Shown here one piece after another: positions 1-49,175 of a stretch of DNA of 49,175 nucleotides. Positions within the stretch are counted from its first letter, which is position 1. Every line of letters starts with the position of its first letter. Made by a program: the position numbers and the translations under genes. The DNA comes from an uncultured Roseiflexus sp. (GTDB lineage: Bacteria > Chloroflexota > Chloroflexia > Chloroflexales > Roseiflexaceae), in assembly GCA_937935075.1 (NCBI GenBank), contig CALGYB010000105.1, positions 1-49,175 of the forward strand, given 5' to 3'. The notes under the pieces were generated by a model. It saw nothing but the letters and a program-made list of their open reading frames with translations, did not search any database and was not told the origin of the DNA.

Positions 1-241
1 TATTCGGTAAACAACCCTGCCCGCGTTGAAGTAGTTGCCGTACAACAGAAGAGTGACAGGACCATCCTGGAGTTGAAACCGGCGCCGAGAAGGAAGGCGC
101 GCTCCTAGATGCAATACGTTTCCAATAAGGACGACAAGCCGTCACTGACAGGGCCTGAGCGCGGCGCCTCTGCGCCTTTGTGTGCGTTTATTTGCAGGGT
201 ATTGGTCTCAGGCGCAATCATCCGGCACAGACGCTCCCAAA

Positions 242-1167
242 TCACACCGTCTCATCCGGCGAACCGGCAAAAAAACCGGTGACAGGCGCACTGAAGGGAA
301 GCGACGGCGAGGTAAGCGTGCCATCCACAGCGATCAGCTCGGTGTGCAGGAAGGCGCTGGTGATCGGGTCGGGGGATGTGCAGAGGATGACGTCACGCGA
401 CGCAGGGCGCACAATCCAGTATTCCGGCACGCCTGCACGCGCATATGAGGAACGTTTGATGGTTTCATCAGTCTCAGGGTTCGATGGCGACAACACTTCG
501 ACAATCAGCGCCGATACGCCGTTAATACGGCGGTCGTGGATGATGTGACGGTCCACGACGCACAACGACAATATCCGGCTGGACCGGATCACAGCCAGGC
601 ATCCGCATGCCGACCGGCGCCCACGCCGTCCATACTTTCCCGTGTCGGTCAATCTGCGCAATTAACTGAAGCGCAATCTGACGCACAATCCATTGATGAC
701 TTCACTGCAAAGAGCACCCACGAAGGTCACGAAGGGACACAAAGGACATGCACTTCAATTCACCTTCGTGCGCTTCGGGTCCTTGGCGGTGAAGCCTTTG
801 TGCAGCGGACAACATCATCATAACTGCGACTATCGGCGCCAGGCGCTGCCCGAATGCCAGCCAGCGCCGTATGCGAATAGGGATCGTCATATCTTTGACT
901 TCACTGCAACAAGCAACCACGAAGGTCACAAAGGGACACAAAGGAAATGCTCGTCAATTCACCTTCGTGTCCTTGGTGGTTACGCCTTTTTGCAGCGGAC
1001 TCATCGATAGAAAAAACTGGGCGCTGTCGTCACGAATAACACTCCATCAATCACTTCGTAGCGATTCCCGTCGTCCGGCAATGTCGTCCAGCGCTCGTGG
1101 TTCCAATCGGCGTCAACCGAGCGTAGCGCAACGACGAGACAGCCGGGAAAGGAGAGGTTGCTGTCAT
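242..1167 (-). pseudogene. Uma2-family (DUF820) nuclease, interrupted and frameshifted
   Basis: The remains of one Uma2 (PD-(D/E)XK-like restriction-endonuclease fold) gene can be pieced together on the minus strand. It starts with ATG at 1165-1167 behind an AGGAGGG ribosome site and opens MTATSPFPAVSS. A frame change near 1095-1100 leads into DADWNHERW, then RYEVIDGVLF, up to APSFFYR at about 1008. Reading resumes at WIVRQIALQLIAQ below position 697, continues through QPDIVVVRRGP, shifts frame again near 545, and ends with the family core ALIVEVLSPSN and RAGVPEYWIV. The roughly 300 bp between the two halves is a repeat insertion (698-1002). Taking it out restores the reading TTC TAT CGA TGG ATT GTG in frame. 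The repaired protein would be about 206 residues, normal for Uma2. Two frameshifts plus an insertion make it non-functional. The biological role of Uma2 proteins is poorly known. Confidence 0.8.
698..1002. mobile_element. Composite foldback insertion: two CACGAAGG elements
   Basis: Two copies of a near-palindromic element, 698-810 and 897-1002, flank an 86-bp spacer. Each begins GACTTCACTGCA and ends GCAGCGGAC(TC). Each has inner arms of the type CACGAAGGTCACAAAGG and CCTTCGTG that can fold on one another. The pair sits inside a Uma2 reading frame. CATTGAT (691-697) and CATCGAT (1002-1008) flank it as a probable 6-7 bp target duplication with one mismatch. The element has no coding capacity, so it behaves like a MITE. 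Confidence 0.75.
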
Positions 1168-1189
1168 ACGCCCTCCTGAACAGGTGAGA

Positions 1190-1345
1190 TTAGGAATATG
1201 GTACCCCACGACGCCGCCATGACGCACCATTCGGTAGCAGTGCAGGGCTGCCGTCGTGATTTGTCAGGGAACTGCCGCATTGCTGCGGGCTGAAGCCCTT
1301 GCTGAGGGCGCAGTTCGACCATGCTCACTGCAGTATGAACGAATC
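1190..1345 (-). repeat. Degenerate copy of the dispersed GCGGTCA-TIR repeat
   Basis: The stretch from about 1265 to 1340 matches, in reverse orientation, the interior of the repeat copy at 3563-3832. Both share GCTGAGG-type sequence followed by CGCAGTTCGACCATGCTCA. The ends are too worn to place exactly, and no gene is seen here. Confidence 0.45.
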
Positions 1346-1356
1346 CGTGTTCTCTC

Positions 1357-2478
1357 TCAAGGCGCCTGCAACCCCAGCGCCTGCAAGGTTGCCTCATCGA
1401 GCGACCGGTCGTTTGTGCCGTCGCGGGTCAGGCTAAAGCCGCCGGCATAATCCCACATCGCCCAACCGATCCGGCGCGCTTCGAGCGCGGTGCGCACATC
1501 GGTCAGCCAGGCAAGGCGATCCGCTGGCGTTGTGATCAATCGGTAGACCCCAAACTCGTTGCAGGTCAGCGGCACGTTGTGCTGTGCGCCCCATGCCGCC
1601 GCCTGGTCGAGACGCTGCCCGATACGTGTGGCGCCCCAGCCGCTCTGACCATAGAAACGGATTTCCTCCTGCGCGCGCGGATTGTCGATCATTGCCAGCG
1701 CAGCCGCGATCCGTTCCGCATCGACGGGGTAGGGAACGCCGCGGTAGTGTCGCCACATCTCGTACCCCCACGTCGCGCCCTGGTGGGTGAACTCGAACGG
1801 CTCGTAGAAGTGGAAGTTGTAGACCACGTTGCGATCCGCCACCGGCGTGAGTTGCACTAACCCGTCGATGCTGGCCCATCCGTCGCCGCTGGCGATCAGC
1901 GTATGGCGCGGCGCGCCCTCGCGCATTGCCGCCAGAAAACGACGCAGCACCGCCTCCCAGCGCAGCGGGTTGTCGAAATGCGCTTCGTTCAACGCCTCCA
2001 GGAACAGCATCCCCGGATCGCGCGCGCTGAGATGCGTCGCCAGCGCCCGCCAGAACCGCACGACCGCATCCACAAACTCGTCATCCGTCGCCAGCCGGTT
2101 CACAAAGCGATCCTCCGGGTGCAACTCAACAATCACCGCCAGGTCCGCCTCGAGGATCATATCGAGCGCGGCATCGAACAGCGGCAACCGGTCAGAATCG
2201 AGGCGCGCCGGCTCGCGTTCACTGAAGAGCACATACGGGTCGAGCGGAAAGCGCACGTGGGTCAGACCAACCCGACGCAGCGCGCGAAACTCATCGGCGG
2301 TATGGCGCGATTGGAGCATCGCGCGGGAGAACGGCGCCTGAGCGAACCAGTGGCTCATATTGACGCCACGCGCCAGGCGCGCCAGGCGATCCGCAGGGAT
2401 GCCGGCGGGCGTCGTACATCCGGCGACGCTCAGCGACGCAGCGGCGGTTGCGATCTGGAGAAACGTGCGACGATTCAT
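1357..2478 (-). CDS. Glycoside hydrolase family 5 (cellulase-like) lipoprotein
   Basis: A 373-residue exported beta-glycosidase of the GH5 clan (retaining, TIM barrel). The N-terminus MNRRTFLQ has a twin-arginine-like start, and VAGC places a lipobox with Cys21, so a membrane-anchored outer-surface lipoprotein is likely. The GH5 signature LEALNEAHF gives the acid/base Glu165 after Asn164. HFYEP (about 223-227) and the nucleophile motif CNEFG with Glu308 are present, so all key catalytic residues are there. The substrate cannot be read from sequence; GH5 members cut cellulose, mannan and other beta-glucans. It begins 5 bp after the stop of the upstream SDR gene, so the two are probably co-transcribed and may serve carbohydrate metabolism together. 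Confidence 0.88.
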   Translation of the reverse strand: MNRRTFLQIATAAASLSVAGCTTPAGIPADRLARLARGVNMSHWFAQAPFSRAMLQSRHTADEFRALRRVGLTHVRFPLDPYVLFSEREPARLDSDRLPLFDAALDMILEADLAVIVELHPEDRFVNRLATDDEFVDAVVRFWRALATHLSARDPGMLFLEALNEAHFDNPLRWEAVLRRFLAAMREGAPRHTLIASGDGWASIDGLVQLTPVADRNVVYNFHFYEPFEFTHQGATWGYEMWRHYRGVPYPVDAERIAAALAMIDNPRAQEEIRFYGQSGWGATRIGQRLDQAAAWGAQHNVPLTCNEFGVYRLITTPADRLAWLTDVRTALEARRIGWAMWDYAGGFSLTRDGTNDRSLDEATLQALGLQAP

Positions 2479-2483
2479 CGGCG

Positions 2484-3461
2484 CTACACTTTATCCGGCA
2501 TGACACCTTCGGCGATCCGCCTGCGGAACAGCGCGACCGTCTCAGCGACCGCCTGTTCCAGCGGCGTAAACGGCAATTCGCCGATCACCCGCTCGAGCGG
2601 CGCGGCATCGAACGCTTCCGGGAAAGGAAGCGGCTTTTCATCGAAGGTGATCAACCCGCGCACCTGCGGCGCCGCCGCCTCAATCGCTGCCACAATTTCG
2701 CCCATTGTCGCCACACTGCCGTTCAGGTTGAAGATCTCCGCGCCCTGGAATGGCGCGCGCGCACAGGCGATGAAGGTGCGCGCCACATCATCGGCGTACT
2801 GGTAGGCGGCGCGCCCGCCATACGGAATGTGGTGCGGTTTGCCGAGCGCCGCCGCAACCATCGCCTTCGTCGGACTCGACGTCAACCCCTGGTCGCGCCC
2901 CGGTCCATAGACGATGTACGGGCGCAGACCAATGCTCGCCACCTGTGCATCCTGCCAGTAGACGCGCGCCGTGCCCTCATTGGCTTGCTTGAACACGCCG
3001 TAGAGCGTCGTCGGATGCCCGATGGCGCCGTGCGCCACCACGCCGGAGACATCGGCATCGACCGCGTCGTACACTGCTGCCGACGAGGCGTAGACCACGC
3101 TGCCGATCCGGTCGCGTCGCCGTGCAACCGCCTCGAACACATTGACCGTGCCGACGACATTGACGCGCGCGCCAAGCGGCGGGTTCGCGCGCACAAACGG
3201 GATCTGGAGCGCCGCCAGATGAATGACGCGGGTGATGGCATACTCGTCGAGCGCGCGCTCGAGCGCTTCCAGATCGGTAATGTCGCCGCTCACAAACGTC
3301 ACCCGTTCCAGTTCCTCATCGGACATGATCAACTTCAGGCGGCGCGGGTCGCTCGCCAGGTCGAAGACGACGACCGGCGTCCCTTCACGCGCCAGGTTGC
3401 GGACCGTCCACGCGCCGATACATCCGAGCGCGCCGGTGATCAGGAAACGTTCGTCGTGCAT
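2484..3461 (-). CDS. NAD-dependent epimerase/dehydratase (extended SDR)
   Basis: A 325-residue cytoplasmic Rossmann-fold oxidoreductase of the extended SDR type. The dinucleotide motif GALGCIG is at residues 10-16 and Asp34 ends strand beta-2, fitting NAD binding. Ser126/Ser127, Tyr154 and Lys158 (YGVFK) form the catalytic set. Such enzymes act on nucleotide sugars or uronates; RPYIVYGPG (about 180-190) is typical of the UDP-glucose-4-epimerase/uronate-dehydrogenase side of the family. The exact substrate is not determinable. It lies directly upstream of the GH5 lipoprotein with a 5-bp gap, suggesting a two-gene operon. The ATG at 3461 is the first one in frame with the Rossmann start. Confidence 0.88.
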   Translation of the reverse strand: MHDERFLITGALGCIGAWTVRNLAREGTPVVVFDLASDPRRLKLIMSDEELERVTFVSGDITDLEALERALDEYAITRVIHLAALQIPFVRANPPLGARVNVVGTVNVFEAVARRRDRIGSVVYASSAAVYDAVDADVSGVVAHGAIGHPTTLYGVFKQANEGTARVYWQDAQVASIGLRPYIVYGPGRDQGLTSSPTKAMVAAALGKPHHIPYGGRAAYQYADDVARTFIACARAPFQGAEIFNLNGSVATMGEIVAAIEAAAPQVRGLITFDEKPLPFPEAFDAAPLERVIGELPFTPLEQAVAETVALFRRRIAEGVMPDKV

Positions 3462-3562
3462 GGCGGTTGTAGAACTCGCATTCAGTACAATGAAGAGCGC
3501 AGGCTTCTGTCAGCGGAGAAAGAACTATGCCCTGCAACGCAGGCGCCGACTGGTGATCATCT

Positions 3563-3832
3563 GATACCAGGTCGCGTTCAGTCAGACAAACCGTTCATGC
3601 GTTCGTTGTGCAAGGCGCAACGGTCAACGCGCACCGGCGGGCATGTCGTGGATGCAGAGTGCGCATTGGCATTAGCAGCCCTGGCGGGGCTTCCACTTGC
3701 GGTGAGCGCAGTCGAACCGCTTGCAATGAGCATGGTCGAACTGCGTCCTCAGCGAGGGCTTTCGCCCACAGCGGCCCGGTGTCCTGCTCCACGCACCGGC
3801 AGTATGGTCCAAATGACTGCGCATTGGTTATG
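3563..3832 (+). repeat. Dispersed repeat copy A with terminal inverted repeats
   Basis: This is a copy of a roughly 210-270 bp repeat. The left end reads CAGGTCGCGTTCAGTCAGAC; the right end read backward gives CATAACCAATGCGCAGTCAT, a worn terminal inverted repeat. The interior carries the shared block CAACGGTCAACGCGC and the GCGAGGGCTTTCGCCC hairpin. This copy is longer than the others and includes CTTGCGGTGAGCGCAGTCGA, a block also seen at 43608-43640. Open frames across it are just translated repeat. Together with copy B it fills the gene-free space 3462-4347. Confidence 0.75.
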
Positions 3833-4086
3833 AGCGTTGTCCATCGTGCAGAGCGATTGTTGCGGCTATTATAGCACGGGATAGAAAGATGAAGATCGCT
3901 GCTGAATGCGGGGAATATCGGCGATTCGGCAGCGGGCGGGCGCTATGGTTTGCTCGGCAGCGCCCTGGGCGCGTTTTTGTAAAGTCGGCCACCGTCGTAG
4001 TCCAGTACGGCGCATATGACGCCGCCTATCCGACCCTGGCGCTACAGATGGACAAACCGCCGCCCCTTTTCCTGCTTCGGCAATCT

Positions 4087-4303
4087 CATACTAACTTGCG
4101 TTCAGTCAGACAAGATGTTCGAGCGTTCGTCGTGCAAGAAGCAATGGTCAACGCGCCCCGGCAGTCGTAGACGCAGACTGCGCATCGGCTTCAGAAGCCC
4201 CGGCGGGGCTTTCACTTGCTCAGCGAGGGCTTTCGCCCGCAGCGGCCCGTTGTCCCGCTGCACGCTCCGGCGGTATGGTACGAATGACCGCGCCTGATTA
4301 TAA
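4087..4303 (+). repeat. Dispersed repeat copy B with terminal inverted repeats
   Basis: It begins CATACTAACTTGCGTTCAG and ends GAATGACCGCGCCTGATTAT, so the ends are inverted relatives of each other. The core contains GTCAACGCGCCCCGGCAG and GCGAGGGCTTTCGCCCGC. No coding capacity is credible. Between copies A and B (3833-4086) no gene is seen, only a short GC stem followed by TTTTT near 3958-3977. Confidence 0.75.
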
Positions 4304-4347
4304 AAACGCTCCACGTGCGAGCGCCTCTCGCCCCTTGCCTCCTGTTG

Positions 4348-5502
4348 TTAGAGCGCCATGACGCGCGTATTGACGAAGTACGGGAAATTGAACGCCGTCA
4401 TATCGCCTGTGCGCAATCCTGGGATGGGCATCAGACGCGCCGTGAGCGGCTTGCGTAGCGCGCCTGCCAGCGCCGCGACTTCCGCCAGTATGCCTTCGAT
4501 CTGCTCGATGGGCGTGTCCCCCGGCAGCGGAATAGTATCGAGACCCGTGCCACACACCGTGCTGAACGCCAGCAGGTCGCGCCACCCATAGCGCCCCTCA
4601 GCGTTGCGCTGCGCGAGCACAGCATCCTCCAGCACCGGCAGCATCACCCCGCTGAACCCGATCAGGACGACCCCCGCAGCGCGAATAGCATCGGTACAGG
4701 CGCGAATAACCGCCAGTGTGCCGGGTCCGCCGAATGGTGCGCCGCTGACGCGTTCGATAGCCGCGCCAATACTGCAAGTCGGGTCGGGATGCGGCGCCAG
4801 CGACCAGTCACATCCCGCGACGTACACACCATGCGCCTCATCGATTCCTTTGAGTGCGCCACGGATGTGTGCATCATGCTCTGCGATTCGCGTTTTCAGG
4901 TTTTCCTCGAAGTGCTGGATTCTGGCAGCCACTGCCTGAAACGATGAGGAAACGCCATCATCTTCGATCTCGTGCGCCGCTTCCACTGCCAGCGCCGCCG
5001 CTTCTGGACCGACAGCGAGCCACGGGTCGCCGCCGCTGTGGTAACTCGCCGGAAAGAACGGCGATCCCGGCGCAACCGACGCCAGCGCCGCAAACCGCAG
5101 ATTGCCAAACCCATTCGGCGTCGCCGATGACAGCGCGGCAATCACGCGCGCTGCGGCTGCGATTGCCGCTGCGTCCGTCCTGCCATCGCGCCCGGCAAGA
5201 CGCGCCGAGGCAAACACGATCTCCGTCGCTGCCAGCGCCTCCGCCAGCAACGCCAGACGGTCAGTTGCCACCCTTCCGATCGAAACATAATCGAACCCGG
5301 CATCGCGCGCCAGCGCTTCAGCATCATGCGCTATAGTCACAAGATCGGCGGGACGGTTCACCCCGCTCATATCGCGCGCCAGGCGTAGCGTCTGCACCAT
5401 ATACCCGGCATCCTCGAGCCGCCGCCGCGCCTCCTGTGCTGCCCGCGCCGCCTGCGCCACATCGCCCTCACAAGCGCCAGCCGTTAGTGTGCGAATGCGC
5501 AT
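4348..5502 (-). CDS. UPF0210/DUF711 family protein
   Basis: A 384-residue cytoplasmic protein of the DUF711 (UPF0210) family. Recognisable parts are an N-terminal MRIRTLTAG, the DMSGVNRPADL region, the conserved ATPNGFGNLRFAALASVAPG and FFPASYHSGGDPW blocks (about 150-190), and a Gly-rich end with GFSGVMLPVLEDA. From family knowledge, structures resemble the glycyl-radical-enzyme barrel fold, but no reaction is established. It is somewhat shorter than the roughly 450 residues usual for bacterial UPF0210 proteins. Its ATG immediately follows the stop of the frameshifted Uma2 gene (stop at 5503-5505, start at 5500-5502), so it sits in a minus-strand series with that gene and the DUF5107 gene. 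Confidence 0.8.
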   Translation of the reverse strand: MRIRTLTAGACEGDVAQAARAAQEARRRLEDAGYMVQTLRLARDMSGVNRPADLVTIAHDAEALARDAGFDYVSIGRVATDRLALLAEALAATEIVFASARLAGRDGRTDAAAIAAAARVIAALSSATPNGFGNLRFAALASVAPGSPFFPASYHSGGDPWLAVGPEAAALAVEAAHEIEDDGVSSSFQAVAARIQHFEENLKTRIAEHDAHIRGALKGIDEAHGVYVAGCDWSLAPHPDPTCSIGAAIERVSGAPFGGPGTLAVIRACTDAIRAAGVVLIGFSGVMLPVLEDAVLAQRNAEGRYGWRDLLAFSTVCGTGLDTIPLPGDTPIEQIEGILAEVAALAGALRKPLTARLMPIPGLRTGDMTAFNFPYFVNTRVMAL

Positions 5503-6173
5503 TTACACCTCGTCCTGCAATACGCTCATCACCCGTTCAGCCCCCACAATCCGTCCCAACGCGGCGAGCGGATTCGGATCGGGACGCCACAACCACGCCA
5601 CATCAAGCCAGAAAACAGGCAGAACCATCGAACGGTAGATATTGTCGTCGTCCGGCGGAACGGCGCGATACTGACCGCGCGCGTCGAGAACATAGAAATC
5701 GGCGCGCAACCGACCAGAGCGCGGGTCGATGATCCAGTACTCGCGCACGCCGACCGCCTGGTATTCATAGAACTTCTCGTCGCGATCGCGCGCCACGCTG
5801 TCGTCAGAAATCACCTCGACCACCAGATCGGCGGGTCCGGCGAGTTCGTGACGGGTCAGTCGCTCTTTGTGCTCCTCCGCCAGGAAGAACAGGTCCGGTT
5901 TCCGTCCGTGACCGTCCGGCAGCGCGCGCACGGCAAACGGCGCGCTGCGCACAACGCCGAGACGCAGCGCACGCACAAACAGTCCAGCAGCCGGTTGAGA
6001 AGATCGACGACGCGCTGATGCTCCTCTTCTATCGGCATATGGACGATAACCTCGCCGTTGATCCACTCACTCAGCCCCTCGTGGTCCCACGCCAACCACT
6101 CAGCATAGGTCATCCTGAGTAGCGCGGGATGCTGCGCCGCAGCCGAGGGATCAACCGCAGTCGGCGCACTCAT
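5503..6173 (-). pseudogene. Uma2-family nuclease with one frameshift
   Basis: The N-terminal half (MSAPTAVDPSAAAQHP, then TYAEWLAWDHEGL, EWINGEVIVHMP, and HQRVVDLLNRLL) and the C-terminal half (GLFVRALRLGVV, RKPDLFFLAEEH, DLVVEVISDDS, VGVREYWIIDP) are both good Uma2 sequence but lie in different frames. The break is at about 5978-5990 in CTGCTGGACTG, where one base appears to be missing. The start at 6171-6173 follows the strong ribosome site GAGGAGG, which itself overlaps the stop of the upstream DUF5107 gene. If the base is a sequencing error the gene would be an intact protein of about 223 residues. Otherwise it is a second dead Uma2 in the window. Confidence 0.75.
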
Positions 6174-6183
6174 GGCAGCCTCC

Positions 6184-8313
6184 TCATGAACCGGGCGATG
6201 CCTCCAGCGCCCATCCGCCAGTCTCGACCCGCAGTGTACCACCCGCGCGCCCCAGCGGCAACTCGATCGTCAACGGCAGGTCGGGGCGCAACCCAATCGG
6301 CGCGCTGCGGAACACCTCACGCCCGTCGATCAGCACGCGCACCGGCGTCGCCGTCTGAACACGCGCCGCAACGACGCTGACCGTTAGCGCTCCGCCAGCC
6401 CGGCGCTGCACCCCAAGCGCGCCGGACTCGTTCGCCACGGCAAGATCGCCCAACCCCTGCAACGGCATCCAGTCAGCGCGGATCACACGCTGATCACCGG
6501 CGTTCAGCGGCGGATCGTCCCAGAAGGTCGGTTGTGCGCCAATCCAGAGTTCAGCATAATCGCTGCCGTCGTCGGTGAACAGGCGGCGGTCGAAGTTCGC
6601 GCTGAACGCAAATACTTTTGTCCCGGCGAACCCGGCGTCGGACAGCGCCACCATCCCCGCGTCCGCCTGAGCGTCGTAGAAGCCAGCGAAGCGCACCGGT
6701 CGCACGGCGAACAGCCCCACATACCCGTTCCACGCCGACGGACGCGACAGGTCGCGTTGTTGATGGCGCGGCCAGCCCGCCGTCGCGCGCGGCGGCGGCA
6801 GATCGCGGTCTTCCGTGGCGTGAACGATCATCTGATCCACCGGCACAACGAAGCGCGCCGCAGGTCCAACCCGATTGGCAGCAGAGGCAAGCGCAGCATT
6901 CATCCACATTTGAAGTGGTTGAGGAGTGGCAGAAGCATTGCGCGCCGTCAGTTGCGTACTGAAAAGACCCTCATCGGCGCGCAGGACGACAGCGGCGGTC
7001 ATATCCAGACCACGCTGACGCTCGACCGTTGTCATGCGCACGGTGATGGCATTGGTTTGCCGTTCGACCGTCATATCCCACGGGAAGGCTTCCAGGTAGC
7101 CATGTTCCTCGGTTGGCGCCGCCCATTCCAGCCCGCCGGCGCCCAACCACCAACCGCGCTGACCGAACGGCGCCGGTTTGACCACCGGGTTCTGGTAGAA
7201 CGCATTCTGCCCGGTAGACTTGATCACTGCACGGTACAACCGTCCGCCGAGTTCGGGGAGGAACGTGAGTTCCAGAAAGCGATTTTCGACTATGACGGCG
7301 CGGTAGGTGCGCGGTTGCGGCAGACCGACGCGCGTCGGATCGAGGCGCGGGTAGGGATAGATCGGGTCGCCGGGATTGGTGGGCGCCAGCGCCAACTCGT
7401 AGTCATAAGTTGGAATGGTTAGCGTCGTCTCGCGGATGCGCACGCCAGAGAAGGGTGGCGCGGCGTAGCGCAGCGGGCGCCCATAGCGCCAGAGAAAATA
7501 ATGCTGCCCGACATTCCCCATCTCGACCTGCCAGCGCGGCGGGTTGGCGGGATTATAGGTCAGCAGGCGGCGCTCGAACGCCTGGAACATCACCGGCATC
7601 TCGTTCCCGCCGACGCGAACCAGCGCCCAGTATGGCTCACTGATCGGATAGCCGAAGGCGAACAGCGCGTCAACCGGCGCGGCTCTCATAAAATCGCGAA
7701 AGACGCGCGGCACGTTATGGCCCGTCACCGCCTCATAGCGCACAATCGTCGTCGCCGGCAGCGCCAGGTCGGTCTGTTCGGCAAGACCGTCGGGACCGAG
7801 CAGCGTGCTGACCCGTGCGCCGATGCGTTGAGGCGCGCGCCCGCCGCCATCGAACGCGACATACGCGGCAAGTTGTGCATACGTCGGCGCCTGCGGATTA
7901 TCGACCGGATCGCCGGCGACCGGGATGGCGGCGGGCGCGCGCTGCTCGAAAGTCTCGAATCCGGTTTGAATCCTGCCGGTGATCAACTCGACCACCAGCC
8001 GTCCGCCGGTGACAAACCAGGGGGATCGGCGGTTGCCGTTCGGATCATTGATTTCCATCCGCGCTTTATCGAAATACTGCACCAGGCGCGTATCCCCCGG
8101 TGCGCCTGGAAAGTATTCGTAGCGCATCTCGCCGGGAGCGGCGCCATACGTCCACGAGCGCTGCACCACACCAGTCGCAACAGCCCGGTCAGTGCGCGTC
8201 CACAACGCAGCAAAGGCGGAGTCGGCGAAACCATCGGGAAGGGGTGCGGCAGAGACCGGCGCAGCGGGAACCAGCAGCGCAACGGCGACGAGGAGCGCCA
8301 GGAGTGGTTTCAT
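6184..8313 (-). CDS. Secreted protein with C-terminal DUF5107 domain
   Basis: A 709-residue exported protein. The signal peptide runs from MKPLLALLVAVALLVPAAPVSA to a likely cut near residue 22-23. The N-terminal half (about 30-280) carries repeated aromatic motifs such as FPGAPGDTRLVQYFDKAR and LTYNPANP, a form I associate with Chloroflexota secreted proteins. The middle and C-terminus (about 330-640) read as DUF5107, a carbohydrate-binding beta-sandwich-like domain of the aldose-epimerase type: RFLELTFLPELGGRLYRA, QNAFYQNPVVKP, GLEWAAPTEEHG. A role in binding or processing sugars outside the cell is inferred from the domain only. The stop overlaps the ribosome site of the next minus-strand gene (Uma2), arguing for co-transcription. 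Confidence 0.75.
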   Translation of the reverse strand: MKPLLALLVAVALLVPAAPVSAAPLPDGFADSAFAALWTRTDRAVATGVVQRSWTYGAAPGEMRYEYFPGAPGDTRLVQYFDKARMEINDPNGNRRSPWFVTGGRLVVELITGRIQTGFETFEQRAPAAIPVAGDPVDNPQAPTYAQLAAYVAFDGGGRAPQRIGARVSTLLGPDGLAEQTDLALPATTIVRYEAVTGHNVPRVFRDFMRAAPVDALFAFGYPISEPYWALVRVGGNEMPVMFQAFERRLLTYNPANPPRWQVEMGNVGQHYFLWRYGRPLRYAAPPFSGVRIRETTLTIPTYDYELALAPTNPGDPIYPYPRLDPTRVGLPQPRTYRAVIVENRFLELTFLPELGGRLYRAVIKSTGQNAFYQNPVVKPAPFGQRGWWLGAGGLEWAAPTEEHGYLEAFPWDMTVERQTNAITVRMTTVERQRGLDMTAAVVLRADEGLFSTQLTARNASATPQPLQMWMNAALASAANRVGPAARFVVPVDQMIVHATEDRDLPPPRATAGWPRHQQRDLSRPSAWNGYVGLFAVRPVRFAGFYDAQADAGMVALSDAGFAGTKVFAFSANFDRRLFTDDGSDYAELWIGAQPTFWDDPPLNAGDQRVIRADWMPLQGLGDLAVANESGALGVQRRAGGALTVSVVAARVQTATPVRVLIDGREVFRSAPIGLRPDLPLTIELPLGRAGGTLRVETGGWALEASPGS

Positions 8314-8329
8314 AAGGATGACTCTCTTC

Positions 8330-8359
8330 TTGACGTATATTGTATACCCATGCTATAGT
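8330..8359 (+). promoter_or_regulatory. Sigma-70 type promoter of the AbrB/PIN operon
   Basis: TTGACG (8330-8335) and TATAGT (8354-8359) are separated by 18 bp, just upstream of the antitoxin start at 8385. The interval contains TATATTGTATAC and ATAGTCATACTAT, AT-rich and nearly symmetrical, a plausible site for autorepression by the AbrB-type antitoxin. Confidence 0.55.
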
Positions 8360-8384
8360 CATACTATCCCAGAAAGGTATGACC

Positions 8385-8660
8385 ATGGCATCCATTGTAG
8401 GACAAAAAGGGCAGATTGTCATCAATAAAGATATCCGCGAACGTTTGGGAGTCAAACCCGGCTGGATCGCACTTCAGCGTCTGGTAGACGGGCATGTGGA
8501 ACTTTACTTCGTTCCGCCGGAGCATGATCAATCACTGAAAGGAAGTCTGGCAGCACACATCACGACCGGCGTCAGCAACGGGTCGTGGGCGGAGACGCGC
8601 ATGCGAGCCTGGGAAACGGCGGCCCGACGGAAAGAAGATCTGTCAGGAGAGGACTCCTGA
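8385..8660 (+). CDS. AbrB/MazE-type antitoxin
   Basis: A small DNA-binding antitoxin with the swapped-hairpin SpoVT/AbrB fold. The start chosen is ATG 8385 (MASIVGQKGQIVINKDIR), because AGAAAGG at 8371-8377 is 7 nt away; the ATG at 8379 is too close. This gives 91 residues. The domain is residues 1-45: QKGQIVINKDIRERLGVKPG is the typical AbrB 'G-Q-I-V-I-P' strand and helix pattern. The C-terminal tail (about 50-91) is the likely toxin-binding part. The stop codon TGA (8658-8660) shares a base with the PIN gene start, so they are translationally coupled. Antitoxin and complex probably repress their own promoter. Confidence 0.85.
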   Translation: MASIVGQKGQIVINKDIRERLGVKPGWIALQRLVDGHVELYFVPPEHDQSLKGSLAAHITTGVSNGSWAETRMRAWETAARRKEDLSGEDS

Positions 8661-9067
8661 TGAGCGGATTGCTGGATACAAGCGTGGTAGTGCGGTATCT
8701 CACCGGCGAGCCGCCGGATCTGGCGATGCTGGCCGCACAGGTGATCGACAGTGACGAACATCTGCTCATCACTGATGTTGTTCTTGCCGAAACCGCGTAT
8801 GTTCTCACCTCCGTCTACGGCATCCCGCGTGAAGCTGTGGTAGATACGCTGGTTCTTTTTCTCCAGAAGCGCAACATCTTCCCATCTGCGCTGCGCAAAG
8901 AGACGCTGCTCCAGGCATTATTGCTCTGCCGCCCGTCAGGACGCATTTCCTTTGCAGATGCGCTCGTCTGGGCAGCCGCCATTGAAACGGACGACAAAAT
9001 CGTCTACTCCCTCGACGCCCGCTTTCCGCGCGATGGCGTCGAAGTGCGACGCAGCAGGGCATCATAG
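8660..9067 (+). CDS. PIN-domain ribonuclease toxin (VapC-like)
   Basis: A 135-residue PIN-fold endoribonuclease. The start at 8660 overlaps the antitoxin stop by one base (TGATG). The acidic metal-binding set is visible: Asp6 in LLDTSVVVRYL, Glu44 in VLAETAYVL, Asp100 in SFADALVW and Asp119 in YSLDARF. Family knowledge: such toxins cut tRNA, rRNA or mRNA when their antitoxin is lost. The pairing with an AbrB antitoxin is a standard VapBC/MazE-PIN combination. It ends 14 bp before the stop of the convergent nucleotidyltransferase gene, so two toxin-antitoxin modules face each other here. Confidence 0.88.
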   Translation: MSGLLDTSVVVRYLTGEPPDLAMLAAQVIDSDEHLLITDVVLAETAYVLTSVYGIPREAVVDTLVLFLQKRNIFPSALRKETLLQALLLCRPSGRISFADALVWAAAIETDDKIVYSLDARFPRDGVEVRRSRAS

Positions 9068-9081
9068 CGCGAACGGGCAGA

Positions 9082-9441
9082 TCAAGGTCTCGCCAGATCT
9101 TTGCCGGAGGCGATAGCCTGGAACCAGCCGGGAGATTCCGCTTTCAGGCGCTCAAATTCGGCGCGTGTGCAGACAAACAAGTCAATTCCCACCGGGAATC
9201 CGACCGGCAGAAAGCCAACAGCACGTTCACGCATCGGCGTATCCGTCGAGGAGAGGATCAGGCACAGGTCAACATCGCTCCCAGGTCTGGGGATGCCGTT
9301 TACCCACGAGCCGAACCAGATGATGCGCTCAATCTCCGGATGCGCAGCAAACAGGCGATTTGCATATTCCCTGACAGCCTGTTCGACGCGCGCTCGATCA
9401 ATTGATTTGATGACGACAGAACTCAAGGATGGTCTCCGCAT
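9082..9441 (-). CDS. MNT-type nucleotidyltransferase antitoxin
   Basis: A minimal nucleotidyltransferase (polymerase-beta fold) of the MntA type, about 119 residues if started at ATG 9441 (MRRPSLSSVVIKS). The motif FGSWVNG followed by GSDVDLCLIL gives the GS...DxD metal site. A third acid lies in PVGIDLFV. Family knowledge: MntA antitoxins modify the HEPN toxin HepT by adding AMP to a tyrosine. The gene starts inside the 3' end of the HEPN gene (44-bp overlap), so the order is toxin then antitoxin in one transcript. The start is uncertain because the ribosome site is weak. Confidence 0.8.
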   Translation of the reverse strand: MRRPSLSSVVIKSIDRARVEQAVREYANRLFAAHPEIERIIWFGSWVNGIPRPGSDVDLCLILSSTDTPMRERAVGFLPVGFPVGIDLFVCTRAEFERLKAESPGWFQAIASGKDLARP

Positions 9442-9787
9442 ATCGGATGGCTTCTTCTGCTTCCTCTTTCGTGTAAAAATCGGTCGGCGCGCCGGAAGCA
9501 AACCCGTTCGGATAGCGGGTAGGGATGTAGTGCTTGTCCAGGACGCGGCAATGGTCCACCAGTTTGGGCGGCGTCTGGATGTCTGGCGGCAGATTTCCGA
9601 TCAGCGCGGTAAGCGTGTGCCCCCACGCCTCCATCCCCAACCGCTGAAACAATGACTTCAAAGCTTTTTCTGCGGCCTGCTGGGCGGCAAAGCAACTCCA
9701 CTCATAATCGCCATCGTCCAGGGCATTCCGGGCATGGCGCAGGTCCGCCTCAGCCTGTCGAAACCAGTCTGCGTACCTGTTGGTCAT
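9398..9787 (-). CDS. HEPN-domain ribonuclease toxin (HepT-like)
   Basis: A 129-residue all-alpha HEPN protein starting MTNRYADWFRQAEADL. Family motifs: CFAAQQAAEKALKSL (about 33-47), then VDHCRVLDKHYIPTRYP, in which Arg-x4-His (RVLDKH) fits the catalytic R-x4-6-H of RNase HEPN domains. The C-terminal helix is EEAEEAIRYAETILEF. An upstream in-frame extension to 9862 exists but lacks family sequence, so the later ATG is preferred. It is paired with and overlaps the MNT gene, forming a HepT/MntA module. Confidence 0.83.
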   Translation of the reverse strand: MTNRYADWFRQAEADLRHARNALDDGDYEWSCFAAQQAAEKALKSLFQRLGMEAWGHTLTALIGNLPPDIQTPPKLVDHCRVLDKHYIPTRYPNGFASGAPTDFYTKEEAEEAIRYAETILEFCRHQIN

Positions 9788-9915
9788 CGTTCCGGGGCCT
9801 TTCATGCGATGTTCAGGCTCAGCGTTCATGGCTCTATTGTACTCCGATATGTAAACCGCCATCGATACACGTTACGCCTTTACGTCTCGTGCGTGAACCT
9901 TTCTGGAGAGCGCCA

Positions 9916-10605
9916 TCATCCTCGAACCACCATCATTATCCCGTCCTGGTGCACAATCGGCATCGCAAAGTTGAACACATCCGCCTGCGCGCAGAGTTCC
10001 ATATCGGCAAGCGGGAGATGGGGATGGGCAGGATCGCCAAAGCGTCTGCCGAAGGTCGACTCGCGCACCCGGCGCTCGAACGGCGCCGGGTCGGGCGTCT
10101 GGCCGCGCAGATGCGCCGCAAGATACTCGGCGCACGCAATATCCTCATCGCCATCACGGTCGATATAGACCCCAGTAACCAGGAGGGTGACGCGTGACGG
10201 ATCGAGGCGGCGCAGCAAACGTGCAGTAGCGACGGCGCACACCAGCGAGCCGCCAAGGAGCAGAGCGGCGTGTCGGGCGATGGTTGCGCCACGAACGCCG
10301 CCAGCCGTACAGAGCACAACATCCCGATTGGTCAGGCAAACATTGCGCAGAGCGGCGGGTGAATTGCCAAAGTCGAACCCATCAATGGGGAAACCGCCGG
10401 GCACTGCGCCAACCGTTGCAGCGGAAGGGAAACGGCTCGCCAGCACGCGGGCTTCGTCGGGGGTCGCTGCAAGCAGAAGCGCGCGCGCGCCAGCATGGAA
10501 CAGGTAGGCAGCAGTCGTAAATGAGCGCAACACGTCAATGACAACAACCGCCTCATTGGGTGCAGCGCCGCAGTAGGTTTGCAGATCGGCGAGTGCGATC
10601 TCCAT
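9916..10605 (-). CDS. comB: 2-phosphosulfolactate phosphatase family (ComB-like)
   Basis: A 229-residue protein of the ComB family, which removes phosphate from (R)-2-phospho-3-sulfolactate in the coenzyme M/sulfolactate route. Family blocks: AVVVIDVLRSFTTAAYLF (about 19-36), the Gly-Ala pair, GFDFGNSPAAL (about 76-86), LCTAGGVRGA and the acidic DRDGDEDIACAEYL (about 148-161). The length is normal. No other sulfolactate or coenzyme M gene is visible nearby, so the true substrate in this organism is open; ComB homologues are common outside methanogens. It is followed upstream by a hairpin repeat that separates it from the GNAT gene. Confidence 0.82.
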   Translation of the reverse strand: MEIALADLQTYCGAAPNEAVVVIDVLRSFTTAAYLFHAGARALLLAATPDEARVLASRFPSAATVGAVPGGFPIDGFDFGNSPAALRNVCLTNRDVVLCTAGGVRGATIARHAALLLGGSLVCAVATARLLRRLDPSRVTLLVTGVYIDRDGDEDIACAEYLAAHLRGQTPDPAPFERRVRESTFGRRFGDPAHPHLPLADMELCAQADVFNFAMPIVHQDGIMMVVRG

Positions 10606-10618
10606 TGCAGTTCAGAGG

Positions 10619-10699
10619 GTGTCTGAAAACTCGCCTCACGAGGCGCAGTCGGGCGGCCGAAGGGAGCGCCTTTGCCCGCCCGATTGACATTTCAGACAC
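10619..10699. repeat. Hairpin repeat with perfect 10-bp ends
   Basis: GTGTCTGAAA (10619-10628) is exactly complementary to TTTCAGACAC (10690-10699). Inside are a second stem (CAGTCGGGCGG with CCCGCCCGATTG) and a small CGCCTCACGAGGCG hairpin. About 55 bp of it recur in opposite orientation at 20768-20821. It lies downstream of the minus-strand GNAT gene and could end transcription. No gene is seen in 10606-10978. Confidence 0.6.
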
Positions 10700-10765
10700 G
10701 CTCTCATAGAGCGATCAACCACAAACCTGGATCATCAAAGACGTGGAGCGGCTAAGCCTGTCGCA

Positions 10766-10856
10766 GCCGACGTTGGCTGAGCTTGTCGAAGCCAACGTCG
10801 GCAAATATGCGCGAGCAGTTCGACCGACTTCAGTGGAAGAAGCCGACGTTGGCTGA
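10766..10856. repeat. 13-bp inverted repeat plus direct repeat
   Basis: GCCGACGTTGGCT (10766-10778) and AGCCAACGTCGGC (10790-10802) are exact complements around an 11-nt loop containing GAGCTTGTCGA. The first arm recurs as a direct repeat at 10842-10854, again followed by GAGCCTGTCG. The core resembles the GAGCCTGTCGAAGC motif also present at about 44412. Confidence 0.55.
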
Positions 10857-10978
10857 GCCTGTCGCAGCCAACATCAGCCGCAAGGCGGTCAATACGGGCA
10901 AGTATTGTGCACCATCTGGTTGATCGTTCTATCAGGCGTTGCGGATCGTTTGCAGTTGGCGACATCCAGGAGCACGCA

Positions 10979-11524
10979 TCAGATGATGTGGTAGGCAAGG
11001 ATATACAAGTGATGCCGCCTGCCCACATGGTCACGCGCGTGATCGCTAAACGTCCCTTCGATCTTGAACCCCAGGCGCTCGAAGATCGCAATGCCGCTCG
11101 TCTGTTCCTGCAGAATCTCAACGATCACCTTTGCCACCCCCAGGTCGCGGGCTGCATCGAAAATTGCCTGCGCCATGGCAGTGCCAAGGCCGCAGCGGCG
11201 ATAATCTGTGCGCACGATCAGATGAATATCACCGACGTGGCTCGACCATCCCGGCAATCGCCGCACCGCACTGTAGCCGACAATCTCGCCGCTCTCCGTC
11301 ACCGCAACCAGCTGGCGCCAGTTTTCTGCCGCATATGCGTTGACCAGACGATTGATGATCTCGGGGTTGTGCAAGTCGGTCTCAAGGTAGAGCCAGTCAT
11401 CGTCCGGCAGCGAACGACCAAACTGGAGCAACGCATCGCGATCATGCTCAGCGAGCGGGCGAATCGTCACAGTCTGGCCGTTGCGCAACGTTGCAGCAAT
11501 CGGCGCTTCTACGCGCTCAACCAT
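10979..11524 (-). CDS. GNAT-family N-acetyltransferase
   Basis: A cytoplasmic acetyl-CoA-dependent acyltransferase of the GNAT fold, 181 residues from the preferred start MVERVEAPIAAT. AGGAGGTGAT lies 5 nt upstream, a nearly perfect ribosome site, so the upstream ATG at 11542 is rejected. The fold is seen in VTIRPLAEHD (beta-1), GEIVGYSAVRRLPG (beta-4) and the acetyl-CoA loop VRTDYRRCGLGTAMAQ (about 110-125, the R/Q-x-x-G-x-G/A motif). The C-terminal GIAIFERLGFKIEGTF follows. The substrate (small amine, protein N-terminus or other) cannot be told. The stop is followed by hairpin repeats. The gene is divergent from the PHA thiolase operon. Confidence 0.85.
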   Translation of the reverse strand: MVERVEAPIAATLRNGQTVTIRPLAEHDRDALLQFGRSLPDDDWLYLETDLHNPEIINRLVNAYAAENWRQLVAVTESGEIVGYSAVRRLPGWSSHVGDIHLIVRTDYRRCGLGTAMAQAIFDAARDLGVAKVIVEILQEQTSGIAIFERLGFKIEGTFSDHARDHVGRRHHLYILAYHII

Positions 11525-11728
11525 ACAATCACCTCCTGTCATGATACTACGGTTCGCTATCGCCTTCCGGCGTCGTCCAGTTCATTGTCGTTCGCCGATG
11601 GATCAGGCAGCACGCCCATGGATGTGGAGTGCTCTTACTTTACTATATCACAGACGCTGCCGCATGAGCGTCTTCGCCACATCTGGTGAAGAAATGGTTA
11701 CTCGCTACAAAAACATCCTAACACCACA

Positions 11729-11758
11729 TTGATAACCCTGCCACTACAATGGTACAAT
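11729..11758 (+). promoter_or_regulatory. Probable promoter of the thiolase gene
   Basis: TTGATA (11729-11734) and TACAAT (11753-11758) are 18 bp apart on the plus strand. A transcript would start near 11766 and carry a leader of about 200 nt before the thiolase ATG at 11968. Confidence 0.45.
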
Positions 11759-11814
11759 AGGAGTTGCAACCCATTCCTGCATACCTGCTGCGACGACGGA
11801 TGTTGAGGGCTGTT

Positions 11815-11861
11815 CTGCATGCTGGCTGTCGCTCCGCGATACGATAACAGCCAGAGTGCAG
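11815..11861 (+). promoter_or_regulatory. Stem-loop in the thiolase 5' leader
   Basis: CTGCA (11815-11819) and CTGGCTGT (11822-11829) pair exactly with ACAGCCAG (11847-11854) and TGCAG (11857-11861). This gives a 13-bp stem with a 2x2 internal loop and a 17-nt apical loop. It lies between the probable promoter and the AAGGAGG ribosome site (11956-11964 region). No known riboswitch class is recognised. Confidence 0.45.
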
Positions 11862-11967
11862 GCAGTTGGGCGCTCACATGAATTACTCCAGAGCCGGATA
11901 ATTTTACCTGGCGGCATCGCTGATGTGATGGCGCAGCTTTGCTATCGCAGACATTAAGGAGGAAGCA

Positions 11968-13158
11968 ATGGCGACCAACGGACGCGACGTGGTGGTGCTG
12001 AGCGGTGTACGCACCCCCATCGGCAATTTTGGCGGCAGTCTCAAGGATCAACCGCCAAGCGAACTGGCGGCGCAGGTCGTGCGTGAGGCGGTGAAGCGGG
12101 CAGGGGTCGAGCCAACGGAGATCGGGCAGGTGGTGTTTGGCAACATTATTCATACGGATGGGCATGATCACTATCTGGCGCGGGTCGCGGGCGTGAAAGG
12201 CGGTCTGCCGGTGGACGTTCCGGCGCTGACGCTGAATCGTCTGTGCGGCAGCGGGTTGCAGGCGATCATCTCAGCAGCGCAGACGATTATGCTGGGCGAT
12301 GCCGACGCTGCTGTCGCCGGCGGCGCCGAGTCGATGAGCCGCAGCCCGTATTGGGCGCCGGCGATGCGCTGGGGCGCGCGCATGAATGATGTCACGATGG
12401 TCGATGTCATGGTTGCAGCGTTGAGCGACCCGTTCGACGATGTGCACATGGGGGTGACCGCCGAGAACGTCGCTCGCAAATGGGAAATCACCCGCGAGGA
12501 TCAGGATGCGCTGGCGGTCGAGAGCCACAAACGCGCCGCAGCAGCTATTGCCGAAGGGCGCTTCAAGGATCAGATTGTCCCAATTGAGATCAAAGTCAAG
12601 GGTGGGACGCAGTTGTTCGATACCGACGAGAGCGTTCGCCCCGACACAACCCTGGAGAAACTCGCCAAACTGCGCCCGGTGTTCGACAAGCAGGGCACGG
12701 TCACGGCGGGGAATGCGTCGAGCATCAACGATGCTGCGGCGGCTGTGGTGCTGATGGATCGCAGCGTCGCCGAGCAGCGCGGCTACAAGCCAATGGGTCG
12801 TCTGGTTGGATACAGTATGGTCGGCGTCGATCCCAAGTACATGGGCATCGGTCCGGTGCCGGCGGTGCGCAAGGTGCTGGAACGGACCGGGCTGACGATC
12901 AACGATATCGATGTTTTCGAGGTGAACGAGGCGTTTGCAGCGCAGGCGCTGGCAGTGATCCGCGACCTCGAATTGCCGATGGAGAAGGTAAACCCGAATG
13001 GCAGCGGTATCTCACTTGGTCACCCGATTGGCGCTACCGGCGCGATTCTGACGGTGAAGGCGCTGTACGAACTGCACCGCACCGGTGGTCGCTATGCCTG
13101 CGTCACCATGTGTATCGGCGGCGGTCAGGGCATCGCTGCAATCTTCGAGCGGATGTAG
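11968..13158 (+). CDS. phaA: Acetyl-CoA acetyltransferase (biosynthetic thiolase)
   Basis: A 396-residue thiolase II that condenses two acetyl-CoA into acetoacetyl-CoA, the first step of polyhydroxybutyrate synthesis; it is also reversible in degradation. The nucleophile Cys93 is in NRLCGSGLQA. The base His352 is in SLGHPIGATGA, and Cys382 is in CIGGGQG, so the full catalytic set is present. NEAFAAQAL marks the C-terminal domain. A consensus AAGGAGGAA ribosome site precedes the ATG. Downstream lies an acetoacetyl-CoA reductase (245-bp gap) and then a convergent phasin-like gene, which supports a PHA role over fatty-acid breakdown. The symbol is given on context; a PHA synthase is not in the window. 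Confidence 0.88.
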   Translation: MATNGRDVVVLSGVRTPIGNFGGSLKDQPPSELAAQVVREAVKRAGVEPTEIGQVVFGNIIHTDGHDHYLARVAGVKGGLPVDVPALTLNRLCGSGLQAIISAAQTIMLGDADAAVAGGAESMSRSPYWAPAMRWGARMNDVTMVDVMVAALSDPFDDVHMGVTAENVARKWEITREDQDALAVESHKRAAAAIAEGRFKDQIVPIEIKVKGGTQLFDTDESVRPDTTLEKLAKLRPVFDKQGTVTAGNASSINDAAAAVVLMDRSVAEQRGYKPMGRLVGYSMVGVDPKYMGIGPVPAVRKVLERTGLTINDIDVFEVNEAFAAQALAVIRDLELPMEKVNPNGSGISLGHPIGATGAILTVKALYELHRTGGRYACVTMCIGGGQGIAAIFERM

Positions 13159-13176
13159 CAAGGTTTGGCAGCGGAA

Positions 13177-13218
13177 ACGTTGAACCTACGCCTCGATCCA
13201 GGCGTGCGGGTTGAACGT
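13177..13218 (+). other. Hairpin after the thiolase stop
   Basis: ACGTT-g-AACC-ta-CGCCT pairs with AGGCG-tgcg-GGTT-g-AACGT around a 6-nt loop, starting 19 nt after the thiolase stop. No T-run follows. It may stabilise the upstream message or weaken read-through to the reductase gene. Confidence 0.4.
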
Positions 13219-13328
13219 GGAAACCCTGAAGGGATGGGCGTCCCCGGTGGGCGCTCATCAGGTTGCAAGTCGCAGAAGGTACGAGACATTAGAAGTCGAA
13301 GGGGTTGGGGGAAGGAGCGCTGGTTTCG

Positions 13329-13363
13329 GGTTCTCGGTTCTCGGTTCTCAGTTCTCGGTTCTC
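13329..13363 (+). repeat. GGTTCTC tandem repeat (5 units)
   Basis: Five 7-bp units of GGTTCTC, the fourth changed to AGTTCTC, lie between the thiolase and reductase genes, about 40 bp upstream of the reductase start. Confidence 0.85.
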
Positions 13364-13403
13364 CTGACCCCTAACCCATAATAGCACGCGAGGAGGTAAC
13401 AGC

Positions 13404-14147
13404 ATGGGTCGTCTCGAAGGAAAGTACGCAATCGTGACAGGCGCTTCGCGGGGGATCGGGCGCGCCATTGCACTGGAGCTGGCGCGTGAAGGGTGTACCG
13501 TCGGCGTCAATTACCAGCACAACCAGACGTTGGCGGAAGAGGTTGCAGCAGAAATCAAGTCGATGGGGCGCGAATGCATGCTGTTGCAGGCGAACGTCGC
13601 CGATCCAACCGAAGCGCGCGCCATGGTCAGGCGATTCCTCGACGCCTACGGGCGACTCGATATTATGGTCAATAACGCGGGTATTACGCGCGACCGGTCG
13701 CTGCGCAAGATGACCGACGAGGACTGGCTGCAGGTCATTCAGACGAACCTCAACGCCGTCTTCTTCTGCACGACGGCGGCAATGCAACCGATGATCGAAC
13801 AACAGTACGGCCGGATTATCAATATCAGCTCGATGAATGGTCAGACTGCTGCGTTTGGTCAGGCGAACTACGGCGCGAGCAAAGGCGGGATTATCGCCTT
13901 CACCAAGACCGCAGCGCTCGAACTGGCGAAGTTCGGTATCACGGTCAATGTCGTCGCTCCAGGGTTCACGCTCACCGACATGCTCTCGAAAGTTCCTGAA
14001 GACGTGCAGAATCAGATCAAGGCGCGCATTCCTCTTGGGCGTTTTGGTCTGCCGGAGGAAATGGCAAAGGCGGTTGTCTTCCTTGCCGCTGATGGCGATT
14101 ACATCACCGGACAGCAGATCAACGTCAATGGCGGCGCGTATATGTAA
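13404..14147 (+). CDS. phaB: Acetoacetyl-CoA reductase (FabG-like SDR)
   Basis: A 247-residue classical SDR that reduces acetoacetyl-CoA to (R)-3-hydroxybutyryl-CoA with NADPH. The cofactor motif TGASRGIG is at 12-19 and NNAG at 90-93. The catalytic Ser142/Ser143, Tyr156 and Lys160 (YGASK) are present. VNNAGITRDRSLRKMT and NISSMNGQTAAFGQANY resemble PhaB more than housekeeping FabG. AGGAGG lies just before the ATG. Its position after the thiolase and next to a phasin supports the PHA assignment. A 3-oxoacyl-ACP reductase role in fatty-acid synthesis is the main alternative. Confidence 0.86.
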   Translation: MGRLEGKYAIVTGASRGIGRAIALELAREGCTVGVNYQHNQTLAEEVAAEIKSMGRECMLLQANVADPTEARAMVRRFLDAYGRLDIMVNNAGITRDRSLRKMTDEDWLQVIQTNLNAVFFCTTAAMQPMIEQQYGRIINISSMNGQTAAFGQANYGASKGGIIAFTKTAALELAKFGITVNVVAPGFTLTDMLSKVPEDVQNQIKARIPLGRFGLPEEMAKAVVFLAADGDYITGQQINVNGGAYM

Positions 14148-14193
14148 GGCGCGAGGCGAGCGGGGTTGAGGGTTCAACCTGCAAAGATAGAGC

Positions 14194-14237
14194 CGTTGCA
14201 CCGCAACGCGAGAAGGTAGATTCGTTGCATCGCAACG
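14194..14237. repeat. Two CGTTGC-ACC-GCAACG mini-hairpins
   Basis: CGTTGC/GCAACG at 14194-14208 and again at 14223-14237 (loops ACC and ATC) form two 6-bp hairpins in the space after the reductase. A third identical hairpin is at 30289-30303, between HerA and the three-TM gene. Confidence 0.6.
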
Positions 14238-14312
14238 GCTGTCAGTGGAAGGTGAGCAGCGAGAGGGGTTACAGGCGGAAGGCAAAAGGGTGACAGGGGA
14301 AAACGAACATCA

Positions 14313-14335
14313 CCTTTGAAGAGTGACCTCAAAGG
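14313..14335 (-). terminator. Possible terminator of the phasin-like gene
   Basis: CCTTTG and CAAAGG (14313-14318, 14330-14335) pair around an 11-nt loop. On the minus strand they are followed by TGATGTTCGTTTT, only moderately T-rich. The position is between two convergent genes. Confidence 0.3.
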
Positions 14336-14364
14336 CTTGCGCCGCCTGCTGCGCGTCTCCGGCA

Positions 14365-14658
14365 TCATTCTTTTCTGGTCGTTTTGCTGATGATGTCGGA
14401 GACGCTCTCGGCATAATCCTTCCAGACGCCCATCATTTCTTTGGCAAAGCGCGCCTGCGTGTTGATGGCGTCTTCTATGGCCTGTTCCGCCGAGCTGCGA
14501 ATGCTGCGGCTGTAGTTCCAGTTTTTCAGCACCATATCGTAGGCCATGTCGGTGCTGACAGCAACCAGGTCCGTCCAGGCTTTGACCGATTTGCCAACCA
14601 TCTCTTGAGCGCTGCTGTAGGTTTTGCGCACGGCGTCTTCAGCGTTTTTGTTCGTCAT
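14365..14658 (-). CDS. Phasin-like PHA granule protein
   Basis: A 97-residue, wholly helical, charged and amphipathic protein without cysteine. It reads as a small phasin: AQEMVGKSVKAWTDLVAVSTDMAYDMV, then NWNYSRSIRSS, then INTQARFAKEMMGVWKDYAESV. Phasins coat polyhydroxyalkanoate granules and control their size. The call rests on composition, length, heptad-like hydrophobic spacing and, above all, the position next to thiolase and acetoacetyl-CoA reductase genes. No single diagnostic residue exists. It is convergent to the reductase and divergent from the STAND-SARP regulator, with which it shares a 93-bp AT-rich promoter region. Confidence 0.65.
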   Translation of the reverse strand: MTNKNAEDAVRKTYSSAQEMVGKSVKAWTDLVAVSTDMAYDMVLKNWNYSRSIRSSAEQAIEDAINTQARFAKEMMGVWKDYAESVSDIISKTTRKE

Positions 14659-14707
14659 GGGTCTGCTCCTTTCCGAACACAGCGCTTCCGGTCGAAAGAT
14701 AGCAGTA

Positions 14708-14734
14708 TTGAGTACTGTTCAAATTGAGTATAAT
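14708..14734 (+). promoter_or_regulatory. Promoter region of the STAND-SARP gene
   Basis: TATAAT (14729-14734) is preceded by TTGAGT (14708-14713) at a short 15-bp spacing. TTGAGTA occurs twice (14708-14714 and 14724-14730), a direct repeat spaced as one and a half helical turns that could bind a regulator. The same AT-rich stretch must serve the divergent phasin-like gene. Confidence 0.4.
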
Positions 14735-14751
14735 ACAATATATCATATCAC

Positions 14752-17700
14752 ATGCTAGTTTCACGAGTTACGGGTGAGTTCGGCGCTGCTGTGTCTCTTG
14801 TATCGACGGTATTGCTTCCGCGCCTGGAACCGCCGCCACAACCGGCTCGAACCATCGAGCGCCCGCGGATTGATGGGTTGCTCGCTGCGGTCGCCGATTA
14901 TCCGGTGACTCTCGTTCTGGCGCCGGCCGGCAGCGGCAAAACGGTCGCGCTTACCAATTTTGCGCGCCACGGCGGATGGCCCGCAGCCTGGTGCCGACTG
15001 GATTCCGCAGATACGCCGTTGTCGCTGGCGCTGCATCTGATGTCCGCGTTTCGCCCGATGACCGGATGGGATCAGGTCTCGCTTGCCGCTGCGCATCCGG
15101 TTGATCTTCTCGATCAATTGATCAATGCGCTGACGGCGTTGGGTGATGAGACGTTACTAATCCTGGACGATCTCCACTGCGCCGACCGACGCCCTGAATT
15201 GCGCGTTCTGATTGAGCACCTGATTGATCGTCTGCCGCCTCGTCTCCACCTGGTGCTGGTCAGCCGGGAAATGCCTGCGCTCGCGTCCCTGCCGACCATC
15301 GCGGCGCGTGGCGAACTCTATCGCCTGAGCCGGGCGCAACTGGCGTTCACCGATGCAGAGGCGCGCGATTTCTTTGCGGCATACGGCCTGCCGCCCCATC
15401 CAATTGATGCCGACCTCAATGCCCTGGCGCGCGGGTGGCCCCTGGCGCTCCGCTTCTTTGCCGCAGCACGCATCGACTCCGCAACGCCCCCCGACCAACC
15501 GCCGACTCCAGAGCGCCTGCACGACATCATCGCGCCGCATCTCGATGCGTACCTGGCGCGTGAAGTCCTGGGCGATCTGCCGTTCGCCGTGCGGACGTGG
15601 GTGCTTGGCACAGCATTGATGCGCTGGATCGACGAAGCGGCATGCGCCGCCGTTGCAGAACTGGCGAACCTCCATATTACTGTCGAATCGCTCGAACGAT
15701 GGGAGTTGTTCATCGAAACCCTGCCGGATGGTCGGCGCGTCTACCAACCACTCCAGGCAGCCAGTTTTGCGCGCCTGGCGGAGCGCGACCTGCCCGACTG
15801 GCGCGCCATCCATGCGCAATTGGGACGATACTATGCCGCACACGGCGACGACCACGGCGCAGCGCACCATTTTCTCGCCGCCGAACGATGGGATGACGCC
15901 GCTGCTGCATTGAGCCGGATGGCATTTTCCGGTATGTCCGGTTCGCAGGCTGCGGCGCTGCTGGACTGGATTGACCAGATTCCGCCGGCGCATCGGAGTC
16001 GCGCCGTATTGCTCGAGGCGCGCGCTGTCGCCGAACGCCGTCTCGGTCGCTATACGCAGGCAGTGGAGTTATACCGTAAGGCGGAAGAACTGTACCGGGC
16101 GCAGGGCGATACGGAAGGACAGGTGCGCGCCTTGCGCGGTCAGGCGGAGGTGTATATCGATACGGTGCAACCGGCGCCGGCTGCGGTTCTGCTGAAGCGT
16201 GCCATGAAACTCTTGCCGCGTCATCGCCATGCTGAACGCGCCACGATCCTCAGCCTGCAAGCGGAAAACTGGATCAACCGCGGTCGCGCCGATGTGTCGA
16301 TCTTGATTATTGCAGCTGCGCACCGTGAGGCGTATGGCAAAACAGCGCACACCGACGCTGTCGGAGGCTATCGCCGTTCCGCCATCCTGTCGCCCCGCCT
16401 GTTGCTGCGCAGCGGCAGGTTGATTGAGGCGCGTCGTCTGCTCGAAGAAGAACTCGGTCTGGAAGCCGGTAGAGCGCGTTCGGAATGCTCACTGCATCGC
16501 GATCCGCTCCTGTTGCTGGCGTTGATTGAGTGTATGCTGGGCAATGGCGTGCGCGCATTGGCGCTTGCCCAACGCGGGTTGCTCGAGGCGCAACGCGGCG
16601 ACTCACCATTAACCGAGGCGATTGCTCATATGCGCCTTGGTCATGCCTGTCTGGTGACGGCATCGAGCGATGAGATGGCGCGCTACCACTACAGCGCTGC
16701 GCTCGAAATCATCGAGGCTGTCGGCATTCCGCGGGCGCGCGCTGAGGTGATGCTGGGGCTGACCTTGCTCGAGGGGCATGCCGGCAATCTTGCTGCTGCC
16801 GAAGCCTATGCCCGCGATGGTCTCGACCGCGCGTTAGATGCGGGTGATGAGTGGACGGCGGCGCTCATCTGGCTGGCGTTTGGCAGCGTTGCCGCCGCCG
16901 CCGGCGATCCGCGCGCGCTCGAATGGCTTGGCGAAGCATATCAGCGGTTTGTTCGCGGCGACGATCAGTACGGTCAGACGGTTGCGCTTCTCTGGGAAGC
17001 GCACGTTCATTTGCAGTCTGGCAACGAAGCGGAAGCCGACCGAAAGATCGAACGTCTCCTGGAACTGGTCGGCACGCATGGGTTCGATGGCGTCTTGACG
17101 ACACGCACGCTGTTCGGTCCCTACGATCTGGCAATCCTGGTTCCGCTGCTCCTTCGAGGACGGTCATTGCGCGGCGCAACACAGCGTCAGGCGACGACAG
17201 CGCACCGCCTTTTGCGGCAGGGCTTCCCGTCAATTGCCGCTGACGACGCCGTTGATATCTACCATCCCGGCTATACCCTGCGGGTCTATATGCTTGGGCG
17301 CTTTCGCATCTTCCGCGGCGCGCACGAGATTCAGGCGCGTGAGTGGCAACGCGAGAAAGCGCGGCAACTGTTGCAACTGTTGCTGACCTACCGTGGCATG
17401 TGGTTGCAGCGTGAACAGATCTGCGCCTGGCTCTGGCCCGATAGCGAACCGGCAGCCGCCGAGCGGCAGTTCAAGGTGACGCTCAATGCGCTCAACAATG
17501 TGCTGGAGCCGCGCCGACCGCCGCGCGTTGCGCCGTTTTTCATCCGGCGCCAGGGGTTGGCGTACAGTTTTGCGCCATCCTACGGCTGCTGGATCGATGT
17601 GGATGAGTTCGAACTGCGTACCGCTGGAGCGCCGGGACGCGATGCGGAAGTCGAAATTCGCAGCCGTCGCACAGCATTCCAGTTGTACCGCGGCGACTAT

Positions 17701-18036
17701 CTCGCCGAGGCGCTGTACGATCCCTGGACGCTCGAAGAACGCGAGCGTTTGCTGGCGCGTCATCTGGCATCAACAGCGACTCTTGCCAGATTACTGGTTG
17801 ATCGCGGCGAATTTGATGAAGCCATTGATCTGTGCGAGCACATCATTCGCCGCGACCGCGGTTACGAAGAAGCCTACCAGACCCTCATGCGCGCCTATGC
17901 CCGCGCAGGGAGCCGTTCTCAGGCGTTGCGCGCCTATGCGCGCTGCGTTCAGGCATTGCAGGATGAACTTGGGATCGAACCGCTCCCGGAGACGACCGAC
18001 CTCTGGGAGCGCATCAAGCGGAACGAGACCGTGTAG
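14752..18036 (+). CDS. STAND ATPase regulator with SARP/BTAD C-terminus
   Basis: A 1094-residue transcription regulator of the MalT/AfsR-like STAND class. It has a P-loop LAPAGSGKT (57-64) and a Walker B in ETLLILDDLHCADR (about 137-150). A MalT-like winged-helix and arm region follows, then a long TPR-type helical array (about 390-800). The C-terminus is an OmpR-type DNA-binding domain (LGRFRIFRG at about 846, then REWQREKARQLLQLLL and REQICAWLWPD) followed by a bacterial transcriptional activator domain (about 945-1094) with TPR repeats ending in GIEPLPETTDLWERI. Such proteins bind ATP and an inducer before activating promoters. It is divergent from the phasin gene, so PHA genes are possible targets. 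The 3' end overlaps panE by 23 bp, convergently. Confidence 0.85.
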   Translation: MLVSRVTGEFGAAVSLVSTVLLPRLEPPPQPARTIERPRIDGLLAAVADYPVTLVLAPAGSGKTVALTNFARHGGWPAAWCRLDSADTPLSLALHLMSAFRPMTGWDQVSLAAAHPVDLLDQLINALTALGDETLLILDDLHCADRRPELRVLIEHLIDRLPPRLHLVLVSREMPALASLPTIAARGELYRLSRAQLAFTDAEARDFFAAYGLPPHPIDADLNALARGWPLALRFFAAARIDSATPPDQPPTPERLHDIIAPHLDAYLAREVLGDLPFAVRTWVLGTALMRWIDEAACAAVAELANLHITVESLERWELFIETLPDGRRVYQPLQAASFARLAERDLPDWRAIHAQLGRYYAAHGDDHGAAHHFLAAERWDDAAAALSRMAFSGMSGSQAAALLDWIDQIPPAHRSRAVLLEARAVAERRLGRYTQAVELYRKAEELYRAQGDTEGQVRALRGQAEVYIDTVQPAPAAVLLKRAMKLLPRHRHAERATILSLQAENWINRGRADVSILIIAAAHREAYGKTAHTDAVGGYRRSAILSPRLLLRSGRLIEARRLLEEELGLEAGRARSECSLHRDPLLLLALIECMLGNGVRALALAQRGLLEAQRGDSPLTEAIAHMRLGHACLVTASSDEMARYHYSAALEIIEAVGIPRARAEVMLGLTLLEGHAGNLAAAEAYARDGLDRALDAGDEWTAALIWLAFGSVAAAAGDPRALEWLGEAYQRFVRGDDQYGQTVALLWEAHVHLQSGNEAEADRKIERLLELVGTHGFDGVLTTRTLFGPYDLAILVPLLLRGRSLRGATQRQATTAHRLLRQGFPSIAADDAVDIYHPGYTLRVYMLGRFRIFRGAHEIQAREWQREKARQLLQLLLTYRGMWLQREQICAWLWPDSEPAAAERQFKVTLNALNNVLEPRRPPRVAPFFIRRQGLAYSFAPSYGCWIDVDEFELRTAGAPGRDAEVEIRSRRTAFQLYRGDYLAEALYDPWTLEERERLLARHLASTATLARLLVDRGEFDEAIDLCEHIIRRDRGYEEAYQTLMRAYARAGSRSQALRAYARCVQALQDELGIEPLPETTDLWERIKRNETV

Positions 18037-19012
18037 TGCGCGTTACCGTATGTTCCAGCAGTTTGACGGCGGCATAGATCGCATCAATATGCGGCGTTGG
18101 CACGTTCGTCAGCCTGCCGAGTTCAGCCACTGCCCCCACCAGCGCATCCACTTCGGTTGCCCTGCCGGCCTCGATGTCCTGGAGCATCGAAGTCTTGTGC
18201 GCGCCAACCTGTTCGGCGCCGGCGATGCGCTGATCGATGGTGAGGCCGAACGTGATGCCCAATCGCTCGGCGACTGCCTGCCCTTCTTCCATCATAGCGA
18301 CGATCAGCGCACGCGCCTGCGGATGGCGGCAGATGTCGATCAGCGTGGCGCGTGTCAGCGCGCTGACCGGGTTGAACGCCAGGTTGCCCCACAGTTTGAT
18401 CCAGATGTCGGTGCGAATACGCGGGCGCACCGGCGCTTTCAGCCCTGCGCGCGCCAGTGTCTGTGAGAGATGCTGCACGCGCTCGCTGCGCGATCCATCG
18501 AGTTCGCCAAGCGTAAACCGGTCGCCTTCGATATGGCGGACGATCCCCGGCGCCTCCAGTTCGGTCGCCGGGTAGACGACACACCCGATAATGCGTTCGG
18601 TCTCGATGTTCGCAGCGATGACACCGTCGGGATCGACCGACTCGATGCGCCGTCCCTCGAACGGTCCGCCATGCCGCTGGAAGTACCACCAGGGAATGCC
18701 GTTCTGTGCCGGAACGACGATCGTTTCGTCGTGAAACAAGGGGCGGATCAGAGGCGCAACTCCCGGCAACTGATGCGCTTTGACGGCGACAATTACCACG
18801 TCGTGTGCGCCCGCGACTGATGGGTCGTCGGTTGCCAATGCAGGATGGACGGTCAACGTCGTCCCGTCGGACTCGATGAGCGTCACGCCGCGTTCGCGGA
18901 TGGCAGCCAGATTTGCGCTACGGGCGATCAGCGTGACCTGCTCACCCGCGTGCGCCAGCCGCGCCCCCAGATAGCCGCCGATCGAACCTGCGCCAACGAT
19001 ACAGATCTTCAC
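18014..19012 (-). CDS. panE: 2-dehydropantoate 2-reductase family (PanE/ApbA)
   Basis: A 332-residue NADPH-dependent oxidoreductase. The Rossmann motif GAGSIGGYLGARLA is at 7-20. VAVKAHQ (about 95-101), PAQNGIPWWYFQ and the C-terminal helical domain with IKLWGNLAFNPVSALT and SMLQDIEAGRATEVDAL (about 255-290) are all family hallmarks. The Lys in IWIKLWGN and the Glu/Asp in EVD are the usual catalytic residues. In the pantothenate pathway it makes pantoate. The ATG overlaps the stop of the CoA-ligase gene by 4 bp, so the two are one operon. That pairing is unusual for a pure vitamin gene, so it may act on another 2-oxo acid. Confidence 0.82.
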   Translation of the reverse strand: MKICIVGAGSIGGYLGARLAHAGEQVTLIARSANLAAIRERGVTLIESDGTTLTVHPALATDDPSVAGAHDVVIVAVKAHQLPGVAPLIRPLFHDETIVVPAQNGIPWWYFQRHGGPFEGRRIESVDPDGVIAANIETERIIGCVVYPATELEAPGIVRHIEGDRFTLGELDGSRSERVQHLSQTLARAGLKAPVRPRIRTDIWIKLWGNLAFNPVSALTRATLIDICRHPQARALIVAMMEEGQAVAERLGITFGLTIDQRIAGAEQVGAHKTSMLQDIEAGRATEVDALVGAVAELGRLTNVPTPHIDAIYAAVKLLEHTVTRTTRSRSA

Positions 19013-20529
19013 TGCGCCCTCCCCGATGAGTCGTCGGTCAGTCCCAGCAGTTTCGCCATTGCGATCCGTTGCAATTTCCCGGTTGCGCCGCGTGGAATCT
19101 CCGGCAGGATGTGAATGACGCGCGGCACCTTGAAATCCGCCAAAAACGCGGCGCAGTGCTCGCGCAGTTCCCGCTCGGTCGCTTCGGTGCGCAGCACGAC
19201 GGCGGCATGCACTTCTTCACCGAGCGTCCGATGCGGCGCAGCGAACGCGACAGCCTCCGCCACTGCCGGATGCCGGAGCAGAACATCGTCGATTTCGAGC
19301 GGTGAGATCTTCTCGCCGCCACGGTTGATCAATTCCTTCAGGCGGCCCGTCAGCCACAGATACCCCTGGGCATCGATCCGCCCCTGATCGCCGGTGCGAA
19401 ACCAGCCGTTGGCGAACGCGGTCGCAGTCGCTTCCGGGTTGTTCTCGTAGCCATCGAACACACTCGGTCCCCGCACCGCCACCTCGCCGCGTTCGCCGCG
19501 CGGCAGTTCGGCGCCGTGTTCATCGAGAATCGTCACCTCAACGCCGAAGCCATACCCGACAGACCCGGCGTAGTGCGGCAGCGGCGGCAGCGGATTGGTC
19601 GTCATTTGGTGGCTTGCTTCGGTCATCCCGTAGGACTCGATCACCGGCGCCTGAAACGTCGCTTCGAGCTGTTCCAGGACGACCGGCGGCAGCGGTGCGC
19701 TGCTGGAACGAATGAAGCGCAGCGGCGCGGCGCGAATCGCGGCCATCTGGCGTTCGGCGCGCGCCAGCAGCATCTGGTGCATCGTCGGCACTGCCGAAAA
19801 CCATGTTGGGCGAAACGCAGTCAGCCAGCCCCAGAAGCGCAGAGCGTCGAAGCCGGTGGGAATGACGACCGACCCGCCGGAGGCGAGCGGCGCGAGCAGG
19901 GTGGCGACAATGCCGTGGATGTGGAAGAGCGGCATCACACACAGCGCCCGATCAGCGGGCGTCAACCGGTACGCGCCGACGATATTGCGCGCCGAGGCGA
20001 CCAGATTGCGCTGGCGCAGCGGCACGCGCTTAGGGCGGCTGGTGGTGCCGCTGGTGTGCAGAATCAGCGCCACATCATCGGGCTGTGGCGGCGTCAACGT
20101 CTGCGCCGGGCGCGCGCCGCGTTCGAGCGCCAGGTCGAGCGTGCCATCGGCACGGAGCGCCGCCGTCACAACGGTCATGCCGGGCGCTGCGGCGGCGCGC
20201 GCCGCTTCCATCCCGACAGGCGGCACGATCAGCGTCGTTGCGCGGGTATCCTCGAAGTAGAACGCAAACTCGTCCTGGCGATACTTCGGGTTGAGCGGCG
20301 CGGCGGTTGCGCATGTCGCCGCTGCAAGGAAACTCAGCGCCATTGCAGGACCATTGCCGAGCGCGATCGCCACTCGCTCGCCGCGCGCCACGCCAAAGGC
20401 AGCAAGGCGCTCTGCCAGTTCCAGCACATGCTCGCGCAACCGGGCGAATGGCAACGGAGGCGTGTCCGGCGCCAGCAATGCGAGAGCATCGGGTTCGCCG
20501 CGCGTCAGAATATCCAGGAGAGTAAGCAC
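19009..20529 (-). CDS. AMP-forming acyl-CoA synthetase, oxalyl-CoA ligase-like
   Basis: A 506-residue ANL-superfamily ligase that activates an acid with ATP and joins it to CoA. The P-loop-like LHTSGTTSRPKRVPL is at about 155-170, MPLFHIHGI follows, and the A5 motif YGMTEASHQM and A8 hinge GRLKELINRGGEKISPLEID are present. A C-terminal Lys in ATGKLQR completes the set. TSRPKRVPL, the MPLFHIHG segment, LASGGSVVIP and TEASHQMTTNPLPP are very close to my memory of plant and fungal oxalate-CoA ligases (AAE3/PCS60), so oxalate is a reasonable substrate guess. A medium-chain acid is the alternative. It overlaps panE by 4 bp. The upstream gap 20530-20850 has only a hairpin repeat. Confidence 0.8.
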   Translation of the reverse strand: MLTLLDILTRGEPDALALLAPDTPPLPFARLREHVLELAERLAAFGVARGERVAIALGNGPAMALSFLAAATCATAAPLNPKYRQDEFAFYFEDTRATTLIVPPVGMEAARAAAAPGMTVVTAALRADGTLDLALERGARPAQTLTPPQPDDVALILHTSGTTSRPKRVPLRQRNLVASARNIVGAYRLTPADRALCVMPLFHIHGIVATLLAPLASGGSVVIPTGFDALRFWGWLTAFRPTWFSAVPTMHQMLLARAERQMAAIRAAPLRFIRSSSAPLPPVVLEQLEATFQAPVIESYGMTEASHQMTTNPLPPLPHYAGSVGYGFGVEVTILDEHGAELPRGERGEVAVRGPSVFDGYENNPEATATAFANGWFRTGDQGRIDAQGYLWLTGRLKELINRGGEKISPLEIDDVLLRHPAVAEAVAFAAPHRTLGEEVHAAVVLRTEATERELREHCAAFLADFKVPRVIHILPEIPRGATGKLQRIAMAKLLGLTDDSSGRAQ

Positions 20530-20786
20530 CAGTATTCCTTACAGTATACAGAGTCGTGATTCCTGCCCCTATTATACCGCGCATCTCCGGTTTGCCTTAT
20601 TTCTCCCTTACTGAACGGCGCCGGGCAAAAAAGATGCGCTTCCGCTCAGGGAGCGCAGCGCTTCGACCTGTATGTGCGCCAAGCGTGCAGGTGCGCTACC
20701 ATAGATCAACAATCGCATTCTCTCTGTATACATCCGGCATGCGCCGCGTGGGTATCATTGGCTGATCGCGTGCCTGAAAAAGTCAA

Positions 20787-20821
20787 TTGGGTGGGCAAAG
20801 GCGCCGCCTTCTCCCACCCAA
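20787..20821 (-). terminator. Hairpin repeat, likely terminator of the sigma gene
   Basis: TTGGGTGGG (20787-20795) and CCCACCCAA (20813-20821) are exact complements. On the minus strand the stem is followed by TTGACTTTTT. It lies 30 bp after the sigma-factor stop. The surrounding 20768-20821 is homologous, in reverse, to the hairpin at 10619-10699. Confidence 0.5.
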
Positions 20822-20850
20822 CCAAGTACCTGACAACACTCAAACTGTCC

Positions 20851-21498
20851 TTACGACGCATCCCCCGGCTGCAACCCGCGTGCCATCAGCAGCGTCCCGA
20901 GTTTCTGCAACCCAAGACGCACGCGCGTCTTGATCGTACCAAGCGGCCGATTGAGTTTCGTGGCAATCTCCTGGTGCGACAGACCGCCAAAATACGCCAG
21001 TTCAACCGCCTGTCGCTGCGCTTCGGGCAAGTGACCAAGGGCATCACGAATGACGCGCTGCTGCTCGAAGGCCCAGGCGGCTTCTGGCACATCGGTCTGT
21101 TCATCGGCAAGTTGCTGAATAACCGGGTGATCGACATCCTCATAGATTTGGGTCGGGCGAGCGCGCATGCGGCGCAACTCATCGATGCACAGGTTGTGCG
21201 CAATTCCGAACAACCACTGCGCTACACGCCCGCGCTCGACATCGAAGCTTGTGCTGCGTCGCCAGACGCGCCAGAAGACTTCCTGGACAACCTCTTCCGC
21301 CAGTTCACGATTTTTCAGCATCCGCAGCGCCATGCGATAGATCACAGACGAATAGCGATCATAAAGCACTTCGAGCGCATTGCTGTCACCTTCGGCAATT
21401 GCTGCAATCAGCACGTGATCGTCTGGCGTATCGGTGCGCGATGATAACGGCGCTGTGGTCGTCGGGCGGATGTGTTCACTGGTGTGTTGGTTGTCCAT
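20851..21498 (-). CDS. ECF-type RNA polymerase sigma factor
   Basis: A group 4 (ECF) sigma factor of about 215 residues. The start MDNQHTSEH at 21498 is chosen because the longer frame (to 21585) would include the promoter itself. Region 2 is NALEVLYDRYSSVIYRMALRM and EEVVQEVFWRVWRRS, in which the usual region 2.2 'DxxQ' has become VQEVF. Region 4 is LPEAQRQAVELAYFGGLSHQEIA with the recognition helix GTIKTRVRLGLQKL. No anti-sigma gene is adjacent on either side, so control may be at the transcription level or by an unlinked factor. It is followed by a hairpin. Confidence 0.9.
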   Translation of the reverse strand: MDNQHTSEHIRPTTTAPLSSRTDTPDDHVLIAAIAEGDSNALEVLYDRYSSVIYRMALRMLKNRELAEEVVQEVFWRVWRRSTSFDVERGRVAQWLFGIAHNLCIDELRRMRARPTQIYEDVDHPVIQQLADEQTDVPEAAWAFEQQRVIRDALGHLPEAQRQAVELAYFGGLSHQEIATKLNRPLGTIKTRVRLGLQKLGTLLMARGLQPGDAS

Positions 21499-21556
21499 GG
21501 AAGACCCTCTTTCTCTTCCCCTGCTATGGCGAACATCTTTGCACTTGTTTGCACAG

Positions 21557-21585
21557 ATTATACCCCCCATGCACTGTATTGTCAA
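21557..21585 (-). promoter_or_regulatory. Consensus sigma-70 promoter of the ECF sigma gene
   Basis: Read on the minus strand: TTGACA (21580-21585), exactly 17 bp, then TATAAT (21557-21562). Both hexamers are perfect and the spacing optimal. Transcription would begin near 21550, about 50 nt upstream of the chosen ATG at 21498. Confidence 0.85.
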
Positions 21586-21889
21586 TGTTTTGAAAAGGCT
21601 TTGAACAGGTTTCTCATCGTTCTTTCATCCCAGGACTGAAAGGCGTTTTTGGTCATCAGGAAGCAAATGAAACGAGATAGCCAAAGGATTAGTTAATAAG
21701 AGGTTGCACAGGTTTATCATTGTCTTGCACAGGATTGGGTGTGCGGCGTGGCGGCGCGCGGTCGATAGATCCCTCCCTTCTCACCTTGTGGGAGAGAGGG
21801 GTGAGAAAGGTGTTGCCACGCGCAAAGCGCAGGTTTGATCGGCTCGCTCTCATGAAGAAGAGAGGACGCCTCCTTCGGATAAATCTGGT

Positions 21890-22023
21890 ACAATTTGAGT
21901 CCACTGCAAAAAGGCTTAACCACAAGGGACACAAAGCACACGAAGGTGAATAAAAATGAAAAGCATTTCCTTTGTGTCCCCTTGTGACCTTCGTGGTTGC
22001 TTTTTGTAGTGAAGTCACAATTT
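21890..22023 (-). mobile_element. CACGAAGG foldback element with 7-bp target duplication
   Basis: The 120-bp element 21897-22016 starts GAGTCCACTGCAAAAAGG and ends GTAGTGAAGTC, with inner arms CCTTTGTG / CACGAAGG-type complements around an A/T-rich centre. It is flanked by exact direct repeats ACAATTT (21890-21896 and 22017-22023), a clean 7-bp target-site duplication. It is the only full element of this family here with a perfect duplication. The rest of the gap 21586-22179 has no gene, only a short GAAGGC/GCCTTC hairpin near 22062-22077. Confidence 0.8.
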
Positions 22024-22179
22024 TCAATACGTGTCTGTCTGGAAAATCTCGTTGGGCAAGCGAAGGCGTTGCCTTCGTCCATCTAGCGGTCGCTGGGTGG
22101 GCCGAAGCGCCGCACGTCACGCGGCGATTTTTTGGATAGCCTCTCAATGCCACTTGTGTATAAAAGAATCGAGGCAGCG

Positions 22180-25086
22180 ATGAACGTATTCCATGGCTTT
22201 GAACTGGTTCGCGAGCAGCAGATCCCTGAACTGAACTCACTGGCGCGCCTGTATCGCCACGTGGCAACCGGCGCTGAGCTGCTCTCGCTGATCAACGATG
22301 ATGAAAATAAGGTCTTTGGCATTGCCTTCCGCACGCCGCCGCCCGACTCGACCGGTGTGGCGCATATTCTTGAGCACAGCGTGCTCTGCGGGTCCGAAAA
22401 ATATCCTCTGAAAAAACCGTTCGTTGAGTTGCTCAAAGGGTCGCTCAAAACATTTCTCAATGCGATGACCTATTCGGATAAAACGGTCTATCCGGTTGCG
22501 TCCACAAATACAAAGGATTTCTACAATCTGGTCGATGTGTACCTCGATGCCGTCTTCCACCCGCGCATTACACCGGAGGTGTTGCAGCAGGAAGGGTGGC
22601 GCTACGAGGTCAACGAGGATGACTCGCTCGGCTATCGTGGCGTGGTGTTCAACGAAATGAAGGGCGCCAATGCGTCACCCGACCGCGTGCTCTACCTGGC
22701 AGTGCAGCGTTCGCTCTTCCCCGGTCATGTGTACAGTGTCGACTCCGGCGGCGATCCGGCGGAGATTCCGAATCTGACCTACGAGCAATTCAAGGCGTTC
22801 CACGAGCGTTACTACCACCCCTCGAATGCGCTGATTTTCTTCTACGGCGATGACGATCCGGAGGAGCGCCTGCGCCTGCTTGATCGTGTCTTGTCCCCAT
22901 TCGAGCGTATCTCTGTCGACTCGACGATCCCGTTGCAACCGCCGCTCAGCGAACCGCAACACGTTGAGGTTCCCTATCCCGCCGGTCCGAACAGCGCTGG
23001 CAAGCATATGGTGACGGTCAACTGGCTGCTCCCTGAACCGCCCGGCATCGAAGAGGCGCTGGCGCTCGACATCCTGGAGCACGCGCTGGTTGGCACGCCA
23101 GCCTCGCCACTGCGCAAGGCGCTGATCGACTCCGGTCTGGGTGAAAACCTCACCGGCTCCGGGTTCGCTCGCCTGCGGCAGACCTACTTTACCGTCGGCT
23201 TGAAAGGGGTCAAAGGCGAGCATGTCAGCGCAGCCGAGGATTTGATTATCGGGACGCTGGGACGCCTGGCGCGCGATGGAATCGATCCGCAAACGATCAA
23301 GGCGGCGGTCAATACCGTCGAGTTTCAGTTGCGCGAGAACAATACCGGTTCCTATCCGCGCGGTCTGGCAGTGCTGATCCGGGCGCTCGACACCTGGCTC
23401 TACGGCGATGATCCGCTGGCGCCGCTCATGTTTGAGGCGCCGCTGCGCGCGATCAAGCAGCGGTTGAGCAATGGGGAACGCTTCTTCGAGCGCCTGATCG
23501 AGGAGAAGTTGCTGCACAATCCGCACCGCACAACGGTGGTGCTCGTTCCCGACCTGGAACTGACGAATCGCCAGAATGCCGCTGAACGCGACCGCCTGGC
23601 AGCGATCCGTGCAACGCTCGATGATGCACAGATCGAAGCGATCAACGCAACTGCCGCGCGTCTCAAGCAGATCCAGGAAACCCCCGACCCGCCGGAGGCG
23701 CTCGCGTCATTGCCTGGCCTGACGATTGCCGACCTCGACCGGACGATCAAGACCATCCCCGCCGAAGCGTTGGAGATTGGCGCAACGCGTGTGCTGCTCC
23801 ACGATCTGTTCACCAGCGGCATCGTGTATGTGGACATTGGTATGAACCTGCGCGCGTTGCCGCAGGAGTTTCTGCCGTATGTCACCATTTTTGGGCGCGC
23901 GCTCCTCGAAACCGGCACGCAGCGCGAGGATATCATTCAGCTCATCCAGCGCATCGGGCGTGATACCGGCGGCATCTTCCCGCAGTCGTTCACCTCGGCG
24001 ATGCGCGGACGCAGCATTGGCGCCGCCTGGCTGTTTCTGCGCGGCAAAGCGATCGTCGAAAAGAGTGATGCGCTGCTCGACATTCTGCACGATGTGGTGC
24101 TGTCGGCGCGGCTCGACAACCGTGAGCGCATCCGGCAGATTGTGCGCGAAGAGCGCGCCGCGCGCGAAGCCAGCCTGATCCCCGCCGGCCATGCCGTCGT
24201 CAGCACGCGCCTGCGTGCGCGTTTCAGCGAAGCCGACTGGGTCGCCGAGCAGATCGGCGGCGTCAGTTACCTGCTGTTCCTGCGCCGGATCGAGCAGGCC
24301 ATTGATGACGATTGGGAAACGGTGCGCGCGGTGCTCGAACAGATGCGCGTGCGGCTGGTCGATCGCAGCGCGCTGCTGGTCAATGTGACGGTGGATGCTG
24401 CCGGATGGGAGCGGTTCCGTCCCCATCTCGAAGCGTTCCTCGACCGCCTGCCGGTCGGGACGCCGGCGCCGGCGGCATGGAATCCGCACAAAGGCGCGCC
24501 ATCGGAAGGGTTGATCATTCCCGCGAATGTCAACTATGTCGCCAAAGGCGCCGATCTGTACCGCCTGGGGTATCGGCTGCACGGCTCGGCGCTGGTGGTG
24601 ACGCGCTATCTGATGACGACCTGGCTGTGGGAGCAGATCCGTGAGCAGGGAGGCGCATACGGCGGCTTCTGTTCGTTCGACCCGCGTTCGGGCATGTTCA
24701 GTTACACGTCGTACCGCGATCCCAATCTGTTGCGCACGATCGATGTGTACGACCGTTCCGCCGCATTTTTGCGCCAGCTCGACCTGAGTGAGAAAGAGTT
24801 GACGCGCGCTATTATCGGCGTGATTGCCGACCTTGACGCCTACCAGCTGCCGGATGCGCGCGGCTTCACGGCAATGGCGCGTTACCTGGTCGGCGACGAT
24901 GACGCCTACCGCCAGCAGATGCGCGATGAGGTGCTGGGCACAACGCCAGCCGACTTCCGCGCCTTCGCCGATGTGCTCGATACGCTGCGCGACAACGCGG
25001 CGCTCGTCGTGATGGGCGGCGAAGACGCCATCACTGCTGCGAACCAGGAACGCGCGCTGTTCGCCGAGATCACCCGCGTGCTGTAA
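22180..25086 (+). CDS. Presequence-protease-like M16C zinc metallopeptidase
   Basis: A 968-residue peptidase of the insulinase/PreP family (M16C), made of two fused halves that enclose a chamber and degrade short unfolded peptides. The inverted zinc motif H-x-x-E-H is at His62-Glu65-His66 ([12 protein letters not shown]). The typical following sequence [16 protein letters not shown] and the distal Glu region [18 protein letters not shown] are present. The C-terminal half has [19 protein letters not shown], the paired substrate-binding loop. The start at ATG 22180 (GAGG 5 nt before) gives the family's usual length; an upstream TTG at 22132 also exists. There is no signal peptide, so it acts in the cytoplasm. 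The 3' end overlaps the convergent ABC ATPase by 17 bp. Confidence 0.9.
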
Positions 25087-25765
25087 CGTCGGCGATCTGC
25101 CCGTCGCGCATGTGGATGATTCGCTCTGCGTGACGGGCGACGTCATGCTCGTGGGTCACCAGAATCACGGTCATGCCGCGTTCGCGGTTCAGGCGCTCGA
25201 AAATTGCCATGATCTCCTCGCCGGTTTTCGTGTCGAGCGCGCCGGTCGGCTCGTCCGCCAGAATGATGCGCGGATTGTTGACCAGCGCGCGCGCAATGGC
25301 GACACGTTGCTGTTGCCCGCCGGAAAGTTCATTCGGCTTGTGGTGCATGCGATCGCCCATGCCGACGGCTTCGAGCGCCGCGCGCGCGCGCGCTGTGCGA
25401 TCGCGCCCGTTGCCGTTGCTGTAGAGCAGCGGCAGTTCGACGTTGCGCAGCGCCGTGGTGCGCGGCAGCAGCATATATTGCTGAAACACGAACCCGATCT
25501 TCTGATTGCGGATCTCTGCCAGCGCGTCGTCGTCCAGACTGCCGACATCCACTCCGTCCAGCAGGTAGACGCCTGATGTCGGCTGGTCCAGGCAGCCGAG
25601 CATATTCATCAGGGTGCTCTTGCCGCTGCCCGACGGACCCATGATCGCCACCATCTCCCCCTCGTCGATAGTGAGCGAGACCCCGCGCAGCGCATGCACC
25701 TCGACATCTCCCATCCTGTAGATCTTAACAACATCGCGAACTTCGATGAGCGGTTTCATGGACAT
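25070..25765 (-). CDS. ABC transporter ATPase (MacB/LolD type)
   Basis: A 231-residue ATP-binding subunit. Walker [10 protein letters not shown] is at 43-51. The Q-loop is in [11 protein letters not shown], the signature is [15 protein letters not shown] and Walker B is [12 protein letters not shown]. The switch His is in [29 protein letters not shown] and the 'two-domain MacB/FtsE/LolD' style of sequence indicate export of a lipoprotein, peptide or antibiotic, with an FtsX-like permease. No permease gene is seen in the window; the divergent neighbour is the NYN nuclease. Its partner must lie elsewhere or be missing. Confidence 0.88.
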
Positions 25766-25849
25766 GAATGCGCCTTTGTACGGTTATAAACCGGTAATGA
25801 ATCTCAGATACACTGACGGTGAACGCTGCGGAAGAGCAAAGGAGTTCCT

Positions 25850-26851
25850 GTGGTTACCAACTACGTCCTCATCGACTACGAGAACGTCCAGCCCAATCTC
25901 CTGCCGCTGCTCGACCACAAGCAGATGCGTGTGATCGTCTTTGTTGGCGCCTGCCAGAAATCGGTGCCGTTCGAATTCGCAGCGGCAATGCAACGCATGG
26001 GATCGCGTGCCACGTATGTCAAGCTTTCCGGCAATGGCTCGAATGCGCTCGACTTCCACATCGCCTTCTACCTTGGCGTGCTGGCAGTGCGCGACTCCGC
26101 AGCGTACTTTCACATTATATCCAAAGATACCGGCTACGACCCGCTCATCCAGCATTTGCGAGCGAGAAACATCAAGGCGCATCGCTTCGAAGATGTCCAC
26201 GACATTCCCATCATAAAGAAAGTTCTTCCTTCTCCGCCTCTGTCCGCGCCAGCGCCTGAACCCCGTTGTCTTCCTGCCGCCGGTGCGCCATCTGTGCCGC
26301 AGCCCGAACTGAACGAGCATTCTGCCGCCGCTACGGCGCCGGAAACCGGCGCGCATGCGATCAATGGCGTCGCCCCGCACCTTGACAGCGCCCGTGCATC
26401 GGCAATACCGAATGGCGCTGCTGTGAGGGCGGTGAATGGCAATAGCGTGCATGTATCGTCTGGCACTGTCGCCATGCTCACAATCGCTGGTGACAACCAG
26501 GGGTGTGTCAGAGATGGCAGCACTGGCGCTCCATCCATCCAGGCATTGCCTGAGACCAGGACAGCAACAACGAACAACGCACATGCGCCAGCAGGATCTG
26601 CACCACCTGCCGATGCCGGCGCTCCCGCACAACTTTCACCAGACGAACGGCTCCACTTTGTTCTCATGCACCTCCAGAAATCGCGCACCGCCCGACCTGG
26701 CAAAGTAGCCACATTGCACAACCACATCCACGCGCTGTTCCGCAAGCAACTGACTGACCAGGAAGTCGATGCCATTGTGATACGAATGAAACGCAAAAAC
26801 CTGATCTCTATCGACGAAAACCGGCGGATCACCTACCACCTGCCGGAGTGA
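25850..26851 (+). CDS. NYN/PIN-like nuclease with C-terminal helical domain
   Basis: A 333-residue protein. Residues 1-115 are a PIN-like NYN domain: Asp9 in VLIDYENVQP, Asn12, Asp68 in NALDFHIAFYLG, and Asp93/Asp97 in ISKDTGYDPLIQHL make the metal-binding set. Such domains cut RNA. Residues about 125-255 are a low-complexity Ala/Pro/Thr linker. The C-terminus (about 260-333: DERLHFVLMHLQKS, TLHNHIHALFRKQLTDQEVDAIVIRM) is a small winged-helix-like fold that may bind nucleic acid or RNA, as LOTUS domains do. GTG at 25850 is chosen since GGAG lies 6 nt upstream. CGGTT-ATA-AACCG (about 25778-25792) is a possible operator in the 84-bp promoter space. It leads the NurA-HerA block with a 141-bp gap. 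Confidence 0.75.
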   Translation: MVTNYVLIDYENVQPNLLPLLDHKQMRVIVFVGACQKSVPFEFAAAMQRMGSRATYVKLSGNGSNALDFHIAFYLGVLAVRDSAAYFHIISKDTGYDPLIQHLRARNIKAHRFEDVHDIPIIKKVLPSPPLSAPAPEPRCLPAAGAPSVPQPELNEHSAAATAPETGAHAINGVAPHLDSARASAIPNGAAVRAVNGNSVHVSSGTVAMLTIAGDNQGCVRDGSTGAPSIQALPETRTATTNNAHAPAGSAPPADAGAPAQLSPDERLHFVLMHLQKSRTARPGKVATLHNHIHALFRKQLTDQEVDAIVIRMKRKNLISIDENRRITYHLPE

Positions 26852-26992
26852 TCGGTACGAATGTGATCGCCTCTTTGTGGCGAAACGGGCGAAAATGTCT
26901 TTACAGTGCGCAAATGGCGGTATATACTGGGCATTGTGGTCGTAATCCTAGAGATGCGGTATGTTTATTCCGCCTCTTGCAAGCGAGTTCAC

Positions 26993-28135
26993 ATGATCGA
27001 CCTCGCCAGCCAGGCGCAAATACGCGAAGCCATTGCCGATTGCATTCGCGCTGATCGGCGCGTGCTCGACCGATTGCGCGCAGAGATTCGATCTTTGAAG
27101 CACACAACATGCCGCATTCAGCCGCGCGCCGCAACGTCTATTTCACTGATCGGCGCCGACGGCGGCAACTGCCAACTGCGCTTCGATCCCTTCCTGATCC
27201 ATCTGGTGCGGGTGGTGGACAGCAGTAACAATGAGTACTGCCTGGAAGCGGTGTCTCCCACAACCCCGATCCGCCGGCTCAACGAGCGTCAGTTCGCTCC
27301 CGATGGATCGGCGCGCACGGCGCTTGGCGAGATGATGCGCTTTCTGGGTGTTGACAGCCTGACAGAACTTTCGCCCATGATCCGGTCAGCCAACCAGGAA
27401 CGACCGGTTTCTCGCCGCTGGGTAGAGGCGTACCGCGAACTGGTCGAGTGGGCCGTCTTGTTCGCTATCCTGAAGAAGGATTTTGGCGCCGATACCCTGA
27501 TTGTTCGTGATGGATTGCTGCGCAGTGTGGTGTTCGCCAGAGGTTTGTTTCAGCGCTTGCTCCGCGGTATGCAAGAGCGCGTCGATGCGCACTGGAGGAA
27601 CAATCGTCGCCGTATCCACCTCGTCGGCGTCGCCAAGCACAGCAAGGTGCTGTCCCGCTACCGCCTGGCGATGGCGCTCGAGGGGGTGCTGCACACCGAC
27701 TACCCGGCGTATGTGGAGGTGCCGCGTGAGTTGGAAGAGAAGTCCTACTTCCGGGCGGATTTCGCCCCGGGCGGCGACTATGCTGGCGAAGGCGACGACC
27801 CTGCCGGGTATGTCGGCGGCAGGATGTTTCTGGTGAAGTTCGGGTCGTATCGCCACGACCCGGTCTGGCCCGTAGACATCTTCGAGCCACAGACAGGCAA
27901 TGCTCAGGAAATTCTTGGTTCGCTGCTCGCCGATGCCGTGAACGGATTTCCGATCCCCTCCTACCCGCGTTGCCTGCAGAAAGCGCACGAGCATGCGGCG
28001 CTGGTCGATTTTGATTTCGACGTATTGCAGGATTTCATCTACGAAGGGGTGCGATCGACCCTCGGCACAGAGGCAGGCATCCTGGACGCTTTTCAGCTTC
28101 TGGATCCTGATCCATCGCAACACCGGTACGAATGA
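26993..28135 (+). CDS. nurA: NurA-type 5'-3' nuclease
   Basis: A 380-residue protein of the NurA family, the RNase H-fold nuclease that works with HerA on DNA ends in archaea and some bacteria. The two metal-binding aspartates are in SLIGADGGNCQL (Asp56) and TLIVRDGLLRS (Asp173). HLVGVAKHSKVLSRYRLAM (about 209-230) is the family's 'K-x-S' region, and FLVKFGSYRHDPVW and DFDFDVLQDF follow. The stop overlaps the HerA start (ATGA), so the pair is translationally coupled. I choose ATG 26993; a GTG at 26906 would add 29 residues including a hydrophobic run, which NurA proteins do not have. Confidence 0.82.
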   Translation: MIDLASQAQIREAIADCIRADRRVLDRLRAEIRSLKHTTCRIQPRAATSISLIGADGGNCQLRFDPFLIHLVRVVDSSNNEYCLEAVSPTTPIRRLNERQFAPDGSARTALGEMMRFLGVDSLTELSPMIRSANQERPVSRRWVEAYRELVEWAVLFAILKKDFGADTLIVRDGLLRSVVFARGLFQRLLRGMQERVDAHWRNNRRRIHLVGVAKHSKVLSRYRLAMALEGVLHTDYPAYVEVPRELEEKSYFRADFAPGGDYAGEGDDPAGYVGGRMFLVKFGSYRHDPVWPVDIFEPQTGNAQEILGSLLADAVNGFPIPSYPRCLQKAHEHAALVDFDFDVLQDFIYEGVRSTLGTEAGILDAFQLLDPDPSQHRYE

Positions 28136-30246
28136 GGGCGCCCGCCATGGCAGACATCCATCTCTTTCCCAAAGATAAAGTCGTTGGCATCTTTCGCGGC
28201 TTCCAGCACGGCGGTCTGGAGTTCCACGCCGATCTGGTCCTGCCGTACCGGAATGATTTTCAGAGTATCCCAATGCACGGTCAATTTCTCCTCGTCCAGA
28301 TGGAGACGCCCGATGAGGCGGTGTTGGGTCGTATCGCCTCCTTCTCCTCAGAGGGGAAGCTGGCTTACGGCTCTGGCGAGGAGTTCAACCTGCGCGCAAT
28401 CCGCGAGGATCGCCCGATCCCGGAAGATCTGCGCGAGCAGTACCTGAAGTATCGGGTCAACATTCGGGTGCTCGGCGTCCTGCGGCGGAACGGCGCGGGA
28501 TTGACCTTCGTGCCCTCGCATCGCCGGTTGCCCCACGTCGGCAGTCGGGTCGCCTTTCCGAGCGATGAGGTCTTGCGCGAGATTGCCGGTCACTACATCG
28601 ATGGGGCGCCGATTGGTCATCTCGCGTTGGGTGAGTATGTCTACGCCGCCGGCAGCGAAACATTCGAGCCGCGCGAATGGATGCAGGTGCTCTCACCGGA
28701 GATACTGGTGCGCTTCCCGATTGAATCGCTGGTGTCTCGTCGCAGTTTTATCTTTGCCCGCGCAGGCTTCGGCAAATCGAACCTCAACAAACTGCTTTTC
28801 TCGAAACTCTATGAGACGACCCCCTTCGTCACCAAACGCGGCGGCAAACGGGTTCCGGTGGGAACCGTCATCTTCGATCCAGACGGCGAGTATTTCTGGC
28901 CCGACGACAAGGGACGACCGGGTTTGTGCGATGTTCCCGAGTTAGAAGACAAGATCGTCGTCTTTACTGAGCGGAAGAGTCCGAGTCCCTTTTACCAGTC
29001 CTTCGTGGCGGGCGGCATCAAACTGGATATTCGCCGCCTCCGCCCGTCCGATGTGGTTTCGATTGCGCTCGATCCAGAACGCCAGGAGCAGCAGAATGTG
29101 CGCAAACTGCGCGGGTTGCCGCAGGAGCGCTGGGAGATGCTGGTCAACCTGATCGATGCCAACGGCAACACGGCGCCGCTAGACGAGGTCTGTCGGCTGC
29201 TCGATCTCGATCCGCAGCGTCAGGAAGCCGAGGCAGTGGCGGCCAGAAGCAATATGACGGTGATTGTGAAGATGCTGCACGACAAGAGCAGCCAACTGAT
29301 GGATATGCTGGTGCATGCGCTCTCCGAAGGAAAACTGTGCATCATCGATGTCTCTCAGATGCGCGGCAGCCAGTCGCTCGTGCTTTCGGGCCTGATCCTG
29401 CGCCGGATCTTCGACCGGAACCAGCAACAGTTCACCGAAGCCGATCCCAGGACGATCCCAACCATCGCGGTCGTTGAAGAAGCGCAATCCGTGCTGCACG
29501 ACAAGACATCCGCCGCCGAGCCGTACATCGCCTGGGTCAAGGAAGGGCGCAAGTACGACCTGGGCGCACTGCTGATCACCCAGCAGCCCGGCAGCATTCC
29601 GGTCGAAATCCTCAGTCAGGGGGATAACTGGTTCATCTTCCACCTGTTGTCGGCAGCGGATCTCATCGCCCTGCAACGCGCCAATGCCCATTTCAGCGAC
29701 GACTTGTTGAGTTCGCTGCTCAATGAGCCTATTCCTGGTCAGGGAATATTCTGGAGTTCAGTTGGCGGCAAGTCGTATCCGGTCAGCATTCGTGTCCTGT
29801 CGTTCGAGCAGTTGTACTCGATGCGCGATCCTTCCTACAACCGCCCCGCCGGTCATACCTATGCCCAAACATTGCATCGCATCTTCGCCGGCGTTGGCCA
29901 GTCTGCAACCATCACGCGCGTTCCCGAAGCCGAAGATGAGTTGTTTCCAGAAGCAGCCGAAAGCGGGTCGATCGATGTCATGGCGACAATCGAACAACGC
30001 GCCATTGAAGCCCTGCGCAATAATAGCGAGATCCGCCAGAAACTCGAATCTCCAAACGGCATGCCCTGGTATGGGGTCCAACAGTTCTTGATCAACTGCT
30101 TGCCGGAACACCTGGAAGACCGCCGTCAATTCGCCTACAACCTGGTCTCGAAGGCGATGAACGCCATCTTCGGACCCAAGCCCGTGGGATGGGAGGCCTT
30201 CAAGAATCCGGCTACGGGCAAAACGTGGATCAGGGTCAATCGGTGA
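28132..30246 (+). CDS. herA: HerA-family hexameric DNA translocase
   Basis: A 704-residue FtsK/HerA-superfamily ATPase that pumps DNA for the NurA nuclease. The N-terminal HAS-barrel (about 10-130) includes HGQFLLVQMETPDEAVLGRI. Walker A is ARAGFGKSNLNK with Lys215. IFDPDGEYFW (248-256) is the HerA-typical sensor block, and Walker B is TIPTIAVVEEAQSVL with Glu449/Glu450. GALLITQQPGSIP (about 475-487) is sensor-like and QGIFWSSVGGK follows. A C-terminal helical extension (about 595-704) is longer than in archaeal HerA. ATG at 28132 overlaps the NurA stop; ATG 28147 (MADIHLFPKD) is equally possible. It is followed after 112 bp by the three-TM gene. Confidence 0.85.
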   Translation: MRAPAMADIHLFPKDKVVGIFRGFQHGGLEFHADLVLPYRNDFQSIPMHGQFLLVQMETPDEAVLGRIASFSSEGKLAYGSGEEFNLRAIREDRPIPEDLREQYLKYRVNIRVLGVLRRNGAGLTFVPSHRRLPHVGSRVAFPSDEVLREIAGHYIDGAPIGHLALGEYVYAAGSETFEPREWMQVLSPEILVRFPIESLVSRRSFIFARAGFGKSNLNKLLFSKLYETTPFVTKRGGKRVPVGTVIFDPDGEYFWPDDKGRPGLCDVPELEDKIVVFTERKSPSPFYQSFVAGGIKLDIRRLRPSDVVSIALDPERQEQQNVRKLRGLPQERWEMLVNLIDANGNTAPLDEVCRLLDLDPQRQEAEAVAARSNMTVIVKMLHDKSSQLMDMLVHALSEGKLCIIDVSQMRGSQSLVLSGLILRRIFDRNQQQFTEADPRTIPTIAVVEEAQSVLHDKTSAAEPYIAWVKEGRKYDLGALLITQQPGSIPVEILSQGDNWFIFHLLSAADLIALQRANAHFSDDLLSSLLNEPIPGQGIFWSSVGGKSYPVSIRVLSFEQLYSMRDPSYNRPAGHTYAQTLHRIFAGVGQSATITRVPEAEDELFPEAAESGSIDVMATIEQRAIEALRNNSEIRQKLESPNGMPWYGVQQFLINCLPEHLEDRRQFAYNLVSKAMNAIFGPKPVGWEAFKNPATGKTWIRVNR

Positions 30247-30358
30247 CCGCCGTCCCACGTTCGACATGGGACATGCGCCGTGGTGCGCCGTTGCACCGCA
30301 ACGGCGCTGCCTGATGTATATGTGAGGGTGCATATGTCCGCAGAAGGGGGGAACGCTC

Positions 30359-32713
30359 ATGCTGGCATGCTGGGTGGTGCCGGCGCTCCTCACGGTTGCC
30401 GTTGTCCTCTTCATGTGGCTCGACGCGGCAAAATACCCCGACACAACGGCGCAGCGCCAGAAGGATCGACTGTGGCCCGCCGTATTCGTGAGCATCTCCG
30501 TCGCTCTGGTGTCCTATTCCGTGCTCGTCAGGGTTGAGGAGGATGTCGCCGCCGCGCAGGCATTCGACACAATCCAGACGCCGCTTGCCGGGCATCATCT
30601 CCTCATCCGTTACCCGCATACGCTCCGGTTCGACGCGCCTGAGACCGATCCACCGACGCTGACCGTTTGGGTCGAGCGCAACGCCGGCGCCGCACCACTG
30701 ACCGTCACTGTCGAACTGAGCAGCGCCACGCTCCTGTCCGTCGATGCCGCCGGAATGTCGGGCGAGCCGCGTCTGACATTGGGCGTCAACGGCGGATCGC
30801 GGTTGCAAGACGTGCGTCTTGGACCGCTGCGGTCGAACAGCGATGAGCGAGTGGTCGTTGATGTGACCGTCCGTGATGCAAGCGGGAAGGAATTGCTGAC
30901 GCAGCCGCTGACCATCGCGCGTGAGACGCGGGCGGCGTTCTACTGGCGTGTGTTTACGACTCGCTTCTTCGGCGATGCCGGGCTGGCGCTGGCAGTGGCG
31001 TCAGCCGTGCTCGGCATTGGCTGGCAACTGCTCAACGAAGGACGGCAGACGCGCGTCGGTCAGCAGCGTGAGCGCATTCGAGAACTACGCGATCTTTTTG
31101 AGCGTGACCTGATTGAATGGGCGCTTGTGTCCAGAACGCTGGAACAGGAAGCCAGGAAAGGCTGGGAGGAACAGGCGCGCCAGGAATTGCGCGAGGCTCT
31201 CAGGAAGCAAAACCAGCAACTGACAACCACGGCGACGCAGGTTCGCGTGAAACGTCTGTTGCACGACGCAGCCGAGTACTATCGCGCTGGCGATGTTCAG
31301 CGTTGCGCCACCGCCCTCGATCTCGTCATACGGGCGTATGCGTCGAAGGACGACCGCCTCACGGATCTGCCGCACCGGTTGTCGGACGCGCGCACGGCAG
31401 ATAAGCAACAGGCTGAAACCATCCTGCGCGTCTGTGGAGTTCTGCTCAATCGCTTCTGGTTGGACGCAAATGAACTCGCAGCGGCGGCGCTCGAGGCAAT
31501 GGCATCGCAACCTGATGATCATGAAGCGAAACAATGTCTGTTGCATACGATTCGTGCGCCAGGCAATGAAGCCGACGCTGCGCTTAGCAAACTGGCGGTC
31601 AACGATCCCCGGATACGCGGGCATCTGACGAATCATTTTCCCTGGACCTTCGCGTGGGCGCCAATCGCGCCTGAGCCGGGAAGGGTCTTGCGAACGCGAT
31701 CGGTCACTCCCTGGTTGGAAGCCAACGGGCTGAAGATGCACCCATTCGACGCACACGAGTTGCAGGCTCACCAAGCCTTTCTGGAGCGCGTCACCCTGCC
31801 AGCGGCGCAACGAGCGGCTATAATACAGTCACAATTGCTGGTGGCTGTCGGACTCCGATTTGATCGCTATGTCGCTGCGATTGCACTCTATCACGAACTG
31901 CACCAGCCAACCGCACGACAGATGCCGGTCATGGTGACGCTGTTCGACCACGACACCGCAGGACACCCCGCGCTGTTGAGCCGTGTCGCGCAGGCGGCGG
32001 GAAAAACGTGGGTCCGACTGATCGCCGATCAGCCGGGGGTGTTGTTGTGGTTGCCGGAAGATGAACAGGCGCTGCTGGCGGAATGGTTCGTGTGGTTGAG
32101 CGGTTCGCCGCAGGCAGTGCGGCAACAACTCCGACGCGCCGGGTTGCAGAGCGGCATTCAGGAGCAGATCGTTCTTCGTCAGCTTGATCCGTTGCTGTCC
32201 GGTGCTGATCGATCGACGCCGCATTCCGACAGGTTGCTCAACTGGCTGGCGATTCGTCCGCCGGAAGTCAGTCATATGTGCGTGATCGCCATCGATCACA
32301 GCGAAAATCAGCGTGCCGGACTGCTTGCCGAACTCCTGTTGAAGACGCAGGATGCCGGAGTGGTATGGAAGTTGTTCACCTCACCGACGCGCAGGCGAAT
32401 GGTCGAGGAGGTTGACGGTATTGCTCTGGAATGGTCTGAACACGAGTTGCTCGCACTGCTGGACTTCGCGGTTGACGGTGCAGGCGGACCCGGGCAAACC
32501 CTGATCGATCTTCTGGAGATGGACGATCCTGCATTGAACGAAGAAGAGTTCCTGCGCACCGTGTTGAAGCACGCGCATGGTTCGTTCGAGCGCGCACTGG
32601 CGATCTGCCGGCGCGCGCTGGCGCATCATCTCGATACCGTCTCCGATCCGAACGATCCGAACTATCCTTTCCTGAACGAGCATGATTTCAAAGCTGCCCT
32701 GCAGCGCACGTGA
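30359..32713 (+). CDS. Three-TM membrane protein with large cytoplasmic region
   Basis: A 784-residue protein I cannot assign to a known family. Visible parts: TM1 at about 4-22, TM2 at 38-57, an outside-facing beta-rich domain at about 75-190 (LTVTVELSSATLLSVDA, RVVVDVTVRD), TM3 at 205-224, then a charged coiled coil at about 230-300 (QRERIRELRDLFERDLIEW, QARQELREALRKQNQ). The remaining 480 residues are predicted cytoplasmic and mixed alpha/beta, with the acidic ELLALLDFAVDGAGG near the end. GGGG before the ATG is a good ribosome site. The layout, periplasmic beta-sandwich joined through a coiled coil to a large cytosolic part, suits a sensor or anchor. Three bp separate it from the winged-helix NTPase, so the two are coupled. 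Confidence 0.65.
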   Translation: MLACWVVPALLTVAVVLFMWLDAAKYPDTTAQRQKDRLWPAVFVSISVALVSYSVLVRVEEDVAAAQAFDTIQTPLAGHHLLIRYPHTLRFDAPETDPPTLTVWVERNAGAAPLTVTVELSSATLLSVDAAGMSGEPRLTLGVNGGSRLQDVRLGPLRSNSDERVVVDVTVRDASGKELLTQPLTIARETRAAFYWRVFTTRFFGDAGLALAVASAVLGIGWQLLNEGRQTRVGQQRERIRELRDLFERDLIEWALVSRTLEQEARKGWEEQARQELREALRKQNQQLTTTATQVRVKRLLHDAAEYYRAGDVQRCATALDLVIRAYASKDDRLTDLPHRLSDARTADKQQAETILRVCGVLLNRFWLDANELAAAALEAMASQPDDHEAKQCLLHTIRAPGNEADAALSKLAVNDPRIRGHLTNHFPWTFAWAPIAPEPGRVLRTRSVTPWLEANGLKMHPFDAHELQAHQAFLERVTLPAAQRAAIIQSQLLVAVGLRFDRYVAAIALYHELHQPTARQMPVMVTLFDHDTAGHPALLSRVAQAAGKTWVRLIADQPGVLLWLPEDEQALLAEWFVWLSGSPQAVRQQLRRAGLQSGIQEQIVLRQLDPLLSGADRSTPHSDRLLNWLAIRPPEVSHMCVIAIDHSENQRAGLLAELLLKTQDAGVVWKLFTSPTRRRMVEEVDGIALEWSEHELLALLDFAVDGAGGPGQTLIDLLEMDDPALNEEEFLRTVLKHAHGSFERALAICRRALAHHLDTVSDPNDPNYPFLNEHDFKAALQRT

Positions 32714-32716
32714 GCA

Positions 32717-34102
32717 ATGGAACCAGATCGCCACAGCATCGCTGCTGAAGCGCTCGATGCACTCGCGGCAGAGCGCGAACCACATCTGCAACCGGCGGTG
32801 TTCGTCGAGCCGCCGCAGTATGCAGCGTATGCCGGTATGCGCTCGTTTGTGGTATTCGGTGATAGCGGCTCAGGCAAAACAGCCCTGCGGCTGGCGCTGA
32901 TGCGCCGGACAGCGCCGGCGGATGCGCCGCCGACGCACCTGGTCGTTCAATGGCAGCCCGATCCGGTCGAGGGGGTGCAGGGCAGCCCCGCCGTGCGCCT
33001 TTTCGTGCGCCAGGCGCTGGAAGCCTGCGCCACGACACTGCTCACGACGTTCGCCCGCCACCCGTATCTGTTTCACAACGCGCCGCCGACCGCGCAGACG
33101 GCGTTGCACTGGTTTATCCAGACCTTCGCAGGTCAAGATCAGCATCATCTCCTTGCCGTCATCGAAGAGGAGGGCGGGTCTGCGGACGGTGTCTCCCTCT
33201 CCCGTCACCTGATCACCAATCCCGCGTCGCCGGCGCTGCACGCCGACGTGGCCGAACAACGCATCATTGCGCTCCTGACCACCACGCTCCAGCGGATGGG
33301 CATGCGCGGCGTGTGGGTCATGGTCGATGGGTTCGAGCCATGGCTGCACAGCGCCGCGCCTGCCCTATCGGATCTGTTGCTGGCCATTCTCTCGACGCTT
33401 GAACTCTTCGACCTGAACGGCTTTGCGATCAAGATGTTCGCTCCACACGCGCTGGAACCGATCATCACCGGCAGTTGGGGCGCGATCAAAGGGCGCGTCG
33501 ATCTTTACACTCTCTCCTGGACGCCCGATCAGCTGGCACTGATCACCGAACGCCACATTGCGGCGAAAATCGGCAGACCGCAGGCAACGCTCGGCGATCT
33601 GTGCGCGGCGGATCGTGATGTGTACGCCTGGCTGCAACGCTACGGCGGCAGCACACCGCGCGGCTGGCTCAAACTCATCCGCCCGCTGGTCGATGCCTTC
33701 CTGGCATCCGGCGCGTCGCAGCCCCTGTCGCGCGATGCCTGGCGTGTGGTGCAGCGCACCAATCCTCCCCGCCTCTCCATCGATCTCGCAACCGACCGCG
33801 TCTTCATCGGCGATGCCGAGGTCAGCGGATTGCAACCGCGCCCCTACCGCCTGCTGCGCTACCTGTACGAGAACCGCACGCGGCGTGTGCCGCGCAGCGA
33901 ACTCTACTACCGCGCCTATCAGGGGCTTGCCGAAGAACCGCGCGCCCACGACGACCGCGGCTGGGAAGACCCTGCCGATTGGAACAATGTGCTCGACAAT
34001 GCGCTGTTGCGCCTGCGCAAAATCATCGAACCCGATCCGCGCCATCCGGTCTATATTCTGACCGACCGCGGCTGGGGTGTGAAACTGGAGAATGTAATAT
34101 GA
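32717..34102 (+). CDS. P-loop NTPase with C-terminal OmpR-type winged helix
   Basis: A 461-residue fusion. Residues 30-345 are a STAND/AAA-like NTPase: Walker A GDSGSGKT (48-55), Walker B GVWVMVDGFEPWL with Asp204, and the motif IKMFAPHALEPI (238-249) before VDLYTLSWTPDQL. Residues about 352-460 are an OmpR/PhoB-type winged helix: ATDRVFIGDAEVSGL, PRPYRLLRYLYENRTRRVPR, and LLRLRKIIEPDPRHPVYILT ending in RGWGVKL. The recognition helix suggests DNA binding controlled by NTP. It is a paralogue of the next gene, which has the same NTPase core and motif but no winged helix. It starts 3 bp after the membrane-protein stop. Confidence 0.72.
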   Translation: MEPDRHSIAAEALDALAAEREPHLQPAVFVEPPQYAAYAGMRSFVVFGDSGSGKTALRLALMRRTAPADAPPTHLVVQWQPDPVEGVQGSPAVRLFVRQALEACATTLLTTFARHPYLFHNAPPTAQTALHWFIQTFAGQDQHHLLAVIEEEGGSADGVSLSRHLITNPASPALHADVAEQRIIALLTTTLQRMGMRGVWVMVDGFEPWLHSAAPALSDLLLAILSTLELFDLNGFAIKMFAPHALEPIITGSWGAIKGRVDLYTLSWTPDQLALITERHIAAKIGRPQATLGDLCAADRDVYAWLQRYGGSTPRGWLKLIRPLVDAFLASGASQPLSRDAWRVVQRTNPPRLSIDLATDRVFIGDAEVSGLQPRPYRLLRYLYENRTRRVPRSELYYRAYQGLAEEPRAHDDRGWEDPADWNNVLDNALLRLRKIIEPDPRHPVYILTDRGWGVKLENVI

Positions 34103-34352
34103 CCGTCGCCAGCATGCATGTGAGGTTCTGGTGAGAATGCGGTGATGCAGCTGATAGCAGTGTGTGAATGGGCGGCATGGCGCGTGTAGTATACTGACCA
34201 TTGGCGTCACATTCGACACGTTTGGGACGTGCGTCCGCAAGACAAGATTTGTCTGCGATTGTGAGGTCAGAGCGCTGTGCGGCAGGATGCTATCGGAGTT
34301 GCGGCATTGATGGCTATGGTGTGCAAAAACATTTTGTACCTTTGGATTGTTT

Positions 34353-35552
34353 ATGAACGCTTTAGAAGACAATCATCTCTCAGCACAGACCCTTTCCGCC
34401 GACTGGTTTCGGCGCATTGGTCTGCGGTTCGACCCCTACGTTCACCTGGAAGCCTCGAGTGATCCGCACCTCTCTGAGTATACGGTCAACCTCGACATCT
34501 TCCGCACCGCCTGGGATGCTGCGTCGGCGGTCATTTTTGCGCCGCCGGGAGGCGGCAAAACGGCGATGCGCGTCGCCGTCACCCGTACCTGCTGGTACGA
34601 CATCGGCGGCGCCTATCCTTTCCCGCTGCCGTATAACCTGGGTGCAGCGCCGCTGATAGGCGCGCCGCCAACCGCTGCGCAGCATCTGCGCCTGCTGCTC
34701 GAAGCCGGAACATGCGCGTTGCTCACCGGTCTGGCGTTTCGACCGGAACGGTTGTTGCGGGCTGCTCCCGCCGATATTCGCGCTATCGTCGGCTTGCTCC
34801 GCGCCGGGTTGCCCGGTCCGCTCGAGTATTACCTGGACGTGCTGCGTGAAACCGGCACGCCTGCCGGGTTGACCCCGCTTCTCGAGCGAACCTATGCGCT
34901 CACCGCGCCGCCGCTGCCGGAAGCGCTCCGCCGTTTCTGCGATATCGTTGGGCGGATCGACGCCGATGCCATGCGTGGGCAACCGGAGGACCTGTTCAGT
35001 ACCTTCGTCGATCTGACGACCAGCGCCCTGGGATTCGGTCACGTCCTGATCCTGATCGACGGCGTCGATGCCATTTACGAGAATCAGGCAGACAACCGGC
35101 TGGCGCTGCAATGGGTCGCCGATCTATGTGATTATTCCAAAATGTGGCGAGAACGGAACGTTTTCATCAAACTCTTCGCTCCTGACATCATCGAACCACA
35201 CATTGCCGGGTATCTCCAAACGCACGCCATTGCCGCACAGATTGCCCGTATTGTCTGGGACCCCGATCTTCTGGCGGAACTGCTGCGCAAACGCATCTTT
35301 GCCGCCTCCGACGGGCGGTTCGAGTCGCTCGATGCCATCAGCACACCGGCGCTCACCGATGTGGAACGGCAGATCGTCGCTGCGATCACGCCGCTGCCGC
35401 GCGTCGCGCTTCAGGTGACGCGACGCGCGCTCCTGCACTACGCAGCACGGATGGAAGAGGGACAACTCGATGAAGATGACATACGCTGCGCAATCAACTG
35501 GTATCAATTCCATGCGGCGCCGCGCCTGCAAGGGTCGGCGTCGCGTGCTTAA
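34353..35552 (+). CDS. P-loop NTPase paralogue without winged helix
   Basis: A 399-residue NTPase. Walker A APPGGGKT is at about 63-70, Walker B VLILIDGVDAIY with Asp236. IKLFAPDIIEPHI (about 272-284), then IVWDPDLLAELLRKRI, aligns directly with IKMFAPHALEPI and LSWTPDQLALITERHI of the preceding gene, so the two come from one duplication. The C-terminus (about 300-399) is helical and ends without a DNA-binding domain. The 250-bp space before it holds no gene; a TATACT at 34190-34195 may mark a second promoter. The start could be TTG 34347 or ATG 34353; neither has a clear ribosome site. No reaction beyond NTP hydrolysis can be claimed. Confidence 0.68.
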   Translation: MNALEDNHLSAQTLSADWFRRIGLRFDPYVHLEASSDPHLSEYTVNLDIFRTAWDAASAVIFAPPGGGKTAMRVAVTRTCWYDIGGAYPFPLPYNLGAAPLIGAPPTAAQHLRLLLEAGTCALLTGLAFRPERLLRAAPADIRAIVGLLRAGLPGPLEYYLDVLRETGTPAGLTPLLERTYALTAPPLPEALRRFCDIVGRIDADAMRGQPEDLFSTFVDLTTSALGFGHVLILIDGVDAIYENQADNRLALQWVADLCDYSKMWRERNVFIKLFAPDIIEPHIAGYLQTHAIAAQIARIVWDPDLLAELLRKRIFAASDGRFESLDAISTPALTDVERQIVAAITPLPRVALQVTRRALLHYAARMEEGQLDEDDIRCAINWYQFHAAPRLQGSASRA

Positions 35553-35637
35553 GAGTCGTAGTCAACCCTGTCTGGAAGGAAGCGTCCGCCGGTTTTTGCG
35601 GCGAACGCTGCTTCTGACTCAGGGAAGGGAGGATGGT

Positions 35638-37035
35638 ATGACTCTGCCTCGTCCCCCGGCATACCGTCCGGGGCTGTTTGTCAACCGCGAAAGTGAAATC
35701 GGACGGGTGAGGGATGCCCTTCAGGACATAGCAGGCAGGAAAGCGGAACATGCGCGGACGATCGTGTTTCGTGGCGAACGTGGTTTGGGCAAAAGCTGGC
35801 TGGCGCTCCACCTCCACCGGCACGTTTTGAAAGAGGAAATGCCGCATCTGTTGTCGCAGCATCGCATGGTGTCGTTGCTGATCAATCTGACCCCGCCATC
35901 TGACCATTCCGTTGACGAAACCGCGCCGGAGGGAGAGTGGCATGTCACCCGCGAAGAAGCCGCGCGCATCGCTGCTCAAGACGATCAGGAGTTCGAGCCG
36001 ATTCTCCGGCGCTTGCTGAACTGGCTGGCGGAACAACTGGACGTTATCCGCGCCCCGCATGCTCCTGTGCGCGATCTCGCCTCCTGGCTGGCAAGGGATG
36101 TCCAACAAAAACTGGAGAAAGAACCGAACCTCTTGATTTGTCTGACTCTCGATTCGGTCTTTGAAACGAATCAGGTGTTCCTCGATGCCCTGGAACGGCA
36201 CGTTCTGGGGGCGCTGGCGGCGCTGCCGCGGGTGCTGATGATCATGACCGGGCGCGGACGACCGTATCTCTGGAAGTCGCCCTACCTGCGCGCCGAGCGC
36301 GAAGAACAACCGCTCAAACCCTTCATCGCCGACGAGGTCGTCGATCAAATCCGTCGCGCGCTGCGCGATACGCCTGATCTTCCTGAAACGGTCAATACCT
36401 TATCAGGCGACGCCCTCCTCCGACTGGCAGAACGGGTGATCGCTACCGGTGGCGGATACCCGCTGACCAATCATCTGCTGGCGCTTGCGCTCGTGCAGCA
36501 GGCGCTCGACGTGCTGCCCGACGATCAGCGCGACAATGCAGAGCGACTGACGAGCATCCTCGATCAGACGCAGATCGATGCGGCAATTCTTGAACAGGTC
36601 GCCGACCGACTGCTGGACGTCATTCCGACAGACGAACGTCATCGTCTGCGCGAGGCGTTCGAGGCGCTCTGCGTGCTCAAAGACGGGTTCCGCGAGAATG
36701 AAATGCCCTATCTCCTGGCGGCGCGGCGCAACACAACGCCTGAAGAACCGGAATATGCGCTGCCGGCAATACGCAACCTGCGTGATCGTCTGCTCGAAAC
36801 CAACCTGGTGCGCTGGCGGGACAAACGCTACGCGATGGACGAAGCCGTGCGCGCAGTGCTTGAAGCATACCTGAAGCTCGCCCGCCCTGACGTATGGAGG
36901 CGTCTGCACGAAAGCGCAAAGCAGGTGTATGGGGAATGGGGAGAGAAGTACCGCAGCGCATACTACCGTGATCGGGCTGCGTTTCACGAACGGGTGCTGA
37001 GTGAAGCAACCGACGCCATGGTTAACGTGAGATGA
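35638..37035 (+). CDS. STAND-like P-loop ATPase
   Basis: A 465-residue ATPase. Walker A GERGLGKS is at 46-53, and a hhhhD-type strand NLLICLTLDSVFE serves as Walker B. PALPRVLMIMTGRGRPYLWKS is a sensor-like strand. The C-terminal third (about 330-465) is helical, with ERHRLREAFEALCVL and winged-helix-like RDKRYAMDEAVRAVLEAYL, as in the HETHS/winged-helix arm of STAND proteins. ATG 35638 (MTLPRPPAYRPGL) is chosen because GGAAGGAGG precedes it; the upstream frame to 35470 overlaps the previous gene and has no family sequence. It ends 13 bp before the STAND-TPR gene, giving a tight pair. Confidence 0.68.
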   Translation: MTLPRPPAYRPGLFVNRESEIGRVRDALQDIAGRKAEHARTIVFRGERGLGKSWLALHLHRHVLKEEMPHLLSQHRMVSLLINLTPPSDHSVDETAPEGEWHVTREEAARIAAQDDQEFEPILRRLLNWLAEQLDVIRAPHAPVRDLASWLARDVQQKLEKEPNLLICLTLDSVFETNQVFLDALERHVLGALAALPRVLMIMTGRGRPYLWKSPYLRAEREEQPLKPFIADEVVDQIRRALRDTPDLPETVNTLSGDALLRLAERVIATGGGYPLTNHLLALALVQQALDVLPDDQRDNAERLTSILDQTQIDAAILEQVADRLLDVIPTDERHRLREAFEALCVLKDGFRENEMPYLLAARRNTTPEEPEYALPAIRNLRDRLLETNLVRWRDKRYAMDEAVRAVLEAYLKLARPDVWRRLHESAKQVYGEWGEKYRSAYYRDRAAFHERVLSEATDAMVNVR

Positions 37036-37048
37036 AGAGGAGGTTCCC

Positions 37049-40000
37049 ATGCATGAAGGTGAACGCTACACCGGCGCGTGGGCAACGCCTGACCTGATCG
37101 GGCGCAAGGAAATCCTCCGGCGGATCGATGAGGCGATCCACGCTGCTGCCGGTCTGTCGGTCGTGGCGCTGTATGGACCCGGCGGCATCGGCAAGACGCG
37201 CATTTTGAGCGATGCTCTGAAACGACAGACCGGCGGCGCCATTTACACCGCACAACGCCTGATCGACCTGTACGACATTCGCTACCACAGCAGCCTCGAT
37301 CTTGCCGCTGCGATCTGCGATGCACTCGATGTTGCAAAAGGGAGAGACTTTCGTCGATTTGAGCAGGCGCGCGATCAGCAGCGCAAAGCGCAGGCTTCTG
37401 GGGATGTCAGGCAGATTGCAGCATTGACCAGAGAAGCATTGCAGGCTTTCGCCGACGATTTCAATTATTTCTCGCAGAACCGGCGTGTTGTGATTGCCCT
37501 CGACACTCTCGAACGCATCGCCTATGGCGCCGGTGAACAACGTCCACCCTTTCAGGTTGCGCCGTCGTGGGAGTGGCTGGTTGAGTCGTTGCCCGCCTGG
37601 GGGAATGTCACGCTGCTGGTCGCCGGTCGCAATCAGATTACCCATCTCTTTCCAGATCTTCAGCAGCAAACCCATCTGACGCCTCTCAAAGTCGAACCAT
37701 TTACCGAAGATGAAACGCGAGATTACCTCGATGCTGTGGCGCAGGCAGCCGAAAACGCCGGTGAACAAGCGGTGGCGGACACATTACGCAGCCTGACGCC
37801 GGAACGCAGGCATCAGGTGTATCGTTACTCAGGCGGGTTGCCGATCCTGCTTGCGCTGCTCGCGGACTATATCAGCATTGCCGGGTTTGGCAAATTGCCG
37901 CCGATCGTTGAGACCGAGACCGACCCGGCGCGTGCCCGCGAGGTGCTCGAAGAACAGTTGATCGCGCGCATGATGGACTCACGGACGATCAGGGACACCC
38001 TCCAAATGCTCGGACGCGCGCCGAAAGGCGTCGATGCCGGATTGCTGGCGCACCTCCTCGATATCTCGCCCGACGAAGCACGCCATCGCCTCGCCATGAT
38101 CGAGCGTCTGTCCTTCGTCAAGGTGCGTAGCGAGCGTTACTTTCTGCACGACGAGATGTACGCCATTCTGCACCGGCAGATTTATAGCGCGCCGGACGAT
38201 GCCCCTGAAGCGGAGCGCGTCAACACTGCCATCATTCAATGGTATGCACAACAGATCAACGAGCGCCGCGAATCCCTCGATGAACTGTACGCGCCGATCG
38301 AACAACCGCGCCGCGCTGTCAGTGTTGCGCCGCGTATCGACTATGAGCGTATTGCAGCGGTTCAACAGGAGATCCAGCAACTGCTGATCGATCAACTCTC
38401 CTATCATCTGCGCCTTGATCCGCTCGAAGGATTCCGTGAGTATTTCCGCGATACCTTCTACACCGTGTTCACCGGCAATACCATGCTCGACATTCAGTTG
38501 CAGGCGGAACTTCTGGCATTTCTCGACGAACGTGATCGCTCAGGAGAGCAAGCGTCCATCGACGGTCTGGAGCGCGAGGTTGTACAGGGTGTTACGGCTA
38601 TTCGCCCGGTTGCCCGTCGCTATGCGGAGAACGATTACGATGGCGTCGTATGGGAAGCGCAACGGCTGCGGCAGGAACACCCTGGTCTTCTGGCGACGGC
38701 AGGGCGCACGACCGAAGCGGCGCTCGATGTGTGGGAGGCGCTCGCGCGAACCGGCAGGGCGAAGGAAGAATACCAGGACAGCGCCGAAACGGATCGACTG
38801 CTCGCAGCCGCTGAAGCGATTCTGGTTCCCGTCATTCGTTCGGCGTCTCCCGACGTCTCCGAGGCGCGGCGGTGGCGCGCCCACAGCCTGCTGGCGCTGG
38901 CGTACCACGCGCGCGGGTTCAGCCTGCGCGCTCGTGGTCAGACCCGTCCCGCAATCAAGGCATACCGCCGCGCTGCTGTGCTCTGGCGGCAGGTCGATGT
39001 GCCGATCTGCCTGGCGTGGACCCTCAACAATCTCGGGTTTGTCGAAGTGGAAGAAGGAAATAGCGCCACTGGATTGGCGCTGATCGAAGAAGCGCTGGAG
39101 ATCCGCAAGCAACTCGGCGCGCGTGCGCTGATTGGCACTAGCTACTCTGCGCGCGCGCGAACGCTCATCTATGCGGGTAGATATGCAGAAGCGAAAGAGG
39201 ATGCCGAACGCGCCCTGCGCCTGTTCCATGCGGTCGAGTATCGTCTTGGCACGGGGCTGGCGCTGCGCAACCTTGCCGAAGCATTGCGCCGGTCGGTCTC
39301 CAGAGGCGACGATCCGCAGGAACGGATGGCCGTGCTGCGTGAAGCGCGCGATTACGCAAATGAGGCATACTACATCTTTGAAGGCATTGGCGACCGGTTG
39401 CGCCAGGTCGAGTCGTTGATCGAAGAGGGGTGCGCCCTGCGCGATATGAGCGGTGTGCTCCGTGATCATCCGCTGCCAGGCGAAGACCTCACCGAGATGG
39501 CGCAGGACAGCCGTAACGCACTCGAGCAGGCGGCAACCCTGGCGCAGCAGATCGGCAACACCTTTCGTCACGTTGATGCACTGGTCAACATCGCCTATCT
39601 CGGCGCCAACGTTGGACGATTGGATCTTATCGAAAGCGGACTGGCGCGCGCGAAGGAGGCGATCCCCGGCGAGTATGTGATAACCGAGCGGGGACGGCCC
39701 GATCCAGCGGGGATGGGCATCCGCAACCGCCATCTGTTCACGCAACTTGCCAGGATCCATATGCTGCTCGGCGGGCGGCTGTTTGTCGCTGTTCAGGATA
39801 CAAAGTCTCAGAGTCAAGAGTCTCTTCGATCAATCGCCGAGGCATATGCGCGTTTCGCAGACCTGTTCGGCGCAGGAGCGCCTGTAGTCATCACATCCGC
39901 AGATGATACGCTTGATCGGGCGATCCGCCACTACACCCTTGCCTTCGAGTACGACCGACTTTACAACCCGCTCGACGCCAGGGTACGACGTGCGCAGGAT

Positions 40001-40153
40001 ATGGTGTACAACAAGATCAAGGCGCTCGGCGCCGATCAATTGAAAGTCGTTGCGGACGCCATTAAAGCCGTTGAGCGCGACTATCGCCTGGGCAGATCTG
40101 CAATGCGCGACTTGCTCGAAAGCCGCACGCTGCTTTTCGAGGAATTGGCATAG
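37049..40153 (+). CDS. Large STAND ATPase with TPR array
   Basis: A 1034-residue signal ATPase of the STAND class. The NB-ARC/NACHT-like Walker A is GPGGIGKT (43-50), Walker B is RRVVIALDTLERI (about 145-157), and the GxP-type motif is YSGGLPILLALLADYI (about 258-273). A winged-helix segment at about 315-380 (VDAGLLAHLLDISPDEARHRL) comes before a helical linker. TPR-type helix pairs run from about 560 to 870 (TLNNLGFVEVEEGNSATGLALIEEAL, YSARARTLIYAGRYAEAKEDAERAL, RNLAEALRRS). Such proteins stay closed until the repeats sense a signal, then oligomerise. No catalytic effector domain is visible. The last 73 bp overlap the convergent radical SAM gene. Confidence 0.75.
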   Translation: MHEGERYTGAWATPDLIGRKEILRRIDEAIHAAAGLSVVALYGPGGIGKTRILSDALKRQTGGAIYTAQRLIDLYDIRYHSSLDLAAAICDALDVAKGRDFRRFEQARDQQRKAQASGDVRQIAALTREALQAFADDFNYFSQNRRVVIALDTLERIAYGAGEQRPPFQVAPSWEWLVESLPAWGNVTLLVAGRNQITHLFPDLQQQTHLTPLKVEPFTEDETRDYLDAVAQAAENAGEQAVADTLRSLTPERRHQVYRYSGGLPILLALLADYISIAGFGKLPPIVETETDPARAREVLEEQLIARMMDSRTIRDTLQMLGRAPKGVDAGLLAHLLDISPDEARHRLAMIERLSFVKVRSERYFLHDEMYAILHRQIYSAPDDAPEAERVNTAIIQWYAQQINERRESLDELYAPIEQPRRAVSVAPRIDYERIAAVQQEIQQLLIDQLSYHLRLDPLEGFREYFRDTFYTVFTGNTMLDIQLQAELLAFLDERDRSGEQASIDGLEREVVQGVTAIRPVARRYAENDYDGVVWEAQRLRQEHPGLLATAGRTTEAALDVWEALARTGRAKEEYQDSAETDRLLAAAEAILVPVIRSASPDVSEARRWRAHSLLALAYHARGFSLRARGQTRPAIKAYRRAAVLWRQVDVPICLAWTLNNLGFVEVEEGNSATGLALIEEALEIRKQLGARALIGTSYSARARTLIYAGRYAEAKEDAERALRLFHAVEYRLGTGLALRNLAEALRRSVSRGDDPQERMAVLREARDYANEAYYIFEGIGDRLRQVESLIEEGCALRDMSGVLRDHPLPGEDLTEMAQDSRNALEQAATLAQQIGNTFRHVDALVNIAYLGANVGRLDLIESGLARAKEAIPGEYVITERGRPDPAGMGIRNRHLFTQLARIHMLLGGRLFVAVQDTKSQSQESLRSIAEAYARFADLFGAGAPVVITSADDTLDRAIRHYTLAFEYDRLYNPLDARVRRAQDMVYNKIKALGADQLKVVADAIKAVERDYRLGRSAMRDLLESRTLLFEELA

Positions 40154-41643
40154 CCGTAGCGCAGCAAGCGCAGCCCTTCGAGGCGCAGCACGTCGGGGAA
40201 AATTGCCTGGTAGATGCGGCAATTCGGCGATGTCACATCATATCGTCCGGTGGCGCGGTACGTTAGCGCCGGGCACCCGCCGGCGCACCAGTAACGCCAC
40301 ATGCATGCCCGGCATCCTTCCTTTTCATTAACCGGCACGTTCTGAATGCCAGTGGCGTCCTCGCGGATCAGGCGGAGGGGATCGGGCGCAGCCACATCGG
40401 TGACCGTGCGCTCGATCGCCATGTGACACTTCGCCACACCGCCACGATGGTCGATGACCATGTACGAATGCCCGACGCCACACGGGCGGTCGTGCGGCGT
40501 ATCGAGCCGCGCCAGGTTGGTGAGCGCGCCAAGCGGATTGTAGGGCGGGAGGCGCCGGGCAATGACGGCGAACGCTTCCCGCATCGCCGCGATAATCTGC
40601 TCATCCTGGAAGGAAAGATCGGCAGCGTGAGCGGAACAATCGTTCTCTCGGTAGAAGTTGAGCGCAAACGGCAATCCGCGATCCAGCACATACTCGACGG
40701 TTGCCGCCAGCCCGGCGAGGTTTCGGCGTGACAGTGTGATCGAAATCGAGGGAGTGACGCCGAGTGCCGCCAGCTGGTCAAGCGTCCGTGCAATGCAGGC
40801 AAACGAACCGCGCCCGTTGGCGAAGCGGCGATTGGCATCGTGCGCATCGCCGATGCCGTCGAGTGAGATCATCAGGCGCAATCCGCCGTCGCGCAGGGCA
40901 CGGATCAGACGGTCGCCGAGCGCCACGCCGTTGCTGAGCACAACGCCATCAAGCGCCAACCCGTGTCGGGCTGCACATTCGCGTGCATACCGGTGGGTTG
41001 CAATGACGAGTGGAGCGTTCAACGTCGCCTCGCCGCCGGCATACTTCAGTTTGATCCGTCGGAAGCCGTGTGCCACCGCAGAACGAACCACGGCATCGAC
41101 CGCCTGCCTGCTACGCGCCGTGGACATGGCATCTGCGGTTTTGCGGACGTAACAGTAGTCGCAGCGCAGGTTACACGCATTGGTGACATGCAGCCAGGCG
41201 GTAAGCGTCTGCGGCGTCGCGCGCTTTGTACAAGCCGGTCGGTCGAGGCGTTGGAGCAATTCCAGTTTGGCGAGGCGCTGCGCCGCCCGATGCAGATTGT
41301 CATCTTCTCCGGCGGCATCCGCCAGCCGTTGAGGCCGACGAAACCGATTCAGCAGCGCCCATGCCGCCTCGTTGAGCACCACGACGCCTGCGCTGCCGAG
41401 CGGATTAAACGCCAGCACGTAGCCGCCGGGAAGTGTGTCGGTATGAAGTGCAGCCGTCTGGTACGCAACTGACTCGTCTACGGCGTCTTCAGCAGAGGGT
41501 GCGGGGCGTTCCGCCGGACAGGCGCAGTCGGTCTCCGGCGGAGCGAAGCAGTCGGTTTCAACGGCGCCAACCCCCTGATATGCCAGATCTGCCGCACACA
41601 GGATGAGCGGTAATACCGCAACGGGTCGACTCGCGTTGTTCAT
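40081..41643 (-). CDS. Radical SAM/SPASM maturase with PqqD-like N-terminus
   Basis: A 520-residue radical SAM enzyme. The 4Fe-4S cluster binding C-x3-C-x2-C is Cys157, Cys161, Cys164 in ACNLRCDYCYV. GGEATLN, SNGVALGD and ISLDGIGDAH are the usual SAM-binding strands. The C-terminal SPASM region has Cys residues in CGVGHSYM, AKCHMAIE, CRACMWRYWCAGGCPA and SPNC, for auxiliary clusters. Residues about 70-130 (GYVLAFNPLGSAGVVVLNEAAW and so on) resemble a PqqD-like peptide-binding domain, so a peptide substrate is likely. The N-terminus has a Cys-rich stretch, ETDCFAPPETDCACP. ATG 41643 is preferred, with AGGAGG 5 nt upstream. No precursor peptide gene is found nearby. The 3' end lies inside the STAND-TPR gene. 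Confidence 0.82.
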   Translation of the reverse strand: MNNASRPVAVLPLILCAADLAYQGVGAVETDCFAPPETDCACPAERPAPSAEDAVDESVAYQTAALHTDTLPGGYVLAFNPLGSAGVVVLNEAAWALLNRFRRPQRLADAAGEDDNLHRAAQRLAKLELLQRLDRPACTKRATPQTLTAWLHVTNACNLRCDYCYVRKTADAMSTARSRQAVDAVVRSAVAHGFRRIKLKYAGGEATLNAPLVIATHRYARECAARHGLALDGVVLSNGVALGDRLIRALRDGGLRLMISLDGIGDAHDANRRFANGRGSFACIARTLDQLAALGVTPSISITLSRRNLAGLAATVEYVLDRGLPFALNFYRENDCSAHAADLSFQDEQIIAAMREAFAVIARRLPPYNPLGALTNLARLDTPHDRPCGVGHSYMVIDHRGGVAKCHMAIERTVTDVAAPDPLRLIREDATGIQNVPVNEKEGCRACMWRYWCAGGCPALTYRATGRYDVTSPNCRIYQAIFPDVLRLEGLRLLRYGYANSSKSSVRLSSKSRIADLPRR

Positions 41644-41907
41644 AAGAGCCTCCTGAATGCCGCGCTGCCATGTGCCGGACTCAATTCCTTCATCATCCAT
41701 AACCGCTGTATCAGCGCCGCTCCAATACGCGCATATGTCTACTATACCTCATTTCTGACGATTGTCTATATGCTCCAGAATGCCTTGCCTTCCTGATTCC
41801 AGCCAATGCGGGAGGGTCTCAGCCTGCCCTGACCGCTGCTCTGCCATGGTGCGCGCATCCACGCCTGCCGATGGTATTCTGCGAGCGTGCGTCGCCTTGC
41901 CTCGCCT

Positions 41908-42119
41908 CATACTAACTTACGGTCAGTCAGCCGCGATATTCGCGTGTTCGTTGGGCAAGGCGCAACGGTCAACGCGCGCCGGCAGTCCGTGTCGTGGACG
42001 CCTGATTGCGCAGTGGCATCAGCAGCCCCGGCGGGGCTTTCACTTGCTCAGCGAGGGCTTTCGCCCGCAGCGCCACGGCGCCCCGGCAGTGTTGTACGAA
42101 TGACCGCACATTAGTATAA
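41908..42119 (+). repeat. Dispersed repeat copy C
   Basis: It begins CATACTAACTTACGGTCAG and ends GAATGACCGCACATTAGTAT. The two ends are inverted relatives: the right end read back is ATACTAATGTGCGGTCATTC. It contains the common core CAACGGTCAACGCGC and GCGAGGGCTTTCGCCCGC. The part 41644-41907 has no gene that I can see. Confidence 0.8.
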
Positions 42120-42437
42120 CTTGCGGTCAGTCAGCCACGATGTTCGCATGTTCGTTGGGCAAGGCGCAACGGTCAACGCGCGCCGGCAGTCCGCCTGGCG
42201 GCTGAAGCCGCAGGCTACGGGCGCCAAGCCCGCCTGCGCGGGCTGCACCGGGCGATACCGGATTCTTTGCTCAAAAACCATTATTGACTTCACTGCAAAA
42301 AGCAACCACGAAGGTCACAAATGGACACGAAGGAAATGCTCTTCATTTTATGAACCTTCGTGCGCTTCGTGTCCTTTGTGGTTTAAGCCTTTGTGCAGTG
42401 GACTCAATATTGTCCAAATGACCGCGTATTAGTATCA
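42112..42437 (+). repeat. Dispersed repeat copy D, carrying a nested foldback element
   Basis: It overlaps the end of copy C by a few bases (TAGTATAACTTGCGGTCAG), so the two are head to tail. The left half matches the family up to about 42285. The right end GTCCAAATGACCGCGTATTA appears only after a 118-bp foldback element. The interior between 42186 and 42285 is replaced by GC-rich sequence. Confidence 0.75.
42286..42403 (+). mobile_element. CACGAAGG foldback element, nested
   Basis: From GACTTCACTGCAAAAAGC to GCAGTGGAC it carries the full palindromic set ACCACGAAGG ... CCTTCGTG ... CCTTTGTGGT. It is inserted into repeat copy D. No clear target duplication is visible here, unlike the copy at 21897-22016. 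Confidence 0.8.
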
Positions 42438-42459
42438 GCATCCCCTCTATGCTGAGCGT

Positions 42460-42890
42460 GCGCAGCGGCGCCTGCCAGAGTCGCCTACGCCGGGTGTGAA
42501 GTCCTACTGACGTGAGTCCGGTAGAGCGCATGCGCGCCCTTTGCGCACGCCGTCTGACGCTGAGTCGTCAGGAATGGTCAGGATTTGAGAGATGGCTTCT
42601 TTTTCTCTGGTTCCCTTTACGCCTGCCGTCCGATACTGATTGGTTGGTATGGCGGGCTGCCGCTTGACCTTTCATGCCGTGCTTGGACGCCGACATGCAG
42701 AAGTGATGATGCCCGTTCTGTAACAAAGCCGGCTGGCTTTGCGTAGATCGGGCAGAACCACTTCCAACCAGACGTCCTGCACCACATCACACCAGCGCAA
42801 CGCTCCCGGCGGCGGTTCGGGAGAGCCTGCGGAGAGGCAGGCGCAAGGTTCCCGCGAGGCGCACGATGCCAGTGCGCGAGCGACTGCACA
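42460..42890. ncRNA. Candidate structured RNA: series of stem-loops
   Basis: This gene-free stretch holds a run of exact stems: CTGACG/CGTCAG (42554-42571), GCCCG/CGGGC (42711-42753) enclosing CAAAGCC/GGCTTTG (42724-42741), CTCCCG/CGGGAG (42803-42823), GCCTGC/GCAGGC (42825-42842) and GCGCAC/GTGCGC (42859-42877). GTTCTG/CAGAAC (42715-42720, 42753-42758) offers an alternative pairing. No RNA class is recognised; RNase P, tmRNA and SRP RNA marks are absent. It may be a transposon-linked guide-type RNA or an intron remnant. The strand is unknown. Confidence 0.35.
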
Positions 42891-42972
42891 GCCATCTCGA
42901 AGGTTCTAAGAGCACGGTTTGGGTATGCTACAGGTGAGCGGGAGACGATATTTACGGAGAAGGAGGGGAACC

Positions 42973-43152
42973 ATGCTCGACCTGATCCTGACCATCGTTC
43001 TGGCGATTGTTCTGTTCGGTGTAGCGCGCTGGTTGGTCGAGGCGCTGATCCAGGCGCTCATCAGTTTATTCAGCGCCTTCTTCAGTGCGGCAGGCGCAAT
43101 CGTGCTGATTGGTGTGCTGGTCTGGCTATTGAGCAGCGTGCGGACCTGGTAG
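42973..43152 (+). CDS. Small two-TM membrane protein
   Basis: A 59-residue, almost wholly hydrophobic protein. TM1 is at about 4-20 (LILTIVLAIVLFGVARW) and TM2 at about 33-54 (FSAFFSAAGAIVLIGVLVWLL), joined by a short loop with Ala/Gln/Ser. AGGAGG lies at 42961-42966, six bases before the ATG, which decides this start over the longer frame to 42919. No family is recognised. It stands alone between the structured stretch and the convergent nuclease gene. Confidence 0.6.
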   Translation: MLDLILTIVLAIVLFGVARWLVEALIQALISLFSAFFSAAGAIVLIGVLVWLLSSVRTW

Positions 43153-43214
43153 TTGACCCCTGGGTAACCGTCGCCACAGGTTGCGGAGATCGGTGACGGT
43201 TACCCTGGGTTGGA

Positions 43215-44273
43215 TTACCGGTCGGGCCAGTAGGAGACGAGCCGCCCCTGCGGGTTGTACAATCCGCCTGGATCGGTCTCCCGGTTGTTCCAGATCGATG
43301 CACTGCCGGTGTGCTTGAAAGCGCGCGTTTCACCCGGCGCCAGCGTGCCGCCGATGCCCTGGTGGATCTGGCTCCCCTTGAAACTGCACATGATCCAGCC
43401 GTCCAGATTGATCGGCTCGCTGCTGATGTTGCGCAGCGTCACCGTTTCCGTGCGCTTGTTGATCCCAACAATGAGCACCGGCGCATTTGGCGCTTTGGCG
43501 GCGTTGGGATCCGTTCGGCACTTGTTGTACGATGGCGGCGACGCCTGGTTCCCTGTGGCAGTGGGTGCGGCAGAAGGAGGGGGTGTGGCGGCGACAGGCG
43601 CGCGTTCGCCTTGCGGTGAGCGCAGCCGAACCGCGTTGCATGCGTCCGGCGCCCACAGCCCCGCCTGCGCTTCGCGCGCCGCGCGTTGCGCCGCCTTGAA
43701 CTGCTCCTGATACCGGTAGGGGGTTCGGAAGGTGTACTCGAAGCCATACCCCTGCGCAATAATCTCATAATTGATCAATCGTCCGTCGGGCAGCCAGACG
43801 AACCGCAGCAACCGATTGTACCGGTCGCGATCGCCCTGACTCGCGTCCGATTCGAGGAGCACGGTTTGACCGTCTGCCAATTCTGTGAGAAAGCGCGCGG
43901 CTTCACGCCCGAAGCACTCCACCGGGCGCGATGGATGGGTCGTCTCAGGCGTATCGACGCCGATCAGCCGGATGCGTCGCGTGCGTCCACTGCTCCCTGA
44001 GCCTGCCGAAGGGTTGAGCGTCACGTCGAGTGTGTCCCCATCGACAACAGACTTGACGACGGCACGTTCAAGACCGCTTGCCGGCATCGGCGGCGCCTGA
44101 ACGGTTTCAGTCGTTGCCGTCGGAAGCGGGGTTGCGGTGGCGGATTGTGCAACGCGCTGCGCCGGTTGCGCTCCTGCCGCGCCCGGACTGAGGGTTGCAA
44201 TCAGTGTGAACGTCAGCGCAAATGCGATAATGAGTCGGGAGACGCCGGGTGACGCTCTCCTGCGCCTGATCAT
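43215..44273 (-). CDS. Secreted thermonuclease with lamin-tail domain
   Basis: A 352-residue exported nuclease. The signal peptide is at about 1-35 (MIRRRRASPGVSRLIIAFAL and on). A Thr/Ala/Pro linker is followed by the staphylococcal-nuclease fold (about 68-210). DGDT is at 78-81, RIRLIGVDTPE gives the Asp107/Glu110 pair, and RDRYNRLLRF holds the catalytic Arg. The C-terminal lamin-tail domain (about 250-352: VTLRNISSEPINLDGWIMCS) is a beta-sandwich typical of secreted proteins. Two repeat-derived peptides are in frame: NPSAGSGSS (87-95), breaking the strand between TLDVTL and GRTRRIRL, and AVRLRSPQ (about 214-221) in the linker. ATG 44273 is chosen because the signal peptide starts there; a TTG at 44357 is an alternative. 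Confidence 0.82.
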   Translation of the reverse strand: MIRRRRASPGVSRLIIAFALTFTLIATLSPGAAGAQPAQRVAQSATATPLPTATTETVQAPPMPASGLERAVVKSVVDGDTLDVTLNPSAGSGSSGRTRRIRLIGVDTPETTHPSRPVECFGREAARFLTELADGQTVLLESDASQGDRDRYNRLLRFVWLPDGRLINYEIIAQGYGFEYTFRTPYRYQEQFKAAQRAAREAQAGLWAPDACNAVRLRSPQGERAPVAATPPPSAAPTATGNQASPPSYNKCRTDPNAAKAPNAPVLIVGINKRTETVTLRNISSEPINLDGWIMCSFKGSQIHQGIGGTLAPGETRAFKHTGSASIWNNRETDPGGLYNPQGRLVSYWPDR

Positions 44274-44588
44274 GTGTCGTGTCCCTGGGGAGTAAATAGG
44301 TCGATTGAATGTTTCCACGGTTTGAACTCCTTTCGGGTATGTGAATGTGTCTGCCAATCAGCAGCGCCGCTTGCGGTGAGCGCGCCGAACTGCTTGCGGT
44401 GAGCGCGCGCTGAGCCTGTCGAAGCGCAGAATCGGAAAACGCGCTGCTGCATGAGTCCTGGATTAAGATAAGGAAGGAGTGCTCGCCGGATTAAGCGACT
44501 ATCCGAAAAATCGCCCCATGAAAAGAATGCGGTCAGGCAGGCAACGGCGCTGCTTCGCCCATCCAACGGGCTTTTCCAGATAGGCGCC

Positions 44589-44804
44589 TGATACTCATGC
44601 GCGGTCAAATACTGCCGGGATGTGCAGCGGGATGCCGGGGCGCTGCGGACGAAAGCCTTCGCTGAGCAAGTGGAAGCCCTGCTGGGGCTACTGATGCCAG
44701 GGCGCAGTCTGCGTCCACGACACGCCTGCCGGTGCGCGTTGACCGTTGCGCCTTGCCCAACGAATGCGCAAACATCGTGGCTGACTGACCGCAAGTTCGT
44801 ATAA
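44589..44804 (-). repeat. Dispersed repeat copy E
   Basis: The reverse copy reads inward from TTATACGAACTTGCGGTCAG at the right end. The left end GATACTCATGCGCGGTCA is its inverted partner. The core matches copies B and C. The gene-free stretch 44274-45120 also holds a hairpin-type repeat (about 44497-44587) and the inverted repeat at 44908-44960. Confidence 0.75.
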
Positions 44805-44907
44805 GCAGGTATGGGGAACTATCGCCGATGAGTGAGCAGGTGCGGGCAGCACCGTGCGCATCGTAGTGAGGGCGCATCGGCGCCCTTTGTGCTCTCAGCC
44901 CTGCGTT

Positions 44908-44960
44908 CGCCGCATGACCGGCGCGCACGACTGGCATTGCGGCGCGCCGGTCATGCGGCG
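44908..44960. repeat. Perfect 19-bp inverted repeat
   Basis: CGCCGCATGACCGGCGCGC (44908-44926) is an exact complement of 44942-44960, with a 15-nt loop. No T-run follows on either strand, so an ordinary intrinsic terminator is unlikely. No family copy was found elsewhere in the window. Confidence 0.7.
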
Positions 44961-45120
44961 CTCATAGCCGCGCTGCCTCCGAGGGGCAGATGCTCTTCCC
45001 AACTCCGCGCTGCCGGACGGGACGTAGAATGACCGCGTCTGGCGATTCCTGGTCGGCTTGTTCGATCATGGCAGAAGACGCATCAGGCTTCGGATACACC
45101 GTCGTTCACCGCAGAACGGA

Positions 45121-45672
45121 TCACTCGAACAATGCGCTGACGGTGCAGGAGAAACCGGGCAGGAGATCAGGAAACGAAAGCATATCGTGTTCGGTGAAGG
45201 TGCGCGCACTGCCATCTGACATATATGCGACCACCTCGCGGGTGCGCGGGTAAATGGTCCACACGAGCGGCGTGCCAGCGCGCAGGAAATCTCGAATCTT
45301 CTCCCGAACTTCCTCCGCTGTTTCGTTGGGGGATACGACTTCGATGTCCAGGTCGGGGGCGAGATCCCAGAAGCCTTCTGGCACTCCGTCGGGCGGAATG
45401 CGCTCTCCCCGGACATACGAGACATCTGGCGCGCGCACCGTATCAGGATTGCGCGCGAGGAGATACCCCGCCTCGACGCCAACATATCCCCCGGTCGTCT
45501 GCCCGATCCAGAGGCGCAGCAATGTTGCGATGGCGGCTGCAATGGCGCCGTGTCGTCCACCTGGAGGCATGGTTTCGATCACCTCCCCGCGCACCAGTTC
45601 GCGACGCACATCGGCGCCCGGCAATTGCCAGAACTCCTGTGCGGTCATTATCTGGCGTGCCACCAGACTCAT
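45121..45672 (-). CDS. Uma2-family nuclease, intact
   Basis: A 183-residue Uma2 protein of the PD-(D/E)XK restriction-endonuclease-like fold. Family blocks in order: TAQEFWQLPGADVRRELVRGEVIE (about 9-33), GGRHGAIAAAIATLL (38-52), VRAPDVSYVRGERIP, the core DLDIEVVSPNETAEEVREKIRDFLRAGTPLVWTIYP (about 105-143) in which Asp/Glu and Lys supply the nuclease-like site. It is the only Uma2 in the window without a lesion. The role is unknown; a nuclease activity on nucleic acid is predicted from fold only. It is about 100 bp upstream of moeA on the same strand and has no obvious functional link. Confidence 0.85.
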   Translation of the reverse strand: MSLVARQIMTAQEFWQLPGADVRRELVRGEVIETMPPGGRHGAIAAAIATLLRLWIGQTTGGYVGVEAGYLLARNPDTVRAPDVSYVRGERIPPDGVPEGFWDLAPDLDIEVVSPNETAEEVREKIRDFLRAGTPLVWTIYPRTREVVAYMSDGSARTFTEHDMLSFPDLLPGFSCTVSALFE

Positions 45673-45776
45673 GGTTTACGCTCCCCTCGACTGATCCGGC
45701 TGCCGTCACGCCGATGACGGACTGCCCGGTTTTTTCACGACCCGAAGGCATACTGTTGCGCTCTGGAGGGGGTCTC

Positions 45777-47045
45777 TCATCGCATTATCATATCCGGCGG
45801 CGCCAACGGTCCGGTGAGCAGCGCCTCAAGTTCGGCGCCGGCCGGGTAAACCGCCGTTCCAGGCGGAACGACCAGCAGCGCATTGGCGCCCAGCATCGAC
45901 AACAACCGGCTGCTCCCCTGCCGTCCAGTGCTGTGTGCCACCAGCCGCCCTTCCTCCCAACTGACGATGACGCGCTGATATTCCGGGCGATCAGGAGGCG
46001 GCTGGAGTGGATCGCGCAGCATCACCCGCACCCGTGGTCGTTCAGGATGCGCGTCGCCTTGCAGTCGGCGAAGCGCAGGGCGCACGAACACCTCGAATGA
46101 CACGAGCGACGAAACCGGATACCCGGGCAATCCAAACGCCAGAAGCGGCGATGACCACGCCGAAGCGGGTCGTTCAATCGTCGCAAAGGTCATCGGCTTG
46201 CCCGGCTTGAACGCGATCCGTCCGAAATAGACAGTTCCCAGTTCTGCCAGCAGCGGCTTGATCAGGTCGCGCGTTCCCATGGAGACGCCGCCGCTCGTCA
46301 GCAATACATCGGCGCGATCGAGCGCCTCGAGGATCGCAGCGCGCTGCACATGCACATCATCGCGCGCAATACCAAGCGACAGCGCCAGACACCCGGCCTC
46401 ACGCGCCGCCGCCATCAAAGCGTAGCGGTTGCTGTCGCGCACGCCACCAGGAAAAACCTTGCCATCCGGCTCATACACCTCATCGCCGGTTGCCAGCACC
46501 GCCACAACCGGACGACGGTACACCTTTGCCCGGCCACGCCCCACGGTCGCCAGCAACCCGATCTCGGCGGCGCCAAGCGTCGTCCCGCGCGCCAGCACCA
46601 GTTGCCCGGCAGCAATGTCCTGTCCGACGGTATGAATGTTCTCTCCAGCGCGGGGGGGGCGCTGCACAATCAGATCGCCATCGTATTCCTCAGTCTGCTC
46701 TGCCATGATCACAGCGTCGGCGCCCTCCGGAATCGGAGCGCCGGTCATGATGCGCACGGCAGTCCCCGCTTCGACGCGTAACCCCGGCGTCGAACCGGCG
46801 GTCACCTCGGCCACCACCCGGCGTGGAGCATCGCCATCGGTGCTGCGTACCGCATACCCGTCAACCGCTGCCTTGGGCATGTCGGGCAGCGGTTCGACGC
46901 CGTAGACATCCTCCGCCAGCACCCGACCATCGGCGGATTCGCGGAGAATATCGACTTCTTCAACGCCAATTGGCGTCACCTGGGCAGTGATCAGGCGCTG
47001 CGCCTCATCGACCGAAACCATCGGATAGGGCGATTGGTGTTGCAT
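45777..47045 (-). CDS. moeA: Molybdopterin molybdenumtransferase MoeA
   Basis: A 422-residue enzyme that inserts molybdate into adenylated molybdopterin in the last step of molybdenum-cofactor synthesis. Domain features: SVDEAQRLITAQV at the start, PKAAVDGYAVRS (about 60-71), the MPT-binding block GVLATGDEVYEPDG-type (VVAVLATGDEVYEPDG), TSGGVSMGTRDLIKPLLAELG (about 255-275), and FGLPGYPVSSLVSFE. The C-terminal domain IV follows. ATG 47045 with GAGG eight bases upstream is preferred to 47102. It begins 13 bp after the trxB stop, so the two genes form an operon. Confidence 0.92.
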   Translation of the reverse strand: MQHQSPYPMVSVDEAQRLITAQVTPIGVEEVDILRESADGRVLAEDVYGVEPLPDMPKAAVDGYAVRSTDGDAPRRVVAEVTAGSTPGLRVEAGTAVRIMTGAPIPEGADAVIMAEQTEEYDGDLIVQRPPRAGENIHTVGQDIAAGQLVLARGTTLGAAEIGLLATVGRGRAKVYRRPVVAVLATGDEVYEPDGKVFPGGVRDSNRYALMAAAREAGCLALSLGIARDDVHVQRAAILEALDRADVLLTSGGVSMGTRDLIKPLLAELGTVYFGRIAFKPGKPMTFATIERPASAWSSPLLAFGLPGYPVSSLVSFEVFVRPALRRLQGDAHPERPRVRVMLRDPLQPPPDRPEYQRVIVSWEEGRLVAHSTGRQGSSRLLSMLGANALLVVPPGTAVYPAGAELEALLTGPLAPPDMIMR

Positions 47046-47058
47046 GGGTTGCGCCTCG

Positions 47059-48021
47059 TTATGCCGGCATCGCCGCAAGATCCGCCGACTTCTTCGCCGC
47101 ATGCTCCTGTTCGCTCAGGAACCAGGTCGCTTCCATTGCCGCTTTGCACCCCTCGCCTGCCGCTGTGATCGCCTGGCGGTAGATGTGATCGACCACATCG
47201 CCCGCTGCAAAGACCCCCGGAATGCCGGTGCGCGTCCGATGGTCGGCTACAATGTACCCGTTCTCGTCGAGTTCCAGTTGATCCTTGAACAGCGATGTGT
47301 TCGGAATATGACCAATGTACGGGAACACTCCATCGGTTTCAATGATCGAGACTTCACCGGTCTTGAGGTTGCGCACGCGCACGCCGGTCACCTTGTCGTC
47401 CCCCAGAATCTCCTCGACGACCGAGTTCCACACAAATGAGACCTTGGGGTTCGAGAATGCCCGTTCTTGCAGGATCGGATCGGCGCGCAGCGCGTCGCGC
47501 CGGTGCACAATCTTCAATTCAGAAACGTAGCGCGTCAGGAAGAGACCTTCATCCAGCGCGCTGTTGCCGCCGCCGACCACGACGACCTTCTTGTTGCGGA
47601 AGAAGAACCCGTCACACGTTGCGCAATACGACACGCCACGGTTCGCCAGCCGATCCTCGCCGGGAACGCCGAGTTTGCGCGGCGATGCGCCGGTTGAGAT
47701 GATCAGTGCGTCCGCCGTCACCTCCTCGCCGTTGTCGGGAAAGATGCGGAACGGGCGCTGCGACAGATCGACGCGCTCGACGATGGCATCCATGTAGCGT
47801 GCGCCGAAACGCGCTGCCTGCTTTTCCATATTATCGGCGAGTTCGAAGCCGCCGATCCCTTCAACGAAGCCGGGATAGTTCTCGACTTCGCTCGTCGTTG
47901 CGATCAGTCCCCCCGGCTGCAACCCGCGGATTACCAGCGGCTCGAGGTTGGCGCGCGCCGCATAGAGCGCCGCAGTCAGTCCCGCCGGACCAGAACCAAT
48001 AATGACAACTTTGCTGTGCAT
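47059..48021 (-). CDS. trxB: Thioredoxin-disulfide reductase
   Basis: A 320-residue flavoprotein that passes electrons from NADPH to thioredoxin. The FAD motif GSGPAGLTAALYAARA is at 9-24. The redox-active pair is Cys133-Ala-Thr-Cys136 in SYCATCDGFFF, the standard CATC. The NADPH-binding VVGGGNSALDEGLFL (about 150-165) and the C-terminal FAD loop GVFAAGDVVDHIYRQ are present. The length is normal. It precedes moeA by 13 bp on the same strand; there is no known direct link between the two. A short hairpin-free region separates it from the divergent lamin-tail gene. Confidence 0.93.
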   Translation of the reverse strand: MHSKVVIIGSGPAGLTAALYAARANLEPLVIRGLQPGGLIATTSEVENYPGFVEGIGGFELADNMEKQAARFGARYMDAIVERVDLSQRPFRIFPDNGEEVTADALIISTGASPRKLGVPGEDRLANRGVSYCATCDGFFFRNKKVVVVGGGNSALDEGLFLTRYVSELKIVHRRDALRADPILQERAFSNPKVSFVWNSVVEEILGDDKVTGVRVRNLKTGEVSIIETDGVFPYIGHIPNTSLFKDQLELDENGYIVADHRTRTGIPGVFAAGDVVDHIYRQAITAAGEGCKAAMEATWFLSEQEHAAKKSADLAAMPA

Positions 48022-48250
48022 GTTGCGGTCTCCCTGTACCTTGAATCAACGGCGCTTCTGCGCCGCCGCTCTTATGATGATACCACACCGGCAAAGGTTA
48101 CGCAGACAGATTCGCTATTCCTGTAGGACTCCGGCGCCCTTGCCTGCCACTCAATGAACCAGCGCAGGCAGGGATGATTGTCTGTCTTTCGTGAAGCGCG
48201 ATCCAATGGCACTATCTGCATGGCGTTTCATATGTGCGACGGGAGGCGGT

Positions 48251-49175
48251 ATGCGCTGGCTTGCTCTCGGACCAATCCTCCTTACGATCATCATAATAAT
48301 GGCAGTCGCGCCGACATCCACCACTGCTGCGCCAACTGCCCTGATCAACGAGTTCGTGCCTGCCCCGTCAAGCGGGCCGGAGTGGGTCGAGATCGTCAAC
48401 TACGGCGACACACCACTCGACATAAGCGGCTGGAGGATAGATGATGACACCCCTGGCGGCTCACAAACCGTCATACCCTCTGGCGTGCTTATCCCGCCAT
48501 ACAGTCTGATCGTCATCGAACTGAGCACGAATATTCTCAATAACACTGGATCCGACGCTGTGACCCTGATCGACGCTTCCGGCGTTGTTGTTGACAGTGC
48601 GCCCTATACGGCTGCAACGGTCGGCAAGAGTTTTGCGCGCTTCCCCGATGGGAGCGGCGTCTGGGTGAAGAGCGAGCCATCGCCAGGTGAGTGGAATGCG
48701 CCACCCGGACTGGCGCCATCCGCCACGCCGACATTGCCGCCTGATGACACTCCTGCTCCTGAGCCGTCGCCTACCGATGACCCATCGCCAACGGCGACGC
48801 CCGCCGATACCCCGGAGATTACGCCATCGGCGACGCCATCCAGCACCTCTGCAATACCGCCGACCGCAACCGGAACCGAGACCATCGAACCAACCGCAAC
48901 GCGGACGCCGACGGCGACCACCGAGCCAACTGCAACGTCCGAGCCGACCGCGACGCGCACGCCGACGGCGACCACCGAGCCAACTGCAACGTCCGAGCCG
49001 ACCGCGACGCGGACGCCGACGGCGACCACCGAGCCAACCGCGACGTCCGAGCCGACGGCGACGCGCACGTTATCCCCGACGCGCACCCCCTCGCCGACGC
49101 GGACGCCGACGGCGACCACCGAGCCAACCGCGACGTCCGAGCCGACGGCGACGCGCACGTTATCCCCGACGCGCA
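48251..49175 (+). CDS. Secreted lamin-tail-domain protein, 3' end cut by window
   Basis: A protein running off the right edge, at least 308 residues. GGGAGG at 48241-48246 and ATG 48251 open a signal peptide with the core ILLTIIIIMAVAP, cleaved near TTAA. Residues about 30-145 are a lamin-tail beta-sandwich: ALINEFVPAPSSGPEWVEIV, DISGWRIDDD, VIPSGVLIPPYSL, TVGKSFARFPDGSG. A Pro/Thr/Glu-rich region follows, with long 18-residue repeats at the window end. It is the second lamin-tail protein here, after the nuclease at 43215. Such domains are found in secreted and cell-surface proteins. No stop is reached inside the window, so the total length is unknown. Confidence 0.82.
   Translation, partial: MRWLALGPILLTIIIIMAVAPTSTTAAPTALINEFVPAPSSGPEWVEIVNYGDTPLDISGWRIDDDTPGGSQTVIPSGVLIPPYSLIVIELSTNILNNTGSDAVTLIDASGVVVDSAPYTAATVGKSFARFPDGSGVWVKSEPSPGEWNAPPGLAPSATPTLPPDDTPAPEPSPTDDPSPTATPADTPEITPSATPSSTSAIPPTATGTETIEPTATRTPTATTEPTATSEPTATRTPTATTEPTATSEPTATRTPTATTEPTATSEPTATRTLSPTRTPSPTRTPTATTEPTATSEPTATRTLSPTR
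48892..49175 (+). repeat. Tandem 54-bp repeat coding a Thr/Pro array
   Basis: The unit encodes TRTPTATTEPTATSEPTA (18 residues). After three near-identical units it changes to a longer one that includes TLSPTRTPSPTRTP, repeated to the edge. It is in frame with the lamin-tail gene. Its length is likely to vary between strains by slippage. Confidence 0.85.

Follow-up and report, generated by a model that had tools for sequence, protein, structure and literature searches.

A three-TM protein of an uncultured Roseiflexus as a candidate effector-carrying, ATPase-dead subunit of a conserved multi-gene NTPase operon

The window analysed here is a stretch of 49,175 nucleotides from an uncultured Roseiflexus sp., a hot-spring bacterium, and the gene of interest is the first of five that follow one another on its forward strand. 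An initial annotation had left the product of this gene, hereafter slot 1, as an unassigned membrane protein. The genes of the operon and the parts of the slot-1 protein are as follows.

30359–32713, + strand: slot-1 protein, 784 aa, with an ATG start and an in-frame stop upstream at 30323
30359–30556, + strand: TM1-loop-TM2 of slot 1, residues 1–66 (hydropathy and AF2)
30557–30928, + strand: putatively extracytoplasmic beta-sandwich-like domain of slot 1, residues 67–190 (AF2 and VIA-align 2)
30929–31105, + strand: TM3 and juxtamembrane helix of slot 1, residues 191–249 (AF2 and within-genus identity)
31691–32710, + strand: putative pseudo-ATPase domain of slot 1, residues 445–784 (profile-profile comparison, alignment and AF2 fold match)
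32717–34102, + strand: WH, a P-loop ATPase of Sll1717/DS41_1 type with an OmpR-type C-terminal winged helix, 461 aa (Trans_reg_C, 7.6e-8)
34347–35552, + strand: NTP2, a P-loop ATPase of the same family as WH with intact Walker A, 401 aa (DS41_1_antiphage, 6.4e-15, under the cut-off; AF2)
35470–37035, + strand: NTP3, a third NTPase, AAA_16/nSTAND6-like (sub-threshold), 521 aa as called
37049–40153, + strand: TPR, an AAA_16 NTPase with C-terminal TPR repeats, 1034 aa
40081–41700, − strand: radical SAM/SPASM protein, a conserved neighbour with an N-terminal DCAC motif

A NurA-like and HerA-like pair (26906–30246) is flanked by a PIN-domain gene and by slot 1. Elsewhere in the window, the domain content of a 1094-aa AAA_16-TPR-BTAD protein (14752–18036) is that of a STAND-type transcriptional activator, and a 77-nt direct repeat (41913–41989 and 42117–42193, 95% identical and 204 nt apart) closely precedes the radical SAM gene. 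No Rfam match was obtained in the 49,175-nt stretch.

The 784-residue open reading frame is real, since slot 1 is kept at 45–66% identity over its full length in four more genomes of the genus, which argues against a chance ORF; in a fifth genus genome the first 122 residues are present before the contig ends. TM segments were placed by hydropathy at about residues 1–27, 37–60 and 202–226, and the AF2 model has helices at 2–24, 29–66 and 191–249, the last of which holds TM3, together with nine strands spanning 69–188, a helical array at 251–426 and an alpha/beta domain at 449–784. The two approaches agree with the three TM segments and the beta domain described before, with the domain, given as about 115 residues, measuring about 120 and lying between TM2 and TM3. 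The AF2 model, built from a 13-row alignment, has a mean pLDDT of 82.7 and a moderate pTM of 0.60, so that the relative placement of its domains is unreliable. The coiled coil assigned behind TM3 stands in so far as a single long helix runs out from the membrane, with more helices behind it, but a heptad scan, a crude method, gave no clear heptad register directly behind TM3. The cytosolic part comprises about 560 residues rather than the roughly 480 first estimated.

Since the neighbouring proteins are soluble and some relatives are TM-free, the C-terminal domain is presumably cytosolic, and if so, the beta domain is extracytoplasmic. The loop charges agree with this placing, loop 23–38 having four K/R versus two D/E and loop 59–66 having no K/R versus three D/E. 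Residues 74–189 match 6voa_D with Z 9.2 (VIA-align 2), and the domain resembles many Ig-like sandwiches, which is uninformative on function. No credible family was returned for the Roseiflexus slot-1 protein by Pfam, NCBIfam and PADLOC scans; Foldseek with the whole model gave zero matches at E 0.001, and phmmer against solved structures gave chance matches only. Within the genus, TM3 and the juxtamembrane helix are the best-conserved stretch (88, 88, 68 and 68% identity), compared with 38–63% for the beta domain and 41–48% for TM1–TM2. The conservation of TM3 fits a packing of TM3 helices upon assembly, and also a signalling relay.

The large cytosolic region had been described as free of any recognisable catalytic motif, which is literally correct, yet its last 340 residues appear to be a decayed ATPase. 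The slot-1 profile (13 sequences) aligned over residues 445–784 with the profile of NTP2 (11 proteins) at an hhalign E of 6.1e-20 and a probability of 99.2%, and with that of 14 WH proteins at E 1.1e-13, against E 0.10 for NTP3 and E 0.093 for TPR as negative controls. The homology is clear only once distant homologues are added to the alignments; shallow, genus-only alignments gave E 0.051 against NTP2 and E 0.13 against WH, neither of which is significant. Slot-1 proteins taken singly match the NTP2 profile (hmmsearch), L082 for example at 3.1e-29, and NCBIfam DS41_1_antiphage, L143 for example at 6.4e-22, under the model cut-off. By eye, the end of slot 1 shows the same landmarks as WH and NTP2, namely an initial HPF, a hydrophobic strand that closes with D, a KLF, a W and a final helix. 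These sequence comparisons show the C-terminal 340 residues of slot 1 to be a paralogue, now decayed, of the adjacent WH and NTP2.

The predicted fold points to the same family. Residues 451–784 of the AF2 model superpose on Cdc6 (1fnn) with Z 12.1 over 235 residues at 4.8 Å, and the C-terminal region also matches ORC subunits and TnsC; the NRC4 resistosome is matched with Z 10.2 (residues 466–784) and CED-4 with Z 9.4 (residues 427–784), all by VIA-align 2. Because of the hhalign, hmmsearch and fold matches taken together, residues 445–784 are assigned, on sequence and model, as a degenerate AAA+ domain of ORC/Cdc6-STAND type. The best Foldseek match of the AF2 model of NTP2 is archaeal ORC2.

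The extent of the decay was read from one alignment of 34 slot-1, 32 WH and 29 NTP2 proteins. The Walker A lysine is kept in all 29 NTP2 proteins and in 28 of the 32 WH proteins (the other four have two Arg and two Asn), and in only 5 of the 34 slot-1 proteins (L064, L137, L141, L143 and L146). The remaining slot-1 proteins have Arg (12) or Gln (1) at this position, or the site is erased (16). It is erased in all five genus slot-1 proteins, the Roseiflexus 784-aa protein included, which has no GxxxxGK[ST] at the aligned column. This protein retains Lys671, Trp692 and, as its Walker B residue, Asp646; it has Ala704 where every NTP2 protein has Arg, and the lid/sensor PR pair, invariant in WH and NTP2, is replaced by F743-E744. 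In the related loci L059 (7447–8826) and L061 (2–1084), the WH protein, too, has its Walker lysine changed to Asn, and therefore the dead subunit may vary.

WH and NTP2 score below the curated cut-offs of the families that they resemble. WH matches DS41_1_antiphage at 1.1e-14, under the curated cut-off; the DS41_1_antiphage/ATPase_Sll1717 scores are 54.4/38.4 bits for WH and 55.1/42.3 bits for NTP2, with curated cut-offs of 370/75, and the Roseiflexus slot-1 protein matches neither model. Pfam has an nSTAND2 model, and no nSTAND2 match is among the Pfam matches of the operon proteins at E 0.1.

The coupling of slot 1 to the NTPase-winged-helix gene, from which it is separated by a 3-nt gap, was borne out by the relatives as well as by the homology of its C-terminal domain with WH and NTP2. 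With the profiles of six neighbour genes run on the retrieved locus neighbourhoods, slot 1 and WH were co-stranded in 31 of the 31 loci where both were placed. A search for slot-1 homologues beside the same NTPases found slot 1 directly abutting WH in 29 of these 31 loci, at −50 to +87 nt; in the other two, L066 and L145, an NTP3-like gene separates them (L066 1498–2649; L145 6287–7525). On a reading of the three resulting tables, 29 loci have the full order slot 1-WH-NTP2-NTP3-TPR with all genes on the same strand, a count that includes L145, with its additional NTP3-like gene, and L014 (G047), in which slot 1 is in three frames.

Several loci depart from this order. In L014 (8410–10852) the breakage is confined to slot 1, with WH, NTP2, NTP3 and TPR being open, and L072 has a second TPR gene (15795–18881). 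L063 has slot 1-NTP3-TPR-rSAM without WH and NTP2, and in the divergent relative L068 a WH-like gene is found upstream of a TM-NTPase gene, an NTP3-like gene and TPR; both are possible sub-types of the operon.

The radical SAM/SPASM gene comes after TPR in 25 of the 27 loci with at least 1.3 kb beyond TPR, being missing in L012 and L056. Its orientation is convergent in the genus and in G047, and codirectional in the other loci. Each of the ten N-termini examined (Roseiflexus, L010, L025, L057, L058, L059, L063, L065, L067 and L069) has at least one DCAC motif or a CxC motif resembling it. No convincing candidate for a peptide precursor gene was found near the rSAM gene in the Roseiflexus stretch and five other loci, and the DCAC segment is possibly a peptide substrate fused to its own maturase.

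As for distribution, the slot-1 profile finds slot 1 in all six genomes of the genus and in one other among 158 genomes of the class. The NTP2 scores fall into two sets, with the operon form at 259 bits or above and the others at 155 bits or below, contig-end pieces aside, and the operon form is patchy, being present in 24 of 396 genomes of another class, that of G124. A scan of genome contigs with exact peptide patterns, which other groups may escape, gave 13 loci, all of them in Chloroflexota as judged by title; the WH profile had no match in the same collection, and NTP2 had none in viral contigs. One match, in G324, was rejected as a false positive, namely RelA as named from its sequence by eye.

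The N-terminal module is the variable part of slot 1. It was classified in 34 slot-1 proteins from 33 genomes, leaving out the broken gene of L014 (G047), the contig-end fragment of L015 (G002) and the divergent L068; L141 and L147 were assigned to slot 1 by position and motif, with no profile match. Modules with TM segments make up 27 of the 34, and the remaining ones are TIR (2), caspase (2), EAD7 (2) and, in L146, none recognised. The TM modules comprise 19 with and 8 without an ectodomain, the TM calls resting on a hydropathy threshold and the ectodomains on reading of the sequences; in L072, counted among the 19, the TM module is a separate ORF. Over the ectodomain/TM3 region the slot-1 profile matches G447, G432 and G426 at 1.4e-10 to 2.0e-9, and by sequence the TM+beta module is homologous between classes.

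The soluble modules are readily named. TIR_2 is found in L057 and L075 at 1.3e-26 and 1.2e-24, and Peptidase_C14 at 9.5e-17 in L058, where it is fused, and at 2.7e-14 in L066, where it is an ORF directly upstream. The slot-1 caspases retain both the His motif (SGHG/SSHG) and the Cys motif (DCC), taken here as the catalytic residues. EAD7 (1.7e-10 and 1.5e-12) is N-terminal in L143 and inserted in L144.

In a tree of WH and NTP2, the loci L072 (TM+beta) and L075 (TIR) are sisters with 100/100 support, and they share 66% identity in WH, 72% in NTP2 and 41% in the slot-1 pseudo-ATPase. Well-supported branches force at least two changes each for TIR, caspase and EAD7. The tree has weak deep branches and long rows, and it was used for these two readings only; label shuffles on it gave no module clustering beyond chance. 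By these sequence comparisons, the N-terminal module of slot 1 is exchangeable while the rest of the operon is unchanged.

EAD7 is an adaptor that is held to recruit effectors by like-like contacts, according to the part of PMC7159879 available to us. Its presence in slot 1 therefore predicts more EAD7 effector proteins in the same genome, and these were found in G595 and G679, the genomes with EAD7 in slot 1, which have 12 and 5 EAD7 matches, respectively, slot 1 counted. Among ten comparison genomes seven have none, G751 has one above the cut-off, and G255 and G520 have one weak match each; the Roseiflexus genome has no match. Four of the ten partners scanned are fusions of EAD7 to CHAT, TIR, trypsin plus TIR, or NB-ARC, and in the others EAD7 is joined to a propeller repeat or to parts in which no domain could be named.

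What, then, is the function of a dead ATPase with a changeable head? The initial annotation had suggested that slot 1 could pass a membrane signal to the NTPases. The direction is probably the reverse, because the TIR, caspase and EAD7 modules that replace the N-terminal module in relatives hold effector or adaptor positions in STAND-type immune systems. In NLR-type STAND proteins, the effector or adaptor is N-terminal, the NTPase switch is in the middle and the repeat sensor is C-terminal. By analogy, NTP3 would seem to have the role of a switch and TPR that of a sensor, the latter assignment being probable. The operon is laid out like NTPase-switched immune systems, and its membrane module is therefore most likely an output and not an outside sensor. 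We consider it fairly probable that, within a multi-gene AAA+/STAND NTPase machine, slot 1 is the subunit that is dead as an ATPase and carries the effector; it is probably the trigger end of an antiphage machine.

In the mechanism that we propose, the roles would be spread over the genes, with TPR as the sensor, NTP2, WH and NTP3 as switches and slot 1 as the output carrier. The TPR-STAND protein would sense an invader cue, upon which WH, NTP2, NTP3 and slot 1 would form an NTP-dependent hetero-oligomer, ORC-like or apoptosome-like, the NTPase fold of slot 1 being retained for assembly alone. Assembly would cluster the N-terminal modules and thereby switch them on. In Roseiflexus, the clustering may push the TM3 helices together so that the membrane is breached or depolarised, which is the least certain step because the conservation of TM3 fits a signalling relay too; in relatives, the same clustering could activate TIR or caspase, or bring in effectors linked to EAD7. 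A modified peptide may be the product of the radical SAM/SPASM gene, as has been put forward for the peptide systems that accompany VMAP-ternary systems.

Three observations speak against an effector role: TM modules are the majority (27/34), most of them with an extracytoplasmic beta domain; the ectodomain is more elaborate than a pore requires and is compatible with sensing; and slot 1 is in all six genus genomes, unlike a typical mobile defence cassette. Slot 1 might instead be a membrane receptor, whose beta ectodomain senses an outside or envelope cue relayed by TM3 and the helical array to the NTPases, with the TIR, caspase and EAD7 versions being other input or adaptor modules. The ectodomain in 19 of 34 proteins is in line with this, as is the fact that TM3 and its stalk are the best-conserved part (68–88% within the genus), as in transmembrane signalling proteins, and the winged helix of WH could provide a transcriptional output. 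We nevertheless rate a receptor as unlikely, given that the slot is also occupied by TIR and caspase, with their motifs present, which are outputs elsewhere, that eight TM versions were classified as lacking an ectodomain, and that the beta domain (38–63%) is less conserved than TM3. Still less of a case can be made for a membrane tether, in which the N-terminal module does no more than hold an NTPase complex to the envelope, where it would serve regulation or housekeeping; the winged-helix subunit and the presence of slot 1 in 6/6 genus genomes would suit it, and the patchy distribution (24/396 genomes in one class), the soluble TIR and caspase versions and the EAD7 coupling make it decidedly improbable. 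It is hardly credible that slot 1 is a partner of the NurA-HerA DNA-processing pair, which lies on the same strand 112 nt upstream and in which NurA (sub-threshold) and HerA-like domains were found, as five other genus genomes have no HerA match and PIN and LytR_cpsA_psr genes occupy the upstream position in relatives.

The effector reading also draws on a published precedent. In the nSTAND2 two-gene system (Kaur et al. 2021, PMC8195603, of which a part was available to us), an active STAND stands beside a STAND with eroded NTP motifs that is fused to variable effectors, and a toroidal hetero-multimer is predicted; it is because of the analogy with this system that Roseiflexus slot 1 is read as a membrane effector. 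The likeness, an inactive STAND with a variable effector beside an active one, is of architecture only. The nSTAND2 effectors named there are GT4 and HEPN, whereas TM, TIR, caspase and EAD7 are found here; that system has two genes and this one five or six; and the available part of that source names neither a winged-helix nor a TPR-STAND nor a radical SAM partner. The VMAP-/iSTAND-type MoxR-vWA ternary systems (Kaur et al. 2020, PMC7159879, likewise in part) also have swappable TIR, caspase and EAD modules, an inactive STAND component and a radical SAM/SPASM accessory that goes with a TPR-bearing AP-ATPase, but the Pfam scan found no MoxR or vWA among the Roseiflexus operon proteins. As judged from these partial sources, the nSTAND2 and iSTAND systems are the closest published kind.

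Other known systems share single features. A core EAD together with EAD-fused effectors, the feature of EAD-coupled conflict systems, is present in G595 and G679 and not in Roseiflexus. DS-41 is listed among validated antiphage systems in the accessible part of the DefensePredictor report (PMC13092281; NCBIfam NF053860), and WH, NTP2 and several slot-1 proteins match the DS41_1 model, all of them far under its 370-bit cut-off. Like the NLR/apoptosome proteins NRC4 and CED-4, slot 1 has a putative N-terminal effector or adaptor on a STAND fold; unlike in them, its NTPase domain has decayed catalytically and ATP binding falls to subunits encoded by genes of their own. With ORC/Cdc6 complexes it shares the fold (1fnn, Z 12.1) and the mixture of active and inactive paralogous subunits, which the part of PMC8195603 at hand describes for ORC; unlike them, it has no replication-initiation context, and its N-terminal modules are membrane or immune-type. 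The six-gene operon was not found described in the literature text searched, which includes the available parts of PMC8195603, PMC7159879 and the BREX paper PMC12839542, and it may be listed in supplementary tables.

Taken as a whole, the operon could tentatively be read, at somewhat less than even chances, as a Chloroflexota-wide, NTP-switched immune machine of six genes, with a hetero-oligomer of paralogous, ORC-like ATPases, an ATPase-dead socket for a killing domain (a membrane module, TIR, caspase or EAD7 adaptor) and its own rSAM/SPASM peptide arm, whose substrate is possibly fused as DCAC motifs. An unassigned membrane protein thereby becomes a readable socket of a conserved operon, and roles are suggested for five other genes. 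Since close relatives differ in having a TM or a TIR module, a simple exchange of domains could put the effector hypothesis to the test. Furthermore, the slot-1 series of lysine kept, lysine changed to arginine and site erased, beside active paralogues, is a natural experiment, and bears on why immune NTPase complexes retain dead subunits, a question common to iSTAND, iSTAND2, nSTAND2 and BrxB.

Follow-up and report, generated by a model that had tools for sequence, protein, structure and literature searches.

We analysed a window of 49,175 nt from an uncultured Roseiflexus sp. of the Chloroflexota (contig CALGYB010000105.1), in which two adjacent NTPase genes, N1 and N2, lie head to tail with 250 nt between them. 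The genes and sites that enter the analysis are the following.

30359-32713, forward strand: MEM, 784 aa, ending in a third paralogue of the N1/N2 core, one without Walker motifs.
32717-34102, forward strand: N1, 461 aa, a putative STAND/ORC-type NTPase with a C-terminal OmpR/PhoB-type winged helix.
32858-32881, forward strand: Walker A motif of N1, GDSGSGKT, from sequence and alignment.
33767-34093, forward strand: winged helix of N1, residues 351-459, from Pfam Trans_reg_C, VIA-align and OmpR/PhoB sequence matches.
34120-34163, forward strand: predicted operator of 11-bp tandem direct repeats, GTGAGGTTCTG GTGAGAATGCG GTGATGCAGCT GATAGCAGTGT.
34190-34195, forward strand: TATACT, a -10-like hexamer 70 nt from the start of the array, without a consensus -35.
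34353-35552, forward strand: N2, 399 aa, a paralogous NTPase without a winged helix and with complete active-site motifs.
34539-34562, forward strand: Walker A motif of N2, APPGGGKT, from sequence and alignment.
35638-37035, forward strand: N3, 465 aa from its ATG, an AAA/STAND NTPase of a different family.
37049-40153, forward strand: TPR-NTPase, 1034 aa, with an AAA_16/NB-ARC-like domain and TPRs, kept in the system loci.
40081-41700, reverse strand: radical SAM/SPASM maturase-like protein with an N-terminal DCAC motif (Pfam Radical_SAM, 53.9 bits).

The membrane segments near the N-terminus of MEM are predicted, as judged by eye from the sequence. The N2 reading frame opens with a TTG at 34347, and its start was taken to be the ATG at 34353, which is common to the orthologues. 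N3 gives weak Pfam matches to AAA_22, AAA_16 and nSTAND6, and hhalign relates it to the TPR protein's N-terminus (E = 3.3e-16). Matches of the radical SAM protein to the NCBIfam nif11/PapB-like models fall below the cut-offs; its gene is convergent in the window, but in most other loci it is co-directional and comes last. A search for known RNA elements across 30000-42500 found none. Upstream of the block, NurA-like and HerA-like genes with a 4-nt overlap occupy 26906-30246 on the forward strand; they were rejected as members of the system because neither was seen beside the block in loci L050-L062. A 70-80-nt element, present in inverted and direct copies at 41906-42193 and 44628-44805 that are 85-95% alike, flanks 43215-44357 and is possibly a mobile or repeat element.

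N1 and N2 share one NTPase core. The two proteins are 27% identical across 271 aa (BLASTP, E = 1e-10), their close-orthologue profiles align over 231 columns (hhalign, E = 4.4e-11, 97.2%), and phylum-wide profiles of 18 N1 rows and 18 N2 rows align over 324 columns with E = 4.2e-32. An earlier note made from the sequence had called the tandem genes paralogous NTPases, and the alignment bears this out, with the motifs that it quoted for both genes lying on conserved columns. The similarity is significant outside the Walker motifs: with Walker A and B masked, hhalign gave E = 3.1e-21 (99.4%), and the segment after Walker B alone gave E = 6.6e-16, while 20 column-shuffled control profiles gave E = 0.14-0.93. 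N1 and the unrelated NTPase N3 aligned over just 123 columns on the P-loop side (5e-6), and neither N3 nor the TPR NTPases matched the N1/N2 core beyond that side in hhalign. Both proteins being P-loop NTPases of modest pairwise identity, one could picture a common fold recruited twice, but this account is hardly credible and is refuted by the masked comparison, given also the match in the C-terminal half alone, the confinement of N3 and TPR matches to the P-loop side, and the placement of N1, N2 and their single-copy relatives in one family on the tree.

The two proteins differ at their C termini. As the earlier note had stated, one gene encodes a winged helix and the other does not: N1 matches Pfam Trans_reg_C (PF00486) at 32.8 bits, above the gathering cut-off of 26.2, N2 has no match to this family, and N2 ends before the position of the winged helix in every orthologue. 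The modelled domain superposes on the DNA-binding domain of YycF (6cqg; VIA-align Z 13.3, rmsd 2.0 Å, 93 residues), its sequence matches include RegX3, RpaA, PhoB and KdpE, and the RLRK recognition helix and the wing are kept, with residues 402-418 forming a 17-residue low-confidence loop. Among N1-clade rows the winged helix stands at the end of the protein in 18/18 and carries the R(L/I)R recognition signature in 17/18, and no N2 row has it. N1 has no receiver domain with a phospho-Asp, its winged helix being joined to the NTPase core instead, and no BTA domain was matched in Pfam. A side branch of single-copy relatives (L054-L056, L105 and L106) has a recognition helix of RLT or similar rather than RLR and lacks the 11-bp array, which would fit altered or lost DNA binding.

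The folds nearest to the N1 core model are ORC/Cdc6, TnsC and BrxC. N1 matches Cdc6 with Z 13.2 but an rmsd of 9.2 Å over 285 residues, and TnsC with Z 12.4 and an rmsd of 4.4 Å over 253. The structure models were each made from four sequences, with a mean pLDDT of 77 for N1 and 66 for N2, and the assignment of the core fold is therefore of moderate confidence. The N2 model found no PDB match at E ≤ 0.001, and among the matches listed, sequence relatives in the PDB covered only the winged-helix region. The N1 and N2 of the window have no match to Pfam ORC-CDC6-like, and the single-copy relative in L056 passes its cut-off (32.5 of 27 bits). Comparison of N1 and N2 with the PADLOC anti-phage defence models gave nothing significant (best E 0.056-0.059).

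Close orthologues of N1 and N2 are adjacent in the genus of the window and in one member of another family, and a profile search across 400 Chloroflexota genomes yielded additional adjacent pairs. N1 lies upstream of N2 in 17 loci across the Chloroflexota, in all 17 of the gaps studied, so that the pair sought in other genomes does recur. The usual gene order is MEM or CHAT protein, N1, N2, N3 (AAA/STAND), TPR-NTPase and radical SAM, and these six genes occur in this order in several families, with L109 and L112 coming from named Caldilineaceae and Anaerolineae records. The pair thus belongs to a six-gene system with a degenerate third paralogue in MEM, which was absent from the earlier reading. 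Loci L052, L057 and L058 have one winged-helix NTPase and no N2, with the CHAT, N3, TPR and radical SAM genes again present. N2 adjoins every N1-clade protein except in L103. In that locus N3 and the TPR-NTPase are fused in one 1504-aa ORF (3237-7751, reverse strand), which suggests that the two proteins interact.

The C termini of MEM proteins match the single-copy NTPase (hhalign, E = 1e-15), N2 (1.2e-13) and N1 (2.4e-8), and have no hhalign match to N3 or TPR; the MEM core in the window has lost Walker A. The MEM gene abuts or overlaps N1 wherever both are seen, a tight coupling that suggests a holding or sensing role of MEM on behalf of N1. The slot before N1 is taken by the membrane protein in some lineages and by a CHAT-protease/NTPase protein in others (L052, L053, L058); the first component of the gene set is exchangeable. 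At the other end of the set, the radical SAM protein carries an N-terminal Cys-rich segment with the DCAC motif in one to four copies (four in L093), in the window (40081-41700) and in L050, L052, L053, L057-L060, L093-L099, L103, L109 and L112. The segment resembles a set of substrate-like repeats joined to the enzyme, and no separate RiPP precursor with a DCAC motif was found nearby as a conserved small ORF.

In a tree computed without three long rows, N1 (96/92), N2 (91/83) and the single-copy relatives (99/93) each fall on one side of a branch; with the three rows included, N2 is not resolved as one group. The three groups argue for one old duplication. N1 and N2 contain the same two subclades (L053, L096, L097 and L112 versus the rest), as would be expected if the genes were inherited jointly. 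Since the winged helix is present in all N1 and nearly all single-copy proteins and in no N2, its loss in N2 is the simpler account. The earlier note had left it open whether N1 kept or gained the domain; its presence in the single-copy relatives makes "kept" somewhat likelier, though the tree is unrooted, and rooting it along the N2 branch would permit a gain instead. Of the N2 rows, 18/18 retain both the lysine of Walker A and the Pro-Arg motif, a count that omits the uncertain row L101_N2. In N1, by comparison, the Walker A lysine is lost in L053 and L109, and the arginine of the Pro-Arg motif in L053, L096, L097 and L112. The complete N2 active site set against these lapses points to N2 as the catalytic copy. 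The duplication with split roles that the earlier note had proposed is therefore upheld: N1 and N2 are separate clades, the winged helix is always in N1 and never in N2, and the active site is complete in N2 and incomplete in several N1 proteins.

The gap between the two genes, always ~100-430 nt long, contains 11-bp tandem direct repeats that are newly found here and recur at this place in most lineages. From 34120 the window reads GTGAGGTTCTG GTGAGAATGCG GTGATGC..., with a period of 11 bp. GTGAGGTTnnG-GTGAGA is the most conserved block of the Roseiflexus-type gaps; downstream of it, indels in the array are multiples of 11 bp. Over 17 gaps, the self-match sum at lag 11 was 311, compared with 227-259 at other lags. 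The mean lag-11 excess was 5.24 for 11 representatives and 0.26 for 98 control intergenic regions, with 0/20,000 control draws reaching the representatives' mean; three of the highest-scoring control regions adjoin the system's own MEM or radical-SAM genes. The pattern RTGAG-N6-GTGAG occurs in 12/17 gaps and is nearly absent from the rest of those loci. The lag and the motif were first chosen from the window's own alignment; the distant lineages serve as replication. In L053 and L112 the gap carries TGTC-type repeats in their place, again with a period of 11 bp, and similar 11-bp TGTC-type repeats lie between the NTPase gene and N3 in the single-copy loci L052, L057 and L058. No clear array was seen in the gaps of L096 and L109, and none was found for single-copy relatives such as L100, L101 and L054-L056, which have the winged helix.

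Within the 4.85-Mb genome of the window, RTGAGR-N5-GTGAGR-N5-RTGA (≤1 mismatch) occurs once, at 34120. Across 10 genomes, 13 of the 24 matches to GTGAGR-N5-GTGAGR lie in the system's own locus, and the 11 matches outside it compare with 12 for a control pattern. The N1-N2 gap has no sigma-70 consensus promoter and no terminator; the best -10-like hexamers, picked by a simple score and suggestive only, lie mostly 48-82 nt from the start of the array and mostly on one helical phase. Tandem direct repeats of 11 bp at a candidate target promoter are the operator layout of OmpR/PhoB-type regulators. Near the MEM and radical SAM genes of the window, copies of the operator are not above chance. Additional 11-bp GTGAG repeats occur at L051:17757, L050:1696, L060:2539, L093:12535 and 12760, and L102:4194. 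All precede either the first gene or the radical SAM gene, and these genes too may be controlled by the regulator in some species. Because only N1 has a DNA-binding domain and matching repeats lie between the genes, N1 is probably the gene set's own genetic switch. Of the earlier suggestion that one partner is DNA-bound and the other free in a mixed oligomer, the DNA-bound part thus gains support from the putative operator.

This arrangement resembles AfsR and other large SARPs of Streptomyces, which likewise combine an OmpR-type winged helix with a STAND-type NTPase. SARP/AfsR sites are 11-bp direct repeats near a -10 element; AfsR binds such repeats, and ATP relieves inhibition by its own NTPase and TPR parts (PMC10936776). 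In AfsR and the SARPs, however, the OmpR-type domain is N-terminal and followed by a BTA domain, whereas the winged helix of N1 is C-terminal and lacks one. Here, moreover, a separate protein carries the TPRs, the ATPase resembles ORC and Sll1717, and the neighbouring gene encodes a paralogue that lacks the winged helix. Unlike two-component response regulators, N1 carries its winged helix on an NTPase core with no receiver domain. The modelled core fold resembles, with moderate confidence, that of the AAA+ ATPases ORC/Cdc6, TnsC and BrxC, which also have partner subunits with lost active sites, and ORC/Cdc6 has a C-terminal winged helix as well. In contrast to these, N1 has a winged helix of the OmpR/PhoB response-regulator type, and its operon forms a sensing/radical-SAM cassette rather than one for replication, transposition or BREX. 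The best named relatives of both cores are the DS41_1 anti-phage protein (NF053860; 54.4 and 55.1 bits, far under the curated 370-bit cut-off) and the P-loop ATPase Sll1717 family (NF047389; 38.4 and 42.3 bits, far under the curated cut-off of 75 bits). The FxSxx-COOH (Fxs) RiPP systems pair an NB-ARC/TPR protein with an adjacent radical SAM maturase. The radical SAM protein here falls below the FxsB cut-off (56 of 370 bits), and a separate precursor peptide was not found. Radical-SAM conflict modules are another nearest theme (PMC7159879).

On the best reading, N1 would be an NTPase-gated OmpR-type regulator of the AfsR-like kind, a DNA-binding STAND/ORC-type protein controlling the N2-N3-TPR genes, and N2 its partner with the complete active site. 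An ancestral ORC/STAND-type ATPase gene with a C-terminal OmpR/PhoB-type winged helix would have undergone one old tandem duplication. N1, having kept the winged helix, would bind the repeats in the N1-N2 gap beside the -10-like hexamer, most likely acting as AfsR does on the N2-N3-TPR promoter with its DNA-binding domain at the opposite end of the chain. Its nucleotide state would set control of these genes, and in some species it may also control the membrane-protein and radical-SAM genes. For N1 and for the Walker-less MEM copy alike, N2 is the probable source of ATP turnover or gating, and it may turn the complex over. Computation shows the homology of the cores, the asymmetry between the two copies, the conserved gene order and the conserved 11-bp array; DNA binding by N1, the direction of regulation, ATP gating and a hetero-oligomer are inferred. 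We favour this explanation as a whole, from old duplication to N1 on the predicted operator, nucleotide-set control and turnover or gating by N2, with somewhat more than even confidence.

It is possible, if doubtful, that N1 is the regulator and N2 is not its partner, N2 belonging functionally to an N3-TPR sensing complex and being a paralogue by happenstance. The predicted operator does divide the operon into MEM-N1 and N2-N3-TPR, and the single-copy loci manage without N2; on the other hand, N2 is missing beside only one N1-clade protein, that of L103, and N1 and N2 share their two major subclades, although co-inheritance alone is no proof of contact. The boldest reading, which we regard as speculative and rather unlikely as it stands, is that three paralogous ORC/STAND cores make up a self-controlled switch, namely a membrane-anchored Walker-less copy (or the CHAT protein), a DNA-binding copy and a catalytic copy. 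Together they would perceive a signal by way of N3-TPR and activate a radical-SAM enzyme with its own Cys-rich substrate-like repeats. Less probable still is a mixed ORC- or BrxC-like ring of MEM, N1 and N2 without a role in transcription, in which the winged helix would anchor the ring to DNA or to a partner protein and the repeats would serve another regulator. The nearest core folds, the unequal preservation of active sites among the three paralogous cores and the abutting or overlapping MEM and N1 genes would all suit such a ring, and BREX combines winged-helix ATPases of the ORC/Cdc6 type with inactive STAND partners (PMC12839542). However, the array adjoins the gene that encodes the OmpR/PhoB-type domain, and its excess across genomes is restricted to this locus, which fits a dedicated local regulator.

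A search of the available literature found no description of this gene set, which is undescribed yet widespread in the Chloroflexota. It now gains a concrete handle in a predicted dedicated DNA site with its putative regulator and a probable partner ATPase. If N1 is nucleotide-gated, the system would be an AfsR/MalT-like switch with an ORC-type core, distributed over two paralogues, and would bear on how DNA binding and catalysis are divided among the subunits of ORC-like assemblies.
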